In this document: positions 1 to 64,000 of the stretch, in pieces | Layout: each line of letters begins with the position of its first letter | Numbering within the stretch: position 1 is the stretch's first letter | Assembly (NCBI RefSeq): GCF_021731985.1 | Contig: NZ_JAKFWH010000016.1 | Coordinates: 1-64,000 of the forward strand | DNA: 64,000 nt | From: Nitrosomonas sp. | Lineage (GTDB): Bacteria > Pseudomonadota > Gammaproteobacteria > Burkholderiales > Nitrosomonadaceae | Direction: 5' to 3' | Notes under the pieces: generated by a model | Told to the model about the DNA's origin: nothing | What the model saw: the letters and a program-made list of their open reading frames with translations, nothing else | Databases searched by the model: none | Made by a program: the position numbers and the translations under genes

Positions 1-478
1 ATGCAATCTCCTGACAAAAGTCAGAAGTTTGGCGCAAGTTGAAATCGATTACAGAAAAATATGTCATTTAGTAATGGTCGTTCAACGAGTTATCATGCGA
101 CAATTCTCGAATCTCCGGACACTACTGAAAGAAACACAAAGAAAACAGCAATAGCATGGACTGTCTCCTTGTTTATAGTAGTCAGACATATTACCTTCGT
201 CAAGCGATAATCATCTCTTTGTGAAAGCAGCAATTGTAGCAATTAAATGGTTCGCGTTTCTAGGCAATAAATTGCCTTCATGACAAAGGGTTGCCTTGAA
301 TATCAGTTTTCGGGCAATGCAAGTCATACAATAACCTGCATTTACTGTTGAGTTTCTGTTCTCGTTCTGAATGCAATCCTTATCGGCTATCGTGCTAAAC
401 GCACGAACTGGTAGTTGAAAAAGCAACCCCTTCACAACAACAACTAATCAGTGAACGGACAAAACAGTATCCAGAAGC
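1..478. other. Intergenic stretch without recognisable gene
   Basis: No reading frame here has a convincing product. A leftward open frame at 211-435 and short rightward frames in the first 200 bases lack a recognisable family, a good ribosome binding site and plausible composition. The stretch is AT-rich and ends where a MITE-like insertion begins at 479. It may hold promoter elements for a gene left of the window, but I cannot point to one. Confidence 0.5.
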
Positions 479-647
479 CTAGGAGTCTGTCGGATAGGCA
501 TTGTTTCGATCGCCAGAGTGGATAGTTACTGGCATATTGAATTAAAAATAGCGATTAAAGTGGTTTTTTAATTTCATTAAATAGCCCTTTTCATGAATCT
601 GGTGGAATTGTTATGGTGTCTATTCGCTAAGTCCGACAGACTCCTAG
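479..647. mobile_element. MITE-like element flanked by CTAG
   Basis: Positions 483-494 read GAGTCTGTCGGA and 632-643 read the exact reverse complement, giving 12-bp terminal inverted repeats 161 bp apart. Both ends are flanked by CTAG (479-482 and 644-647), which fits a 4-bp target duplication. The interior has no transposase frame, so this is a non-autonomous element or a deletion derivative of an IS. The right CTAG contains the stop codon of the neighbouring outer-membrane protein gene. The parental IS family cannot be named from this alone. Confidence 0.75.
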
Positions 648-1480
648 AAACCTATACCAACATAACCACCAGCTGTCAGGCCATCAACATTAACACCGTC
701 CTTTTTGCCGCCGGTCACATGATAGCGGGCATCAACACCTACATAAAAATCTTTCCATATTTTATAATCGGCGCCAGCGCCAAACATGATTCCTGGGTTG
801 AAAAAGGTTATCGACTCAGAAGGGGGACTGATGACATGGACGCCGAAACCGACGGGGATGATCCAAGGTCTAAACCTGGAGCCTTCCATAAATTTGACTT
901 TCGGCGCTGCGGATATGGTTAATTGACTGACAGTTACATCCCGAGGATTCAATGCGCCACCGACCAGTTGCGTGGGTCCATTGGCGAGGGCATTGCCCTG
1001 CACGTGAGAACCAAATTCCTTGTACTCGATCATCAATTCAGCAAAAATATTGGTTTTTGGCACAAGACCCCATACATCTCTAGTCAGATTCCAATCAAAG
1101 CCCGCGCCAAAATACCATGCATTTTTATCAGCTTGATCTTGAGCGCCGGCAGGAGCAACACTACTTTGAATGGATGTACCGTTGCGATGTTGTGAGCTAT
1201 GTGCAAAACCACCACGGAAGAACAGCATATGACCTTCAATACTTTCCTTCTTGTCGGCTTCGACTTCTGTTACTTTCTGCTCAATACTGTCAACTTTTTG
1301 TGTAACTTTGGAAGACTGGGATTTTACTTTCTCCAATTCATTCTGAATCACTTGCAATCGACTCTCCAATTCCTTAACGCGATCCGCTGTTGTATCTTGC
1401 GCTAAAGCGTATGGTGACATCATCCCATTCACACATAAAAGTGCACTTCCAGAAATCATCTTACTAACAAAATTTTTCAT
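644..1480 (-). CDS. Outer-membrane beta-barrel protein with N-terminal coiled coil
   Basis: A 278-residue exported protein. Residues 1-27 form a signal peptide ending in an ALA-QD cleavage site. Residues about 33-77 are a heptad-rich coiled coil (KELESRLQVIQNELEKV and following), as in trimeric porin-type periplasmic segments. From about residue 80 the protein alternates in beta-strand fashion (FFRGGFAHSS, WYFGAGFDWNL, KFMEGSRFRPWIIPVGFGV) and ends in a terminal Phe (VGGYVGIGF), the usual outer-membrane barrel sorting signal. A good AAGGAG site lies upstream of the ATG. The stop codon TAG overlaps the CTAG flank of the MITE-like insertion, so the gene is intact but has lost its native downstream sequence. 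Exact substrate or role is unknown. Confidence 0.75.
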   Translation of the reverse strand: MKNFVSKMISGSALLCVNGMMSPYALAQDTTADRVKELESRLQVIQNELEKVKSQSSKVTQKVDSIEQKVTEVEADKKESIEGHMLFFRGGFAHSSQHRNGTSIQSSVAPAGAQDQADKNAWYFGAGFDWNLTRDVWGLVPKTNIFAELMIEYKEFGSHVQGNALANGPTQLVGGALNPRDVTVSQLTISAAPKVKFMEGSRFRPWIIPVGFGVHVISPPSESITFFNPGIMFGAGADYKIWKDFYVGVDARYHVTGGKKDGVNVDGLTAGGYVGIGF

Positions 1481-1739
1481 CTAACACTCCTTGAGTTGTA
1501 AACATATTCCTACACATATGCGAACTCTTTAGTTCGGCAATCTCAAGGGAATGTTGAAGAAGAACAGAATGATCTTTATGGGCTATTTCACTAAAACCAG
1601 TATTTGATACCGAATTCACACCTCTAATTCAATATAATCCGACTTTAGATATCTAGTAATTAGTCATTAAAAAACAATATTATGCAAGATAATATTAAAG
1701 TATATTATTAAGATGTTTTTGTTGCGAGAGAAACCTACC

Positions 1740-2208
1740 ATGCCTGCCATTAAATACAAAGTTAATCTGGGTGATGATGAAAGACAAATCTTGCAAGCTG
1801 TAGTACAAAAAGGCAAGAACGCTGCACGCAGCCAAACACGCGCTCGCATTCTGCTCAAGGCCGCTGAGGGATCGCGAGACAAGGACATTATAGATGCGCT
1901 GAATGTCTCGTCGCCGATGGTGGCAAAGACGCGACAGCGTTGCGTGGAAGAAGGGCCGGAAGCGGCCTTGAAAGATCATCCGCGCCCCGGCAAGGCGCCA
2001 AAACTCAGCGATAAATGGCAGCTCATCTCATTACGGTGGCCTGCAGCGATGCGCCCGATGGCCATAACCACTGGACACTGCGCCTGCTGGCGGACAAAGT
2101 AGTGGAATCAAATTACGCCGATTCCTGCAGTTACGAAACCATTCGCCAGCTTTTAAAAAAACACGCTTAAACCCTGGCAAAAACAGGAATGGTGCATCCC
2201 AGAGATAC
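1740..2208 (+). pseudogene. IS630-family transposase, 5' fragment with frameshifts
   Basis: The frame opening at ATG 1740 gives MPAIKYKVNLGDDERQ and a helix-turn-helix region (RARILLKAAEG, ALNVSSPMVAKTRQR) typical of the N-terminus of IS630 transposases. Near 2018 the frame is broken; the continuation (ACSDAPDGHNHWTLRLLADK) lies in another frame. A second slip occurs at the run of A around 2154-2160, after which LKPWQKQEWCIP is readable. The catalytic DDE part of IS630 is absent. It is therefore a dead, truncated transposase joined directly to a different element. Confidence 0.8.
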
Positions 2209-2645
2209 GAGAAAATATCGCACCAGACCAGGTGGTACTGCATTCGGATAACGGCAGCCCAATGAAAGGCGCAACGTTGTTGAATACCCTGCAAGCATTG
2301 GATGTAACACCATCATTCAGCCGCCCGGCGGTCAGTAACGACAATCCTTATTCAGAGTCGCTATTCAAGACGATGAATACCGCCCAGCTTATCCAGGCCA
2401 AAAGCCTCCTTGCCGCCAGGCGGTGGGTCGGCATGCTTATCCAATGGTACAACCATGAACATCGTCACAGTGCCATCCACTTTGTAACCCCGGCAGAACG
2501 CTGGAACGGCGTTACTCGGAACTGGCAGCCAGTTCGTGTCGTTCATTTAAACCCGGATCAATACGTTCCCGAAAAAACCAATCAAAAGGAGGTTAATTTA
2601 ACGAGTAAGGTTAGATTGTGTTCGCGAAGCGAAGCCACAATCTAA
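2209..2645 (+). pseudogene. IS3-family transposase (orfB), 3' fragment
   Basis: From about 2209 the sequence encodes the C-terminal part of an IS3-type rve integrase: LHSDNGSPMKGATLL with the second catalytic Asp, SVSNDNPYSE-like SNDNPYSESLF with the catalytic Glu, then WYNHEHRHSAIHFVTP. The N-terminal half, with the first catalytic Asp and HTH, is missing. It is in frame with the last IS630 codons, so the two remnants form one chimeric frame. The reading frame runs into a long palindrome at 2602-2654. No function is expected. Confidence 0.8.
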
Positions 2646-2654
2646 CCTTACTCG
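2602..2654. repeat. Perfect 19-bp palindromic hairpin with nested stem
   Basis: Positions 2602-2620 (CGAGTAAGGTTAGATTGTG) are exactly complementary in reverse to 2636-2654. The 15-base spacer itself contains TTCGC...GCGAA, extending the fold. This is a REP-like or transposon-end structure sitting exactly between the IS3 remnant and the porin fragment. It has no T-tract typical of an intrinsic terminator. Confidence 0.8.
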
Positions 2655-2657
2655 CTA

Positions 2658-2800
2658 GGAGGGATTCACTCAAGAAACTCAATATTCGTCCGAACATTCG
2701 CTATGACAGAGTGGATTCTTATCACGCTGCCACGAACAGACCATTTGCCGGAAACAAAGATCAGATCTTGTTTTCGCTTGATTTCGTTCTATCCTTTTGA
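2658..2800 (+). pseudogene. Porin gene, orphan 3' end
   Basis: The last 43 or so codons read LKKLNIRPNIRYDRVDSY, then HAATNRPFAGNKDQILFSLD and a terminal VLSF before TGA. This closely matches the C-terminus of the intact porin at 51563-52936 (LRNLNIRPNIRYDRADAL; FGGNKDQILFSLD). The rest of the gene is missing and replaced by IS debris and the palindrome upstream. The fragment cannot make a barrel and has no start or ribosome binding site. It records an IS-mediated deletion of a paralogous porin. Confidence 0.85.
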
Positions 2801-2928
2801 TGGTCCTATTTAAAAAACAAAGTGAATTAGCCTAAGAAACTTCAATAACCAACTTCAAGCGGCAGGCGCTCGGCATTTTCTCAAAACCCTTTACGACCAG
2901 TAAAATATCAAAATTTAAAAGAAATACA

Positions 2929-4383
2929 CTACATCAATATGACATCATATTGCTCTTGTGTATAGGATTCTTCAACCTGCAGGCTTATTGGCTTTGCTAT
3001 AAAATCACCCAATTGCGCCAAGCTTTGGGATTCCTCATCAAGGAAAAAATCAATTACTTGCTGTGATGCCAGAATACGAAATTCGTTGGCTTCAAACTGC
3101 CTGGATTCTCGTAGTAGTTCACGTAGGATCTCATAACAAATAGTTTGTGCCGTTCTGATTTCTCCTCGTCCTTGACAGGTCGGGCAAGACTCGCACAATA
3201 CATGCGCGAGACTTTCCCGCGTTCGTTTCCGTGTCATCTCAACCAATCCAAGCGCGCTAAATCCATTGACTGTGATACGCGTGCGATCTTTCAGCAAAGC
3301 TTTATTGAATTCAGTCAGCACCGCATTTTTATGTTCTTCAGAATCCATATCGATAAAATCAATAATGATCATCCCGCCCAGATTACGCAACCGAAGCTGC
3401 CTCGCAATTACCTGAGCGGCTTCAAGATTCGTTTTGAAGATGGTGTCGTCGAAATTTCTAACGCCGATAAATCCACCTGTATTGACATCCATGGTGGTGA
3501 GTGCTTCCGTCTGATCAATAATCAGATACCCACCGGATTTTAAATTAACACGCTTGGCCAAAGATTTTTCAATCTCTTCCTCAACGCCATACAGATCAAA
3601 TAATGGACGATCTCCGGTATACAAAATTATACGCTCAACGATATATGTCATATAGCTCTGCGAGAATTTCACAAGTTTTTGATAATTTTCACGGGAATCT
3701 ATCAGTATCCGCGCAGTATCTTCATTCACATAATCTCGCAATACCCGGTGACTTAAATCTAGATCTTGATAAAGCAAAATAGGCGCGGCAATAGTCACAG
3801 ATTGTTGCTGGATGTCATGCCACAACTTGTGCAGATACTCGAGATCGGCACGTAAATTACTTTCATCCGCAGTTCCAGCCATTGTTCTGATGATATAACC
3901 GCCTTTTTCATCTGTAGGTAGAATTTGTTGTAATTTCTCGCGCAACAACTCACGTTCACTGTCATCTTCAATGCGTTGAGAGATACCGATGTGCGACTCT
4001 TGGGGTAGATAAACCAATAGGCGGCCCGCCAAGCTGATTTGTGTGGATAGTCGCGCACCTTTTGTACCAATCGCATCCTTGATCACTTGCACCAAGATAC
4101 TATTACCCTCGTATAATAGTTTCTCAATTGGTTTGGTGGTATCTCCCTCTTGACTGGAAGTCCTTATGTCCGCCACATGTAAAAATGCTGCTCGATCAAG
4201 GCCTATATCGACAAAAGCAGATTGCATCCCCGGCAGAACGCGACTGACACGTCCATTATAAATATTGCCCACAATGCCACGGCCGCTCGTCCGTTCAATA
4301 TGCAACTCTTGTGTCACACCTTGTTCTAGTATGGCTACTCTGGTTTCTTGCGGGGTGATATTTACAAGAATTTCATTGCTCAT
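2929..4383 (-). CDS. rng: Ribonuclease G
   Basis: A 484-residue RNase E/G-family endoribonuclease, close to the 489 residues of the E. coli enzyme, acting in 16S rRNA 5'-end maturation and mRNA decay. The N-terminus (MSNEILVNITPQETRVAIL) leads into an S1-like domain (GNIYNGRVSRVLPGMQSAFVDIG). The catalytic Asp residues sit in TTMDVNTGGFIG and GGMIIIDFIDM, and the zinc-link cysteines in CESCPTCQGRGE. It lacks the long RNase E scaffold tail, which separates RNase G from RNase E. It lies downstream of maf, as in many proteobacteria (maf-rng), with a 139-bp gap that could carry its own promoter. Confidence 0.96.
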   Translation of the reverse strand: MSNEILVNITPQETRVAILEQGVTQELHIERTSGRGIVGNIYNGRVSRVLPGMQSAFVDIGLDRAAFLHVADIRTSSQEGDTTKPIEKLLYEGNSILVQVIKDAIGTKGARLSTQISLAGRLLVYLPQESHIGISQRIEDDSERELLREKLQQILPTDEKGGYIIRTMAGTADESNLRADLEYLHKLWHDIQQQSVTIAAPILLYQDLDLSHRVLRDYVNEDTARILIDSRENYQKLVKFSQSYMTYIVERIILYTGDRPLFDLYGVEEEIEKSLAKRVNLKSGGYLIIDQTEALTTMDVNTGGFIGVRNFDDTIFKTNLEAAQVIARQLRLRNLGGMIIIDFIDMDSEEHKNAVLTEFNKALLKDRTRITVNGFSALGLVEMTRKRTRESLAHVLCESCPTCQGRGEIRTAQTICYEILRELLRESRQFEANEFRILASQQVIDFFLDEESQSLAQLGDFIAKPISLQVEESYTQEQYDVILM

Positions 4384-4522
4384 TTGAGTATGAACTATAC
4401 ATATAGTAAGTCTGATCTCTGGATTTGAAAGCTAAGTATGCATAAGACAATACTTGTGCTATAGCAATTTGTGCAATACTACATTCTAATTTCAATAGCT
4501 TAGAGCCATAATTGACTGACAG

Positions 4523-5143
4523 TTATTGAAAAATTCCTATACCAATTTCTTCTAATAATTGTGCTGTTTCATAGAGCGGCAATCCCATGATTCCGCTATA
4601 GCTGCCGGATATCTCAACAATAAATGCAGCAGCCATGCCTTGGATAGCGTAAGCACCCGCTTTATCCAGGATATTATTATTTGCCAGGTAATTACGAATT
4701 TCTCGCTCGCTGATCTCACGAAATCTTACTGTTGATGTCGATAATCTAACTTGTATTTTATCCTTGACCCCAACACCAATGGCTGTTAAAACCTGATGTG
4801 AGCGGCCTGACAATGTTTTTAGCATTTCTTCTGCATGTTTATCATCTTGTGGCTTACCTAAAATACAACCATCAATAGTAACAATCGTATCAGCCACCAA
4901 TACGGGTAGTATTGGCAATCGACGCTGGATCACTCGCCTCCAGCCTTCATCAGCTTTAGATTGAGTAATACGATAGATATAATTAGTCGGCGACTCGTCA
5001 ACAAGCGGTTGTTCATCAACATCAATTTCACGGCCAAGCGTTTCCCGCATCATTAATAGATTGCACTTCACACCGATTTGTCTTAACAATTCACGTCTTC
5101 TTGGACTTCTTGAAGCAAGATATATTTGGTTTTCTGAAAACAT
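4523..5143 (-). CDS. maf: Maf-family nucleotide pyrophosphatase
   Basis: A 206-residue house-cleaning nucleoside triphosphate pyrophosphatase that hydrolyses non-canonical or excess dNTP/UTP/CTP species. The signature is at the N-terminus (LASRSPRRRELLRQIG), followed by VLVADTIVTIDG with the catalytic Asp, KPQDDKHAEEMLKTLSGRSH, and a C-terminal YAIQGMAAAFIVEISGSYSGIMGLP. I start at ATG 5143 (MFSENQIYLASRS); a longer in-frame TTG at 5167 is possible but adds eight residues not expected in the family. Position between rlmH and rng supports the assignment. Confidence 0.93.
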   Translation of the reverse strand: MFSENQIYLASRSPRRRELLRQIGVKCNLLMMRETLGREIDVDEQPLVDESPTNYIYRITQSKADEGWRRVIQRRLPILPVLVADTIVTIDGCILGKPQDDKHAEEMLKTLSGRSHQVLTAIGVGVKDKIQVRLSTSTVRFREISEREIRNYLANNNILDKAGAYAIQGMAAAFIVEISGSYSGIMGLPLYETAQLLEEIGIGIFQ

Positions 5144-5256
5144 CGTAATCAATACTCTATAATTCAAATACGCTTAATTTTTATCCCTATTGTTTTATCC
5201 ATCGTATCTTAAAAGAGAAATGGAAAGTGATGCTAGTCATGACTTCATGATTTCAC

Positions 5257-5727
5257 TTAACTCCTATGATATGGATGATTCTTGATAATCGATACGGCAC
5301 GATACAGTTGTTCCGCCAGCAAAACGCGTACAAGACCATGTGGTAAGGTAAGCTTTGATAAAGCGAGCATTTCACTTGCTGTCTGCTTGATATCTGCATG
5401 CAGCCCGTCCGCACTCCCGATAACAAATGCAACGGAACCCCCATCAGTCGTCCACTCTTTTATTACATTTGCAAATTTTACTGTTGCCCATTGTTGACCG
5501 CCTTCATCAAGAACCACAATATGGCAGTTGGGTGGCAGGACTGCACGAATCCGCTGACACTCGGCAAGTAACAGTTGCGCGGTTTGTTTTCCACTGACAC
5601 GCTTCTCGGGCTTAATTTCAATTAAATTAATCGTTATTTCACGCGGCAAACGTTTGACATACTCAAAATAGCCAGCTCTGACCCAATCCGGCATTTTGTT
5701 TCCAACCGCAAGTATAAAAAATTTCAT
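5257..5727 (-). CDS. rlmH: 23S rRNA (pseudouridine1915-N3) methyltransferase
   Basis: A 156-residue SPOUT methyltransferase that methylates pseudouridine 1915 in helix 69 of 23S rRNA on assembled ribosomes. The N-terminus [20 protein letters not shown], the central [10 protein letters not shown], the SAM-binding knot segment [12 protein letters not shown] and the C-terminal [19 protein letters not shown] with HPYHRS are all diagnostic. Length equals the E. coli enzyme (155). It follows rsfS, a standard order (nadD-rsfS-rlmH). Confidence 0.97.
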
Positions 5728-5784
5728 GATTAGGAGAAATCAGAAGACAGACAGTTCACATTCTGTTGCGCCAGGTAGCTTGTT

Positions 5785-6114
5785 TTAATTCTTCTGTCCA
5801 GACCATAATGCCTTCAGATTATAGTATTCGCGTGCAACCGGCAGCATGATATGCACAATCACGTCTCCTAAATCAACGAGCAGCCATTCTCCTGTCTGCT
5901 CACCTTCCATACTGTAAACTCTTCCCCCAGCAGCCTTAACTCTTTCTTGCACATTGTTAGCCAGAGATTTTGTCTGGCGCGAAGAATCTGCACTCGCAAT
6001 AACGATATATTCAAACATTGATGTTATTTTTGAAACATTGATGACATCAATTTCATAGGCCTTAATATCCTCGAGTGCGTCGACAACGATATTGACCAGC
6101 TTTTCTGAATTCAT
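5785..6114 (-). CDS. rsfS: Ribosomal silencing factor RsfS
   Basis: A 109-residue Iojap/RsfS protein that binds ribosomal protein L14 and blocks 30S-50S joining during starvation. Family motifs are DIKAYEIDVINVSK, DSSRQTKSLANNVQERVK, GEQTGEWLLVDLGDVIVHIM and the C-terminal REYYNLKALWSG. I start at ATG 6114, which overlaps the nadD stop codon as ATGA and implies translational coupling. A seven-residue longer version is open but would read into nadD. Located between nadD and rlmH as usual. Confidence 0.95.
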   Translation of the reverse strand: MNSEKLVNIVVDALEDIKAYEIDVINVSKITSMFEYIVIASADSSRQTKSLANNVQERVKAAGGRVYSMEGEQTGEWLLVDLGDVIVHIMLPVAREYYNLKALWSGQKN

Positions 6115-6788
6115 ATATTCCCGGTATATAAGCAATTGGATTTAATATAATCAGAGACGTTTTCCGGAAGCAGATAACGTATGCTTTTTCCGGCATTTAT
6201 CAATGATCGTATATGTGAAGCAGAGATTTCCAACAATGATGTTTGTGCCGTATAGATAAAACCGCTGGTTTGAAGCCCTAGATCATTGGCATCCAAAACA
6301 CGACGGGAAATAAATTCTTTCTTGAGATCTACCGGTAGAATTTGATAATCATTGGGGGATGTATAACCTGGACGTGCGACAATTATCATATGGCATAGGC
6401 TGAACAACTCATGCCAATTATGCCACTGATTTATTTTTACAAATGCATCCATCCCAAGGATAAAGCAAAGTGCCGCGCTATCCCCCAATTCGCATTGATA
6501 TTCTCGGAGTGACTCGATCGTTGTACTGATTCCAGGGCGATTGACTTCTCGCTCATCAAGCGAAAACATACTGTTATCCCGGATGGCCAAATGCACCATA
6601 TTAGAACGATGATTTCTTGCTGCAATAGGAGCAGCACGTAAACGGGGGGCGCCAGAAGGAACAAAGATGATACGCTTCAGATTGATCACATCGAGCAATT
6701 CTTCAGCAATACGTAGATGGCCATAATGGATAGGATCAAATGTCCCACCATAAATACCAATGAGAGGAAATTTATCGATAGCCGCCAC
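6111..6788 (-). CDS. nadD: Nicotinate-nucleotide adenylyltransferase
   Basis: A 225-residue NMN/NaMN adenylyltransferase forming deamido-NAD from nicotinate mononucleotide and ATP in NAD biosynthesis. The nucleotidyltransferase signature GIYGGTFDPIHYGHLRIAEE is near the N-terminus and the C-terminal ISASHIRSLINAGKSIRYLLPENV contains the ISxTxIR-type motif. The stop overlaps the rsfS start by four bases. A 64-bp gap separates it from aceF upstream. Confidence 0.96.
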   Translation of the reverse strand: MAAIDKFPLIGIYGGTFDPIHYGHLRIAEELLDVINLKRIIFVPSGAPRLRAAPIAARNHRSNMVHLAIRDNSMFSLDEREVNRPGISTTIESLREYQCELGDSAALCFILGMDAFVKINQWHNWHELFSLCHMIIVARPGYTSPNDYQILPVDLKKEFISRRVLDANDLGLQTSGFIYTAQTSLLEISASHIRSLINAGKSIRYLLPENVSDYIKSNCLYTGNI

Positions 6789-6852
6789 CTGTATCAGTAT
6801 GAAAACCCATTGGTATCGAATTCTTTCTTTGTCAAATATTCCTCATATCTGC

Positions 6853-8166
6853 TTATAATAAGGCCAAACGCATATCCGTCAATACTTCCGTTAAATGAGT
6901 CGTAAAACGTGCCGCAGTTGCTCCATCAATAACTCGGTGATCGTAGGAGAGTGACAAGGGAAGCATTAAGCGCGGAATAAATTGGTTGTCGCGATAAACA
7001 GGCTTAATACTTGCCTTTGAAATACCCAAAATGGCAACTTCAGGTGCATTGATAATCGGTGTAAACGCAGTGCCGCCAATTCCACCCAAGCTGGAAATGG
7101 TGAAACTTGCGCCTTGCATATCAGTTGGCTTTAATTTACCTTCACGTGCCAGCAAAGAGAGTCTTGTTAATTCTTCGGCGATAGTTATGATTCCCTTCTG
7201 ATCAACATCCTTAATGACAGGAACAACTAATCCATTGATCGTATCGACGGCAAAACCGATATGATAAAAATGCTTAATGATCAGATTAGCTTCGCCATCT
7301 ACAGTATTATCGAGGGATGCATTGAATTCCGGAAATTTTTTCAAAGGCGCAATTAATGCCTTCATCAAAAAAGCCAATAATGTTAATTTTACTTTATTTT
7401 CTTTGGCACTTTCATTGGATTCTTTTCGCAAATTCTCTAAATCAGAGATATCAGCTTCATCAAACTGAGTCACATGTGGAATCATTACCCAATTCCGGTG
7501 CAAATTAGCACCAGAAATTTGTTTAATCCGCGTTAACGGTTTTAGCTCAATCGGGCCGAATTTGGCAAAATTAACCTGTGGCCATGGTAGTAAATTAAGT
7601 GCCAGTCCGGTTCCACTGCTACGAGTTTTTGATAGTTCGGTTTTTACATAGGCCTGTATATCTTCTTTGAGAATTCTATGTTTAGGGCCACTGCCTGTAA
7701 TTAAATCGAGATTTACCCCTAATTCCCGTGCGAAGCGGCGTATTGATGGACTCGCATGTGCTTTAGAAAAAGCACTGCTGACTGATGATCCATTTTGCTG
7801 CGGCAATTTCTGAATTTGCTGAATGGCGGCTGCTTGCTTGACTGCCATTTTAGGTTGCGTTGCAACAGCTTTCTTGACCGACACAATCTCAGCAGCTAAA
7901 TTAGGAGCTACCGCATGATCGCTATCTGAAACTTCAATCGTTAGAACCGCTGTACCTTCAGATACTTTATCACCTGCCTTGAGAAAAATTTCCTTAATCA
8001 GGCCGGAGTATGGGGATGGAATCTCTATGGTAGCTTTGTCGGACTCCAGTGTGATCAATGAATCTTCAGCTTTAACCTCATCACCAGCTTTTATCAGAAC
8101 TTCAATAACCGGAACATCTTTGAAGTCACCGATATCAGGAATTAATATTTTTTTCAATTCAGCCAC
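6853..8166 (-). CDS. aceF: Pyruvate dehydrogenase E2, dihydrolipoyl acetyltransferase
   Basis: A 437-residue E2 core of the pyruvate dehydrogenase complex that transfers the acetyl group to CoA. It has one N-terminal lipoyl domain with the lipoylated lysine in ESDKATIEIPSP, a linker rich in Ala/Gln/Lys, a peripheral subunit-binding domain (SPSIRRFARELGVNLDLI), and the catalytic domain ending in SLSYDHRVIDGATAARF with the catalytic His. E. coli has three lipoyl domains, so this is the short single-lipoyl form. The start is GTG at 8166 with GAGGAAA upstream; the nearby ATG is out of frame. It lies 94 bp after aceE. Confidence 0.95.
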   Translation of the reverse strand: MAELKKILIPDIGDFKDVPVIEVLIKAGDEVKAEDSLITLESDKATIEIPSPYSGLIKEIFLKAGDKVSEGTAVLTIEVSDSDHAVAPNLAAEIVSVKKAVATQPKMAVKQAAAIQQIQKLPQQNGSSVSSAFSKAHASPSIRRFARELGVNLDLITGSGPKHRILKEDIQAYVKTELSKTRSSGTGLALNLLPWPQVNFAKFGPIELKPLTRIKQISGANLHRNWVMIPHVTQFDEADISDLENLRKESNESAKENKVKLTLLAFLMKALIAPLKKFPEFNASLDNTVDGEANLIIKHFYHIGFAVDTINGLVVPVIKDVDQKGIITIAEELTRLSLLAREGKLKPTDMQGASFTISSLGGIGGTAFTPIINAPEVAILGISKASIKPVYRDNQFIPRLMLPLSLSYDHRVIDGATAARFTTHLTEVLTDMRLALL

Positions 8167-8260
8167 ATGCTTTCCTCAATATACTTCAATACGAAAAGAC
8201 ACTGATGCAGTCATTTTATTTATGTTATCGATTCTTATATTTGATAAATAAGTTTCTGAT

Positions 8261-10936
8261 TTAACTGGTTGCTGGATTAGGTCTTTCTGGATCAATACCG
8301 TATTTTTCTATCGCTTTAACAATCTGTTGGTTTGATATTTTTCCTTCTTCAGATAATGCTTTAAGTGCTGCAACCGTAATATAGAATCGATCGACTTCAA
8401 AAAAATGACGCAATTTTTCGCGCGTATCCGAGCGTCCAAATCCGTCCGTTCCTAAAACACGATATTTTCCAGGAATAAATTCACGGATCTGGTCCGCATA
8501 AATTTTCATGTAATCAGTGGCTGCCACTACAGGTCCTTCCCGACCTTTGAAGCAATTTTCCACATGAGACAGTTTCGCTGATTGATCGGGATGCAGCATA
8601 TTCCAGCGTGTTACACTTAAAGCTTCGCGCCTTAACTCATTAAAGCTGGTCACGCTCCAGATATCGGCATTAACGTTATATTCATTCTTGAGAATTTCTG
8701 CCGCCGCGATCACTTCACGAAGGATAGTTCCAGCACCTAGCAACTGCACATGTAATTCCTTACTGTTCTTATTTCCTTCGCTAAATAAATACATACCTTT
8801 CAATATGTCATTTTCAACGCCATCCGGCATTTCAGGATGCGAGTAGTTTTCATTCATTACAGTAATGTAATAGTAGACATCCTCTTGCTCCAGATACATG
8901 CGTCGCAATCCATCCTGGATAATGACAGCCAATTCATAAGCAAATGCCGGATCATACGAGACACAATTAGGAATCGTTGAAGCAACGATATGACTGTGAC
9001 CATCTTCATGCTGGAGCCCTTCCCCGTTTAAAGTCGTGCGTCCGGCCGTGCCCCCCAGCAAAAAACCACGACAGCGCATATCCCCAGCAGCCCAAGCTAA
9101 ATCTCCGATACGCTGAAAACCAAACATTGAATAAAATATAAAGAATGGAATCATCTGAATCCCATGAGTGCTATAGGATGTCGCTGCAGCTATCCAGGAT
9201 GACATGGCACCTGCTTCGTTGATCCCTTCCTGTAGAATCTGTCCGTGCTTGTCTTCCTTGTAGTACATTAGCTGATCAGCATCCTGCGGTGTATACAGTT
9301 GGCCAACGGATGACCAAATGCCCAATTGACGGAACATGCCTTCCATGCCAAAAGTACGCGATTCATCAGCGACAATCGGGACAATATGCTTGCCAATCTG
9401 CTTATCTTTAACCAGGATATTGAGAATACGCACAAAAGCCATGGTTGTTGAGGATTCTCGACCTTCTCCGCTAGCTTTTAGCAATGACTCAAAAGCTGAT
9501 AAAGGCGGTATTTGCAGTGCCTGAGCACTTGTTTTTCGGCTATGAAAGGTACCGCCTAAAGCTTTACGCCGCTCTTGCATATAGATAAACTCGGGTGAAT
9601 CCTCGGCTAAAGTGAGATAAGGCACTTCGTCGATCTTATCATCTGGAATATCCAGACCAAAACGATTCCGGAAGGCTTTTAATGAAGTTGTCCCCATTTT
9701 CTTTTGCTGATGGGTAATATTCTGTGCTTCACCGGCTTCTCCCATGCCATAACCTTTGATGGTTTTGGCTAATATTACTGTCGGCTGACCGGTATGTTTT
9801 ATCGCAGCAGCATAAGCAGCGTAAACTTTATAAGGATCGTGCCCGCCCCGGTTTAACCGCCAGATATCATCATCAGACATATTGGCAACCATTTCCAATA
9901 ACTCAGGATATTTGCCAAAAAAGTGTTCACGTACATATGCCCCATCTCTGGCTTTAAAATTTTGGTATTCTCCATCAACACATTCCATCATGCGTTTTTG
10001 TAGTAATCCTTTGGTATCTTTAGCCAATAAAGGATCCCAATAAGAACCCCAGATCACCTTGATCACATTCCATCCAGCGCCACGAAAGGCGCCTTCCAGT
10101 TCTTGAATAATTTTGCCATTTCCCCGTACTGGGCCATCCAAACGCTGAAGATTACAATTAACAACAAAGATTAAATTATCGAGATTCTCGCGAGATGCCA
10201 ATGAAATTGCCCCGAGTGACTCAGGTTCGTCCATCTCGCCATCGCCCATAAAAGCCCAGATTTTACGGCCATCAGTATTGACGAATCCGCGACTATCTAA
10301 ATACTTCATAAATCGCGCTTGATAAATAGCCATAAGAGGCCCCAATCCCATTGAAACTGTAGGAAATTTCCAGAAAGTCGGCATCAACCACGGATGCGGA
10401 TAAGAAGACAGACCATTACCGCCAGTTTCTTGACGAAAATTATCAAGTTGTTCCTGGCTTAAGTGTCCGAAAAGAAATGCATAGGCATAGACACCCGGAG
10501 AAGAATGGCCCTGGATATATACCAAGTCCCCGCCGTGCGTTTCACAAGGCGCATGCCAGAAATGATGATAGCCTACGTCATAGAGTGTTGCTGCCGATGC
10601 GAAACTGGCTATGTGACCACCCACATTGGTATTTCTGTTTGCGCGCAACACCATGGCCATCGCATTCCATCGCACATAGGAACGAATACGGTGTTCTATC
10701 GCATTATTTCCAGGCGAGCGTTCTTCTTTGCCGGGTGGAATTGTATTGATATAGGCAGTTGTCGCGCTATAAGGCAGGTAAGCACCTGAGCGACGAGCTT
10801 TTTCAATAAGCTTTTCCAATAGAAAATGTGCACGCTCTCCACCTATATTGATGATGACCGAATCGAGAGCATCCAGCCATTCTTGTGTTTCTTGTGGATC
10901 AATATCAGGTTGCAATTCCATGTCTGGCACACTCAT
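8261..10936 (-). CDS. aceE: Pyruvate dehydrogenase E1 (homodimeric type)
   Basis: An 891-residue thiamine-diphosphate-dependent E1 that decarboxylates pyruvate and reductively acetylates E2. Recognisable blocks are GGHIASFASAATLYDVGYHHFW, GDGEMDEPESLGAI followed by NLIFVVNCNLQRLDGPVRGNGKI (ThDP/Mg site), and ESRTFGMEGMFRQLGIW. Length matches the E. coli 887-residue protein, so it is the homodimeric alpha2 type. I prefer ATG 10936 over the TTG one codon earlier. It follows folD by a short gap and precedes aceF, forming the E1-E2 pair; no E3 (lpd) gene is in the window. Confidence 0.96.
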   Translation of the reverse strand: MSVPDMELQPDIDPQETQEWLDALDSVIINIGGERAHFLLEKLIEKARRSGAYLPYSATTAYINTIPPGKEERSPGNNAIEHRIRSYVRWNAMAMVLRANRNTNVGGHIASFASAATLYDVGYHHFWHAPCETHGGDLVYIQGHSSPGVYAYAFLFGHLSQEQLDNFRQETGGNGLSSYPHPWLMPTFWKFPTVSMGLGPLMAIYQARFMKYLDSRGFVNTDGRKIWAFMGDGEMDEPESLGAISLASRENLDNLIFVVNCNLQRLDGPVRGNGKIIQELEGAFRGAGWNVIKVIWGSYWDPLLAKDTKGLLQKRMMECVDGEYQNFKARDGAYVREHFFGKYPELLEMVANMSDDDIWRLNRGGHDPYKVYAAYAAAIKHTGQPTVILAKTIKGYGMGEAGEAQNITHQQKKMGTTSLKAFRNRFGLDIPDDKIDEVPYLTLAEDSPEFIYMQERRKALGGTFHSRKTSAQALQIPPLSAFESLLKASGEGRESSTTMAFVRILNILVKDKQIGKHIVPIVADESRTFGMEGMFRQLGIWSSVGQLYTPQDADQLMYYKEDKHGQILQEGINEAGAMSSWIAAATSYSTHGIQMIPFFIFYSMFGFQRIGDLAWAAGDMRCRGFLLGGTAGRTTLNGEGLQHEDGHSHIVASTIPNCVSYDPAFAYELAVIIQDGLRRMYLEQEDVYYYITVMNENYSHPEMPDGVENDILKGMYLFSEGNKNSKELHVQLLGAGTILREVIAAAEILKNEYNVNADIWSVTSFNELRREALSVTRWNMLHPDQSAKLSHVENCFKGREGPVVAATDYMKIYADQIREFIPGKYRVLGTDGFGRSDTREKLRHFFEVDRFYITVAALKALSEEGKISNQQIVKAIEKYGIDPERPNPATS

Positions 10937-10950
10937 CAAATTTAACTTGC

Positions 10951-11817
10951 TTATCTATTATTAATACCGGTTTGTGCACGTTCAGCCGCCAGAACGGTAT
11001 TACATAGCAACATGGAAATGGTCATCGGCCCTACCCCTCCAGGAACTGGAGTAATATAACCTGCAACATTTTTAACAGATTCATAATCAACATCACCGCA
11101 GAGTTTCCCATCCGGTAATCGATTAATACCCACATCAATTACTACCGCACCAGGCTTTACCATTTCTGCTGTAATCATGTGCGGCTTTCCTATTGCTACC
11201 ACCAGGATATCAGCATTTTTTGTAAATTGAGGTAAATCACGTGTCTTTGAAGTACAAATGGTGACAGTGGCTCCCCGCTCCAATAACATCAATGCCATCG
11301 GTTTACCCACAATGTTGCTACGTCCTACCACTACGGCATGTTGACCTTCAATCGGAATATGATTTTTTTCCAGCATCACCATAACACCATAAGGTGTGCA
11401 AGGAGAAAATATTGTATTTCCGGTAACCAGTGCACCGATGTTATAAAGATGGAAACCATCCACATCTTTCTCTACGGCAATGGATGTAATCACGCGATTA
11501 TTTTCAAAATGCGATGGTAATGGTAACTGAACCAGAATGCCATGAATATGTGGGTTTTCATTGAGTGATTGAATGCAATTTAACACCTCACTTTGCTGCG
11601 TATTCCCTGGAAAACTATGCACCTCCGAGTAAATGCCGATTTCACTGCAGGCTTTAACTTTATTCCTGACATAAATACCAGATGCGGCATTATCTCCAAC
11701 GATAATCACTGCCAATCCTGGTTTAATGCCGGACCGGATCAATTTCTCGGTCCGTATTTTCCACTCAGCACGTACCGACTCAGCTATTTTCTTGCCATCT
11801 ATAATATGAGCGCTCAT
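10951..11817 (-). CDS. folD: Bifunctional methylene-THF dehydrogenase/cyclohydrolase
   Basis: A 288-residue FolD enzyme converting 5,10-methylene-THF to 10-formyl-THF in one-carbon metabolism. Motifs include [14 protein letters not shown] with the catalytic Lys, [24 protein letters not shown], the NADP-binding [18 protein letters not shown] and [15 protein letters not shown]. Its length is standard. It is the first gene of the tight folD-aceE-aceF run, and links functionally to the metF-ahcY-metK methyl-cycle genes just upstream. Confidence 0.97.
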
Positions 11818-11906
11818 TCTTACGCCAGCAACCAGTTTGGTCAGTTAATCTTAATTTCTCGTTATTCGCCAGATAATATCGAACATACACATAATACGCA
11901 CAAAGG

Positions 11907-12596
11907 TTAACCCGCTAGTTTGCTTTTCTTTATTTTTTTGCGATATATAAATACACCAATAAGAAATACCGGTATTACAAAAAGAGCCGCTGAAATCAAT
12001 CCCGCAGCAAGAATTGCAATCGCACTATTCCCTGGCATAAACAATGTTACAAACCAGATCACGGCAAAGGCGATAAATAAACCACCATACAACATAATCT
12101 TTCTACCGCGATCATATAATCGCCAAAAGGCTCCTGAAACTTGCGTATCATCGATGTGGTGATCAAAAACTTCTGCCAGACTGTTATCATCGGGTTCAGA
12201 TTCATACCCGACAGCTACAGCCAAAGCATTGTGATCATCTTCAATTTTTGACATTTTTCTCAAAAACTCAATTCGCTTGGCTACTTTATTTTTATGTAGC
12301 CCATCTTGAATTAGCATGGCTCTCAAAGCTACAAAAGCCAATTCACGTGCATCATTTACATTTCCCAAGCTTTCAGCAAATTTCCACATCACACCCAATA
12401 AATAAAGCTGAATGGTCATGTCTTTAAATTCAGGTGCAAAGTCATAATCTTTACTTTTGATGCGCTCAAGCTGAGCAATCAGCATTTCTCTTGCATGCGC
12501 AACACAAGCATCCGTTGTTGAAACATCTGGAGTGGTTATCTCCGGAACAACTGCTTCGGCAGTAGATTTATCTGGATCAGTTGTTACCTCTTTCAT
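11907..12596 (-). CDS. Hypothetical protein with two C-terminal membrane segments
   Basis: A 229-residue protein I cannot assign to a named family. The first 140 residues are soluble and helical, with an acidic N-terminus rich in Thr/Pro/Asp. Two hydrophobic segments follow (residues about 166-187, LYGGLFIAFAVIWFVTLFM, and about 192-217, AIAILAAGLISAALFVIPVF), ending in a strongly basic tail RKKIKKSK. This predicts an inner-membrane hairpin with a cytoplasmic N-domain. A GAGGTCT-like ribosome site precedes the ATG. It reads with folD downstream and could be part of that operon. Confidence 0.7.
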   Translation of the reverse strand: MKEVTTDPDKSTAEAVVPEITTPDVSTTDACVAHAREMLIAQLERIKSKDYDFAPEFKDMTIQLYLLGVMWKFAESLGNVNDARELAFVALRAMLIQDGLHKNKVAKRIEFLRKMSKIEDDHNALAVAVGYESEPDDNSLAEVFDHHIDDTQVSGAFWRLYDRGRKIMLYGGLFIAFAVIWFVTLFMPGNSAIAILAAGLISAALFVIPVFLIGVFIYRKKIKKSKLAG

Positions 12597-12740
12597 TTTG
12601 AGACCTCGTGCTTTATTATTTTAATCAGAATATTGATGCGCATTATATACTGGCTGAAGAATTCAGGAAAAAGATCGTATCATCTGCTGATGATACTGCT
12701 TATATTTGACCAGAGTAACAAAAAAACAAGGAAATCTAAC

Positions 12741-13601
12741 TTAAACAGCATTCCCTTTAAGATTGAGGCGCTGCCAGATGATCGATGTCAGATCGGCTGA
12801 ATTTAATGTGTAGAAATGTAATCCGGGCGCACCTGCTTGTAATAAACGCTCGCAAAGATCAGTGACAATATCCAACCCAAAAGCTTGAATGGATGCACTA
12901 TCATCACTATAACCTTCCAGTTTCTTACGAATCCAGCGAGGAATTTCAGCACCGCAAGTATCTGAAAACCGAACCAGTTGAGAGAATTTATTAATCGGCA
13001 TGATGCCCGGAACAATAGGAATGTTCAAACCCGCTGAGTCACAGGATTCAACGAAATGATAATAAGCGTCCGCATTATAGAAATATTGAGTAATCGCAGA
13101 ATTTGCTCCGGTTTCAATTTTTCGCTTAAAATTTTCGAAATCTGCTTGTGCAGAACGCGCTTGTGGATGGCACTCCGGATAAGCAGCCACATCGATATGA
13201 AACGAAGATCCGAACTCCTGCCGAATAAAAGCAACCAGTTCGCTGGCATAACGAAATTCTCCAGCTTGTGCCATACCCGATGGCAAATCGCCACGGAGCG
13301 CAACAATATGCCGAATGCCTGCTTGATGGTATTTTTCAAGAATCGCTCGAATATTCTGCTGAGTCGAGCCAATACAAGAAAGGTGAGGAGCGACAATGTG
13401 TCCTTCTGCTTGAACTTCTAACACTGTTTCCAGTGTTCGTTCACGAGTTGAGCCTCCGGCACCAAAAGTTACAGAAAAGAATTTAGGATTGTATTGCGCC
13501 AATTGCCTGCGTGTTAACCGGAGTTTCTCAACACCTTGCGGGGTTTGAGGCGGAAAAAGCTCAAAGCTGAAAGTTGGGGAAAATTTCTTTTGTGATTTCA
13601 T
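12741..13601 (-). CDS. metF: 5,10-methylenetetrahydrofolate reductase
   Basis: A 286-residue flavoprotein reducing 5,10-methylene-THF to 5-methyl-THF for methionine synthesis. Diagnostic segments are FSFELFPPQTPQGVEKLR, FFSVTFGAGGSTRERT, VAPHLSCIGST, IVALRGDLPSG, the AITQYFYNADAYYHFVE segment and VPGIMPINKFSQLVRFSD. The start may be ATG 13601 or GTG 13607; neither has a strong ribosome site. It follows ahcY and, with metK upstream, groups the methyl cycle enzymes. Confidence 0.95.
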   Translation of the reverse strand: MKSQKKFSPTFSFELFPPQTPQGVEKLRLTRRQLAQYNPKFFSVTFGAGGSTRERTLETVLEVQAEGHIVAPHLSCIGSTQQNIRAILEKYHQAGIRHIVALRGDLPSGMAQAGEFRYASELVAFIRQEFGSSFHIDVAAYPECHPQARSAQADFENFKRKIETGANSAITQYFYNADAYYHFVESCDSAGLNIPIVPGIMPINKFSQLVRFSDTCGAEIPRWIRKKLEGYSDDSASIQAFGLDIVTDLCERLLQAGAPGLHFYTLNSADLTSIIWQRLNLKGNAV

Positions 13602-13691
13602 CTGCACGAGTTTATAGGGTCAGAATTATTTCAATCCACATTAATACGAATACTAATCAGCTCTGTTTTATAACAAGCTATTGCTAAATCT

Positions 13692-13729
13692 GAGAATCAT
13701 TCGAATTTATGTAAATTCAAACGATTCTC
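13692..13729. repeat. Hairpin between ahcY and metF
   Basis: Positions 13692-13708 and 13713-13729 form a 17-bp inverted repeat (GAGAATC arms with an A/T-rich core, two wobble positions) around a four-base loop. It lies right after the ahcY stop, on the path to metF. It lacks a clear T-run on either strand, so I call it a stable stem, possibly a processing site or weak terminator/attenuator, not a proven terminator. Confidence 0.5.
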
Positions 13730-13750
13730 CCGTTCAGAAAGATTAAATGA

Positions 13751-15184
13751 TTAATAACGATACATCGCTGGCTTATAGGGACCGTTCTTATCGAGACCTA
13801 AATATAATGCCTGCTCATCCGTTAATTCAGTGAGTTTTACTCCCAACTTCCCAATATGCAGACGCGCTACTTTTTCATCCAATTGTTTGGGTAGGACGTA
13901 AACATTTTTCTGATAATTTTCCCCATTCTGCCATAGCTCCATCTGTGCCAATACTTGATTGGTAAATGAACTGGACATTACAAAGGAAGGGTGCCCAGTA
14001 GCACAGCCCAGATTTACCAACCTGCCTTGCGCTAGTACAATGATGCGGCGTCCTGTCGGAAATATGACATGATCAACCTGTGGTTTGATATTTTCCCATT
14101 GATATTTCTGGATAGATGCAATGTCGATTTCGGAATCAAAATGGCCAATATTGCAAACTATCGCTTGATCCTTCATTTTCAACATATGATCATGCGCAAT
14201 AACTCGCAAATTACCAGTCGCTGTAACAAAAATATCCGCTTGATCACAAGCATCGTTCATCGTAACCACACGATACCCTTCCATCGCTGCTTGAAGCGCG
14301 CAGATTGGGTCAATCTCGGTAATCCAGACGGTTGCGCCGAGACCACGTAATGATTGCGCACAACCCTTACCTACATCACCGTACCCGCAGACTACTGCAA
14401 TCTTTCCAGCAATCATCACGTCCGTTGCACGCTTGATGCCATCAACCAATGACTCTCTACAACCATAAAGATTGTCAAACTTTGATTTAGTGACAGAATC
14501 ATTCACATTAAATGCTGGAAACGGAAGTTCTCCATTTTTATGCATTTCATATAAACGATGAACCCCTGTAGTAGTTTCTTCAGTAACCCCACGAATCCTG
14601 GCAAGATTTTTTGAATACCAGTTAGGTTCGGATGACAGTTTGCTTTTGATTGAAGCAAACAATACGGTTTCTTCTTCGTTGGTAGGATTGGCAATAACTG
14701 AAGGATCTTTCTCTGCTTTGGCTCCCAGAATAAGCAGCAATGTAGCATCACCGCCATCATCCAGAATCATATTGGCACCACTGGGTTGTCCAGCAACTGT
14801 CCATTCGAAGATCTGGTGAGCATATACCCAGTAATCTTCCAGAGACTCTCCCTTATAGGCAAACACAGGTATATTCTTAGCTGCTATGGCTGAAGCGGCA
14901 TGGTCCTGCGTAGAAAAAATATTGCAGGAAGCCCAACGCACTTCCGCGCCTAAAGCCACTAATGTTTCAATTAACACAGCAGTTTGAATCGTCATATGCA
15001 AAGAACCTGCGATACGTGCGCCTGCTAGTGGTTTTTGATTCGCATATTCTTTACGCAATGCCATCAGACCTGGCATTTCTGTTTCGGCGATTGCTATCTC
15101 TTTACGTCCCCATTCTGCCAACGAAATATCGGCAACTTTATAGTCAGTAAAAGAACCACCTTTTGGGTTAAGCACAGCGTTCAT
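13751..15184 (-). CDS. ahcY: S-adenosylhomocysteine hydrolase
   Basis: A 477-residue NAD-dependent enzyme splitting S-adenosylhomocysteine into adenosine and homocysteine, relieving product inhibition of methyltransferases. Motifs include [34 protein letters not shown]-type [12 protein letters not shown], the NAD site [19 protein letters not shown] and the C-terminal [10 protein letters not shown]. The start is ATG 15184 ([10 protein letters not shown]) with AAGGAG at 15191-15196; a 23-residue longer frame would read through the riboswitch and is rejected. Expression is probably controlled by the SAH riboswitch in its leader. Confidence 0.97.
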
Positions 15185-15203
15185 AATCTTCTCCTTAAAT
15201 ATG

Positions 15204-15276
15204 AACGAGCGCCGTTGTAACAATACCCACCTTTGCTGAGCCTCACGGAACAAACCGCTGCAGCGCTCCTCAGCAT
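15204..15276 (-). promoter_or_regulatory. S-adenosylhomocysteine riboswitch
   Basis: On the minus strand the leader of ahcY reads GCTGAG (15274-15269), GAGCGC (15268-15263), CTCAGC (15240-15235), GCGCTC (15212-15207). The first pairs with the third and the second with the fourth, giving the interleaved pseudoknot of the SAH riboswitch, and the flanking ACAACGGCGCTC resembles the conserved 3' block. It sits about 10 nt before the AAGGAG site of ahcY, consistent with a switch that turns expression on when SAH rises. SAH riboswitches are known in beta- and gammaproteobacteria upstream of ahcY. Confidence 0.9.
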
Positions 15277-15327
15277 AGGGGAAGAATCAATTAGAACTTA
15301 CTAATAGCGGCAAATGCTACGAATAAT

Positions 15328-16491
15328 TTATAGACCAGCATCGGCACGTAATTGAGCAGCTTTATCCGTAAATTCCCAGGTAAATTCAGGAAGCTCACGA
15401 CCAAAATGTCCATAGGCTGCAGTTTTCCCGTAAATAGGGCGTAACAGATTCAGTGCATGAATGATACCGCGGGGACGTAGATCAAAATGTCTTTCAATTA
15501 ATTCGGCAATCTTTTCGTCAGCAATTTTCCCTGTACCGAATGTGTTAACCATCAATGAAACAGGTCTTGCAACACCAATGGCATAGGCAACTTGCACCTC
15601 ACATCTGCTGGCAATTCCAGCCGCTACAATATTCTTTGCAACATAGCGTCCGGCATAAGTCGCTGATCGATCAACTTTAGAAGGATCTTTACCAGAAAAA
15701 GCACCGCCACCATGATGTGCGGCACCGCCATAACTATCTACAATAATTTTACGGCCGGTTAAACCACAATCACCCATTGGACCGCCTACAACAAAACGAC
15801 CTGTTGGATTTACCAGATACTTAATTCGATCACTGATCAACTCGGCAGGCAATACTGGCTTAATAATTTCTTCAATAACCGCTTCAGTCAATGCCTGATG
15901 GGAAATATCAGGATCGTGTTGTGTTGAAATCACAACAGTCTCAATACGCTGTGGCTTACCATTCAGGTATCGCACTGAAACTTGCGATTTGGCATCAGGA
16001 CGCAACCATGCTAATTTGCCCTTTTTCCTCAATTCGGCTTGGCGTTCAACCAAACGATGTGCATAAAAAATTGGCATGGGCATCAGTTGCGGTGTTTCAT
16101 CGCAAGCATATCCGAACATAAGTCCCTGATCTCCAGCCCCTTGTTCCATTTCCTCTTCTTTGGTACGGTCAACTCCCTGCGCAATATCCGGTGATTGTTT
16201 GTTAAAAGCCGTTAAGACCGCACACGTAGTAGAATCAAAGCCGATATTAGAACTGGTATAACCGATATTCTTAACAGTTTCCCGTGCAATAATGTTGTAA
16301 TCCACAGAAGCATGCGTTGTTATCTCACCCGATAACACAATTAAACCGGTACTGCATAATGTCTCACAAGCAACCCGCGCGTTGGCATCTTGACTCAGGA
16401 TTGCATCCAAAACAGCGTCAGAAATTTGATCGGCAACTTTGTCAGGATGCCCTTCAGAAACAGATTCGGAAGTAAAAAGATATTCACTCAT
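15328..16491 (-). CDS. metK: S-adenosylmethionine synthetase
   Basis: A 387-residue methionine adenosyltransferase making SAM from methionine and ATP. Family motifs are [33 protein letters not shown], the [20 protein letters not shown] segment and the C-terminal [10 protein letters not shown]. The ATG at 16491 ([10 protein letters not shown]) is the canonical start; the TTG at 16506 would add five residues. It lies upstream of the SAH riboswitch and ahcY, so SAM synthesis, SAH recycling and methyl-THF supply are encoded together. Confidence 0.97.
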
Positions 16492-16608
16492 AGTTTTATC
16501 TATCAAAATTAGGAAAAGTTATAAAGTATACCCGATTGCGTCTTTGAAAATAGAATTCAGTCAAACTTAATATTTATTTTATAAAAACAACATCACTGCT
16601 GCGACGAT

Positions 16609-18066
16609 TTATTCTTTATTCTCCGCAAAAAATATCTCACACCCTCCATGTGGGTTATAACGGTATCGTGTATCATTCAAGCGCATACATTTTGGACCGA
16701 AAGGATTAGCAGTGCCAATATATAATCCATCCGGTGAAGATATCAGTGTTCGTAGACCAATGTTATATGGATTACCCATACCATTGGTTGTCACTGGTAT
16801 CCAATTCTCGCCATCGAAACTCCTGTATAGATCAAAACCCGATTGACGTTCCAAAACAAATTGTGGATCGACGTGATTTACTATCCCAGTAAAAGCTTCT
16901 GGCCAGTTTTCTCTATTTGCATAGCCTAATAACGCACTCCACTCGAAAGTACTTAAATAAAGCCATCCTTGGTGCTCACACATGCGCCAAAAATAACCGT
17001 TGAAGAAATTATCGAATCCCGGCATATATCCAGAAAGAGCCTCTTTCCAACCATCCGGAGTCTCGCGTGCATCACCGACTATTAAATCCCAATGCCCATC
17101 TGGGTAAATTCGTATCAATTCGGGTGGTGCAGGACCAATTTTATTTTGCCGATCAACCCCTCCACCTTGTATTCCACTGCCAACATACAGCGCGCCCTTG
17201 AATGGATACATACTGAGTACACACTGATTAAAAGCACCACGATACGCACCTCGATCAATGATTTTTTCCCAATGATAAGGGGGTTCTCCATCTACTGTGC
17301 TACGCCAAACCTGATAGCCTTCCAGATTAAAAGTACCAACATATAGATAATCTTCAAAGCCAGCCATTTCAAAGATTGTTTTATTACCAGAGTCTCCAAA
17401 ACCAAAATCGCTAACTGGTCTCCATTGACCACTCGCTGGTTTTTTACTTTCGTAGACCACTGAATGTGCAGATATATTTGGATTTCCTCCGCGAGAGCCA
17501 GCTGGAGTTGTAAAAAGACGCCCCTTAAACATCACCATTGTTCGGATTGTTGTTACGGGTAAACCAATTAAACCTGGTTCACAAGTTGGTGTAAAAGTGG
17601 CGCCGTCTTCAGACGATAATATTAGTGGCCCAGGTCCTTTTGCAGGTGACCAAGTACTAACGAGCAGAACAGGTTTATCATTATTATTTCCCTGATAGAC
17701 TATCATTCCACGATAGCCTATTTCTCGTGTAATGAGTTTACCGTGACTACCTGTTATGAGTGGTGCTTTATGAATCCTCTCCCAGCTTTCACTGTTTGGA
17801 CTATACCGCCAAATCTCTGCCCGCATATCTAGTTCAAATGGATCCTCCGGACACTCGACTGGCCATGTATTCAACCCAATTGAAAGACGCGAGCTCATAA
17901 AGGGAAAATTACCGCGCGTCGTCGCTACATAGAGTTGGTTTTTAAACCAGGCCATAGAATGTGCATAAGCATTAAGTCCATCGCCGAAACCACCGTGTGC
18001 AATTAACCTAAAGTCTTCTTTTTTAAGGCCTGGTCTGATGCTTAGTTTATTTTTTACCCGACTCAC
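16609..18066 (-). CDS. Beta-propeller-like protein of the lipid-synthase operon
   Basis: A 485-residue protein with no signal peptide and no family I can name. It has recurring blade-like strands: QLYVATTRGN, KPVLLVSTWS, GRLFTTPAGS, YLYVGTFNLEGYQVWRS, ALYVGSGIQGG, WLYLSTFEWSALLG and GLYIGTANPFGP, separated by 40-70 residues. This pattern suggests a six- or seven-bladed propeller akin to kelch/BNR-type folds. It starts with GTG directly after the stop of the alpha/beta hydrolase (no gap) and is the last gene of the operon, so it probably works with the Pfa-like synthase, perhaps as a scaffold, transporter-associated or carbohydrate/lipid-binding factor. That role is inference. Confidence 0.75.
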   Translation of the reverse strand: MSRVKNKLSIRPGLKKEDFRLIAHGGFGDGLNAYAHSMAWFKNQLYVATTRGNFPFMSSRLSIGLNTWPVECPEDPFELDMRAEIWRYSPNSESWERIHKAPLITGSHGKLITREIGYRGMIVYQGNNNDKPVLLVSTWSPAKGPGPLILSSEDGATFTPTCEPGLIGLPVTTIRTMVMFKGRLFTTPAGSRGGNPNISAHSVVYESKKPASGQWRPVSDFGFGDSGNKTIFEMAGFEDYLYVGTFNLEGYQVWRSTVDGEPPYHWEKIIDRGAYRGAFNQCVLSMYPFKGALYVGSGIQGGGVDRQNKIGPAPPELIRIYPDGHWDLIVGDARETPDGWKEALSGYMPGFDNFFNGYFWRMCEHQGWLYLSTFEWSALLGYANRENWPEAFTGIVNHVDPQFVLERQSGFDLYRSFDGENWIPVTTNGMGNPYNIGLRTLISSPDGLYIGTANPFGPKCMRLNDTRYRYNPHGGCEIFFAENKE

Positions 18067-19131
18067 TTATCGATCATTTGTGATTATTTTGGAAAGATAC
18101 GAGCCTACAAATTTTTTAGCTTCATTTAATTCAATAAATGGTCCAATTCTGGTAGATTCCCGAGTGAAAAAAAACCACTTTCCATTAGATTTAAAAAAAC
18201 GCTCGCAACGAAAATAGTTTTTAAAATCTTCACCATTTCTGTATTTAGAATTGTTAGTAAGCTCACCATTAAGAAATTGATTACATATCGTTAATACCTC
18301 ATCCGACCTTGATGTCAGAAAAAAATGTCCGGCACCACGCACATGTCTAAATTCTGCATTCGGCCAGATATCTAGTAATTGTTTTCCAGTTAATTTAGCC
18401 TGTGAATTTTCACCATATATTGACAGGATTGGGAAATTAAATTTCTGTAATTTTTCTAAAGTCAAACCATCTTCACTCATCAATTCATTCTCGGCAGATG
18501 TATTGGTCATTAAATTTAGCCATTGCATTGCCGTGCGGTTACTGAATTTTCCTGAATATGGAATAATCAATTCAGCTAGGTTTTCCGGAATATTCTTTTC
18601 TTCTATTTGCATTTGTGCCATTAAAGTTAATAGCTTACATCCAAACTTTGAGTTATGGATTTCAAGATCCAATCCATATTGGTGCAGGAGCGATTGAATT
18701 TTCTTGCCATATTCCCAACTTTTCTCACCTTGCAATTGACGAAAAGTATAAATATGCGTATCGGCTAATATCAAACCCGCCACACGCTTTGGATCAAGAC
18801 AAGCGAAATTGAGAGCAATTATTCCGCCAAAACTATGAACAATAAAATATGCACGTTTAATTCCAAGATGGACAAGCAAACTCTGAAGATCAGAAGCAAG
18901 ATTTTGCGGAGTATAACCACTCTCTGTCATTTCTGACCGACCATGCCCGCGCAAATCGTATAACGTTATTCGATATCTCTTCGAAAAAGCTGGTGCATAT
19001 TGGAAATACCAGAAAGCCATATTCGTGGCCAAGCCGTGCACCATGATCAGATCTTCCACTTGATCCCCTGACTGCTCAGAATTTATTTGAACATAATTTA
19101 ACCGGTGACCATTAATAATTTCAACTGGCAC
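18067..19131 (-). CDS. Alpha/beta hydrolase of the lipid-synthase operon
   Basis: A 354-residue alpha/beta-fold hydrolase. It shows the oxyanion region MVHGLATNMAFW, the DLRGHGRS loop, the nucleophile elbow VHSFGG (Ser in xHSxGG) and a C-terminal GAGHFFLTSRSDEV carrying the catalytic His. After the fold, residues about 300-350 form an extra basic/aromatic module (RCERFFKSNGKWFFFTRE, then GPFIELNEAKKFV) resembling a small domain found appended in other proteobacterial proteins. The start is GTG, five bases after the phosphodiesterase stop. It could act as a thioesterase or acyl hydrolase releasing or editing the synthase product; substrate unknown. Confidence 0.85.
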   Translation of the reverse strand: MPVEIINGHRLNYVQINSEQSGDQVEDLIMVHGLATNMAFWYFQYAPAFSKRYRITLYDLRGHGRSEMTESGYTPQNLASDLQSLLVHLGIKRAYFIVHSFGGIIALNFACLDPKRVAGLILADTHIYTFRQLQGEKSWEYGKKIQSLLHQYGLDLEIHNSKFGCKLLTLMAQMQIEEKNIPENLAELIIPYSGKFSNRTAMQWLNLMTNTSAENELMSEDGLTLEKLQKFNFPILSIYGENSQAKLTGKQLLDIWPNAEFRHVRGAGHFFLTSRSDEVLTICNQFLNGELTNNSKYRNGEDFKNYFRCERFFKSNGKWFFFTRESTRIGPFIELNEAKKFVGSYLSKIITNDR

Positions 19132-19136
19132 AGCAT

Positions 19137-20735
19137 CTACTCCATATATCCTAATAGACGTAGTTGTTCCATGATTTTTTCTTTCTCATCTTCATCTATC
19201 CTGGCTGATTCATTATCTTTGACATGCTTATTAGTGGGAGCACCAATCACAATCGGGTGCTCAGAGAGATAAGCTTCATTAAAGATTGAAAATGGCACTT
19301 TTCCCTCAAGGTCACTAGGCACCTCTAGTCCTAAGCTATATAATAAAGTTGCCCCAACATCAACAATATTGCATTTCTCTGCAACTACGCCTTGTTTTAT
19401 TCCTCGTCCGTATGCAAGAAAAACACCATCAGGATGATGAGTACCTGCTATTTCTGTGCGTAACTCAACTACAGGCTTCTTATTTTTAATAGAAACAAAA
19501 CCGAAATCACGTAAAACCAATAACAAATCAGCCGCATCTTCCATACTCGCACCTGGGAATACTTCTTCTCTAGTATGTATCTCGGCAATAATCCGCTCTC
19601 CTGTAACTGGATCTTTTAATTCTTCAAGATCACTTATTAATCTGGCCCTAACAGTCTCATATTCACTTGGTTTTATACCAGATTCACCGGGATTTCTGGC
19701 AACACGGATATTAATTCCATTACTGGATGGCGTGCGACAATAAGCAACTGTCTTTTCCCAATCCAGATAGGCGAACATGCTGTCTTCTCGTCGTTTTTCT
19801 GCTTCAGTATCGGGCACATCTTTCCATTCCAGATATCCTTTTTCATGCAGATAAGAATTAATTCGCACCACTTCGGTTGTTGAAGTAAAACCATGGTCTG
19901 ATGCCATAAATACTTGTACATCCGGTCCCGCTGCTGTGACCAAACGTTCTATAAAACTGTCAAGCTGGCGAAAATAATCGTGGCACAACTTGCGCATTCT
20001 TAAGTGATATTCACTGAGCTCGCCAGTCTGTAGGTTAGGATCAACAAATAACCAAGCTTGGTGTTGCAGTTTATCAACACCATCGAACATTACCGCCATT
20101 AAATCTGGTGATTCTTCACGCAGCAAATAATCAGCGATACAAAACCACTGTTTCTCACGCGGCAAATGATAACGTACCCAGTTTTCGCGATCCTCGTTAG
20201 TTAGCTCATCAAGCGCTTGCTTTTCCTGCTCAAAATCCCAAGCCAATTCTTTCGGATTAAAATCTGGAATAGTTTTTAACCGATCATATAAATCTTCTGG
20301 GGCTGAGTTACGCCGCAAATGACGCCATGGAATGAAACCTGGCAGCATAAAGCCGTTTAAGTTTTTTGGTGGAGGTGCAGTGAAAGGAAAATTTAGCGCA
20401 GCTACTCGTTTGCCCTGACGACTGGCAATCGACCATATCATTTCTGCTTTACAATCTCGAGAATCGTATAGCGTAAAAAACACATCGTTTCCACGTTCTT
20501 CTGCACGAATAAAATCAAAAATACCATGATTTCCTGGATTTCGTCCGGTCATTAGAGAGACCCAAGCAGGCGGAGTCAAAGGATTAGGCGTTGAACGTAA
20601 AACGCCCCGTACTCCTTTGTCGAATATTTTCGCCATAAATGGCATCACTGGACCTTCCCCACTTTTTGCAACAAGATCATTCAGTACTGTAAAAGTAGCA
20701 CCGTCCATGCCGATAAATAATGTACGAGTAGTCAT
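19137..20735 (-). CDS. AlkP-superfamily phosphodiesterase/phosphotransferase
   Basis: A 532-residue type I phosphodiesterase/nucleotide pyrophosphatase-like enzyme. The first metal-binding Asp is in FIGMDGATF, the probable Thr nucleophile is near residue 54 in NPLTPPAWVSLMTGRNPGNHG, and further metal ligands are in FDGVDKLQHQAW, MASDHGF and AGTHHPDGVF. No signal peptide or membrane anchor is visible, so it is likely cytoplasmic. An AGGAG site precedes the ATG, 14 bp after the ACP gene. Within this operon it may transfer or remove a phospho-headgroup on the lipid product; that is inferred from context only. Confidence 0.85.
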   Translation of the reverse strand: MTTRTLFIGMDGATFTVLNDLVAKSGEGPVMPFMAKIFDKGVRGVLRSTPNPLTPPAWVSLMTGRNPGNHGIFDFIRAEERGNDVFFTLYDSRDCKAEMIWSIASRQGKRVAALNFPFTAPPPKNLNGFMLPGFIPWRHLRRNSAPEDLYDRLKTIPDFNPKELAWDFEQEKQALDELTNEDRENWVRYHLPREKQWFCIADYLLREESPDLMAVMFDGVDKLQHQAWLFVDPNLQTGELSEYHLRMRKLCHDYFRQLDSFIERLVTAAGPDVQVFMASDHGFTSTTEVVRINSYLHEKGYLEWKDVPDTEAEKRREDSMFAYLDWEKTVAYCRTPSSNGINIRVARNPGESGIKPSEYETVRARLISDLEELKDPVTGERIIAEIHTREEVFPGASMEDAADLLLVLRDFGFVSIKNKKPVVELRTEIAGTHHPDGVFLAYGRGIKQGVVAEKCNIVDVGATLLYSLGLEVPSDLEGKVPFSIFNEAYLSEHPIVIGAPTNKHVKDNESARIDEDEKEKIMEQLRLLGYME

Positions 20736-20749
20736 CCGAGATTCATCTC

Positions 20750-21043
20750 CTATTGATTTTTTAGTTTAGATTCGAGAAAAATAGAAATCTGTTGAATTGA
20801 CAAATCCCCGACATATTTTCCATCTTCCATAAGAAGTTCATGGAATTCCAGCTTTCGCTCATAATTTTGCTCTAGTGCTACACATAACTGTATGATATCA
20901 ACTGAAGAAAAATTCAGATCATTAACTAGAAATGTTTCCTGGCTAATCGCCTCATCCAAATTTAATTCCCAATCCTGAACTAAATCTTCAACAATCATTA
21001 TCACAGTCAGAATGATTTTTTCTTGTTTTACTATATCTTCCAA
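20750..21043 (-). CDS. Free-standing acyl carrier protein
   Basis: A 97-residue acidic helical protein with an ACP-type motif DLNFSSVDIIQL, in which the second Ser would carry the phosphopantetheine arm (the usual preceding Asp is Ser). Following helices (VALEQNYERKLEFHELL, LSIQQISIFLESKL) match ACP helices II-IV. I choose TTG 21043 as start because AAAGGAAG lies just upstream; upstream in-frame ATG codons fall inside the synthase's transferase domain and give atypical sequence. It begins about 22 bp after the end of the 1585-residue synthase. It may receive the fused phosphopantetheinyl transferase's cofactor. Confidence 0.8.
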   Translation of the reverse strand: MEDIVKQEKIILTVIMIVEDLVQDWELNLDEAISQETFLVNDLNFSSVDIIQLCVALEQNYERKLEFHELLMEDGKYVGDLSIQQISIFLESKLKNQ

Positions 21044-21065
21044 TTTACTTCCTTTTATTAATTTG

Positions 21066-24000
21066 CTAGCAACTGGCCAGTGCAATGATCGAATTATCTT
21101 TGCGAGTAACAACGACATCAATTTTGAATTCTGAATAGGTAACACAAGCACTCTCGCATCTAGTATCCATAAACGAAACTTCAAAAGCGGTTGGTTTGCC
21201 TTGCAGACCCAAACCAAGAAACTTTGACGCCGCTTCCTTAGCGCACCAGAATCGCAAAAGTTTATCATTCAGTACTGAGCTATCCAGACCACGTACAAAA
21301 GCTTCTTCACTAGCAGTGAGTGTTTCAATCATTAGATCATTATTTCGAATTTTATTAATCTCTTCAATATCAATACCTACTGGAGATCGTGACTCCGAAA
21401 TTGCGGCTAAGCTCGCACAATTATTATGTGAAAGTGAAACTTCTGGCGGCTGTATAAGAGTATTGCACCATAACCCATCAACATACGGTGCTCCATATTG
21501 ATCATGCAGTACATAAATATCAGACGGATAAAGTAATTGACCGGTTTTTTGAAAAATCCAATAACGAACAGCTTCTTTTATACATGCTCGACCTAACAAC
21601 CACTGGGATTGATAACGCTTATTTGCTTGCAATTGCTTCCATGCATCGCGTTCTTCAAAGGACAAAAAGATGTGCGATAAAATACGCAAGAAAACTCCAC
21701 CGGATTGTGCACAAAATTCATCAGATAAATTTGGTAACTCCCATACTAAAACATCATCTTTTAACACCGGAAATTGATGTCCAAGCCAACCATTAAGTGG
21801 ATCACGCCTGACTTGATAGAATCTGTTTGGAACAGGAAAAAAAATATTAATTAAATTAGCTAGCCTAACAACCGGATATCCATTCTGATCGATACATTCA
21901 AACTGCCAGGCACGTGCAGATGAAATTTCTTTGTTTGTATCATCCAATAAGTATTGTCGGGCCTGTAGTTTTAGGCCAGTTATATTTGCCGGGCATTGAG
22001 TATAGAGTTCGATTCGTTGAATAGTGGATGGAAAACTATTAAAGTCAGTGCCAATCTGCTGTGCGATCCAATACGCAGAAAGTTGCCCCATCGCATCGAG
22101 TAAGACCGGATTAATTATTAATTTGGGTGTTTCTCTTGCAGTAAGAAATCCATCTAAGCTAACATCTGAAAGATTTGCATCAATACCTTCTTCATCCCAA
22201 CCTTCAATATGAGCTATACTTTGAAAGATGGGGCCATGAAACATTCCGGTCGAGTATAATTCAGACCCATTCCAGCGAGATACTCTTTTTTCCTTAAGCG
22301 CAGACAATTTCTTGCAATGCCAGTCGGGTTTAAATCGGAAATCCGCACTTACTGCAACACCTTGGGCCGTTATAATTTTTGCACAGAAAATTCTGGATTC
22401 TATATCAGTCAATTCAGCATGTACTTCAAATGTAATTTCTCCATCATCAAGCGTAATCCAATTCATAGCTTTGACATTTTCAATTACAAATACTTCAATG
22501 CTATTGGCCAGAACTGCACATGCTTCTGCCATTATCTCTAAACTAACCATGAAAGGTATACAAGAAAGACCTCGCAAATCGGGCTCACTTTTTGATACGA
22601 TACCTGACAAAACATGATCTATAATAAATCGATCATCTTTAATATTAAAATAGCATCGCGCTTTCAGATGTTGATGATCTAGCTCCTCAATTGAATCCAG
22701 TAAACTCGTATATTCTATTACTGAAGATGACGGTTGCTCTTCTTCTGGTATTAATTCCGTTTGCAATTGCCAATTTTTCACTACAGAACTTTGCTGCTCC
22801 AAGAAGTTACGCATCACATCAAAATAATCCGACATAACACTTTCTTGAACTATTGATCCTTTCGATCGACTGTCTTCACATTTTATTTCTACGTCGTTTG
22901 AGGACAAGCTTATTACATCAGTTTCTCTATCAAGATTAATTGTTAATTTTTGTAAACTAATGCGATCGGCATCACTCAGACGTATTTTTGGCATAGTATT
23001 GTCCAGCAATACACTCGAATGTTTTATTTGTATGCTATTAGAGAAATCTATTGATGTAATGAAACGTGAATTAAATAAATTTTCAATTTTTACTGGTCTA
23101 CCATCAACATATAAAAAAGCCAGTGTCGTCAGAAAATGATCAAGGTTATTACGGTGACGAAGATTCGTGGCAAGTGAAACATGTGGTTTTTTAGTTAAAG
23201 TATCTTTTACAAATGCGCTCAGGTTACCAGAAGGTCCAACTTCAATAAAATAGCGCACTCCATCATGATACATTTTTAAGAGCGTTTCTCTGAAGCGGAC
23301 TTTGGTAGACCATTGTGCGGCAGCTAATTGCTGCACTGATTGTGTAGTATCTGGGAATAAATCAGCCGATGAACAAGAATAAAGTGGTACCCTTGGACAG
23401 ACTAACTTGATTTTTTTATAAAATTTTAAAAATGCCTTGCTTGCTTCAGAGAATGCAGCTGTATGATAACCACGGTCAAAAGGTAACGGAAAGCAGATTC
23501 CTCCTTCCGCGCTAAGAGATTTATGGATTGACTCAATGGGACCGGCATCGCCATAAAGTATCAGCTGATTTGTACAGTTATCCATCGCAATAACTATATT
23601 TTCATTAAGCGCATCAATATGTTTTTCAACAACTGTCAATGGCAATGCACCGACAGTCAGCAATTTACCCACTGGTATCTTGCCATCCTTTAATATCTGT
23701 TGATAAACTTTATTAAGCTGTCGAATAAACTCAGCCAATTGTTGTGGATTATCTGCAAGAATTGCACCAGATGCTGCGAGTGCAGATGACTCCCCAGAAC
23801 TGTGGCCAACCATGACATCGGGTTCCACTCCCAGTGAACGGAGTAAAGCATACATAGCTTGCCCGCCAATAAATGCTGCCTCTGAGCCAACATCCATATC
23901 ATTGAGTCGTTTTTCTAACTCTGATCGACGTTGCTCTGTCAGTTCACTGATTGGAGGAAATATCACATCTGTTCGTGTAGAACCAGGTGGAGCATCATAT

Positions 24001-25823
24001 AAGCTACGCCAGAAATCGAACCATTGACGCACTTCATCAAAGTATATTGCGAGATCAGATAACATGCCAATATACTGTGAACCTTCTCCCGGAAACAGGA
24101 ATGCAAGCTTTCCAGAAGATCTTGTCTCACTGTACACAATACCGCTTTTTGTTGACCATCTAGCGGAATCACTTTTACGTAATCGCCGTAATGAATCTTC
24201 AATTTTTATCGGTAGATCTTCGTTATCTTTGGCTATGATAGCAAGGCGATATTGACCTTTTTTATCTTTAGCAGCTAATGCTGCTGCAATGTCTGCTATC
24301 CGTCTCTCAGGATAAAATCCTATAAAATCTGAAGTCTGCTTAAGATTGTTCGCCAATTCCTCACGATTATCCGCAGAAAAAATACAGATTTCTGCCTCCC
24401 ACGGAGTAAATCTTTCAGGTTTCAGCGCGGATTCAGGTGCTTCTTCCAGAATCGCATGAGTATTGATCCCACCGAATCCAAAAGAATTGATCCCTACCCG
24501 ACGAGGTATATTTAATTGACTAATCCAAGGAGATTTCTGCGTATTAATATAGAACGGCGTGCTTGCAATTCCCAATTCCGGATTAACATTGTCACATAGT
24601 GTTGGTGGTAAAATTTTATGATGCAGGGCAAGCGCGCTTTTAATCAATCCAGCGATTCCTGCAGCAGGAATGCAATGACTGATCATTGATTTCACTGATC
24701 CTAACGCTACGCTACCATAATTTTCTTTGCGCTTACCAAACACATTCTCTAGTGCCGCTATTTCTGTTTTATCACCGAGTGGAATACCAGTACCATGCGC
24801 TTCGATTAAACTAATAGAAGCTGGGTCAATGCCGCTCTTGCTATATGCTCTTTGTATAGCTAATGTTTCACCTTCAATACTTGGCGCTAGTAAGCCATGC
24901 CCCCGCCCATCACTAGCTTGCCCGATCCCTCTGACAACTGCATAAACACGATCCCCAGCGGAAATTGCATCAGATAATCTCTTTAGAACGACAACACCGA
25001 GACCTTCGCCAAGTAATGTTCCATCACTACCCTCTTCAAATGGACGTACTTTACGACGCTCGCTTAATGCACCAAGTTGAGTAAAAATTACTGCAACTTC
25101 AGCTGGTAGGGAAGCATTAACCCCTCCAGCTAACATCATACGACTCCGTCCAGCGCGTAGTTCATCAATCGCTGCATTCACAGCTAATAATGAGGATGAA
25201 CACGCAGCATCAATTAAATAGTTGGGACCTTTGAAATTTAAACGATTAGCGATTCTGCCAGTCATTACGTTTGGAACTAAACCGGGTGCAATATCTGAAT
25301 TGGACTGTGGTAACTTACTTTCGAGCAATACTCTTATCGCAGTCAATTTTTCTTCACTGATAAAAGGGCAAGCAACTTGGAGCAATTCAATAGTTTGATC
25401 TAAGACAATATGATTCTGTATTAGCGTGCCTTGCCCTCTGTGCAAATAAGTACTGTGTCCAAGAATAATTCCGGTATCATAATGATCATAATCGCCAGTT
25501 AAATATCCAGCATCAAGGAGTGCGTCACGGGCCACCCGAAGGGCCATGAACTGATCTGGTTCTCCGCCATCCAATGAGTTCGGCATAATGCCAAACTCTC
25601 GCGGATCGAAATGGTACAAATCCTTAAGATATCCCCCACAAGCCGTTTTAATTCGACCAGATTTTAGGTAACGATCGGCATCCCATTTCAATGTCGGCTC
25701 GGTGACTGCGTCCACACCAGTAACAATATTTTTCCAGAATTCCTGTATATTAGATGCTTGGGGAAATACGCAGGCCATCCCTATAATTGCGATTGGTTCC
25801 AAGCCGTCATTGGCGATCCCCAT
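21066..25823 (-). CDS. Pfa-like synthase subunit: KS-AT-DH with fused PPTase
   Basis: A 1585-residue multidomain lipid/polyketide synthase. Ketosynthase (about 10-450) has Cys208 in DAACSSSLL and His in EAHGTGIPLGD and SVKSMISHCIPAAG. Acyltransferase (about 560-880) has LFPGEGSQYIG and Ser675 in GHSSGES. A double hot-dog dehydratase-like region (about 1060-1340) has His1070 in DHVLSG and Asp in NPVLLDAMGQL. The C-terminus (about 1400-1585) is a 4'-phosphopantetheinyl transferase with GIDIEE and WCAKEAASK. No ACP or KR is inside. The start ATG overlaps the upstream stop (TAATG), implying coupling with the 2758-residue partner. The domain set resembles PfaC plus PfaE, but with an AT in place of a chain-length factor. 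Confidence 0.92.
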   Translation of the reverse strand: MGIANDGLEPIAIIGMACVFPQASNIQEFWKNIVTGVDAVTEPTLKWDADRYLKSGRIKTACGGYLKDLYHFDPREFGIMPNSLDGGEPDQFMALRVARDALLDAGYLTGDYDHYDTGIILGHSTYLHRGQGTLIQNHIVLDQTIELLQVACPFISEEKLTAIRVLLESKLPQSNSDIAPGLVPNVMTGRIANRLNFKGPNYLIDAACSSSLLAVNAAIDELRAGRSRMMLAGGVNASLPAEVAVIFTQLGALSERRKVRPFEEGSDGTLLGEGLGVVVLKRLSDAISAGDRVYAVVRGIGQASDGRGHGLLAPSIEGETLAIQRAYSKSGIDPASISLIEAHGTGIPLGDKTEIAALENVFGKRKENYGSVALGSVKSMISHCIPAAGIAGLIKSALALHHKILPPTLCDNVNPELGIASTPFYINTQKSPWISQLNIPRRVGINSFGFGGINTHAILEEAPESALKPERFTPWEAEICIFSADNREELANNLKQTSDFIGFYPERRIADIAAALAAKDKKGQYRLAIIAKDNEDLPIKIEDSLRRLRKSDSARWSTKSGIVYSETRSSGKLAFLFPGEGSQYIGMLSDLAIYFDEVRQWFDFWRSLYDAPPGSTRTDVIFPPISELTEQRRSELEKRLNDMDVGSEAAFIGGQAMYALLRSLGVEPDVMVGHSSGESSALAASGAILADNPQQLAEFIRQLNKVYQQILKDGKIPVGKLLTVGALPLTVVEKHIDALNENIVIAMDNCTNQLILYGDAGPIESIHKSLSAEGGICFPLPFDRGYHTAAFSEASKAFLKFYKKIKLVCPRVPLYSCSSADLFPDTTQSVQQLAAAQWSTKVRFRETLLKMYHDGVRYFIEVGPSGNLSAFVKDTLTKKPHVSLATNLRHRNNLDHFLTTLAFLYVDGRPVKIENLFNSRFITSIDFSNSIQIKHSSVLLDNTMPKIRLSDADRISLQKLTINLDRETDVISLSSNDVEIKCEDSRSKGSIVQESVMSDYFDVMRNFLEQQSSVVKNWQLQTELIPEEEQPSSSVIEYTSLLDSIEELDHQHLKARCYFNIKDDRFIIDHVLSGIVSKSEPDLRGLSCIPFMVSLEIMAEACAVLANSIEVFVIENVKAMNWITLDDGEITFEVHAELTDIESRIFCAKIITAQGVAVSADFRFKPDWHCKKLSALKEKRVSRWNGSELYSTGMFHGPIFQSIAHIEGWDEEGIDANLSDVSLDGFLTARETPKLIINPVLLDAMGQLSAYWIAQQIGTDFNSFPSTIQRIELYTQCPANITGLKLQARQYLLDDTNKEISSARAWQFECIDQNGYPVVRLANLINIFFPVPNRFYQVRRDPLNGWLGHQFPVLKDDVLVWELPNLSDEFCAQSGGVFLRILSHIFLSFEERDAWKQLQANKRYQSQWLLGRACIKEAVRYWIFQKTGQLLYPSDIYVLHDQYGAPYVDGLWCNTLIQPPEVSLSHNNCASLAAISESRSPVGIDIEEINKIRNNDLMIETLTASEEAFVRGLDSSVLNDKLLRFWCAKEAASKFLGLGLQGKPTAFEVSFMDTRCESACVTYSEFKIDVVVTRKDNSIIALASC

Positions 25824-28800
25824 TACAATTCTCCAGAAAACAATTCAATAGCTTTCGGCGTAACTTTTGCACTTCCCCCAAGCCGATTTAAAGCTTTACT
25901 CGATATGCATTCCATATTCTCAATCAACAAAACCATCTGACCAGCAATATCTGAGAAATAAATATTAGCGCACAGCAAATTCGAGTCTTGCGATGGAATA
26001 AGCTCAAACTCCATATATAACTGGTCAGGAAATGTTTCTTGATAGCGTACAACACGACCAAATTTTGTCGGCAACGCCGTTTCATCACGAAAACTCCGTG
26101 TCCATAAAATACCCATTTGGGCAGCAGAATCAATGACTGCAGGATCAAAGATCCATTTATCATGATTTTCAGCATTTAAAACCCAATTAACCGGGTGAGT
26201 AGTTTTTACAGTTGCGTTTGCGCCATCCTTTGATAATCCCTCAATATCTTCGATAACCTGAAAGCAAGGACCATGAAACAATAACTCATTGTACGCTTTG
26301 GTTACTGTCAGTTTTTTCTCGGAATGTAATTTATTAACTTGCTCAATACCATGCGGTAGTTTTTGTTCTAAACGCAGGGTAGATTTGTAATGAACTAATG
26401 GCTTACTACCCTTCTTTTCAGATTGCAGTATCGCATTGATTTCAAAACCAGCACTACTGCCATAAGGAGGCGGATTGATAACAATACTAAAATTACGTTC
26501 ATCCTCCTTTAGTTCAATTCCTTTTAGGAGGCAGAAGTTCTGTATCTCAACTACCTTCCAGCCATTCCAAAGATGCTGGGCAGCCTCGGCAAACATTTCC
26601 AGCGCGGCTGCCGCAGGCAGCACCGGAACTCCATCAATACGATGATGCTGCAGATAACTTTGTTTAGCATCAATATGAAAATTAATTGCCTGATTATTCT
26701 TTGCTAATACAGCTCTTTCCGAACGGCCTATCAGCGACCCTATACTATGGGTATCCAATGTTTGAGAACTTTTCTTGATCTCTCCAATAGTTGATTCGCG
26801 CTTTTCCCATGGCCCTTCACCACAAATAATTTCAACATTAGAATTATTAGTCCGCATTAACTCATCTTTAAATAACTGATGTCCTATTTCGGCTGTTACC
26901 AGTTTTACACCATTTTTTGCAAATTTTGCTTCGGTTTCTGCAGTCACCATTCCTGAACCAAATTTTGTTTGACCCCAAGGACCCCAGCAGAAAGCGATAA
27001 TATTTACCTGATTGTTCCAATTCATGTTCAATTGGCAACATAATCGATTCATAATCTCGTTTGCAGTAGCATAATCCGTTTGACCACTATTTCCATATCG
27101 TCCAGCAACAGAACTAAAAACTGTAAAAAATTTGAGTGACCCAACGCGCAGATATTTTTGCAATACTAATAGACCCATAACTTTGGTTTCAACTACGCGC
27201 GTCCAGCTATCAATTTTTTTATCTGCAAGTAATTTATCTTCAATGATGCCGGCTCCGTGTACGACGCCATCAATTCTGCCATAGCACTTGTAAACATCAT
27301 TCAGTAAGTGATGCATATCATCTTCATTTGTCACATCAACTGCACGATATTCGACAATTGCACCACGCTGTCTAAAATCTGCAATATTACTGTGCATTTC
27401 TCTTGCAGCAAGTACTGCGCTAATTTTCTGGCCAATCATAGCTGGCGTGCTAGGGGTATTATTGCTTCGTGCTTCAGAAATAAAGTATTGGCGCAAAGCG
27501 TCAGCAGTAGTTAGCGTTTTTAGTATTTCCGGTTCTTTATCTGCTAATGTACTGCGCCCGGTAAGAATAAGTGTGTTACCTGGAAGCGCCAGTTCCCGTA
27601 GAACCTCTGCAGTCACACCTCTTGCGCCACCCGTTGCGAAAACGATAATGTTTTGCAATTTTTTACTATTAGCTTGATCGACGCTAACGGGTGCGGATAC
27701 CGTGTGAAAAACCGTACGTTTACCTTCTGGATAACCGATCTCCTGGCGCCCGCCAACTAATTCCATTTCTCCAAGTAAAATTGACGCAATCTCAGAAGAA
27801 TTCTGCGATGGGTCAATATCAACTGCTTTGATACGCAGTGACGGGCGTTCGTCAAACAATGATTTAAGCATCCCGACGGCTCCACTTTGTATACATAACC
27901 CGCCGCGTGAACTACTGCCATTTCGGTTAAAAAAACCGCCAAGCGAACTTGATGACACTATATGCGCATCTTTTGCAAGTTTGTCACTAAAATCATGCAA
28001 CAAAACAAAAAAAGATTTCTCATTGATTTGCAACTGCTTCCGCCACTCATCCAACGCAGCATCGGCTTTAAACCAATCTCGACTAAGCTGGGCAAGATGG
28101 ATTACACCAGCAAGTTCATTGAATTCATTTTTATGCTCATTACACCAGCTATTTAACAAATCATCATGTAGCAGTGTATTTCGTTTGATTAAGTTAACAG
28201 TACACCCACGGGAAATAAGTTTTTCCGTTAACTCATCCGCGATACCTAGCTCATCTTCGGTGACAAGATAATGTCCTTGCTTTAGCTGCTTAAGTGCAGC
28301 TCTATCAACATCTTCTTGTTTATATTCAATAATATGCCGAGGTGGATGACTGTGAATAGAAGTCATTTCTCCCACCTCGGCAAAATTAAAAGGGGCAGCT
28401 ACGGTCCCTCCAGCTTTCAAATTAACTAGTATGTTGAGTATCCCATTTAGAGTCGATTGCGTATTGAGCTTGCTACGATTCTCACCTATTTCCTGGCGAT
28501 AGTTTTCAGGAAGCTTTTGCAATAAGGTGCCTACAATCTCTATCCTTTTTATAGAATCAATACCAAGATCGGATTCGAGATTCTGATCTAGTCCAATCAT
28601 ATCGGGCGGATAGCCAGTTTTGTCTTCAATCACACCCAGTAGTATTTTAGTTATGCTGTCACGATCAACAGACGAAACTATTTTACTTTTCTCCTTACTT
28701 TTATCAGATATATCAATTACCTGAGCAGAAGTAACGGTAGAAGTATTTTGAGTAGTTGTCGCATTTGTAGATACTGGCATGGCCGTTTTTTTATCAGGTA

Positions 28801-31800
28801 TTTGCATAACTTGATTCTGCTTTGCCGGCTCCAGCTCTTGCGTAGCTTCGTATGCTTGAACTTTGGGTGGCACATATGAACTAACAATCCTCTGTTCCCG
28901 CATGCTCGCTTGATCAACAATCGGCTCACCGATATATGCTGTCATGACTCGCTCTTGAGTTTCAAGAAACTGCCGCATAGTCTCAAAATACTCTGACATA
29001 ACCGCAGAATTTCCAGAGTTCGTCAATGGTCGTCGCTCTCTCATTTGATTCTCCTTTTTCCATGTTTTTTGTTGCTGTATTTGCTTTGTATCAGCCAAAT
29101 CGGCGGTATTTACCTGACTTACTTGATTTACCTGATACTCAGAAATTTGTGGTTTATCGGTGCTAGCCTGAACAGTTGCAACGTTCAGAGATTGATTGAT
29201 TATTTGATTGGCTGTCACTCCAATCTGTTTAACCGGCTGATTTGCTTGCCTGACACCACTGCCATTCAGCATCCAAGAATGTTTTGGCACCGCATTATGC
29301 CGTTGCAGTGATTCCAACTTGGCGGGATCGCCACTCATACAATCTCGATGCGTAAAAAGTTTCATTACATTGAGATTAATACCAGTGCATATTAATTGCC
29401 CAAGCGCATTCAGCATACCTGACAATCCACTACCGTTATCGATAGAAATTGCCTTATGCGGCAGATTAATTAATATCTTATCGGTTAATTTTGATAAAAC
29501 GGATTTTGGACCAAGTTCTAGAAAAATTCTCGCACCATCTTGATACATCGATTCAATTTCAGCCACGAACTCGACTGGATTCACGAGATGTTCCGCCATT
29601 AACTTCTTGGTAATAGCTACTTCAGCAGCATGTGGTTTCGCTGTTGTATTTGAATAAACAGGAATACGGCATGGTTGCCACTCCATATTATCGATTAGAT
29701 TTGCTAAAGCACGTTGCGCTGGTTTAACCAAGTTTGAATGAAATGCAGCTGCCACAGGTATTTGATTGGTGATTATTCCTGCTGCCAATAATTTTCTCTC
29801 TGCAGATTCAATGGCGGAGCGTGAACCAGAAAGAACACTTTGTAATGGTGCATTATGATTTGCGATAACGACGTCATTCTGGCCTGTCAACACTGCTTCT
29901 ATATCTTCCCGGCGTGCCTGAACTGCAAGCATTGTACCTAGTTCTGTTTTTCCTGTATCTGCTGCATCAATGATGAATCTTCCACGTGCAGAGGATAAGG
30001 TCATCAATGTATTTAAATCGATTGCACCGCTTGCGTGCAACGCGACAAACTCACCGTAGCTATGCCCGGCGAGCATATCCGGTTCAATTTCGAATGCTTG
30101 CAATAACTTCCAAAGTCCTGCTTCAACAGCACCCAATGCAGGCTGAGCAATATCTGTATTTGTTAAACTCCGTTGCGCCTCGGCTTTGGCGTCTTCACTG
30201 TAGCAGCCACGTGGAAAAATGAAGTGACTCAGATGCTTATTTTCACCATAACGTTGTGAAAAGTTTTCACCCAAGATTCTATCAGCTTCGGCTAACATCT
30301 CAGTATAAATAGGAAAATGTAACGAAACTTCACGTAACATACCTGTGTACTGAGAACCTTGCCCAGGGAATAGTATTGCAAGTTTTCCAACCGGAGCATT
30401 ACCCGATCCATGATAAACACCTACCGGCAGCTCTACACTTTTGTCCTGCAGATAATCTAATAAAACCGCAATCTTTTCTTTTAAATCGGTTAAATCTTTT
30501 GCAACAATTGCGACATTTTCATTACCCATTTGCCATTTTTTGGCCAAACTGTTCGCAATGTCGCGCAATTCTATACTTTGTATGTTTGATAATTTTCCTT
30601 GCATATCCATGAATCGAGCAACTAATCCTTCACGGCTAACATCACTCCACAATAGCAGTTCAACCGGCCACCGCTGAGAAGTCACTGGAGAAAGCCATTC
30701 ACGGTATTCTTGTGTATACTCTTCTAGCGCGATATGAAAATTTGTGCCGCCAAAGCCGAATGAACTTACCGACGCTCTCCGTGGAACAACCTCAGACACT
30801 ATCCAAGGCTGCGCTTGATCTATGAGTTGAAAGGGACAATCAGCTTGTTGTAAAACCTGATTGGGCTGACTTGCCCAACGATGGGGAGGGAGAACACGAC
30901 GATGTAGTGCAAGAGCAGCCTTGATTAACCCAGCTATACCAGCAGTAGCTTTGGTGTGACCTATCATTGTTTTTACTGAACCAATTACTGCTTGCTTGGG
31001 ATTGTACTCACTCTCCTTAATTAATTTCATTGTACTTTCAAGTTCAGCTGTGTCACCAGCAACAGTACCAGTACCATGAGCCTCAAAAAGACCGACTGTA
31101 TTGGGATCGAAACCAGCTTGAGCATAAGCACGGCGCATTGCACGTAATTGTCCTTCGGGTAATGGAGCAGTCATTCCTTTCGCATTGCCATCACTGCTGC
31201 CCCCGGTACCTTTAATCACCGCATAGATGCGATCACCGTCACGTTCTGCGTCATTGAGACGCTTAAGTGCAACCATTGCAATGCCTTCAGAAATGACTAT
31301 GCCATCGGCGGAAGCATCAAATGAGGAACAACGACCTCGCGGTGAAAGTGCTTGGGTTTTGCTGAAGCATAAATACCCAAATGGGCCTTGTACAGTATCG
31401 ATACCACCCGTAATGACAAAATCACTACGCCCTGAAGTTAGCTCCGACACACTTTGATATAGTGCAGCCAGCGCAGATGCGCAGGCTGCATCAGTAGTGA
31501 AATTTACTCCGCCCAGATTAAGCCTGTTTGCGATGCGTCCAGCACTGACATTATTTAATAGTCCAGCAAACGAATCTTCTGTCCATTCAGGTAAGCGATC
31601 AGCAATATTTTCAGGTAAAGAACCGTAGAATCTAGGAAGCTCTGCGCGCAATCCATACTGAGTACCGACATCCCCAGTTCCACCGCTGACACCCAGGATG
31701 ACTGATGCGCGCTCTCGATTAAAGTCTCTGTCTTGATATCCTGCATCAATCAATGTGCGCTGAGCCACTTCCAATGCCATCAACTGCATCGGATCAATAG

Positions 31801-34099
31801 ACTCTAGCGATTTTGGCGGCATTCCATAGCGAATTGGATCAAAAAGCATATCATCGAGAAATCCACCCCATTTTGAATAAATCTTATCCTTCGCTGAGCG
31901 ATCCTCATCAAAATATAAGCGCCAATCCCACCGATGTAACGGGATTTCAGTTATAGCATCAACTTTATTAAGAATATTATTCCAATAATCTTCGATTGAA
32001 TTTGCTTTCGGGAGCAGACATGCCATGCCAACAATGGCAATATCAACAGGCTTCTCGGCGAGAAGCTGGGATTCCCCACTAGTCTTTGAAAATCGGGTAG
32101 CAAGCAGTCCAGCAGCATCTTCAGTCACCTGCTGGTGAAGCAACCCTATATCAGTAACTTCCGAGCGTAGCGTTGCAACCTGACCGAGCATATACATGCC
32201 TTCTTCGTGTTGTTTTTCCTCATCAAGATATTGTAATTTGCCTTTAGCACCTTTCCGAACGGAACCTTTTGATGCAATACGTAATCGGCCCATAATTAAA
32301 TCATCTAATATTTTGCGGCCTTCGTCAGCTGGCACATCTTTTTTACGTAACAGCGAACGCTTACGAAAAAATTCCTTGGCGAAAGGAGTATACGCACAAC
32401 AACTTGCGTGACCATGTCCTGATTCTAAATTTACCGTTCGCGTACATTTGATTACCTCTTCTTGGTATAAGGGAAGTATCGCAGCGCTACTGACAATTTC
32501 TCTCGTAAACAAATAAGCGCTACCCATCAGAATTCCTATTTTTACTTTCTTTGCTGCCAATGGAGCCACCAGAACTTGGACCATTGCAGAAGAAACTGCG
32601 TCATGGATGCCGCCAGCGAAGAGAACTTCAAATTCACTACCTTGTACTTTACCACTCTGCAATTCTACTAATAGGCGATCGACCATTGCGCTCCAGAGCA
32701 CAAAACTACTCAGTGGTCCTATATGGCCTCCACATTCACGGCCCTCAAAAATAAAACGGCGCGCACCTTCCTGAATAAAAAGTGAAATTAAATCTGCGGT
32801 AGGTACATGAAGAAAAGTAGGAATCTTAGCAGCTTCCAAACGAACGGCTTGATCTGGCCGTCCACCAGCAATGATTGCGTATTTAGGTTGAAATTCGATT
32901 GCTAATGTTAGCTGTTCATCGAATAATTCCTGAGGAACAAAACCTAGCAAACCAATACCCCAGGGACTATCGCCAAGCAAATGTGTAGTTTCCGACAATA
33001 ACTTTCTTAATGCAGAGCCTTTCAGCAACGCAAACGCCAACATTGGCAAAGCTCCACCGTTTGCTATGGCTGCAGCAAATTCAGCAGAATCAGATACTCT
33101 GGTCATTGGTCCTTGCACCAAAGGATAAGGAATACCTAGAGCTTCTGCCAATGGAGCATTCCGGGATATCGATTTAGCCTCAATTGCTTGATGCAAATTT
33201 TTTTCAATTGCTGCATCAACTGCTTTAAATAGATCAGCTAAATGCCTATATTTTTTATGCCATGGGCCAGCAAAACAAATATCTTGACCTATTGGCAATA
33301 ATCCTTTTCGTAATTCTTTCCAGTTAATTTTAGTGTTTACCAAGCGCTTGAGCGTGTCATGGTCTTGTCCTTCACCAGCACGAATAAAAGCCTGCGCATC
33401 AGTAAAACCAGGACGAACGAGTAAGCGGAAGTATTCACCTATTTCTCCATTACCAACTAGAACGGTCTCATTTCCGGCGAGGTTGCTAAACATAGAACGC
33501 AAGGAATCAGGTAATCGAAATTCATCCATCAACAATACTTGGGAATCAAAAACACCACCTGCTGCACCAACTGCATTACAGGCCGCCGCAACATGAGGGG
33601 TCAAACCTCCATGGATATATAGTGGCAAATTAGTTTGCTTATGCCATTTTTGAAATAGGATAAAGCTGCTATTTTCACCAACAAAACCGCCGGCTTCGTT
33701 ACCTTTAAGTATTAATCCATCGACTAATTGATCGAAAGGTTGAGTTGGCCAATAAGATTGTTTCAACTCGGCAAGTACCTTAATACCTGCATGTCTCAGT
33801 TCTTGAATAAAAACTTCATGAGTACTGACAATCTTGGAATCGACTATTAACCAATTCAAACCCTTCTTGCTACAATTATGAATTTCGGTTATTAAATTTT
33901 CGTTTAGCGAATTAACTTTAAGACCATACCCTTGGCAAGATTTTTTAACCAGCAGGTCAAGCTGATCCACAATTAGTGCAGAACTTGTTTCGTATTCAGC
34001 ATTAAGAACTCCAACTCCCCCTGATCGGCATGCAGAAATAATCAAAGTTACATCGCCATGTTCTATCGGTGTATAAACAAATTTTTTAAATTCTGACAT
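25823..34099 (-). CDS. Pfa-like synthase subunit: NPD-NPD-KS-AT-ACP-KR-DH
   Basis: A 2758-residue iterative type I synthase. Residues 1-300 resemble a degenerate nitronate-monooxygenase/PfaD-type TIM barrel (LILKGNEAGGFVG, HGGLTPHVAAA). Residues about 315-610 are a second, complete PfaD-like enoyl reductase (PYPLVQGPMTRVSD, GRECGGHIGP). Then KS (about 680-1130, Cys873 in DAACASALA, EAHGTGTVAGD, SVKTMIGHTKATAG), AT (about 1240-1540, LFPGQGSQYTG, Ser1347 in GHSYGEF), a single ACP with Ser1849 in DLGIDSIKRIEI, KR (TGGARGVT; Ser/Tyr in SVAGRYGNSGQTDYATAN) and a C-terminal DH (about 2470-2740; HHRIDGVPVLP, PAVIDSAAQM). Order from KS to DH copies PfaA, with PfaD fused in front. First gene of the operon; the upstream ribosome site is weak. 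Confidence 0.93.
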   Translation of the reverse strand: MSEFKKFVYTPIEHGDVTLIISACRSGGVGVLNAEYETSSALIVDQLDLLVKKSCQGYGLKVNSLNENLITEIHNCSKKGLNWLIVDSKIVSTHEVFIQELRHAGIKVLAELKQSYWPTQPFDQLVDGLILKGNEAGGFVGENSSFILFQKWHKQTNLPLYIHGGLTPHVAAACNAVGAAGGVFDSQVLLMDEFRLPDSLRSMFSNLAGNETVLVGNGEIGEYFRLLVRPGFTDAQAFIRAGEGQDHDTLKRLVNTKINWKELRKGLLPIGQDICFAGPWHKKYRHLADLFKAVDAAIEKNLHQAIEAKSISRNAPLAEALGIPYPLVQGPMTRVSDSAEFAAAIANGGALPMLAFALLKGSALRKLLSETTHLLGDSPWGIGLLGFVPQELFDEQLTLAIEFQPKYAIIAGGRPDQAVRLEAAKIPTFLHVPTADLISLFIQEGARRFIFEGRECGGHIGPLSSFVLWSAMVDRLLVELQSGKVQGSEFEVLFAGGIHDAVSSAMVQVLVAPLAAKKVKIGILMGSAYLFTREIVSSAAILPLYQEEVIKCTRTVNLESGHGHASCCAYTPFAKEFFRKRSLLRKKDVPADEGRKILDDLIMGRLRIASKGSVRKGAKGKLQYLDEEKQHEEGMYMLGQVATLRSEVTDIGLLHQQVTEDAAGLLATRFSKTSGESQLLAEKPVDIAIVGMACLLPKANSIEDYWNNILNKVDAITEIPLHRWDWRLYFDEDRSAKDKIYSKWGGFLDDMLFDPIRYGMPPKSLESIDPMQLMALEVAQRTLIDAGYQDRDFNRERASVILGVSGGTGDVGTQYGLRAELPRFYGSLPENIADRLPEWTEDSFAGLLNNVSAGRIANRLNLGGVNFTTDAACASALAALYQSVSELTSGRSDFVITGGIDTVQGPFGYLCFSKTQALSPRGRCSSFDASADGIVISEGIAMVALKRLNDAERDGDRIYAVIKGTGGSSDGNAKGMTAPLPEGQLRAMRRAYAQAGFDPNTVGLFEAHGTGTVAGDTAELESTMKLIKESEYNPKQAVIGSVKTMIGHTKATAGIAGLIKAALALHRRVLPPHRWASQPNQVLQQADCPFQLIDQAQPWIVSEVVPRRASVSSFGFGGTNFHIALEEYTQEYREWLSPVTSQRWPVELLLWSDVSREGLVARFMDMQGKLSNIQSIELRDIANSLAKKWQMGNENVAIVAKDLTDLKEKIAVLLDYLQDKSVELPVGVYHGSGNAPVGKLAILFPGQGSQYTGMLREVSLHFPIYTEMLAEADRILGENFSQRYGENKHLSHFIFPRGCYSEDAKAEAQRSLTNTDIAQPALGAVEAGLWKLLQAFEIEPDMLAGHSYGEFVALHASGAIDLNTLMTLSSARGRFIIDAADTGKTELGTMLAVQARREDIEAVLTGQNDVVIANHNAPLQSVLSGSRSAIESAERKLLAAGIITNQIPVAAAFHSNLVKPAQRALANLIDNMEWQPCRIPVYSNTTAKPHAAEVAITKKLMAEHLVNPVEFVAEIESMYQDGARIFLELGPKSVLSKLTDKILINLPHKAISIDNGSGLSGMLNALGQLICTGINLNVMKLFTHRDCMSGDPAKLESLQRHNAVPKHSWMLNGSGVRQANQPVKQIGVTANQIINQSLNVATVQASTDKPQISEYQVNQVSQVNTADLADTKQIQQQKTWKKENQMRERRPLTNSGNSAVMSEYFETMRQFLETQERVMTAYIGEPIVDQASMREQRIVSSYVPPKVQAYEATQELEPAKQNQVMQIPDKKTAMPVSTNATTTQNTSTVTSAQVIDISDKSKEKSKIVSSVDRDSITKILLGVIEDKTGYPPDMIGLDQNLESDLGIDSIKRIEIVGTLLQKLPENYRQEIGENRSKLNTQSTLNGILNILVNLKAGGTVAAPFNFAEVGEMTSIHSHPPRHIIEYKQEDVDRAALKQLKQGHYLVTEDELGIADELTEKLISRGCTVNLIKRNTLLHDDLLNSWCNEHKNEFNELAGVIHLAQLSRDWFKADAALDEWRKQLQINEKSFFVLLHDFSDKLAKDAHIVSSSSLGGFFNRNGSSSRGGLCIQSGAVGMLKSLFDERPSLRIKAVDIDPSQNSSEIASILLGEMELVGGRQEIGYPEGKRTVFHTVSAPVSVDQANSKKLQNIIVFATGGARGVTAEVLRELALPGNTLILTGRSTLADKEPEILKTLTTADALRQYFISEARSNNTPSTPAMIGQKISAVLAAREMHSNIADFRQRGAIVEYRAVDVTNEDDMHHLLNDVYKCYGRIDGVVHGAGIIEDKLLADKKIDSWTRVVETKVMGLLVLQKYLRVGSLKFFTVFSSVAGRYGNSGQTDYATANEIMNRLCCQLNMNWNNQVNIIAFCWGPWGQTKFGSGMVTAETEAKFAKNGVKLVTAEIGHQLFKDELMRTNNSNVEIICGEGPWEKRESTIGEIKKSSQTLDTHSIGSLIGRSERAVLAKNNQAINFHIDAKQSYLQHHRIDGVPVLPAAAALEMFAEAAQHLWNGWKVVEIQNFCLLKGIELKEDERNFSIVINPPPYGSSAGFEINAILQSEKKGSKPLVHYKSTLRLEQKLPHGIEQVNKLHSEKKLTVTKAYNELLFHGPCFQVIEDIEGLSKDGANATVKTTHPVNWVLNAENHDKWIFDPAVIDSAAQMGILWTRSFRDETALPTKFGRVVRYQETFPDQLYMEFELIPSQDSNLLCANIYFSDIAGQMVLLIENMECISSKALNRLGGSAKVTPKAIELFSGEL

Positions 34100-34591
34100 G
34101 ATTTTTATCTTAATTACCTGTTAGTTTTAGGAAGTTAGGCACTCACTAAGAAATATTAAGTTTCTGATTTATTTATCAAAAAATACACTGCAATTCATCT
34201 CTAAATCCAGAATGTAAAATTTGGGTAACTTATTTCCTGTATTGAAGGGAGTTTACGGCTACTAGTGCGATTAAGTTGAATGGTATTTGAACTATGCAAT
34301 CCGCCAATATCACTAACTCTAAAGTACGTGCTTCACATTTTAATCTGAAGTACATCTAACTCATCTGCTAGTTAAAGCGAATTCGACACGCTTAACAATT
34401 TCTTGGGTAGCCGGATATCACGTTATGAATTTTCTATTGCTGCATTAATATATTTAAAGCTTGCCTTAAGATCTTTCGATAACAATAAGTCTAGCAAAAT
34501 ATCCCTTGATATTTTAGCTATGCAACATGTAACTTTCATTACCAAAATAAATAAGAGCTATTGGTTTTACTAAGCCATACAAATTGTTATC
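34100..34591. other. AT-rich intergenic region upstream of the synthase operon
   Basis: About 490 bases without a plausible gene, very AT-rich, separating the synthase operon from the lipoprotein gene; both neighbours read leftward. It should contain the synthase promoter, but no -35/-10 pair or operator stood out enough to annotate. No strong inverted repeat with a T-run was seen. The size and composition would suit a regulated promoter. Confidence 0.5.
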
Positions 34592-35458
34592 TCACTTTGA
34601 AAACATAAATTGAGTAATGATTTCTGGTAAATTCACGGCTCTCATTATCGAAGGCAACCCATGACCTGCATCAGGAAGGATCTGTACAGATATATCGGCT
34701 CCAGAACCCTTTAACGATTGCTCGGTATTAAATACAGAATTCCATTTAATTTTCACCACAGATTTTGGACCATAGCCACCTTCAACGGGCACATGATCAT
34801 CTTGTCGTCCGTGAATATGAAGAACTTTAATACCGCTAACATGAGGGCATGCATCAACCATTAAGGGACCGGAAATAGCAAGAATGCCGGCAACATTCAC
34901 TTTTTCACACATTAAACGATAGGCCATCATCGCACCATTGGAGTACCCCACTATAAAAACACGCTTTGGATCAATTCCGTGTGTTTTAATCATTTCTCTA
35001 ATGAATGATTCTATATAAGAGACATCATCAACATTTAATCTGGCAGCATCTCCGCAACAGTCCCCTCCCGCATTCCATGTCAAATTATTAGGAGTAAATC
35101 TACCCCCTGTACCGCCTAGATAAGCAACGGCAAACCCATTACTCTCGGCCATTGGGCGCATATTTAGTGTACTTGCAACCAAATCCGGATTCCCTAATCC
35201 GCCATGCAGGACAATAAGTAACGGTATTCCTGATTGATTAGGCGTATAAAAAAGATATTTCCTTCCATTAAAGGTGGAATTTTGATAATGCTTAGCGTTA
35301 GCTGCCACAGCATTTTTCATCATGTCTTTAAATTTACCTGGATTCAAATCATTACCGACAGCATGATGAGCAGCACATCCACCCAGAATTGACGAAGTTA
35401 AAATAATTAATAATATAATTTTCGCCATATCAAACCCAAAATCTTTTATTTTCTTCAT
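34592..35458 (-). CDS. Secreted lipoprotein esterase, PHB-depolymerase/LpqC type
   Basis: A 288-residue alpha/beta hydrolase exported as a lipoprotein: hydrophobic signal followed by the lipobox ILGGC near residue 28. The mature part has LLIVLHGGLGNPDL, the WNAGGDCCGDAARLNVDDVSYI block typical of the LpqC/feruloyl-esterase/PHB-depolymerase group, the Ser elbow VGYSNGAMMAYRL, and downstream HIHGRQDDHVPVEGG (Asp) and DAGHGLP (His). It probably hydrolyses an ester at the cell surface or periplasm. Reads in the same direction as the synthase operon but 490 bp upstream, so joint control is uncertain. Confidence 0.85.
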   Translation of the reverse strand: MKKIKDFGFDMAKIILLIILTSSILGGCAAHHAVGNDLNPGKFKDMMKNAVAANAKHYQNSTFNGRKYLFYTPNQSGIPLLIVLHGGLGNPDLVASTLNMRPMAESNGFAVAYLGGTGGRFTPNNLTWNAGGDCCGDAARLNVDDVSYIESFIREMIKTHGIDPKRVFIVGYSNGAMMAYRLMCEKVNVAGILAISGPLMVDACPHVSGIKVLHIHGRQDDHVPVEGGYGPKSVVKIKWNSVFNTEQSLKGSGADISVQILPDAGHGLPSIMRAVNLPEIITQFMFSK

Positions 35459-35679
35459 ACGCGCTCTTCTTAGTCTGAGTTTTGCACCTGTACAGTAGGT
35501 TTTCGCCGTTTATTTTTATGCTACTATTTTTGAGAAAAACTTCTCAGGCTGAACCAAAAAACCTTCTGAGATTGGACTAACTAATGTGACAAATTAAAGC
35601 GAATGGCTCTTTGAGTTTTATAACGCAGCCATAACCTCGCCCCCAAAGCTACGCTGATTGTCTGAAGCGCATCTATATT

Positions 35680-36312
35680 TTAAGCATTTTGCTTCCTACG
35701 ACGCGCTATAAAACCCAGCAGGCCCAATCCGACAAGCAGCATGATGTAGGCTTCAGGCTCTGGTACAGGCAAAGCATTTACGCCAATTACAAAATCATCC
35801 CAATCACCATAAAGCGCACTGCCCGCACTATCATTGTAGCCAATTACATACTGAAATATAGCGGAGCCGATATGCACATCCGTTCCAATTAGTGCAATCG
35901 ACGTACCTTTATACCAAGCCCCGCCATTGATGGCGAATTTATCGGTATTTCCTTCAAACATGAAGCTTAACGGCCCAACTGTGCTTACCACAGAGCTCAC
36001 TGAAGTTCCAACCGGATCGGATTCAAGTAATGTGGTGCCGCCTAAATTATTATAAAACTTGTCTACAAACGTAACTGATTCCGCACCCAGATATGTATAA
36101 GTAATTATCTCCGATCCTGAGCCCGCGAAATCGAGATGACCGACATTTAATGTTGAACCAATTGGATGTGGGATTAATCCACTTATTCCATTAAATGGCT
36201 GGGTTAAAGTTACCGTATCAGTTGTCACGAATGAAAGCCCCGCATAGGCGGTGCCAGTCGTAATCAAAAACCCTATAAAAATAATTGCTTGCTTTATCAA
36301 TCTTTTAAACAT
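35680..36312 (-). CDS. PEP-CTERM exported protein
   Basis: A 210-residue secreted protein with an N-terminal signal peptide (about residues 1-24, ending TAYAG) and a C-terminal sorting signal: VPEPEAYIMLLVGLGLLGFIARRRK, that is a VPEP motif, a membrane segment and an Arg-rich end. Such tails are recognised by exosortase in EPS-producing Gram-negatives. The body is beta-rich with a Ser/Gly/Thr composition (PEP-CTERM proteins of the npp type), no catalytic motif seen. AGGAG lies before the ATG. Partner genes in the window are the CPBP protease at 54.4 kb and a second PEP-CTERM gene at the right edge. Confidence 0.92.
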   Translation of the reverse strand: MFKRLIKQAIIFIGFLITTGTAYAGLSFVTTDTVTLTQPFNGISGLIPHPIGSTLNVGHLDFAGSGSEIITYTYLGAESVTFVDKFYNNLGGTTLLESDPVGTSVSSVVSTVGPLSFMFEGNTDKFAINGGAWYKGTSIALIGTDVHIGSAIFQYVIGYNDSAGSALYGDWDDFVIGVNALPVPEPEAYIMLLVGLGLLGFIARRRKQNA

Positions 36313-36392
36313 CTCTTATCTCCTGCGTATATGTAACTATATTTACAAAGTGATTCAACGAATTTTTTACATAAGTAAATTATTGCTAATAT

Positions 36393-36507
36393 TAAGGAAG
36401 CTCTGATTAAGTCCTTCGACAGGCTCAGGACGAACGGTAAGATATTGATTACGTTCGTGGTAAGCTTGCGAACCATGAATGTAATCAACTTAATCAGAGC
36501 TTCCTTA
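36393..36507. mobile_element. REPIN/MITE-like element with 20-bp terminal repeats
   Basis: Positions 36393-36412 (TAAGGAAGCTCTGATTAAGT) are the perfect reverse complement of 36488-36507. The outermost TA on both sides could be a target duplication. The interior contains GTCCTTCGACAGGCTCAGGA, a REP-type sequence widespread in proteobacteria (in one frame it reads as PFVLSLSKD), plus a smaller stem. There is no transposase frame. It lies 80 bp upstream of the PEP-CTERM gene, so it may influence that promoter. Confidence 0.8.
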
Positions 36508-36731
36508 CTCTAATTACGATTAATGCTATTTTAATTCAAAGAAAGAATTAACTCTATAGTCTTCAGGTCCTCATATATTAGTACATTCTCAGGACATTAG
36601 ATGCGTAGACTAACCAGGACAATCGGGCTTAAATTTGTTAGCCCCAAGTAGTAATATCCGCTTTCTCCCAAATAGAAATGCCCGCAATTGATTAAACTCA
36701 CCGCTACTAAAACAGGGGCGGATATTTTGGA

Positions 36732-36966
36732 ATGGACAAGCTAATTGTCAAAAGGAAGTGCAACGAGCACAAGTACTGGATCATCTGAAGGAATGCAAGA
36801 TTAATCAACAACAAGCATCGAAGGTAATAAGTGTCGGTACACGTCAAGTTAGGCGGTTGGCAAAGCGCTATCTAGAGGAAGATCTGGCTGGATGAAACCA
36901 TCCGTGCCGCGGCTATTGAGTTCATCGGCACGCACTACCGGTATTTTGGGCCGACGCTGGCAAATT
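36732..36966 (+). pseudogene. ISNCY-type transposase remnant
   Basis: A short frame reads EVQRAQVLDHLKECKINQQQ, ASKVISVGTRQVRRLAKRYL and stops at 36892, then a further segment encodes AAAIEFIGTHYRYFGPTLAN. These match the N-terminal HTH and the following RYxDFGPTLA motif of ISNCY-family transposases. The ATG at 36732 is out of frame with the HTH, and the catalytic part is lacking. The remnant ends just before the chrA ribosome site, so chrA probably arrived with or was trimmed by this element. Confidence 0.7.
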
Positions 36967-36988
36967 TTAATGAAGGAGTATCCCCGCA

Positions 36989-38353
36989 ATGAATCCACCC
37001 GAAACGCAAAACACCCTCAGTACAACCCTGCCCCTGCAACCGGTTAGTTTCTGGCAAGCCTTTGCTTTCTGGCTCAAGCTGGGTTTCATCAGCTTTGGTG
37101 GCCCTGCCGGGCAAATTTCCATCATGCATCAAGAATTGGTCGAGAATCGGCGCTGGATTTCCGAGCGGCGTTTTCTGCACGCGCTCAACTACTGCATGAT
37201 GCTCCCCGGCCCGGAAGCTCAACAACTTGCCACTTACATCGGCTGGTTGATGCACCGCACTTGGGGTGGAATCGTTGCTGGAGTGTTGTTCGTGCTGCCT
37301 TCGCTGCTGATTCTGATTGCCCTCTCCTGGGTATACATTGCCTACGGTGATGTACCAGTAGTCGCAGGACTATTCTACGGCATCAAACCTGCCGTCACCG
37401 CCATCGTGGTGCAAGCAACCCATCGCATCGGTTCGCGTGCGCTCAAGAACAATTGGTTATGGGGCATCGCAGCGGCCTCTTTCGTCGCTATCTTCGCACT
37501 CAATGTGCCGTTCCCGGCGATTGTGGCAGCTGCAGCTTTGATCGGCTACTTTGGCGGCCGCATCGCGCCGGATAAATTCAAAGCTGGGGGTGGTCATGGA
37601 AAGACAAAGCTATCGTCCGATCCAGCCCTCATCGACGATGACACGCCGACACCGCCACATGCCAAATTTCGCTGGAGCCGGTTGGCTCAGGTCGTCCTTG
37701 CCGGTACGTTTTTATGGTTGATACCGATGGGCTTGCTGACTACCTCCTATGGCTGGGACCACACTTTGACACAAATGGGCTGGTTCTTTACCAAAGCGGC
37801 CCTGCTGACTTTCGGTGGCGCCTATGCCGTGTTGCCTTATGTCTACCAGGGCGCAGTCGAACACTTTAATTGGCTGACACCGGCACAGATGATCGATGGC
37901 CTGGCACTGGGTGAAACAACGCCCGGACCGCTTATTATGGTTGTGGCTTTCGTTGGTTTTGTCGGTGGCTACGTCAAAGTTCTGTTCGGCCCGGATGCAA
38001 TGTTTCTTGCCGGTGCCGTGGCGGCAACACTCGTAACCTGGTTCACCTTCCTACCCTCTTTCATATTCATCCTTGCCGGCGGGCCACTGGTTGAATCCAC
38101 GCATGGAGACCTGAAGTTCACCGCGCCATTGACCGCCATCACGGCCGCCGTAGTCGGAGTGATTCTAAATCTGGCGCTGTTTTTTGGCTACTACGTCCTT
38201 TGGCCTAATGGCTTCGAGGGCACTTTCGATTGGATATCCGCGTTAATCGCACTCGGAGCAGCCGCTGCGCTGTTACGCTTCAAAGGCAACGTGATTCACG
38301 TCATCGCAGCTTGTGCGGTAGTTGGTTTGATCCTAAAAACTCTAATTTTGTGA
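36989..38353 (+). CDS. chrA: Chromate transporter ChrA
   Basis: A 454-residue CHR-family inner-membrane protein that exports chromate. It is the long-chain bidomain type: each half has a repeated motif, FWLKLGFISFGGPAGQI with MLPGPEAQQLATYIGW in the first and FTKAALLTFGGAYAVLPYVYQ with ALGETTPGPLIMVVAFVGFVGG in the second, with about ten membrane segments. AAGGAG precedes the ATG. By eye its GC content is clearly above that of the synthase operon and many neighbours, and it directly follows an IS remnant, which suggests horizontal gain. No ChrB regulator is next to it. Confidence 0.95.
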   Translation: MNPPETQNTLSTTLPLQPVSFWQAFAFWLKLGFISFGGPAGQISIMHQELVENRRWISERRFLHALNYCMMLPGPEAQQLATYIGWLMHRTWGGIVAGVLFVLPSLLILIALSWVYIAYGDVPVVAGLFYGIKPAVTAIVVQATHRIGSRALKNNWLWGIAAASFVAIFALNVPFPAIVAAAALIGYFGGRIAPDKFKAGGGHGKTKLSSDPALIDDDTPTPPHAKFRWSRLAQVVLAGTFLWLIPMGLLTTSYGWDHTLTQMGWFFTKAALLTFGGAYAVLPYVYQGAVEHFNWLTPAQMIDGLALGETTPGPLIMVVAFVGFVGGYVKVLFGPDAMFLAGAVAATLVTWFTFLPSFIFILAGGPLVESTHGDLKFTAPLTAITAAVVGVILNLALFFGYYVLWPNGFEGTFDWISALIALGAAAALLRFKGNVIHVIAACAVVGLILKTLIL

Positions 38354-38444
38354 GGTGAGTGATGAAATCTGGCGTTGCAAAACAGAGGAAAAATCACAAT
38401 GATTGAAACTGCGTCAATCGCTTTCCTTTGATCCAAGCAAGCTG

Positions 38445-39461
38445 CTAGCGTGCTGGCAATTCACGAACCAGGCGTATCCCGACCAGTGCGTAGCGCGAAT
38501 TCGGCGAAATCCAGTTGCGATAGGATGAACGCGCGTACAAGGACCAGGTATGCCAAGAGCCGCCACGGCGTACGCGCACGATACCATCGTCTGGCCCTTG
38601 CGGATCGTCGACCGGCGACCTGGCATAATAATCGTCCGCATACCAATCAGAAACCCATTCCCAGACATTGCCATGCATGTCATAAAATCCCCAGGCATTG
38701 GGTGCAAAGCTGCCAACAGGCGCGGTGAATGCAAAATTATCATGTCCTGACAACGTAAATTCCGCCCAGCGTGCCCAGTATGCTTTAGCATCCGCATCGA
38801 AAATATTGGCGATTGTTAGCAAGGATTCCGCATCGTCGCCGCTTGCATAGCGTGTGCGTGTACCAGCACGGCAGGCATATTCCCATTCCGCCTCAGTAGG
38901 CAGGCGGTACTTAACGCCCTCTTTTTCGCTAAGCCATTTCGCCATCGCCACCGCATCGTTCCAAGTTACATTCAAAACCGGATGATCGTCTCCTTGAACA
39001 AAACCCGCGTTACGCCAGGAGTATTTCGGATCACGCCCCTCGAAAGCATCGCCGCTAGCTGATTTTGCCGCATCATAATCTGTGTTGTATCCGTAAGCTC
39101 CCGTGCCATCTTCCACTGGTTCCGGAATATAGCCGGACACTTCTAAAAATTTGCGGAACTGGCCGACACTGACTTCAAACTGGCCAAGATAGAAAGGTTG
39201 TGTGATACGCACGCGATGCGCTGGCGCTTCGTCCCTCAGTTCCTCGACACGACGGCGTTCGTACTGCGGATAAACTTTTGATAATATGTCCGGTGACTCA
39301 TCGCTACCCATCACAAACTCACCGGCAGGCACCAATACAAACTTCATACCCAGCATGTTCACGATTGCAGCGGGCACTGCTCCAGGATCGGCTGCAAAGA
39401 TTGGTGCGGATAGCGATGCGAAAACAATAAAGCCCAGTGTTGTAGCCAACAGATGTCGCAT
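38445..39461 (-). CDS. FGE-sulfatase-fold protein without catalytic cysteines
   Basis: A 338-residue exported protein of the formylglycine-generating-enzyme (SUMF1) fold. Residues 1-23 are a signal peptide. Fold motifs are MKFVLVPAGEFVMGSDES, HPVLNVTWNDAVAMAKWLS, YRLPTEAEWEYACRAGTRTRY, MHGNVWEWVSDWYADDYYA and RVRRGGSWHTWSLYARSSYRN. In active FGEs the segment after RGGS contains two cysteines; here it has none, so it is unlikely to make formylglycine and may bind or modify another target. It converges with chrA and shares its higher GC. Confidence 0.88.
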   Translation of the reverse strand: MRHLLATTLGFIVFASLSAPIFAADPGAVPAAIVNMLGMKFVLVPAGEFVMGSDESPDILSKVYPQYERRRVEELRDEAPAHRVRITQPFYLGQFEVSVGQFRKFLEVSGYIPEPVEDGTGAYGYNTDYDAAKSASGDAFEGRDPKYSWRNAGFVQGDDHPVLNVTWNDAVAMAKWLSEKEGVKYRLPTEAEWEYACRAGTRTRYASGDDAESLLTIANIFDADAKAYWARWAEFTLSGHDNFAFTAPVGSFAPNAWGFYDMHGNVWEWVSDWYADDYYARSPVDDPQGPDDGIVRVRRGGSWHTWSLYARSSYRNWISPNSRYALVGIRLVRELPAR

Positions 39462-39654
39462 AAACCGTCTCCGTTAATATAAAGTTAGTGTCAGTCTCCC
39501 AAGGTACCATGGTGGCAGAATTACAGAAACACAGGTGCATGACTTAATATTTCGCAATACTGCTTGTAAACATTCCGCCAAAGTAAAGTATAAAACCAGA
39601 GATGCCGCTAAATAGATCACTTGCCACATAGTTTTGTTTAGTGATTTTTACTGA

Positions 39655-40311
39655 GTGATTGCCTTGAAAACAAATTATATTTTGATCGATTACGAGAATG
39701 TACAAACGAAGTCGCTTGCTTTGCTGAAAGGTGAGCAATTTCAAGTGCGCATCTTCTTAGGTCCAAACAATACGAAACTTCCGGTTGAACTTGTTCTGGC
39801 GATGCATGAACTGGGAGAACGAGCAGATTATGTCATACTTGAAACACCTGGAGTCAATGCGCTTGATTTCCATATTGCTTACTATCTTGGGATTCTGGCT
39901 GCAAACGATCCTTCAGGTTTTTTTCACATTGTTTCTAAGGATACCGGCTTTGATCCTCTGATCAAGCATATGAAGGCGAATAAGATTTTTGCCGTACGAT
40001 CAATATCAATAGAAGAAATGCCTTGTCTTACTCCACCGGCAACAAAAGGCAAGGCAATTGTAATTAATCAGAAAAGCTCTTCCACCAGAACATCCATCGA
40101 TGAATTAATTGAAATTACTGTGGAAGATCTCATTAAACGCAACGCATCGAAACCGCGCACTCCAAAAACATTGATGAGCACCATTCATGCCAAATTCGGG
40201 AAAAACACTTTAGCTGCTGATATTGAAGCTGTATATAAGGGTTTAATGTCGCGCGGTTATGTTAAGGTCAATGGCACTACAGTATCATATGATTTACCCG
40301 CAGCTACTTGA
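39655..40311 (+). CDS. PIN/NYN-like protein with C-terminal winged-helix domain
   Basis: A 218-residue protein. The N-terminal half has NYILIDYENVQ with the conserved Asp/Glu pair, a central ALDFHIAYYLG with another acidic residue, and IVSKDTGFDPLIKHM, matching PIN/NYN-like nuclease domains. The last 75 residues (IDELIEITVEDLIKRN, LMSTIHAKFGKNTLAADIEAVYKGLMSRGYV) look like an OST-HTH/LOTUS-type or winged-helix RNA-binding module. A role in RNA turnover is plausible but unproven. The start may be GTG 39655 or TTG 39664 (MKTNYILIDYENV); no clear ribosome site decides between them. Not arranged with an antitoxin gene. Confidence 0.8.
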   Translation: MIALKTNYILIDYENVQTKSLALLKGEQFQVRIFLGPNNTKLPVELVLAMHELGERADYVILETPGVNALDFHIAYYLGILAANDPSGFFHIVSKDTGFDPLIKHMKANKIFAVRSISIEEMPCLTPPATKGKAIVINQKSSSTRTSIDELIEITVEDLIKRNASKPRTPKTLMSTIHAKFGKNTLAADIEAVYKGLMSRGYVKVNGTTVSYDLPAAT

Positions 40312-41668
40312 TCCACACCGTTTTGATATTCATGAATTCACGGATGCCGTGATAAGACAATTCCCGCCCATACCCTGAATCTTTAATGCCGCCAAACGGT
40401 AAGCGTGGATCACTTTTGACGATACCATTGACAAAGACGCAACCCGCGTGAATTTTCCGCGCCAGCGTTTCACCCCGCGCCGCGTTCGATGTCCACACAC
40501 TGCCGCCCAAACCGAAATCCGTCTGATTGGCCAATTGGATTGCCTCTTCGGCATTTCTTACCCGCACTATCGCAGCCACCGGGCCGAACAATTCTTCATC
40601 AAACGCCGGCATGCCCGGTTGCACATGATCCAAAATTGTCGGTGCATAATAGGCACCTTGTGTACCGATAAAAGTGCCACCGATCACGAGCTTTGCGCCC
40701 GCTGCCAAACTCCTTTCGACCTGGTCGTGCATTGCAGTGCGCAAATCGGTGCGCGCCATCGGCGCAATGCTGGTGGCATCGTTTTTCGGGTCGCCGCTCT
40801 GCAATTGGCTGACCAGTGCCTTAAATTGCTCAACAAATGAATCGGCGATAGTATCCACAAGAATGAAACGTTTGGCTGCAATACAGCTCTGCCCCATATT
40901 CTGGAAACGCGCAACGAGCGCTTGCTGCGCTGTGAATTCGATATCGGCATCGTCGAGTACGATAAAGGGGTCCGACCCACCGAGTTCGAGTACGCATTTT
41001 TTTAGATGCTGGCCGGCGGCGGCCGCGACTTTCCGTCCCGCCGCACTGCTGCCAGTTAAGGTGACCGCTGCAATACGTTTATCGGCGACCACTGCTTCCG
41101 CTTGCTCGGCGCTGATCATCAGGGTGCGGAATGTATAAGCGGGAAATCCGGCTTGCCGGAATGCTTCTTCTAACGCCAAGGCACAGCGGGGAACGTTCGA
41201 CGCATGCTTTAACACCACCGCATTACCTGCCATCATCGCCGGTGCTGCGGCACGTATTAATTGCCAGAAAGGAAAATTCCACGGCATGATGCACAATACG
41301 GTGCCCAAAGGCTGATAAATAACCATACTGCGGCTGGCGTCGGAAGTGATCACTTCATCGTTTAAATACGATTGCGCATGATCGGCATAGTACTGACAAC
41401 CCACCGCACATTTTTCTATCTCCGCTTTGGCCTCTTTGAGTAATTTGCCCATTTCTTCCGTAATCAGATTGGCATACTCTTCGCTACGCTGCCGGAATAT
41501 TTTCGCAAGATTCCGCATACAGTTCGATCGCTGCGCAAAACTGAGCGCAGCCCAATCGATCTGCGCGGCTGCAACCTGATTTAATGTCGCATCAATTTCG
41601 GCGCTTTGCCAAGTTGGAAAAGATTGTATGGTTTGGTCTGTGGCCGGGTTGATCGATAGCATCGGCAT
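40304..41668 (-). CDS. gabD: Succinate-semialdehyde dehydrogenase (aldehyde dehydrogenase)
   Basis: A 454-residue NAD(P)-dependent aldehyde dehydrogenase, class of succinate-semialdehyde dehydrogenases such as Sad/YneI and GabD. Motifs are GTVLCIMPWNFPFWQLIRA, LTGSSAAGRKVAAAAG, VLELGGSDPFIVLDDAD (catalytic Glu), NMGQSCIAAKRF (catalytic Cys), DEELFGPVAAIVRV and LPFGGIKDSGYGRELSYHG. It oxidises succinate semialdehyde to succinate in the usual case, linking to the TCA cycle; exact substrate is inferred from similarity. The 3' end overlaps the convergent PIN gene by a few bases. Confidence 0.88.
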   Translation of the reverse strand: MPMLSINPATDQTIQSFPTWQSAEIDATLNQVAAAQIDWAALSFAQRSNCMRNLAKIFRQRSEEYANLITEEMGKLLKEAKAEIEKCAVGCQYYADHAQSYLNDEVITSDASRSMVIYQPLGTVLCIMPWNFPFWQLIRAAAPAMMAGNAVVLKHASNVPRCALALEEAFRQAGFPAYTFRTLMISAEQAEAVVADKRIAAVTLTGSSAAGRKVAAAAGQHLKKCVLELGGSDPFIVLDDADIEFTAQQALVARFQNMGQSCIAAKRFILVDTIADSFVEQFKALVSQLQSGDPKNDATSIAPMARTDLRTAMHDQVERSLAAGAKLVIGGTFIGTQGAYYAPTILDHVQPGMPAFDEELFGPVAAIVRVRNAEEAIQLANQTDFGLGGSVWTSNAARGETLARKIHAGCVFVNGIVKSDPRLPFGGIKDSGYGRELSYHGIREFMNIKTVWIK

Positions 41669-41707
41669 AGGGAAAATCCTTAAGTTAATAATTTATACAG
41701 GAAGTGT

Positions 41708-41783
41708 GTAGGATGTGCCGACGCAATAAGGAGGCGCATATTTCGAGAGCGCGATGCGCTTCACTTTGCTCAGCACATCCTAC
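41708..41783. repeat. REP-like inverted repeat GTAGGATGTGC
   Basis: Positions 41708-41718 (GTAGGATGTGC) and 41773-41783 (its exact reverse complement) bound a 76-bp element with an imperfectly palindromic interior (GAGCAAAGTGAAGCGCATCGC on the minus strand). The same kind of sequence is dispersed in many proteobacterial genomes as a short non-coding repeat. It sits between prmB and the dehydrogenase gene, both reading leftward, and may end or stabilise transcripts. Confidence 0.7.
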
Positions 41784-41805
41784 GGCCCTTCGATTGAAGC
41801 TTCGT

Positions 41806-42705
41806 TCAGTCATCCGGCAACTGTTCCCGCTGCAACAGAAACACAAATTCGTCTCCGGCACTGGTTTCCAGCCAAGTAAACGGCACTTTCGGATAAGTTT
41901 GTTCCAGTTCCGCACGGTTATGGCCGATTTCGACCACTAATATGCCGTCATCGGTTAAGTACCGTGCAGCCCGTTGCAAAATTTGGCGCGTTGCATCCAG
42001 CCCATCCAATCCGCTTGCCAGTGCATTTTCTGGCTCATGCCGGTACTCCTGAGGTAATGCCGTCATAGATTCGGCATTTACATACGGTGGATTACTGATG
42101 ATCAGGTCGTAGCGCTTTCCGTGTAAAGCTGAAAACAGATCGGACTCGATCAGATCAATTCTTTGTTCCAGTCCGTAATCCTGTACATTCTTATGTGCCA
42201 CTGCCAGCGCCTGAGTAGAAATATCGGCAGCATCGATCTGTGCATTCTCAAAAGCGTGCGCCATCAGAATCGCGAGACAACCTGATCCGGTACACAAATC
42301 CAGTGCGGAAATAATAGTATCGGGTTCGGTGATCCAAGGCGAGAGTTGCGTTTGCAGCAATTCGGCAATGAAAGATCTCGGTATAATTACGCGTTCGTCG
42401 ACATAAAAATTAAAATCTCCCAGCCAGGCCTCATGTGTCAGATAAGCGACGGGAATTCTATCTGTGACACGGCGATCGATCATTTCCAACACTTGGCTGC
42501 ACTCAGTATCCGTCACGCGAGCGTCCAGGAAGGGTTCCAGTTGATCCAGTGGCAAATAAAGGGTTTTCAGAATAAGATAAGCCGCCTCGTCATACGCGTT
42601 GGCGGAGCCATGGCCAAAATGCAGGCCGGCTTTATTAAACTGGCTGACCGCAAAACGTAAAAGATCACGAATAGTATGAAGTTGCGATTGAGCTTGAGCG
42701 ATCAT
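41806..42705 (-). CDS. prmB: 50S ribosomal protein L3 glutamine methyltransferase
   Basis: A 299-residue N5-glutamine methyltransferase of the HemK/PrmB family that modifies ribosomal protein L3. The SAM-binding site is ALDLCTGSGCLAILMA and the catalytic motif is ISNPPYV (NPPY). The N-terminal helical region and IIPRSFIAELL place it with PrmB, not PrmC (which has DxRVLIPRPETE). Its length (E. coli 310) is right. The gene is divergent from tadA across about 157 bp. Confidence 0.93.
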   Translation of the reverse strand: MIAQAQSQLHTIRDLLRFAVSQFNKAGLHFGHGSANAYDEAAYLILKTLYLPLDQLEPFLDARVTDTECSQVLEMIDRRVTDRIPVAYLTHEAWLGDFNFYVDERVIIPRSFIAELLQTQLSPWITEPDTIISALDLCTGSGCLAILMAHAFENAQIDAADISTQALAVAHKNVQDYGLEQRIDLIESDLFSALHGKRYDLIISNPPYVNAESMTALPQEYRHEPENALASGLDGLDATRQILQRAARYLTDDGILVVEIGHNRAELEQTYPKVPFTWLETSAGDEFVFLLQREQLPDD

Positions 42706-42808
42706 GTGTAATAAAAGTTTTAGGAATCAAGCGCGTTAATGCAGAATAAGCCGGGAAACAGCTCGCCATGAAGATTCAGGATTTACAATGGGTAGCAATG
42801 TAGCATAA

Positions 42809-43826
<1,018 letters not shown>

Positions 43827-43901
43827 GGTAGAGGATTAAAGTCGACGGGTTTTCTCTATCCGGATGAATTCAAGTCAATTCGCTGATAACTGGAGGATAA
43901 A

Positions 43902-45563
43902 ATGAAGCCGCAATTAATCAATAAAAGATTTAAATTCACCTGTTGGATATTGTTTCTCACCAGTTTACTGACTTTATCCGCTCAAGCCACGGCCGAGGAA
44001 TGGATTTATACGATACGTCCTGGCGACAATCTCTGGAACGTTAGTGAGCGGCATCTCACCAGCATGCAATATGTAAACAGACTGCAACAGCTCAACCGGG
44101 TTCCAAATGCTTATACCATCCCGCCCGGCACAAAAATCAGAATTCCTGTCGCGTGGTCAAAACAACATACTGAAGGTGTTACCGCTCGTGTAGTGAATAT
44201 CCATGGCACTGCAATGTTAACGCGCGTGAGTACGGCGGAAAATGTACCGGTAGAGTTAGGCATGCCGCTTTATGCCGGAGATGAAATCAAAAGCAAAAAT
44301 GACGCTTTCGTTACCGTTGAATTTTCGGACAAATCACGCATGCGCCTCCAGGATAACAGCCATATTCGCATCAACGAGATGAAAGTATTTGGCGATTATG
44401 GATTAGTGGATACCTTGATTGAGCTGCAACAAGGCCGAACCGAAAGTTCTGTGCCGCCTAAATCAGAAATCGGCACCCGTTTTAGAATTAAAACCCCTTC
44501 TGCGGTCAGTTCGGTTCGCGGCACTGATTTCCGCGTGGGCACTTTAATCAACGGCACGGATACCAGCAGTGAAGTGCTGACTGGCCTGGTACAAGTTAGT
44601 GGCGGCCAGAAAGCGATTAACGTTTCCGCTGGATTTGGAACAGTGACTGCGCTCAGTGCGCCGCCTTCTCCACCGGTAAAATTATTACCACCGCCCGATT
44701 TGACACAAACATCCGCTATTTATGAACGCTTGCCATTAATAATCACATTGCCCGCTTTAGCAGGTGCCAGCACCTACCGCGCACAAATCGCCAAAGATCG
44801 GAATTTTGACGCTATGTGGTCTGAATTTACTACAACCAAATTGCCTTTCCGCGACGGTGACATTCCGGATGGCGATTACTGGCTGCGGGTTCGCGGCATT
44901 GATGCTTCGGGAATTGAGGGGCGTGATGCCGTTATACCATTTACGTTGAACGCACGGCCTGAACCGCCTTTTGTCATTATGCCCTTACCCGACGGCGTGA
45001 TTGATCCGATTGCGCGAGAATTCCAATGGGCGGCTCAATCGGAAGCGGCACATTATATTGTTATGGTCAGCCAGGATCCTGAATTCTCAGCGACGATCGT
45101 GCATGACACCAAAGTAACAGACAATAAGTTCCGTTTGATCGATCCCTTATCGCCAGGGCATTATTTCTGGCGCATTGCATCGGTTTCCGCAATCGAGGGG
45201 GCCGGACCATTTACAGATGCCATGCCGTTCCGGATGCCATTCCCAGGGCCAGCAATGGAAGAAACTAAATTCGATAAATCTCAAATGACATTTGCATGGA
45301 GAGCTGGCGGTGAAGGACAGCGCTTTCATTTCCAACTGGCGCGCGACAAGGAATTCACGAAAATTTTACATGACGAAAATACAACCACGACGCAACTCAC
45401 CGTTAATCGCCCCGATGGCGGAAAATATTTCCTGCGCACCAAAACGATTGAATCGGATGGTTTCGAAGGACCATGGGGACCAGCGCAAGCAATTGATATC
45501 CCTTATGCTAATCCTTACTGGAACTTAATACCCTTTATGCCATTAATTGACCTTCTTCTATGA
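43902..45563 (+). CDS. LysM-FecR domain secreted protein
   Basis: A 553-residue exported protein: signal peptide (about 1-30), LysM domain (about 36-83, YTIRPGDNLWNVSERHL, NAYTIPPGTKIRIPV), FecR-type domain (about 95-205, with SKSRMRLQDNSHIRI-like DKSRMRLQDNSHIR and TPSAVSSVRGTDFRV), then two or three fibronectin-like beta segments (YRAQIAKDRNFD, YIVMVSQDPEFS, FHFQLARDKEFT). It presumably binds peptidoglycan and acts in the envelope. GGAGGA precedes the ATG. Its stop overlaps the start of the CHASE2-GGDEF-EAL gene (ATGA), so the pair is translationally coupled and probably forms a sensory unit. Confidence 0.92.
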   Translation: MKPQLINKRFKFTCWILFLTSLLTLSAQATAEEWIYTIRPGDNLWNVSERHLTSMQYVNRLQQLNRVPNAYTIPPGTKIRIPVAWSKQHTEGVTARVVNIHGTAMLTRVSTAENVPVELGMPLYAGDEIKSKNDAFVTVEFSDKSRMRLQDNSHIRINEMKVFGDYGLVDTLIELQQGRTESSVPPKSEIGTRFRIKTPSAVSSVRGTDFRVGTLINGTDTSSEVLTGLVQVSGGQKAINVSAGFGTVTALSAPPSPPVKLLPPPDLTQTSAIYERLPLIITLPALAGASTYRAQIAKDRNFDAMWSEFTTTKLPFRDGDIPDGDYWLRVRGIDASGIEGRDAVIPFTLNARPEPPFVIMPLPDGVIDPIAREFQWAAQSEAAHYIVMVSQDPEFSATIVHDTKVTDNKFRLIDPLSPGHYFWRIASVSAIEGAGPFTDAMPFRMPFPGPAMEETKFDKSQMTFAWRAGGEGQRFHFQLARDKEFTKILHDENTTTTQLTVNRPDGGKYFLRTKTIESDGFEGPWGPAQAIDIPYANPYWNLIPFMPLIDLLL

Positions 45564-48439
45564 CCGGATGGCATACGTATTTCCCTCACGTCACTTTCAT
45601 TTTACGCACGATCCTGCTAGTAGTCGGGGTGGGATTGCTGTCATTTTTCTCAGTCCTGGAGCGCATTGATGCTGTTTTTTATGACAAAATTTCCACCATT
45701 CAGCAATCCCTGCCCGACAACAACATCGTTATCGTAGCAATTAATGAAGAAAGTCTGCAAACATTGGGACGCTGGCCTTGGTCAAGAAGTTTGCATGCAG
45801 AACTAATCAATCGGCTGCAAAAGACCGGCAGTAATGTCATTGGGCTTGATATTCTGTTTTCAGAACCGCAAAATGATCCATTTGCCGATGAGTTGCTGGC
45901 TGCTGCCATTGCCGCACACGGCGCTGTTATCTTACCGGTTGCGCCCGTCGCGGATGGTAACGTTGAGCGCATCTATCTTGTTGAACCACTCTCCTTCTTT
46001 CGTGAAAGCGCAAGGCTCGGCCATGTAGATATTGAACTGGATAGTGATGGCATAGCCCGGCGGGTTTTTCTAAAAGCCGGTATCGAAGAACCCCGGTGGC
46101 CTGCATTCGGACTTGCATTGGCAACACAATCAAACAAATACATGGCGGATTGGACCGGTGATTTAAGCGAAACGCCTGTAAATACCCGGGGCCGTTGGGT
46201 GCGCTCGCACGAAGCGCTGATTCCCTACGCCGGACAACCGGGTAGTTTTCGGCAATTGTCCTATACGCAGGTTTTGTTTGATGATCAGGTGCTTGCCAGC
46301 TTGAAAGATAAAATCATTCTTGTTGGAATGACGGCAACCGGCATGGGAACGCGCTTCGCCACACCCGTTTCTCCGCTCAACCGGCAACCGATGAGCGGTG
46401 TTGAATGGCACGCCAACGTCCTCAATATGTTGTTGCATAATCGCGCTATCCATCCTGTAGCCGATTATGCAATCAGCTTGATTTCGGTAATTTGGGTACT
46501 GACTGCACTACTCGCTGTAAGTATTCTGCAGCGCAACATCACGATACCTTTTCTGCTAATTTTGTTGGGTTGCGGTTTATTTTTTGTTTGGGTAGCCCTA
46601 CGTCTGGCGCATATCTGGCTTCCCCCGAGCGCTGCCCTGCTTGGAACGATAGCGATTTATCCATTACTGAATTGGCGGCGCATCAACGAATTCATGCAGT
46701 CGTTATTTGTTGCTAAGGCGGGTTCCAATGCAGCTCTGGAATCGGTAGGAGACGGCGTCATTACAACCGATGCCCGCGATCATGTTATTTATATGAACAA
46801 AGGAGCGGAAAGGATTTTCGGTGTGACCCTCAACCAGGTGCAAGGCACCCTACTCCCCACAATACTTGATCTCAGCAAGATCCGCGATGGCACCTATAAT
46901 GAATCAGAAGGGTCAGAGTTGCCTGTGCCTGCATTCAACGTCAATACAATCCAATGCTATTTGAAGACTGCCGGTGGTGAGAAGCGCGCCGTGCGCATTA
47001 CCCGGCATACATTGCGTGATGAACAAGAAGTGTTAATGGGGTTTGTTATCGCAATTGCAGATATCACCGATACCGTTGAATTGACTAAACAAGTTGCCTA
47101 TCAGGCAAGTTACGACACTTTAACCAAACTTCCCAACCGGGCATTGCTGCTGACACGCTTTGAAGAATTGATATCAACAGTACAGAAACACGGTAAAACT
47201 ATTACCGCGTTTTTTGTCACATTAGATAATTTTAAAAAAATTAATGATGCATTAGGTCACCGCGCAGGCGATGAGTTGTTGAAAATGGTCTCACAGCGAC
47301 TCACTAACACAGCGCATCAGAGTAATATTGTTGCGCGCTGGGGCGGTGATGAATTTGTTTTGCTATTTGACCATTTGCACAAAGACGATACCACTCCGCA
47401 AATGGCGCAAAAAATCCTTGAGTCGATCAGACAGAAGTTTCGCTTACACAATCAGGAAGTTTTTGTAACCGTTAGCATAGGAATCGGTTTTTTCCCGGAA
47501 GATGGAGAAAACTCTGAGGCTGTATTAGAACGCGCAAGTACAGTAATGCATCGGGTAAAAAATGAGGGCGGTAATAGTTTTGGATTTTATTCGGCAGAAT
47601 CTTCTGTCGCTTGGACGCGCGATCGGCTTGAATTTGAGAAAGAATTGCGCACCGCTTTGAACGAAGGTCATTTACAAGTTTTATACCAACCTATCGTCGA
47701 TGTCCATCAACGGCGGATCGTACGCATGGAAGCTCTGGTGCGCTGGCCGCATCCCACGCGCGGATACCTGTCACCGGGTGATTTTCTACCATTAGCAGAA
47801 AGTGTTGGATTGATGGAACAGCTGGGAGAAGAAGTATTGCGATCAGCATGCACCGCCGCTGAGAAGCTTTTACAAGCTGGCAAACCGGTCAATGTATCGG
47901 TTAACGTTAACCCTCGTCAGCTTTTATATGGAAATTTTATGCAAACACTTTCGCAAGTATTAAGCGAAACAAAACTACCTGCCACTTCACTTATCCTTGA
48001 AATTACCGAAAGCGCTGTCGTGAGCGACATTGGGCGGGCATCTGATATTTTGATACAAATAAAAGCACTCGGTGCTCTAATCGCGCTGGATGATTTTGGG
48101 ACCGGCTATTCCTCGCTCACATTACTCCGTGAATTACCAATCGATATCTTGAAGATTGACAAATCCTTTATCCGCGCATTGGATCAAAACCTCAATGATC
48201 TGACTATTACTCAGGCAATTATTGGTTTGGGTATGAATTTGGATCTGGCTATCATTGCGGAGGGTGTCGAATCTGAGCAGCAAGTCAGGATATTGCTTCA
48301 TCATCACTGTCATTTGCAGCAAGGATATTATTTCAGCCGCCCTGTGCCTTATGAATCATTGCTGCAGTTGATGAGTGAAACGGATTTATCGAGCCCGATG
48401 TCAATCGAACGATTATGCAGCTCGGTGAACGTGAATTAA
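45560..48439 (+). CDS. CHASE2-PAS-GGDEF-EAL cyclic-di-GMP enzyme
   Basis: A 959-residue membrane sensor. An N-terminal membrane segment leads into a periplasmic CHASE2 domain (about 45-300: NIVIVAINEESLQTLGRWPWSR), three further membrane segments (about 305-375), a PAS domain (about 390-510: GVITTDARDHVIYMNKGAERIFG), GGDEF at about 595 (RWGGDEFVLLF) and EAL at about 723 (MEALVRWPHP; DDFGTGYSS). Both signature motifs are intact, so it may make and degrade cyclic di-GMP. Coupled to the upstream FecR/LysM gene by an ATGA overlap, it probably senses an envelope signal. A PilZ receptor is at 53.5 kb. Confidence 0.95.
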   Translation: MTGWHTYFPHVTFILRTILLVVGVGLLSFFSVLERIDAVFYDKISTIQQSLPDNNIVIVAINEESLQTLGRWPWSRSLHAELINRLQKTGSNVIGLDILFSEPQNDPFADELLAAAIAAHGAVILPVAPVADGNVERIYLVEPLSFFRESARLGHVDIELDSDGIARRVFLKAGIEEPRWPAFGLALATQSNKYMADWTGDLSETPVNTRGRWVRSHEALIPYAGQPGSFRQLSYTQVLFDDQVLASLKDKIILVGMTATGMGTRFATPVSPLNRQPMSGVEWHANVLNMLLHNRAIHPVADYAISLISVIWVLTALLAVSILQRNITIPFLLILLGCGLFFVWVALRLAHIWLPPSAALLGTIAIYPLLNWRRINEFMQSLFVAKAGSNAALESVGDGVITTDARDHVIYMNKGAERIFGVTLNQVQGTLLPTILDLSKIRDGTYNESEGSELPVPAFNVNTIQCYLKTAGGEKRAVRITRHTLRDEQEVLMGFVIAIADITDTVELTKQVAYQASYDTLTKLPNRALLLTRFEELISTVQKHGKTITAFFVTLDNFKKINDALGHRAGDELLKMVSQRLTNTAHQSNIVARWGGDEFVLLFDHLHKDDTTPQMAQKILESIRQKFRLHNQEVFVTVSIGIGFFPEDGENSEAVLERASTVMHRVKNEGGNSFGFYSAESSVAWTRDRLEFEKELRTALNEGHLQVLYQPIVDVHQRRIVRMEALVRWPHPTRGYLSPGDFLPLAESVGLMEQLGEEVLRSACTAAEKLLQAGKPVNVSVNVNPRQLLYGNFMQTLSQVLSETKLPATSLILEITESAVVSDIGRASDILIQIKALGALIALDDFGTGYSSLTLLRELPIDILKIDKSFIRALDQNLNDLTITQAIIGLGMNLDLAIIAEGVESEQQVRILLHHHCHLQQGYYFSRPVPYESLLQLMSETDLSSPMSIERLCSSVNVN

Positions 48440-48510
48440 TGCTGCGATAACACTTGCTGTCTGGCCGTTGCAATCATCAACAGATCAAGATTGTCATTTT
48501 CATGTAGACC

Positions 48511-48729
48511 TCAATGTGTAACTGCTTGACTCCAGATACGCCAGTGCCTATTAGTCCAACATTTCGTGCTACGCCGAACACCTTGCATTCCAAGCTTCTT
48601 CATCAACCGATCGACCGTACAACGAGCAACACCCATGCCTTCTCGCAACAACTTCTGCCCTACTTTGCGAGCACCATAAACTCGGAAATTGTCTTTCCAT
48701 ACCCGCTGTATATCAAGTTCTAGTCTCAT
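48511..48729 (-). pseudogene. IS3-family transposase (orfB) fragment
   Basis: A leftward 72-residue frame (LDIQRVWKDNFRVYGARKVGQ, RCTVDRLMKKLGMQGVRR) matches the N-terminal HTH part of IS3-family orfB. The catalytic domain is missing and the frame ends soon after. It abuts a rightward remnant of a different IS family, indicating serial insertions. It is not closely matched to the IS3 remnant at 2209-2645, which retains the other half. Confidence 0.8.
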
Positions 48730-48735
48730 GTCCCG

Positions 48736-49053
48736 CTTGATGCGCTAAGCTTGCATCCCGTGTTTCACTCGAAGGAGAGTCGGTCGGATGGGCATTTGTT
48801 TATCACGGTACTGGCCTATCAATGTGTGCAAGCCATTAGGACAACGCTTAAAAAGGCCGGAATCAACGATTCCTGGTCACAACTAAAGCGCACTCTGCTG
48901 GTGCAGCAGCGTGTGACTACCAGTCTACGCCGGAAAGATGGACAAACGATTCATCTTCGGAAAAGTACGCTAGCCGAACCTGAGTTAATGGCGATTTATC
49001 AAACGCTGCAAATTAACCCGGCTCCCGGTGGAACCAAAAAACTGATCAGCTGA
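48736..49053 (+). pseudogene. IS1634-type DDE transposase, 3' fragment
   Basis: The frame LHPVFHSKESRSDGHLFITVLAYQ, then QRVTTSLRRKDGQTIHLRKS and PAPGGTKKLIS is the C-terminal end of an IS1634/IS4-like transposase, carrying the catalytic Glu region but lacking the DD part. No intact start exists, only internal codons. It directly adjoins the leftward IS3 fragment. No inverted repeat could be identified at its right end. Confidence 0.75.
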
Positions 49054-49187
49054 CAAGAAAATTACACGTAAATCAATAACAGAAAATACCAGTACACGAT
49101 AATACATTGATTAACATAAATATATTTTTGTGGATGTTAAAGATGGGTTAAAATCCATATTTCTGCTTGCACAAGAAGGAACCCAAT

Positions 49188-49637
49188 ATGAATAACTACC
49201 AGAATATTCTACTCGCTATCGATTTCTCCGATTATGGCCATTTTGTGGCGCAAAGGGCAAGATCTCTGGCAAATCAATTTAATGCACGTCTCCATATCAT
49301 TCATGTTCTGGATAATATTCCTATGCCTGACACGCCTTATGGCATGGCGATTCCACTGAATGAAGATTCATCGTATGATTTACTGGAAGCAGAAAAAGAT
49401 AAATTAATACAAATCAGCAAGCAACTGGATATTCCACCAGAACGTCGCTGGATGATCTGGGGTGAGCCGCAACAGGAAATCACCCAGCTTGCTGCACAAG
49501 AGCAAATTGATCTGATTGTCGTGGGTTCACATGGGCGACATGGACTTGCCATACTGATGGGCTCAACGGCCAAAGGCGTTTTATATCATGCAGAATGTGA
49601 TGTACTGGCTATTCACCTGAGAGACCATCAAGAATAA
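49188..49637 (+). CDS. Universal stress protein UspA family
   Basis: A 149-residue cytoplasmic UspA-type protein: N-terminal ILLAIDFSDYGHFVAQRA and the nucleotide-binding motif GSHGRHGLAILMGSTAKGVL (G-2x-G-9x-G-S), indicating ATP binding. Such proteins respond to starvation, oxidative or envelope stress. ATG 49188 has AGAAGGA upstream; a seven-residue longer frame is open. It is followed 24 bp later by the convergent end of bamD. Confidence 0.92.
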   Translation: MNNYQNILLAIDFSDYGHFVAQRARSLANQFNARLHIIHVLDNIPMPDTPYGMAIPLNEDSSYDLLEAEKDKLIQISKQLDIPPERRWMIWGEPQQEITQLAAQEQIDLIVVGSHGRHGLAILMGSTAKGVLYHAECDVLAIHLRDHQE

Positions 49638-49661
49638 CCAACATCCACTGAAGTGCTCGGT

Positions 49662-50465
49662 TTATTTCCAGAACTGCCACCAAGCCTTAGCACCAACCTC
49701 TGGCAATTCCGCAAGAAAGTGGCTGTCAGGAAAATTGATTCGCATCACGCGCTCGGCATCACCCCGCAAATCATGCATCTCCAATGCTTCATAGGCTTTT
49801 ATCATAATATATAAGGCCTCTTCAGTCGCCGGTGTACGAGGGTACTCCTTGACTGCATTTTGCGCCCGGTTGGCCGCGGCAACATAGGCCTTGCGCTTCA
49901 TATAGTAGCGTGCAATGTGAATTTCACTCATAGCGACCGCATTGACCAAATAGGCCATACGCTGCCTGGCATCGACCGCATATTTGCTCTCAGGAAATCT
50001 CGTCGCGAGTTCTTTGAAATTTTCAAATGACTCACGCGATGCTTTTGAATCACGCTCGCTCATGTCCTGTTTGAGCGGGCCTTTCATCAAGAAACCCATC
50101 ATTCCCCAATTGTCGTTAAAACTTGATAATCCCTTTATATAATAGGCATAGTCAACATTCACATGATTCGGATGCAATTTAATAAATCGATCCGTGGCTG
50201 CGATTGCAGAAGCCGGTTCTTCATTTTTATAATGTGCATAGGCAATTTCAAGCTGCGCCTGCTGTGCTATCCGGCCATAAGGATAGCGCGCTTCCAATGA
50301 TTCATACAGTTTGATGGCTGCAGCATAACTACCATCATTCAATTTATTTTTTGCTTCACTGTAGAACTTATTGGCAGACCAGTCCTGTTGATCTTCGGTG
50401 CGATCCGGCAACAAACCGCATGCCGGTAACCATAACACTAGAAATAAAGCTAAACTACGTAACAT
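49662..50465 (-). CDS. bamD: Outer-membrane assembly lipoprotein BamD
   Basis: A 267-residue lipoprotein of the BAM complex that folds barrels into the outer membrane. A short signal sequence ends in lipobox LPAC (about residue 14), followed by TPR repeats: FYSEAKNKLNDGSYAAAIKLYESL, AYYIKGLSSFNDN, AYVAAANRAQNAVKEYP. I start at ATG 50465 (MLRSLALFLVLW); a seven-residue longer version is open. The start codon overlaps that of rluD on the other strand (CATG), a tight divergent arrangement. Confidence 0.94.
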   Translation of the reverse strand: MLRSLALFLVLWLPACGLLPDRTEDQQDWSANKFYSEAKNKLNDGSYAAAIKLYESLEARYPYGRIAQQAQLEIAYAHYKNEEPASAIAATDRFIKLHPNHVNVDYAYYIKGLSSFNDNWGMMGFLMKGPLKQDMSERDSKASRESFENFKELATRFPESKYAVDARQRMAYLVNAVAMSEIHIARYYMKRKAYVAAANRAQNAVKEYPRTPATEEALYIMIKAYEALEMHDLRGDAERVMRINFPDSHFLAELPEVGAKAWWQFWK

Positions 50466-51495
50466 GACGAATTCCATAAAAAACAAAGATACATCTGGCG
50501 ATTATAGCGTAAAGCCACTTCCGCCAGTACGCAACGAACCAGCGCACAGCATCATTGACTTAACGATTCCTGCGGATTATGCAGGACTGCGCCTCGATCA
50601 AGCTCTGGCGAAGCTTTTACCCAACTGGTCACGCAGCCGCTTGCAAACTTGGATTACTGAAAATCGAGTCATGCTGGATGGCCAAGTCACCACGATAAAA
50701 CAAAAAGTATGGGGAAATGAGCATGTTCAAGTCTCTCCTCAAGATATGCCCGCTGAATCAACGTATGTGGCTGAAGATATCGATCTGAACATCATTCACG
50801 AAGATGATGCAATTATTATTATCAACAAACCAGCCGGTTTGGTCACACATCCGGGGAATGGCAACTGGCAGGGCACTTTGTTAAATGCCTTACTACATCA
50901 CGCGCCACAACTGGAAAACGTACCCCGTGCCGGCATAGTCCATCGTCTGGACAAAGACACCAGCGGTTTACTGGTCGTTGCAAAAACACTAGAAGCACAA
51001 ACAAACCTTGTCCGCCAATTACAGCAACATACGGTAAAACGCGATTATCTGGCGTTGGTTCTGGGAGAGGTTACGCAAGCTGGCAGTGTCGATGCGCCGA
51101 TAGGCCGTCATCCCATACATCGCACGAAAATGGCCGTTACAACAAACGGCAAGTCAGCACGCACACGCTATCAGGTTATCGAAAACTTTACAGGCTGCAC
51201 GTTACTGCAATGTAGCCTTGAAACCGGGCGCACACATCAAATCCGGGTGCACTTGAGTTCTATTGGACATTCAATGGCCGGTGATCCTGTTTATGGTGGC
51301 AGACCCGGAAAAACAGGGCAAGTAATCGGACAGCTATTGATTAGCTTTCCCAGGCAAGCTCTGCATGCTCAGAAACTTGCATTGACTCACCCGCAAACGG
51401 AGCAAATCCTCGAATGGAAAGCCGATGCGCCAGAAGACCTGAATAATTTATTGCAGCTATTGCGGCAACACAGCAGATCAGAGATCACGGAATAA
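50464..51495 (+). CDS. rluD: 23S rRNA pseudouridine synthase RluD
   Basis: A 343-residue pseudouridine synthase modifying positions 1911, 1915 and 1917 of 23S rRNA helix 69. It has an S4-like N-terminal domain (LRLDQALAKLLPNWSRSRLQTWI) and the RluA-family catalytic motif GIVHRLDKDTSGLLVVAKT (Asp nucleophile), followed by LETGRTHQIRVHLSSIGH. E. coli RluD has 326 residues. The start at ATG 50464 overlaps the bamD start; a 22-residue longer frame upstream would read into bamD. Note that rlmH, which methylates the same position 1915, is also in the window. A good terminator follows at 51494-51522. Confidence 0.94.
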   Translation: MTNSIKNKDTSGDYSVKPLPPVRNEPAHSIIDLTIPADYAGLRLDQALAKLLPNWSRSRLQTWITENRVMLDGQVTTIKQKVWGNEHVQVSPQDMPAESTYVAEDIDLNIIHEDDAIIIINKPAGLVTHPGNGNWQGTLLNALLHHAPQLENVPRAGIVHRLDKDTSGLLVVAKTLEAQTNLVRQLQQHTVKRDYLALVLGEVTQAGSVDAPIGRHPIHRTKMAVTTNGKSARTRYQVIENFTGCTLLQCSLETGRTHQIRVHLSSIGHSMAGDPVYGGRPGKTGQVIGQLLISFPRQALHAQKLALTHPQTEQILEWKADAPEDLNNLLQLLRQHSRSEITE

Positions 51496-51522
51496 AAAAA
51501 TGCGCCCGCAGGCGCATTTTTT
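51494..51522. terminator. Bidirectional intrinsic terminator after rluD
   Basis: A stem TGCGCC (51501-51506) pairs with GGCGCA (51511-51516) around the loop CGCA, preceded by seven A and followed by six T. The A and T runs make it suitable for stopping rluD from the left and the porin gene from the right. Confidence 0.92.
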
Positions 51523-51562
51523 CTTCTTGCTTCATCAGTAAACTCATAGACTGGTAAAGAAC

Positions 51563-52936
51563 TTAGAAAGGTATCATCGCATCCAATGAAAATAAAATTT
51601 GATCCTTATTACCGCCAAATGGCCGATATGCAGCGGCATGAAGTGCATCGGCTCTGTCATAGCGAATATTGGGGCGAATATTCAAATTTCTTAACCCCTG
51701 CCAGCCAAGTTTTAATGTTCTAGCTGCCTTCCAATTTGCACCTAAGGTTACTGCATAATAATCCGCAGGAGTACTAGTGGCCAGTGAGCTTGCGCCACCC
51801 AGCGCATAGCTGTTTCCAAGATGATTCGTTGCTGCGGCTACCCGCCCTGGCGAGAAAACACGGAAGCCGTCGGTATCGCGAAACCACTCAGCGCGGACAC
51901 CGACCGACAGATCCGGTGTCAGATCATAATATGTATGTGAGTTAATACCATACCACGTAGCATTCGTCACCCCGTTAGCTGTCAACACACCATCAGCGAA
52001 GCCATGGTCATGTTGCAAGATAAAATGGGTCTTTTCTGTAAACTTATGTTTCGCCACGATGCTATACATACCCCAGAAATTATTGCTGCGTGTGGAGGCT
52101 GTACTACCGGTACCTGCAATATTCAGTGAGCTTTGTTTATCATCACTGGTCCAGGTAACACCGCCAATTCCGCCCCAATTTCCCATTTGCCTATCAAAAT
52201 TACCATCCCAGCCACCGGTTCCACTACCACCGATTGCACCAGCCATCGCGGTAAAATTCCTATTCACCGTATAGTTACTTAACACACCGGTATGGGTAAA
52301 AGGCTCACCGTATTGCATCGTGTAAGCATGGGTATAGAAGAAATTATTAGGCGCAGGAACCGTTTCATAGCCAATCGGCGTATAAAAATGGCCTGCTTTC
52401 ACATTGAGCCCATTGCCAATCGGCACATAAACTTCTGCAAAGGCTTGTGGAATTGCGATGCCGTATGTGCGACTAGAGTTACAACATATCCCAAGATCCC
52501 AGTTACCCCGATCAGACAAACCCCTACCATTATTGACATCAAATGCCGGATTGCCATAGGCTTGGGTAAAGATAGCATCAGTACCGAACATGAAATCAGC
52601 ACGGAAACCGACATCCCATCTTTTACCTTCCGTCTTCACAGCACGCTCCATAAAAATGTTCAACTGATTCAGTTGAGCTCTATTCGCTTGATCAGCAAAA
52701 GTAATCGGACCGTTAAAACCATCAGTCTGACTTGGATTGAAAGTCGCGCCGCCATTCACCCAGCCGCCAAACTTAACGCCGCTATTTTTAAGCAAATTCA
52801 TAAAACTGCTGCCACCACTATCTTTGTTATTCGTGACAGCTTGTGCATAAACACTCGACGAACTCATGCCGATCAACAGTAACCCACCAGCCACAGCGTG
52901 AAACATCTGTTTCTTGTATAGCGATTGATATTCCAT
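51563..52936 (-). CDS. Outer-membrane porin (OmpL47/DUF1597-like barrel)
   Basis: A 457-residue exported barrel. Signal peptide at 1-31 (LLLIGMSSSSVYAQ), then a Gly/Asn-rich beta protein (VKFGGWVNGGATFNPSQTDG, DVGFRADFMFGTDAIF, NVKAGHFYTPIGYETVPAPNNFFY) and a C-terminal KDQILFSLDAMIPF ending in Phe, the barrel-assembly signal. It resembles the outer-membrane beta-barrel porin group common in Nitrosomonas and other betaproteobacteria. A second copy survives only as a 3' fragment at 2658-2800. Terminator shared with rluD. Confidence 0.88.
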   Translation of the reverse strand: MEYQSLYKKQMFHAVAGGLLLIGMSSSSVYAQAVTNNKDSGGSSFMNLLKNSGVKFGGWVNGGATFNPSQTDGFNGPITFADQANRAQLNQLNIFMERAVKTEGKRWDVGFRADFMFGTDAIFTQAYGNPAFDVNNGRGLSDRGNWDLGICCNSSRTYGIAIPQAFAEVYVPIGNGLNVKAGHFYTPIGYETVPAPNNFFYTHAYTMQYGEPFTHTGVLSNYTVNRNFTAMAGAIGGSGTGGWDGNFDRQMGNWGGIGGVTWTSDDKQSSLNIAGTGSTASTRSNNFWGMYSIVAKHKFTEKTHFILQHDHGFADGVLTANGVTNATWYGINSHTYYDLTPDLSVGVRAEWFRDTDGFRVFSPGRVAAATNHLGNSYALGGASSLATSTPADYYAVTLGANWKAARTLKLGWQGLRNLNIRPNIRYDRADALHAAAYRPFGGNKDQILFSLDAMIPF

Positions 52937-53528
52937 TACTCTCCCCTCTCTCTAAATATAAATAAGACAATGAAAAAGATACAAAAACTAAAAACCACAA
53001 AAGACCCTAGCCACCACGTGGAAAGAACTCTAACACTGAATCGCTTAAGGGGTCAACGCGAACAAGCGAGTTAATCGGCTTATCATTAAAAAATACAACA
53101 CAAATAGTGGTTTTATCGTCACTACATTCAGTTTTTTCTCGAATATTAGCGTAAATGTGTATTGTACAATCTCCCTATCTGGTCTGCCCAAGAAGCACTG
53201 GTTAATTGCAAGATAATTCTTCTTGCTGTGGCATGCAAGCTCTGGGTTTGCAATTACACCGCTGGAGCTGGATTAATCCATGTGGAGTAAGCAGCAAATA
53301 TCTGCAATAGAAATTGTCATCACCAGCTAAACAGATGCAATAGCTAACCCACTTCCTACCGGTGTATTCATCCCTGAACGCTTTCCTGCCACGATTAAAG
53401 TTTTAAATCGCTCAAACCGTTAAAAAGACAATCCTGTGCTAACTGCCAAGTATTGGCTTGCATCCTATCAGCGCTACGGACCGATTCGCTAACTAAATAT
53501 TCATTACTCACTCTAAAAATAATCGATT
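52937..53528. other. Long intergenic region between porin and PilZ genes
   Basis: About 590 bases with no gene I can support. It holds the porin promoter area and a small hairpin near 53202-53220 (GCAAGATAATTCTTCTTGC). A leftward frame near 53400-53300 reads like a worn coding fragment (TLIVAGKRSGMNTPVGSG) but is interrupted at once. I see no RNA gene or IS ends. Confidence 0.5.
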
Positions 53529-54398
53529 ATGAATTTGATACCGATACAAACTACCGATCTGACAATTGGTCAGCCATTACCATGGGATTTATTCGATCAA
53601 GCGCATCAGCCGATACAAAAGCGCGGTTATGTCTTCGAAACAGAGGATGAATTAAAGCAATTGGAAGGATCGTCGATATTTCGCATGCAAAAGCCCGAAC
53701 CGGAGCAGATTGAGTCAAGCGGTGATAAGTTTAGATTTGATGATATGCGGCTCAAAGTGGGACATAAGCTACAGCTTAAACTATCCTCGCGATCAAAAGG
53801 CCCAGTCGAGATAAAATATAATTCCTACGTAACATCCTTGATTGGTTATGTGCAAGACAGCACTGTCATCACTGCCATGCCCGCAACTGATCAGTTAATA
53901 GGAGAACCATTCGTTGAAGGCGATCAAGTTCAGGTAAGTTTATTCAGCGGAAATTCTGTATTCAATTTTATAGTCTTTGTCGACAAGGTTATTAAAGTAC
54001 CGTTTAAGTATTTGCACTTATCCTTCCCCAAGGAAATTCAAGGTCAAAACATTCGGAAATCACGAAGGATCCGTTGCAGTCTTCCAGGATCTGTCGTTGA
54101 AAAACATATCCCGCTATCCCTCATAGATCTCAGTGTATGTGGTGCAGGGATCAGCTCAAGCCTCCCTTTGGGACCACTAGGTACAATAATCACTTTAGCT
54201 TTTACCATCACAATTCTTGACAAAGAAATACCTGTAACCGTTAAAAGTGCTATCAGATCTGCCAAACCAATCAATAAGAACGGACACAAAACAATCTCCA
54301 CTGGCGTTGAATTTGTCGACATAAAATCAGAACATATGCAGACAATACATCACCTGATTTATCAAGAAATCGTCGAGCATCCTGAGAATGTAATTTAA
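53529..54398 (+). CDS. YcgR-like PilZ cyclic-di-GMP receptor
   Basis: A 289-residue protein with a flagellar-brake YcgR-type N-terminal domain (about 85-180, VGHKLQLKLSSRSKGPVEIKYNS, SLIGYVQDSTVITAMP) and a C-terminal PilZ domain with RKSRRIRCSLPG (RxxxR) and DLSVCGAGIS ((D/N)xSxxG). It should bind cyclic di-GMP and control flagella, secretion or surface properties. No flagellar genes are nearby. The diguanylate cyclase/phosphodiesterase at 45.6-48.4 kb could supply its ligand. Confidence 0.9.
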   Translation: MNLIPIQTTDLTIGQPLPWDLFDQAHQPIQKRGYVFETEDELKQLEGSSIFRMQKPEPEQIESSGDKFRFDDMRLKVGHKLQLKLSSRSKGPVEIKYNSYVTSLIGYVQDSTVITAMPATDQLIGEPFVEGDQVQVSLFSGNSVFNFIVFVDKVIKVPFKYLHLSFPKEIQGQNIRKSRRIRCSLPGSVVEKHIPLSLIDLSVCGAGISSSLPLGPLGTIITLAFTITILDKEIPVTVKSAIRSAKPINKNGHKTISTGVEFVDIKSEHMQTIHHLIYQEIVEHPENVI

Positions 54399-54424
54399 TT
54401 ACAAAATCTCACCGGCAAATCCGT

Positions 54425-55090
54425 CTACCAGAAACCCCAATTACCTGTCGATACGATCCATATACCCAATATCGCGTTGGTAATTGCATGGGCAAGAATC
54501 GGTGACCATAGCGTTCCGCTACGCATATATAATAAGTTATAAACAATACCGGCAAATAAACCAGCCAGCCACAGACTGTGTGCCAGTGCAAAAAGTACAG
54601 CCGTGATACAGAATGCTTTTAATCCGACGTGCGCAGGACTAACCGAAAGAAAGTTTGGATGATCTATCCAACGCATCAGAAATGACCGCCAGAAAAGCTC
54701 TTCCATCACCGGAACTATCAGTGCCGCACCCACCAGCCTCACCACAACCAGAAACCAATCAATCTCATCCTGATCGCGCGGATCAAAGCCAACGGATTCT
54801 CCCATCACCATCCAGTCTGCTGTCAAGTTAATCCACGCAACAAAAACAACGATACCGGCAACTATTGCAACAGCCCAAGTACGAAAGCTGGCGCCAATTG
54901 GCCAGCGCAATTCGCTATAGGCACTTCTCATCGTCCAAAGCAAACCGGCCACGACAGTTATTTTCACCACATAAAGCAGGCGCAAATCATTAGCCTCCCA
55001 GCCAAACTTCAACAGCATATCTTCCAGCAGCATGAAGAAGACATACGCGCCGAATGGCGCCACACGATATAAATTAGCACGATCAAACAT
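54425..55090 (-). CDS. CPBP intramembrane protease, PEP-CTERM-associated type
   Basis: A 221-residue membrane protein with about six helices. CPBP/CAAX-type motifs are VMEELFWRSFLMRWI (EExxxR), VLFALAHSLWLAGLFAGIVYN (FxxxH) and LAHAITNAILG (HxxxN). The N-terminus (YRVAPFGAYVFFMLLEDML) and overall length agree with the PEP-CTERM system CAAX-protease-related group, often encoded with exosortase. Here it stands alone between the PilZ gene and dinB, but two PEP-CTERM substrates are in the window. Confidence 0.85.
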   Translation of the reverse strand: MFDRANLYRVAPFGAYVFFMLLEDMLLKFGWEANDLRLLYVVKITVVAGLLWTMRSAYSELRWPIGASFRTWAVAIVAGIVVFVAWINLTADWMVMGESVGFDPRDQDEIDWFLVVVRLVGAALIVPVMEELFWRSFLMRWIDHPNFLSVSPAHVGLKAFCITAVLFALAHSLWLAGLFAGIVYNLLYMRSGTLWSPILAHAITNAILGIWIVSTGNWGFW

Positions 55091-55264
55091 AACAAATTCC
55101 TTCTGAATTTTTCTTTTAACTGTGGTGTTATTGCCAAAATTAGCAGTACGCTAATTCATATCATTCCGGCCAGTCTATAAAGAAAGATTAAAAATTTAAG
55201 TACTAAAAAAACACATGCCACATGATCCATCGCTGGCTTATGGATAACTGCCATTTATAATGCT

Positions 55265-56422
55265 TCAAAATTCCAGCGGCAACTCTCTTTGACGAAGTAC
55301 TTCGACTCCCTGTTTGGATTCAACCGGAGAAAGTGTACTGACTTTTATACCGAGCAACCTAATTTTCTTCTTCAATGGTATTCTTCGCAAACATTCTCCT
55401 GCGGTACGACGTATCAAAACAGGATCCGCAGTACGTACAGTCAGCGAGCAGTCTCGTGTGAGCGTATGAAAATCCTCGAAACGCAGCTTTATACTGATGG
55501 TACGTCCAGCATAGCCTTTATGCTTTAGATCATCGGCTACTTGTGTGCACAAAGCTGTGAATGCTTCTGATAAATCATGACGATCCTGACGCGGGTGCAG
55601 ATCCCGCTCAAAAGTGGTTTCCCGGCTGATGGATTTAGGTTCAGCATCGGTAATCACCGGGCGCTGATCGATTCCGTGAGAAGCTTCATATAACCAGATC
55701 GAATAGCTGCGCCCAAAGTATATCCGGAGAAAACTCAATTCGACCTGCGCCAGCTCGGCAATGGTGGTGATACCCAGTGACGCAAGTTTCTTGGCAGCCT
55801 TAGGGCCGATACCGTTGATTTTACTTACCGGCAGCGGCCAAATTCGATCAGGAATGTCGGATATCCCGAGAATTGTCAATCCATCGGGTTTCTCGAGATC
55901 CGAACAAATTTTTGACAGTAACTTGTTTGGTGTGATGCCGATAGAACAGGAAAGTCCGGTAGATTCTTTCACTGACTGCTTAATGCGCCGCGCAAGCGCC
56001 AAGGTATCATCCGGCAGATCGCTGAGATCAATGTAGATTTCATCAATGCCGGAATCTTCAATCTGCGGCGCGATACCGGCAACCGCAGCCTTAAACAGAC
56101 ACGAATAATGACGGTAAATAGCAAAATCAACCGGCAGAAGAATGGCATCCGGCGCAAGCTGTGCTGCTTTCATGACCCCCATGGCGGAATGAACACCCAT
56201 TGCACGCGCTTCATACGTGGCGGTCGTTATGACCCCGCGACCGGCATAGTCGCGCAAGCGGAAAAAATGCTTACTGCCATCCGCCCGCATCACCGGCTGG
56301 TGCTCGTCCCGCCCGCCAATCACAACCGGCAAACCGCACAATTCGGGATAACGCAGTAACTCCACGGAGGCATAAAAAGCATCCATATCCAGATGAGCGA
56401 TACGACGTTGCGGCGCATTCAT
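55265..56422 (-). CDS. dinB: DNA polymerase IV
   Basis: A 385-residue Y-family translesion polymerase. The N-terminal MNAPQRRIAHLDMDAFYASVE with catalytic Asp residues, EDSGIDEIYIDLS (second acidic site), the helix-hairpin-helix GIGPKAAKKLASLGI and the little finger region CTQVADDLKHKGYAGRTISIKLRFEDF are all clear. Length exceeds E. coli DinB (351), because of a longer C-terminus. A LexA box was not identified upstream. Confidence 0.94.
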   Translation of the reverse strand: MNAPQRRIAHLDMDAFYASVELLRYPELCGLPVVIGGRDEHQPVMRADGSKHFFRLRDYAGRGVITTATYEARAMGVHSAMGVMKAAQLAPDAILLPVDFAIYRHYSCLFKAAVAGIAPQIEDSGIDEIYIDLSDLPDDTLALARRIKQSVKESTGLSCSIGITPNKLLSKICSDLEKPDGLTILGISDIPDRIWPLPVSKINGIGPKAAKKLASLGITTIAELAQVELSFLRIYFGRSYSIWLYEASHGIDQRPVITDAEPKSISRETTFERDLHPRQDRHDLSEAFTALCTQVADDLKHKGYAGRTISIKLRFEDFHTLTRDCSLTVRTADPVLIRRTAGECLRRIPLKKKIRLLGIKVSTLSPVESKQGVEVLRQRELPLEF

Positions 56423-56484
56423 TATTCACACAATTTCAGAGAAGGACTGTGATAAATTACACTGTCAAATAAACCGCATTGTAT

Positions 56485-56889
56485 ATGAATACTCAATCTG
56501 CCAATTTGAAAACACTGCACTGCCCATGCGGCAATTCGAAGCAATACAGCGATTGCTGCGGCCGCTATCTGGATCAGGGTGAAGTAGCCGTCACGGCAGA
56601 ACACCTGATGCGCTCACGTTACACGGCGTATACGCTGAATCGTGAAGACTACCTGCTGGCAACCTGGCATCACAGCACGCGTCCCACCTCACTCGGGCTG
56701 GCAAGTCAGCCGCCCAACCAGTGGTCGGGCCTCACCGTGAAACGCCACGAACAATCCGCTCCAGATCGCGCCATTGTTGAATTTGTCGCACGTTACAAAA
56801 TCAATGGGCGTGCTCATCGATTGCATGAAATCAGCCGATTCGTGCGCGAGGACGAATCATGGTTTTATGTCGATGGTGACATTCCATGA
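56485..56889 (+). CDS. UPF0225/YchJ-like SEC-C motif protein
   Basis: A 134-residue zinc-binding protein: SEC-C motif CPCGNSKQYSDCCGRYLDQG at the N-terminus, then the YchJ NTF2-like region (TAEHLMRSRYTAYTLNREDYLLATWH, ISRFVREDESWFYVDGD). Function is not known; similar proteins occur in many proteobacteria. The ATG at 56485 is used; the TTG two codons upstream lies too close to matter. A degraded copy of its first 150 bases lies at 60888-61040, beyond the STAND gene. Confidence 0.9.
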   Translation: MNTQSANLKTLHCPCGNSKQYSDCCGRYLDQGEVAVTAEHLMRSRYTAYTLNREDYLLATWHHSTRPTSLGLASQPPNQWSGLTVKRHEQSAPDRAIVEFVARYKINGRAHRLHEISRFVREDESWFYVDGDIP

Positions 56890-57057
56890 GGTTACGAGAA
56901 AAGTAGTAACTAAGAACTGGCAGAAAAAATATGTCATGTTATAAGTTTCTGGCAATGCATAAAACTGCTTGAAAATAAAAATTGTGGTATGCCCCCGATT
57001 TCCTTTTATTTTGCTTAGGGTGGTACAGTACCGTTTTCCCAATTCCAAAATTTTGAA

Positions 57058-60000
57058 ATGCTAGATATCACTGGTGATCACATCAGTAAACTTAACGACG
57101 AAGATCTTCGTACTTTAGTTGTAAGGTTATGTGAAGCGGAGCTTCGCCGATTAAATATTCCTTTATCTGCGGTTACTGCTGGTGGACATCAAAATGCGGC
57201 GGATGGTGGTATTGATGTCCGAGTGGAATTACCAGATGGTTCTCCTGATTTGGATTTCATCCTAAAAAGTGTCACTGGTTTTCAGGTCAAGCAGGAAGAT
57301 ATGCCACCAAACGCCATTCGGCCTGAGATGCGTCCAAATAAAAAGCTTCGTCTCTCAATTTGCGAGTTGGCTTCTAAGAAAGGAGCCTATGTAATCGTTA
57401 GTGGAAAAGGCTCAACAGCAGATAGTGCACTTAACAATCGCAAGAGTGCGATGCAAGATGCTATCTCGGATCTGCCACCAGGCACATCACTGACTCTTGA
57501 TTTTTATGATCGAGACCGTTTGGCTAGATGGATCAGGAGCTATCGAGGGGTTGCGCTATGGTTACTCGAACGAATAGGCGAACCACTGGCCGGCTGGCTT
57601 CCGTATGGCAAATGGGCATACGGTGACTCAGTTGATTCAGAATATTTACTTGACGACAAATGCCGGATAATAGCTCCACAGCAAGCAGGCGGCAATGCGC
57701 CACTCACTGTCGAACAAGGAATCCAGGCTATACGCTCAGTATTAAGGAATCCACACGGAATTGTTCGATTAATTGGGCTGCCCGGTACAGGCAAGACACG
57801 TTTGGTTCAGGCGCTATTCGATTCCAAGATTGGAAATGACGCATTGGATCACTCTATTGTCACTTATGTTGACCAAGGAAGCGATCAACCCCCGACACCT
57901 TCAGCCCGAGACATGATTCACCGGTGCGCGGTAAATGGGCTACGAACCATAGTCGTTGTGGACAATTGCAATCCGGCGCTGCACAGGGACTTGGCTCAGG
58001 CAGTGAGTACATCAGATGGCTTCGTGAGTCTGATTACCGTCGAATATGATGTTTCCGACGATGAACCGGAAGAGACGCAGGTATTCAGGCTTGAACCGGC
58101 TTCTGAGAAAAATATTGAAGAAATCCTTCAACGTTTAAAACCCAATGTATCGCAAATAGATCACACTCGCATCGCTGAATTCTCTGGCGGGAATGCACGC
58201 ATTGCTCTGGCACTGGCACGTACTGTTGAACACAGCGGCAGCCTAGCTACACTGAACGATATGGAATTATTTCGGCGGTTGTTTGAACAGCGCCAAGGTG
58301 ATAGCGAAGCCTTGATGAAAGCTGCGGAAGTATGCTCACTTGTTTATTCATTCGATGGGGAAACTATTGAGGATGTAACGGCTGAATTACCTATTTTGGC
58401 GAGCTTAGCCGGAATCCCTCCCAATGAGTTGTATCGCCATATTGGGGAATTGCGTTCTCGTGATCTGGTACAGCGAAGAAGTAAATGGCGCGCCGTACTA
58501 CCGCATGCAATAGCTAACCGATTGGCACGACAAGCATTAGAAAAAATACATCCGAGCACACTCACCAATACCTTTTTCCAATCAGGAAGAGAACGGCTAC
58601 TGAAATCATTTAGCCGACGGCTTGGCTACCTGCATGATTCGGAGCAAGCCAAACAGATGGCAGAAGATTGGCTAGGATCAGCTGGACAATTAGGAAACCC
58701 AACCTGCCTGAATGAACTTGATATCGATATGTTTATGAATGTCGCACCACTCACGCCGGGTACAGCACTCCTGGCTATTGAATCGGCTGCATCAGAAGAT
58801 GCAGGGAAAACATTTTTATCACCAGTCAATCATGAGCGTTGGCGATGGTACAGCTTATTACGTTCGATAGCCTACGAACCGCAATACTTCAATCGAGCTG
58901 CTTTATTGCTCGCCAGATTTGTTGCAGAAGAAACTGAATCGCAGAATCACAACTCTACTCATGATTCGTTCAAAGAATTATTCCATTTGTATTTATCCGG
59001 CACGCATGCCTTGGTAGAAGTTAGATTAACTGTCGTCCAGCAGTTACTTGAAAGTGAGGACAAAAGACTGAATGCATGCGGCTTAACAGCTTTAGCGGCA
59101 ATGCTGGAAAATTTTCATTTTACTTCAAGTCATGATTTCAGTTTTGGAGGCGGACATCGGGATTTTGGTTGGATACCTACGGATGCTGAAATTTCAGCTT
59201 GGTTCAGAGTAGTGGTTGCATTTGCCATAAATCAAGCAAACTCAAATTCGCTATACACATCCGACATCAAACAATTGCTCGCGCAACATTTTGGTGAATT
59301 ATGGGCATATGCCCGAATTTGTAATGAGCTTGAAAAAATAGCGAAAGATTTCGCTACGCAGGATGGCTGGCCTGATGGATGGCTTGCGATTCGCAAAACC
59401 ATCCATTTTGATCTTCAAAAAATGTCCCCGGAATTTGCTAAACGCACACTCGACCTTGAAATTATGCTTCGTCCAGTTAAATTGGAACAAAAGATACGAG
59501 CCTATGTGTTAAACAAGCAAGGATATTTTGATATAACTGATATTGAGTTGGATGGCGATAGTGACACCGCGCATATGCAGGCTTGGGAACGTGTGAACAA
59601 AGTTGTAGAGGATTTGGGCAAAGAGACTGCTGCAACTCCTGATATTCTTGCATCTTTGCTGCCGGAATTGTTAAGTAGCGATAACAATATGATATGGCAG
59701 TTCGGTCGTGGACTTGCAAAAGGCGCGTTGAATATCGAACAGGATTGGCGTCAATTTCTCAATATCCTGACTACATTACCAGAGAGTAAACGCAACATTT
59801 CTTTGTTACGCGGTTTTATCGAAGCCGCCAGCACTCGTGATTCGAACGTAGTAAATCAGCTCATGGATGAAGCCTTAAAAGATCCAGTACTTTCCCCTGT
59901 TTTCCCCATCCTTCAATCTTCATACCCAATTGACGAGGCCGGAGCCAGACGACTCATTTCCTCGATTGCCCGTGGTCATGCACCATCGCAGACGTACTCG

Positions 60001-60882
60001 TACCTAAAGTATGGAAATGCATGTGATTCAATCTCACCGCCACTTTTTCAGAAAATACTATCCGGAGTCGCATCCTTGCTCGAAGGTTATTCGGTTGCTG
60101 TTGATATTTTCTGTATGCGGTTGCACTCATTGCAAAGTAGTAAAACACCCATTAATAGTGACACCTCCGCGATAGGAAGAAAATTGTTGAAAATGAATGA
60201 TTTTCAGGATAATAATGCGAATAATGCCTATCACGTAAATGAAATTGCCGTCGCTTGCATGTTTGGAGATGCCGCGTATCAGGATGCCATAGCAATCTGC
60301 ACAAAACTGGCTCGTGCGCTCATTGATTACCGCTCAGGCGCTAGACAGTTCGGCAAACTGGCTCGCACTTTATTTCAGCTTCAGCCTATGGCAGCAATTG
60401 CAGTTTTCCTGAATGAAGATTGGGTAGGAAAAACGAACAACCAGCAGCATAGGCCACTGTCATATTTTTTCAGATTTGATCGTGAGAGTCCCGTCAATGC
60501 AGCATTACCGGAAATACTCATGGCATGGGCAAAGGAAAATCTTGAAGTTCATTTACCCAAGTTAGCCGCAGAGATTCATTTCTTCGTCAAGAATGGCGAG
60601 CATGACATCCTTCTTTGGTCACCGTTGGCACTGGAAATTCTTGAGTTAGCACCTGATCGCTCGGCAATTTTGGATATATATGCATCTCGACTCCACCCAA
60701 GTGGTGTTCGATCGGGTTCACTTGCAGATAATCTTTCGCCTTATCTCGCTTTGGTAGAAAAATTACAAACACACGATGACTCTTTAGTGATTGCATGGGC
60801 AAAAAGGCAGACTGATTTATTGACCAAAGAGATTGCTGAAGAACACAAGCGTGATCGCCGTGTAGATGAGAGTTTTGAATAA
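57058..60882 (+). CDS. STAND-like NTPase with N-terminal PD-(D/E)XK nuclease domain (putative anti-phage protein)
   Basis: A 1274-residue protein. Residues 1-160 show a PD-(D/E)XK-type fold: ADGGIDVRVELPDG (Asp53) and GFQVKQ (Gln76, Lys78), as in restriction-like nucleases. A P-loop NTPase follows: Walker A GLPGTGKTR at 240-248, Walker B TIVVVDNCN with Asp302, then winged-helix-like HIGELRSRDLVQRRSKWRAV (about 460-490). Residues about 500-1274 are helical repeats without a known family, as in sensor regions of Avs/STAND proteins. There is no partner gene, and intergenic space flanks it. The flanking duplication of the ychJ-like gene suggests insertion. Anti-phage defence is inferred from architecture. 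Confidence 0.8.
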   Translation: MLDITGDHISKLNDEDLRTLVVRLCEAELRRLNIPLSAVTAGGHQNAADGGIDVRVELPDGSPDLDFILKSVTGFQVKQEDMPPNAIRPEMRPNKKLRLSICELASKKGAYVIVSGKGSTADSALNNRKSAMQDAISDLPPGTSLTLDFYDRDRLARWIRSYRGVALWLLERIGEPLAGWLPYGKWAYGDSVDSEYLLDDKCRIIAPQQAGGNAPLTVEQGIQAIRSVLRNPHGIVRLIGLPGTGKTRLVQALFDSKIGNDALDHSIVTYVDQGSDQPPTPSARDMIHRCAVNGLRTIVVVDNCNPALHRDLAQAVSTSDGFVSLITVEYDVSDDEPEETQVFRLEPASEKNIEEILQRLKPNVSQIDHTRIAEFSGGNARIALALARTVEHSGSLATLNDMELFRRLFEQRQGDSEALMKAAEVCSLVYSFDGETIEDVTAELPILASLAGIPPNELYRHIGELRSRDLVQRRSKWRAVLPHAIANRLARQALEKIHPSTLTNTFFQSGRERLLKSFSRRLGYLHDSEQAKQMAEDWLGSAGQLGNPTCLNELDIDMFMNVAPLTPGTALLAIESAASEDAGKTFLSPVNHERWRWYSLLRSIAYEPQYFNRAALLLARFVAEETESQNHNSTHDSFKELFHLYLSGTHALVEVRLTVVQQLLESEDKRLNACGLTALAAMLENFHFTSSHDFSFGGGHRDFGWIPTDAEISAWFRVVVAFAINQANSNSLYTSDIKQLLAQHFGELWAYARICNELEKIAKDFATQDGWPDGWLAIRKTIHFDLQKMSPEFAKRTLDLEIMLRPVKLEQKIRAYVLNKQGYFDITDIELDGDSDTAHMQAWERVNKVVEDLGKETAATPDILASLLPELLSSDNNMIWQFGRGLAKGALNIEQDWRQFLNILTTLPESKRNISLLRGFIEAASTRDSNVVNQLMDEALKDPVLSPVFPILQSSYPIDEAGARRLISSIARGHAPSQTYSYLKYGNACDSISPPLFQKILSGVASLLEGYSVAVDIFCMRLHSLQSSKTPINSDTSAIGRKLLKMNDFQDNNANNAYHVNEIAVACMFGDAAYQDAIAICTKLARALIDYRSGARQFGKLARTLFQLQPMAAIAVFLNEDWVGKTNNQQHRPLSYFFRFDRESPVNAALPEILMAWAKENLEVHLPKLAAEIHFFVKNGEHDILLWSPLALEILELAPDRSAILDIYASRLHPSGVRSGSLADNLSPYLALVEKLQTHDDSLVIAWAKRQTDLLTKEIAEEHKRDRRVDESFE

Positions 60883-60887
60883 GCTAC

Positions 60888-61040
60888 ATCTTATATGGAT
60901 ACTAAAGCTGAAATTTGAAAACACTACGCCGCCCGTGCGGCAGAGCCAATTAATACACCGACTGCTGCGACCACCATCTGGATCAGGGTAAATCCGCCGC
61001 CACGGCAATAACCTAATGTACTCTCGCTACACTGCCCAAA
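60888..61040 (+). pseudogene. Decayed second copy of the SEC-C (ychJ-like) gene 5' end
   Basis: Just after the STAND stop codon, the sequence repeats the upstream region and first 45 or so codons of the gene at 56485 with many changes: TATATGGATACT matches TATATGAATACT, AATTTGAAAACACT is identical, and the coding frame reads RPCGRAN, stop, YTDCCDHHLDQGKSAATAIT, stop. The SEC-C cysteines are still visible. It has in-frame stops and no 3' part, so it is dead. Together with the intact copy it brackets the STAND gene as a direct repeat. Confidence 0.85.
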
Positions 61041-61142
61041 TCGTGTTGCTTAGAACTTTGAATTTCTAGAGTCGCCCTCAAGATGGTTTTGCAACTTCCA
61101 ACGAACGATCTCGCTTTTACCGCACGATCTACACACTCCCAA

Positions 61143-62405
61143 TCAGCGATACAGCGGCAAAGCAGCAATACGTCTTTCGATCTCATCCATTATGCGTTTA
61201 TAAGCGGGCGAATCGATACCGCCAAAGCGTTTCCTAAATTCGGTTTCAGGCATGAATTCAGGCAGATCCGCGACTCTCGGCAGAATATCTGAATCGCGGA
61301 TACCTGCGGCAACCTGGCGTTGCAATTTCAGCGCAGATTCGTTGTTGTTGGCTGCAAGTACGCCAAAGCGCGTACCAGCACGGTCGGCAGCAATGTCGTT
61401 GAAGCTGAATCCGCTGCCACTGCGCGAATCATCGACTTCTTTGTAAAGTCCAATGGCATTGGAGAGCGGTGCGGCGGCATTGGCGGCGATCGCTGCAGAT
61501 ATCGTAAAGTGCTGCGAGAAATCCTCACGCCCGTCCAGTAATACCTTGTGTGGCGGTAGTTGCGGCCAGTCTCGCGCAGCAGGCACGATGACTCCAAGCC
61601 CCTTACCATTCACAAAGAACGCCAGCACCACGATTGCAGCACGATTTTCCGCCACAGCATCGCCGCTCGTGGAACGTTCGGCTGCGAATCTGAACAGTGG
61701 CGCCATCACATCTGCAAGCGTCATCTCAGCCGTACCTGAGCCGCTGCGGACGTTCTCGGCAAGCCGCTCCTGATAAGCCTTCAATCGCGCCTGTTCTTCG
61801 TGCGGCAGCAGGATACTCCTGATCCGATCCGGCAGGTCTGCCTGCCAGTCATAGGTTACGATGAATCGGCCATCCGCAACACTGATTTTCTTAACGGTGT
61901 CACTCGCAATTCGGTAATCTTCACGCGCATTAAGTTGTCGTAGTGCGTATTCGAACAGCATATCCGCAAGCCACTCCGGAATCGATAGCTGCCCGATCTG
62001 CAGTTGATCGAAGACTGGAAACCCATCGCTTTCATGCAGCAATGCCGAGATATTCAGAAATCGTCCAAAGGGATTGGACGGAAGTTCGAAACTCGCGGAG
62101 AGCATCGCCTTGCCCGGCTGTAACACAATACGAGAACTGCCTCGTGCGTAGCGGCTGGCAAGATAGTTGACGGTCAGGTCGACTTCTTCCTGTGAAAGTG
62201 CAAGCGTACGCAGCACGCCTGGCTTCATCGTGCGCGGATCATTCGTTTTAATGATGTGCTTGGCGCGCTCGATATGCGCCGGCGTGAATTCTGCAACACG
62301 GTTGACCGTCGGCTGATCTGCCATCACCAGATAAAGGATGCCGGCAAGCACAAATGGAACCGCGATCAGCAACAACAGGAATGTATAGGCGATGTATCTT
62401 ATCAA
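61143..62405 (-). CDS. Conserved hypothetical membrane-anchored protein
   Basis: A 420-residue protein with one N-terminal membrane segment (residues about 5-28, AYTFLLLLIAVPFVLAGILYLV), then a large periplasmic part with no cysteine pairs or catalytic motif I can name. Distinctive stretches are FTPAHIERAKHIIKTNDPR, EYALRQLNAREDYRIASDTVK, VIVPAARDWPQLPPHKVLLDGRED and FSFNDIAADRAGTRFGVLA. The last resembles bacterial proteins of unknown function with a membrane-anchored, probably protease-like soluble region. By eye GC is high. It reads toward greB's other side; no operon partner is clear. Confidence 0.75.
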   Translation of the reverse strand: MIRYIAYTFLLLLIAVPFVLAGILYLVMADQPTVNRVAEFTPAHIERAKHIIKTNDPRTMKPGVLRTLALSQEEVDLTVNYLASRYARGSSRIVLQPGKAMLSASFELPSNPFGRFLNISALLHESDGFPVFDQLQIGQLSIPEWLADMLFEYALRQLNAREDYRIASDTVKKISVADGRFIVTYDWQADLPDRIRSILLPHEEQARLKAYQERLAENVRSGSGTAEMTLADVMAPLFRFAAERSTSGDAVAENRAAIVVLAFFVNGKGLGVIVPAARDWPQLPPHKVLLDGREDFSQHFTISAAIAANAAAPLSNAIGLYKEVDDSRSGSGFSFNDIAADRAGTRFGVLAANNNESALKLQRQVAAGIRDSDILPRVADLPEFMPETEFRKRFGGIDSPAYKRIMDEIERRIAALPLYR

Positions 62406-62488
62406 TTCAGATCCTCAGCGATTGATTGAATCTTGAGTAGCCCAGTCAACAATAGGAATTTAATCGCAATGATGGTGACAATTAATTC

Positions 62489-63037
62489 TCATAACGCTTT
62501 GTAACAAATCTCCACCACTTCCAGTTCTTCCACGCCGACTGGTGTGTGCAGCTTCACTAAATCGCCTTCACGTGCTTTGAGCAGTGCCTTGGCCAGCGGA
62601 GAAATCCAACTGATACGGCCGCGACCGGGATCTACCTCGTCCATACCGACGATACTGTAGGTATGTTCTTCACCTTGGGCATTGCAGACGGTCACGGTGG
62701 CGCCGAAAAACACTTGATCGCATTCACCGCGCTGAGCGGGGTCGACCACTTCGGCGTTTTCCAGACGTTTGGACAAGAAACGCAGGCGACGGTCAATTTC
62801 ACGCAGGCGCCTTTTGCCATAGATGTAATCGCCATTTTCCGAGCGATCGCCATTGGAAGCCGCCCAGGTAATGGTTTTAACTAACTCAGGGCGTTCCACT
62901 TTCCACAACTGATCGAACTCGTCTTTCAATCCTTGATGTCCAGCCGGGGTGATATAGTTCTTCAGGCCATGCGGTAATTTCGGTGTACCGTCGAGTTCGT
63001 CGTCATCTTCGCTTTCCTTGGTGAATGCTTTACTCAT
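62489..63037 (-). CDS. greB: Transcription elongation factor GreB
   Basis: A 182-residue Gre factor that stimulates transcript cleavage by arrested RNA polymerase. N-terminal coiled coil (LKDEFDQLWKVERPELVKTITWAASNGDRSENGDYIYGKRRL, with the acidic tip NGDRSENGDYIYGK diagnostic of GreB) and C-terminal FKBP-like domain (YSIVGMDEVDPGRGRISWISPLAKALLKAREGD). I start at 63037 (MSKAFTKESEDDD). E. coli GreB is 158 residues; the extra length is an acidic N-terminus. Confidence 0.95.
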   Translation of the reverse strand: MSKAFTKESEDDDELDGTPKLPHGLKNYITPAGHQGLKDEFDQLWKVERPELVKTITWAASNGDRSENGDYIYGKRRLREIDRRLRFLSKRLENAEVVDPAQRGECDQVFFGATVTVCNAQGEEHTYSIVGMDEVDPGRGRISWISPLAKALLKAREGDLVKLHTPVGVEELEVVEICYKAL

Positions 63038-63171
63038 ACTTACCAATCTTCATTAGAGATACAGGAACGTTAAGATATAGGTCTTCAGCCATCTATTCAA
63101 GACAACTTCCATACTTAAGTCCATATTCTGCGATATTGTGAAGAAACCTTGCACTTAGCTTTTCCGCTGAA

Positions 63172-63504
63172 TCAGTGCGAAACAGTCCGGGAAAACACAT
63201 TGATAACAATCACTCCCGCAACGATCAGAGTCAGACCAATCACGGCGGGGGTATCCAGCGACTGTCCGAGAAAAAGCCAACCGCTCAGCGCAATCAATAC
63301 GATACCAACACCTGACCAGATCGCATACGCCACACCGACCGGAATCGTTTTAAGCGTCAAGGAAAGTAAATAAAAAGCCAGCAAATAGCCAACCACAACC
63401 ACGAGCGATGGCCAGAAACGGGTAAAACCTTCGGCTGATTTGAGGAACGATGTCGCGATCACCTCACTGATGATGGCGACGGCAAGAAAAATCCAATGTT
63501 GCAT
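63172..63504 (-). CDS. Small multidrug resistance (SMR) family exporter
   Basis: A 110-residue, four-helix membrane protein. The conserved Glu in helix 1 (LAVAIISEVIATSFLKSAEGF), helix 3 GVAYAIWSGVGIVLIALSGWLFLGQ and the following ALxGLxLIVAG-like VIGLTLIVAGVIVINVFS place it with EmrE/QacE-type exporters of cationic compounds. ATG 63504 has GGGAG upstream; the 125-residue version is too long for the family. The substrate cannot be predicted. Confidence 0.92.
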   Translation of the reverse strand: MQHWIFLAVAIISEVIATSFLKSAEGFTRFWPSLVVVVGYLLAFYLLSLTLKTIPVGVAYAIWSGVGIVLIALSGWLFLGQSLDTPAVIGLTLIVAGVIVINVFSRTVSH

Positions 63505-63711
63505 TGGCGTCACTCCCTGTATCTTGATTATCACACGCACCTGTTCCAATCTGATGCGTTGGATTAGTTTACTATCTTACCAAACAATGGTGGCTTACTG
63601 ATGCACTGGTAGCACGCAATCGAATGCGTTGAAGCAGTACGCAGCAAGAATCGCTGTACGGTTGAAGATCAATGTAGTGACTGAAGGTTGATATTAGTCT
63701 GATGGACTATG

Positions 63712-63753
63712 AAAAAACCGGCACTCGTGTGTAACTGAGTGCCGGTTTTTTTA
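63712..63753 (-). terminator. Intrinsic terminator after a PEP-CTERM gene
   Basis: AAAAAACCGGCACTC pairs with GAGTGCCGGTTTTTT around a short loop (about 63727-63737), a GC-rich stem followed by T on either strand. It lies 25 bp downstream of the leftward PEP-CTERM gene's stop, so it ends that transcript; the A-tract would also let it act on rightward reads. Confidence 0.88.
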
Positions 63754-63777
63754 GAATGATTTATAACAATCTTACAA

Positions 63778-64000
63778 TCAGATTGCGGCAACCTGCTTAC
63801 GGCGATATCCAACAAAGCCAAGCAACCCGAGACCTGCTAGCAGCATTGCATAAGTTTCAGGCTCTGGAACGGGAACGAGGTTGGCAGCAACATCAGGCCC
63901 AACGATTCCCATCTCTCCTGAGTATACTAGAACCGAATTATCAGCAAAACGAACAGAGGCGGTGATCACTGTTCCAGCCAGGTCGGCAACCGTCGCACCG
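63778..64000 (-). CDS. PEP-CTERM protein, 3' end (partial)
   Basis: The last 70 or so residues of a secreted protein whose 5' end lies beyond the right edge. The coding frame is open to position 64000 (GATVADLAGTVITASVRF at the edge). It ends in VPVPEPETYAMLLAGLGLLGFVGYRRK, with the PEP motif, membrane segment and basic tail recognised by exosortase. Composition resembles the PEP-CTERM protein at 35680-36312. A strong terminator follows. Confidence 0.9.
   Translation of the reverse strand, partial: GATVADLAGTVITASVRFADNSVLVYSGEMGIVGPDVAANLVPVPEPETYAMLLAGLGLLGFVGYRRKQVAAI

Follow-up and report, generated by a model that had tools for sequence, protein, structure and literature searches.

Several groups of multidomain enzymes are relevant to the locus described here. 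In the canonical Pfa systems (Types A/B), as they appear in the portion of PMC3098273 consulted, PfaA carries 4-6 tandem acyl carrier proteins (ACPs) and PfaC has the order KS-CLF-DH2. The same portion describes a secondary lipid synthase, in the broad sense, as having at least one KS, ACP and KR together with MAT/AT, DH, ER and PPTase in some combination, and gives x(G/D)xP and hShxH as the PPTase motifs of Types M-T. In the curacin and Ols pathways, according to the sections used of PMC3903477 and PMC3908369, PAPS-dependent sulfotransferases (ST) act on carrier-held hydroxyacyl chains, the sulfate is then lost with CO2, and ACP, ST and TE are fused. PUFA-synthase-like PKS/NRPS hybrids form a further group (PMC13291983), and a term search of that paper gave no mention of either a sulfotransferase or sulfate.

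Operon layout and synthase domains

The window, which is the whole 64,000-nucleotide stretch of Nitrosomonas sp. DNA that was analysed, contains six minus-strand genes at 16609-34099 (Table 1). This set had been claimed from an earlier inspection of the letters alone (the sequence-only reading), and its coordinates, starts and stops were all verified. The gaps between the genes were -1 (a TAATG overlap), 22, 14, 5 and 0 bp, in keeping with the 0-25 bp spacing given before. The observation of a six-gene operon is confirmed, and the interpretation attached to it is partly supported. Chance does not account for the arrangement, as the full set of six is found again in three genomes from different genera.

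Table 1. Coordinates of the operon genes and the upstream esterase gene in the window
Feature	Coordinates	Strand	Basis
Large synthase subunit, 2758 aa, ER (NMO)-KS-AT-ACP-KR-DH	25823..34099	-	Pfam, NCBIfam
Second synthase subunit, 1585 aa, KS-AT-DH-PPTase	21066..25823	-	Pfam, motifs
Discrete acyl carrier protein, 97 aa, TTG start	20750..21043	-	Sequence, ribosome-binding-like site, homologues
AlkP-superfamily phosphodiesterase, 532 aa, Thr-nucleophile type	19137..20735	-	PF01663
Alpha/beta hydrolase with C-terminal DUF6316, 354 aa, GTG start	18067..19131	-	PF00561, PF19837
Beta-propeller protein, 485 aa, GTG start	16609..18066	-	AlphaFold2 model, Foldseek
Esterase with lipoprotein-like signal, 288 aa, upstream of operon	34592..35458	-	PF02230/PF10503

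Pfam placed the ER domain of the large subunit (NMO, PF03060) at residues 316-562, followed by KS (686-1073), AT (1243-1538), PP-binding (1820-1863), KR (2155-2376) and PKS DH (2468-2735) domains. The second subunit gave KS (9-409), AT (575-895), PS-DH (1190-1321) and ACPS (1481-1554) matches, of which the DH is weak (PF14765, 25.0 bits against a cut-off of 23.7) and the last is a C-terminal phosphopantetheinyl transferase (PPTase, PF01648). Both subunits have the KS cysteine (DAACASAL in the large, DAACSSSL in the second) and the AT serine (GHSYGE and GHSSGE); the first AT shows an AFHS motif and the second GYHT, which recurs as YHT in listed family variants. The KR motif SSVAG...YATAN is found in the large subunit, DH histidine and aspartate motifs are also present, and the second subunit has the PPTase motifs YGAP and VSLSH. 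The KS, AT, ACP, KR and DH motifs with active residues reported earlier were seen in the window proteins, with Pfam in agreement; that domain list had overlooked the ER, the second DH and the PPTase. In a check for a possible tandem pair of ER domains at the front of the large subunit, residues 1-304 and the following 303 had just 20 aligned residues in common (E 0.002), while the NCBIfam FabK model reported two stretches in this subunit. By Pfam, neither synthase contains a loading ligase/FAAL, ST or TE domain, and no NRPS or modular PKS occurs in the operon.

Against the NCBIfam model omega_3_PfaA, the large subunit scored 1070.2 bits, over the cut-off of 1010.1, which bears out the assignment to the PfaA type, and the second subunit scored 558.3 bits, below it. 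The large subunit shares the PfaA-class KS-AT region with the Types A/B synthases. As far as those types are covered in the consulted portion of PMC3098273, the locus departs from them in having one PP-binding domain rather than tandem ACPs, and nothing corresponds to KS-CLF-DH2: there is one KS per protein, each with its cysteine, one weak DH and no second KS-like domain. Pfam likewise finds just one integrated ACP, in the large subunit, an AT in both subunits, and a domain content different from the canonical EPA/DHA architecture, as had been read from the sequence. By the same portion of that paper, the operon has the domains of a secondary lipid synthase in the broad sense, and YGAP and VSLSH fit the PPTase motifs of Types M-T. 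The likeness to the Pfa types of Shulse and Allen 2011 (PMC3098273, in the part used) lies in the PfaA-type KS-AT-ACP-KR, the PfaD-kind ER, the DH and the PPTase, whereas here the large subunit carries the ER as an N-terminal fusion and the second subunit the PPTase as a C-terminal one, and an integrated ACP occurs together with a discrete one. The domain order matches none of the types by their text description there, and may equal a listed type such as M, N or O. The PKS/NRPS hybrids, in the part of PMC13291983 used, are similar in that PUFA-synthase-like enzymes have been recruited to specialised lipids, and differ in the NRPS and modular PKS components, which are absent from the operon.

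In a tree of 53 KS rows (53 of 66 segments, leaving out near-copies, duplicates and one second segment), the KS domains of the two subunits fell on different sides, each in its own clade; several long branches were flagged, and the rows include no named reference with a known product, so neither subunit is assigned a Shulse-Allen type. The sequence-only reading had named a KS phylogeny that puts both proteins into a characterised cluster of known product as a result that would speak against it, and among these rows no such placement was seen. The nearest outsiders to each subunit were the pairs from Streptomyces NBC_00984 and genome G186 (supports 98/92 and 80/84), and a separate clade (100/100) was formed by KS segments whose retrieved frame contains two ACP-like motifs. 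Rows in the KS motif survey mix both subunits, the best match per locus having been taken. The plasmid of Streptomyces sp. NBC_00984 (NZ_CP108735.1) resembles the window in carrying two synthases, an ACP and an alpha/beta hydrolase in the same order, and its two KS domains neighbour those of the window in the tree. Unlike the window, it has no phosphodiesterase or propeller match, and a glycosyltransferase and a methyltransferase come next. Plasmids searched with the propeller as query gave no match. Those matching the second synthase did so at less than 60% identity throughout, and by the count of the search tool none spanned 80% of it in one place.

Accessory proteins and distribution of the operon

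The TTG start given earlier for the ACP that follows the synthases was verified at 21043, where it is preceded by AAAAGGAAG, a ribosome-binding-like site; a longer ATG frame, from 21268, overlaps the synthase gene. No Pfam match was obtained for the long frame, NCBIfam ACP models matched the protein weakly (E 4e-4 to 8e-4, below cut-off), and the motif LxFxSxDxx is conserved in relatives. The phosphodiesterase matched PF01663 with 155.8 bits. Its residues D11, T54, D221, H225, D280, H281 and H433, which from reading of the family we take to be metal ligands and nucleophile, were each kept in 43-44 of 44 rows, so the enzyme is probably active. Matches to it as a query were confined to distant members of the alkaline-phosphatase family, from haloarchaea and elsewhere (approximately 28% identity at best), and no PDB relative was found by sequence. 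The earlier suggestion that this protein carries out headgroup transfer was not supported beyond its family assignment.

Residues S100, D124 and H269 of the hydrolase were invariant in 28 of 28 rows (27 locus segments and the window, from the 52 rows of the motif survey), and the position after strand 7 where the acid usually lies has none. Its structural model (pLDDT 87) has an alpha/beta hydrolase fold, generic esterases and dehalogenases were among the 50 listed of 1964 fold matches, and the protein is a probable acyl-release enzyme. The propeller protein matched no Pfam or NCBIfam family. An AlphaFold2 model built from an alignment of 31 of 62 loci and the window had a mean pLDDT of 92, and Foldseek gave kelch and other beta-propellers, a generic result with TM of at most 0.47 among the 50 listed. 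The model, together with the listed matches, which were all propellers, bears out the earlier description as propeller-like.

In the genus of the window, the propeller was present in 2 of 85 genomes: that of the window (G000) and a second genome with the operon, assembled as a single contig (G020). The phosphodiesterase was found in these two alone among 61 relatives searched. The large subunit is 89% identical in G020. Of 398 genomes drawn from the phylum, 25 matched the second synthase at E 1e-100, and close matches among them were limited to G473, G162 (61% over KS-AT) and G382 (43%). All six genes are present in these three genomes; the large subunit is 46-55% identical there over its first 1700 residues, and a single 860-residue protein combines hydrolase and propeller in G162 and G473. 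Homologues of the discrete ACP are 94% identical in G020, 54-56% in G162 and G473, and 46% in G382.

A propeller profile scan of 84,980 species gave 62 loci, which were divided into a close group (42 loci with the propeller at least 60% identical) and a distant group (20 loci). Carriers of the operon belong to Pseudomonadota and Desulfobulbaceae, and include metagenome-assembled genomes (MAGs) labelled Nitrospira, Brocadia, Verrucomicrobia and Myxococcota, for which binning errors are possible. Operon genes were counted, with identity and length thresholds chosen for this analysis, in the 37 of 42 close-group loci that had 8.5 kb upstream. The second synthase was present in 36 of these, the hydrolase in 35, the large synthase in 34, the ACP in 29 and the phosphodiesterase in 27; second synthase, ACP, phosphodiesterase and hydrolase occurred together in 23. 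The ten loci without the phosphodiesterase include those of Neptuniibacter, Ideonella, Lysobacter and Mangrovimicrobium. The sequence-only reading had named absence of the accessory genes from all relatives with the synthase as a result that would speak against it; the comparison was run, most relatives carry them, and the reading is not refuted by it. Locus L034 has two propeller paralogues (6013-7536 and 15443-16996), 45% and 34% identical to the propeller of the window, and a second propeller match also occurs in further loci.

Sulfotransferase and exporter genes outside the operon

Operon neighbours in relatives include a sulfotransferase (PF13469), an HlyD-type membrane protein, a lipoprotein that from reading we take to be TolC-like, a PF00884-family protein, a small protein and an esterase. 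Within the flank (E 1e-10), the sulfotransferase was present at 13/42 close-group and 17/20 distant-group loci, and the HlyD-type protein at 24/42 and 15/20, respectively. At the Desulfobulbaceae locus L039, thirteen same-strand genes lie in one run, encoding both synthases, the ACP, the phosphodiesterase, the hydrolase, the propeller, the HlyD-type, PF00884-family, sulfotransferase, small, esterase and TolC-like proteins, and a 400-residue protein.

No sulfotransferase was found within the 64-kb window. In G000 its gene lies on another contig (C22), adjoining PF00884-like and small-protein genes, and the HlyD-type and TolC-like genes adjoin each other on contig C18. G020 has three such sites, near 2.05, 2.26 and 2.41 Mb, and because this genome is a single contig, the three-site split is not an effect of assembly. 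Beside the TolC-like gene of G020 (locus L111, 14394-15671) is a gene for a 425-residue protein with a 45% homologue in L039; the G000 contig ends there. The six genes of the earlier set stand as members, and the esterase and the unlinked sulfotransferase and exporter genes had been overlooked; the unlinked genes change the likely product.

The sulfotransferase occurred in 2/85 genus genomes, precisely those with the propeller, and is 65% identical in G000 to that of Neptuniibacter. Among 12 genomes, the HlyD-type protein was full length in G000 and G020 only, with short weak matches in eight of the other ten (best E 1e-5 to 1e-9) and none in two. The esterase gene is a probable further pathway member in spite of a 492 bp gap to the operon, since it is confined to the same 2 of 85 genus genomes; esterase matches were present at 19/62 propeller loci. 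Pseudomonas in the wide sense, the genus to which G473 belongs, gave 6/328 genomes with the sulfotransferase and 6/328 with the propeller (E 1e-40), and these were the same six. If the labels were independent, the odds of this would be 6e-13, and 2.8e-4 in the genus of the window; relatedness among the genomes means that neither value is a true probability, and common descent accounts for part of the co-occurrence inside a genus. Genomes were also searched for 27 propeller loci, 26 of them without a sulfotransferase in the retrieved flank and the other, L083, with a 35% match in it; 25 of these genomes encode the enzyme. Synthase genes are present in 24 of the 27, of which 22 carry the sulfotransferase (55-70% identity) and the remaining two are MAGs.

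An ACP-sulfotransferase fusion was found at 5/62 loci, four in Neptuniibacter and one in Lysobacter. Its best PDB matches were 4gbm (CurM, 3.9e-59) and 4gox (Ols, 1.6e-57), with the next at 9.5e-6, and those of the stand-alone type present in G000 were 4gox (6.2e-17) and 4gbm (6.6e-17), with the next at 0.02. APS kinase, the source of PAPS, is encoded in G000; it was rejected as a specific marker, being present in 11/12 genus genomes, and shows only that PAPS can be made. Genes that from reading we presume to be CysD- and CysNC-like lie near the cluster in L041, L044 and G473.

The propeller was the most constant companion of the sulfotransferase. Propeller, sulfotransferase and HlyD-type protein also occurred with no synthase match in the flank at L094 and L098 (the cyanobacteria Chlorogloea and Chroococcus) and at L086 and L093 (Nevskia), the L094 sulfotransferase match being a short stretch. 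Given that the trio occurs in this form, the propeller may work alongside the sulfotransferase rather than on the synthase, and the three may constitute a separate module for other substrates.

Further genes of the window were recorded. Upstream of the esterase is a PEP-CTERM protein gene (PF07589, 35680-36312, minus strand), with a similar ORF at the same place in G020. A sulfatase-modifying-factor-like protein (PF03781, 204.6 bits) is encoded at 38445-39461 on the minus strand, approximately 4.3 kb from the operon, and a 1274-residue ORF at 57058-60882 on the plus strand had no Pfam match. The chromate transporter gene (PF02417, 36989-38353, plus strand) has 72-78% homologues near the cluster in 6/62 loci, all Pseudomonas; a role as a partner in sulfate uptake was considered, but with this narrow occurrence the gene is recorded here only as a neighbour.

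Proposed pathway and alternative readings

The genes, their conservation and their co-occurrence are observed. We infer each chemical step of the following pathway, in which the product of a PfaA-type synthase would be sulfonated on a carrier, released and exported; the leading version, an exported sulfated lipid that keeps its sulfate, is given a probability of roughly 0.45. Judging from the domains, the two-subunit iterative synthase would build a long-chain acyl chain that the integrated KR, DH and ER reduce, and the fused PPTase would arm the carriers. The discrete ACP would then carry the chain while the PAPS-dependent sulfotransferase, encoded elsewhere, sulfonates a hydroxyl group. Sulfonation of the carrier-bound chain is the step that we trust most, and it is suggested by the co-occurrence, by the ACP-sulfotransferase fusions in relatives and by the relationship of the enzyme to its CurM and Ols counterparts. 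Release of the chain would fall to the alpha/beta hydrolase, and outward transport of the product to the HlyD-type and TolC-like proteins, whose genes likewise lie outside the operon. The phosphodiesterase, PF00884-family protein, propeller and esterase may handle the headgroup or the product. The sulfate may last or be lost; retention is favoured by the exporter proteins and by the fact that nothing among the listed matches visibly connects the hydrolase with the CurM thioesterase. Several observations weigh against the proposal: the window holds no sulfotransferase, close-group loci have one in the flank in only 13 of 42 cases, two of the 27 genomes gave no match, and the trio without a synthase may serve other substrates.

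The same genes could instead form a split olefin synthase, a reading that we consider rather unlikely. Here the sulfate on a beta-hydroxyacyl-ACP would be a leaving group and the hydrolase would hydrolyse and decarboxylate, as in the curacin and Ols pathways, to give a long terminal alkene or polyene. The locus and its relatives resemble the CurM/Ols systems in sulfotransferase kinship (the Ols and CurM enzymes being the nearest solved relatives of both sulfotransferase types, and the G000 homologue, on another contig, being 65% identical to the protein whose top matches were 4gox and 4gbm), in the carrier fusions at five loci, comparable to ACP-ST-TE, and in having an alpha/beta hydrolase in the operon. 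The invariant triad Ser100-Asp124-His269, with no acid in its customary position past strand 7, is suggestive only. The acid of the CurM thioesterase is also located after strand 6. That thioesterase was, however, absent from the best 60 of 255 sequence matches of the hydrolase and from the 50 listed of 1964 fold matches. The sulfotransferase in G000 is separate and unlinked, the synthases lack a loading ligase domain, whereas Ols has its FAAL loading domain on one PKS polypeptide with ST and TE, and an HlyD/TolC-type exporter is hard to square with a hydrocarbon product.

Less probable still, and in our estimate quite improbable, is that the operon alone makes an unsulfated secondary lipid, a free or membrane-bound fatty acid, with the sulfotransferase and exporter belonging to another pathway that shares the same hosts. 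The unlinked position of these genes in G000 is consistent with this, as is the related Streptomyces plasmid cluster, where no gene listed is named as a sulfotransferase. Shared hosts, however, would hardly explain the occurrence in the same 2/85 and same 6/328 genomes, the presence in 25/27, the single-locus Desulfobulbaceae arrangement or the ACP fusions. A canonical omega-3 PUFA (EPA/DHA-like) synthase with rearranged domains is highly improbable and was rejected on domain count: the large subunit passes the omega_3_PfaA cut-off and KR, DH and ER are all present, but the integrated ACP is single and not tandem, neither protein has a CLF-like second KS, the KS of the second subunit keeps its cysteine, and KS domains with two ACP-like motifs sit in another clade.

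Under the preferred reading of a sulfonated and exported product, we tentatively suggest an undescribed two-subunit PfaA-type class, whose chain would be sulfonated on a discrete carrier, released and exported by an HlyD/TolC-type route, with a gene set in six labelled phyla (MAGs and isolates) that in the genus of the window is split over at least three chromosomal sites. The sequence-only reading had also taken the product and the role of the accessory genes to be apparently undescribed, and this agrees with the open-access literature searched, in which no description of the gene set was found; subscription journals lie mostly outside that scope.

Pfa-type synthases with unidentified products have been listed since 2011, usually with no chemistry attached. 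Here the unlinked co-occurring genes give a testable prediction, namely sulfate, PAPS, a carrier-bound hydroxyacyl chain and export. A single-operon reading misses parts of a pathway whose genes are dispersed in one host but adjacent in another. On the condition that the proposal is true, a sulfated or terminally unsaturated surface lipid is to be expected in scattered members of Pseudomonas, Rubrivivax, Neptuniibacter, Ideonella and other genera.
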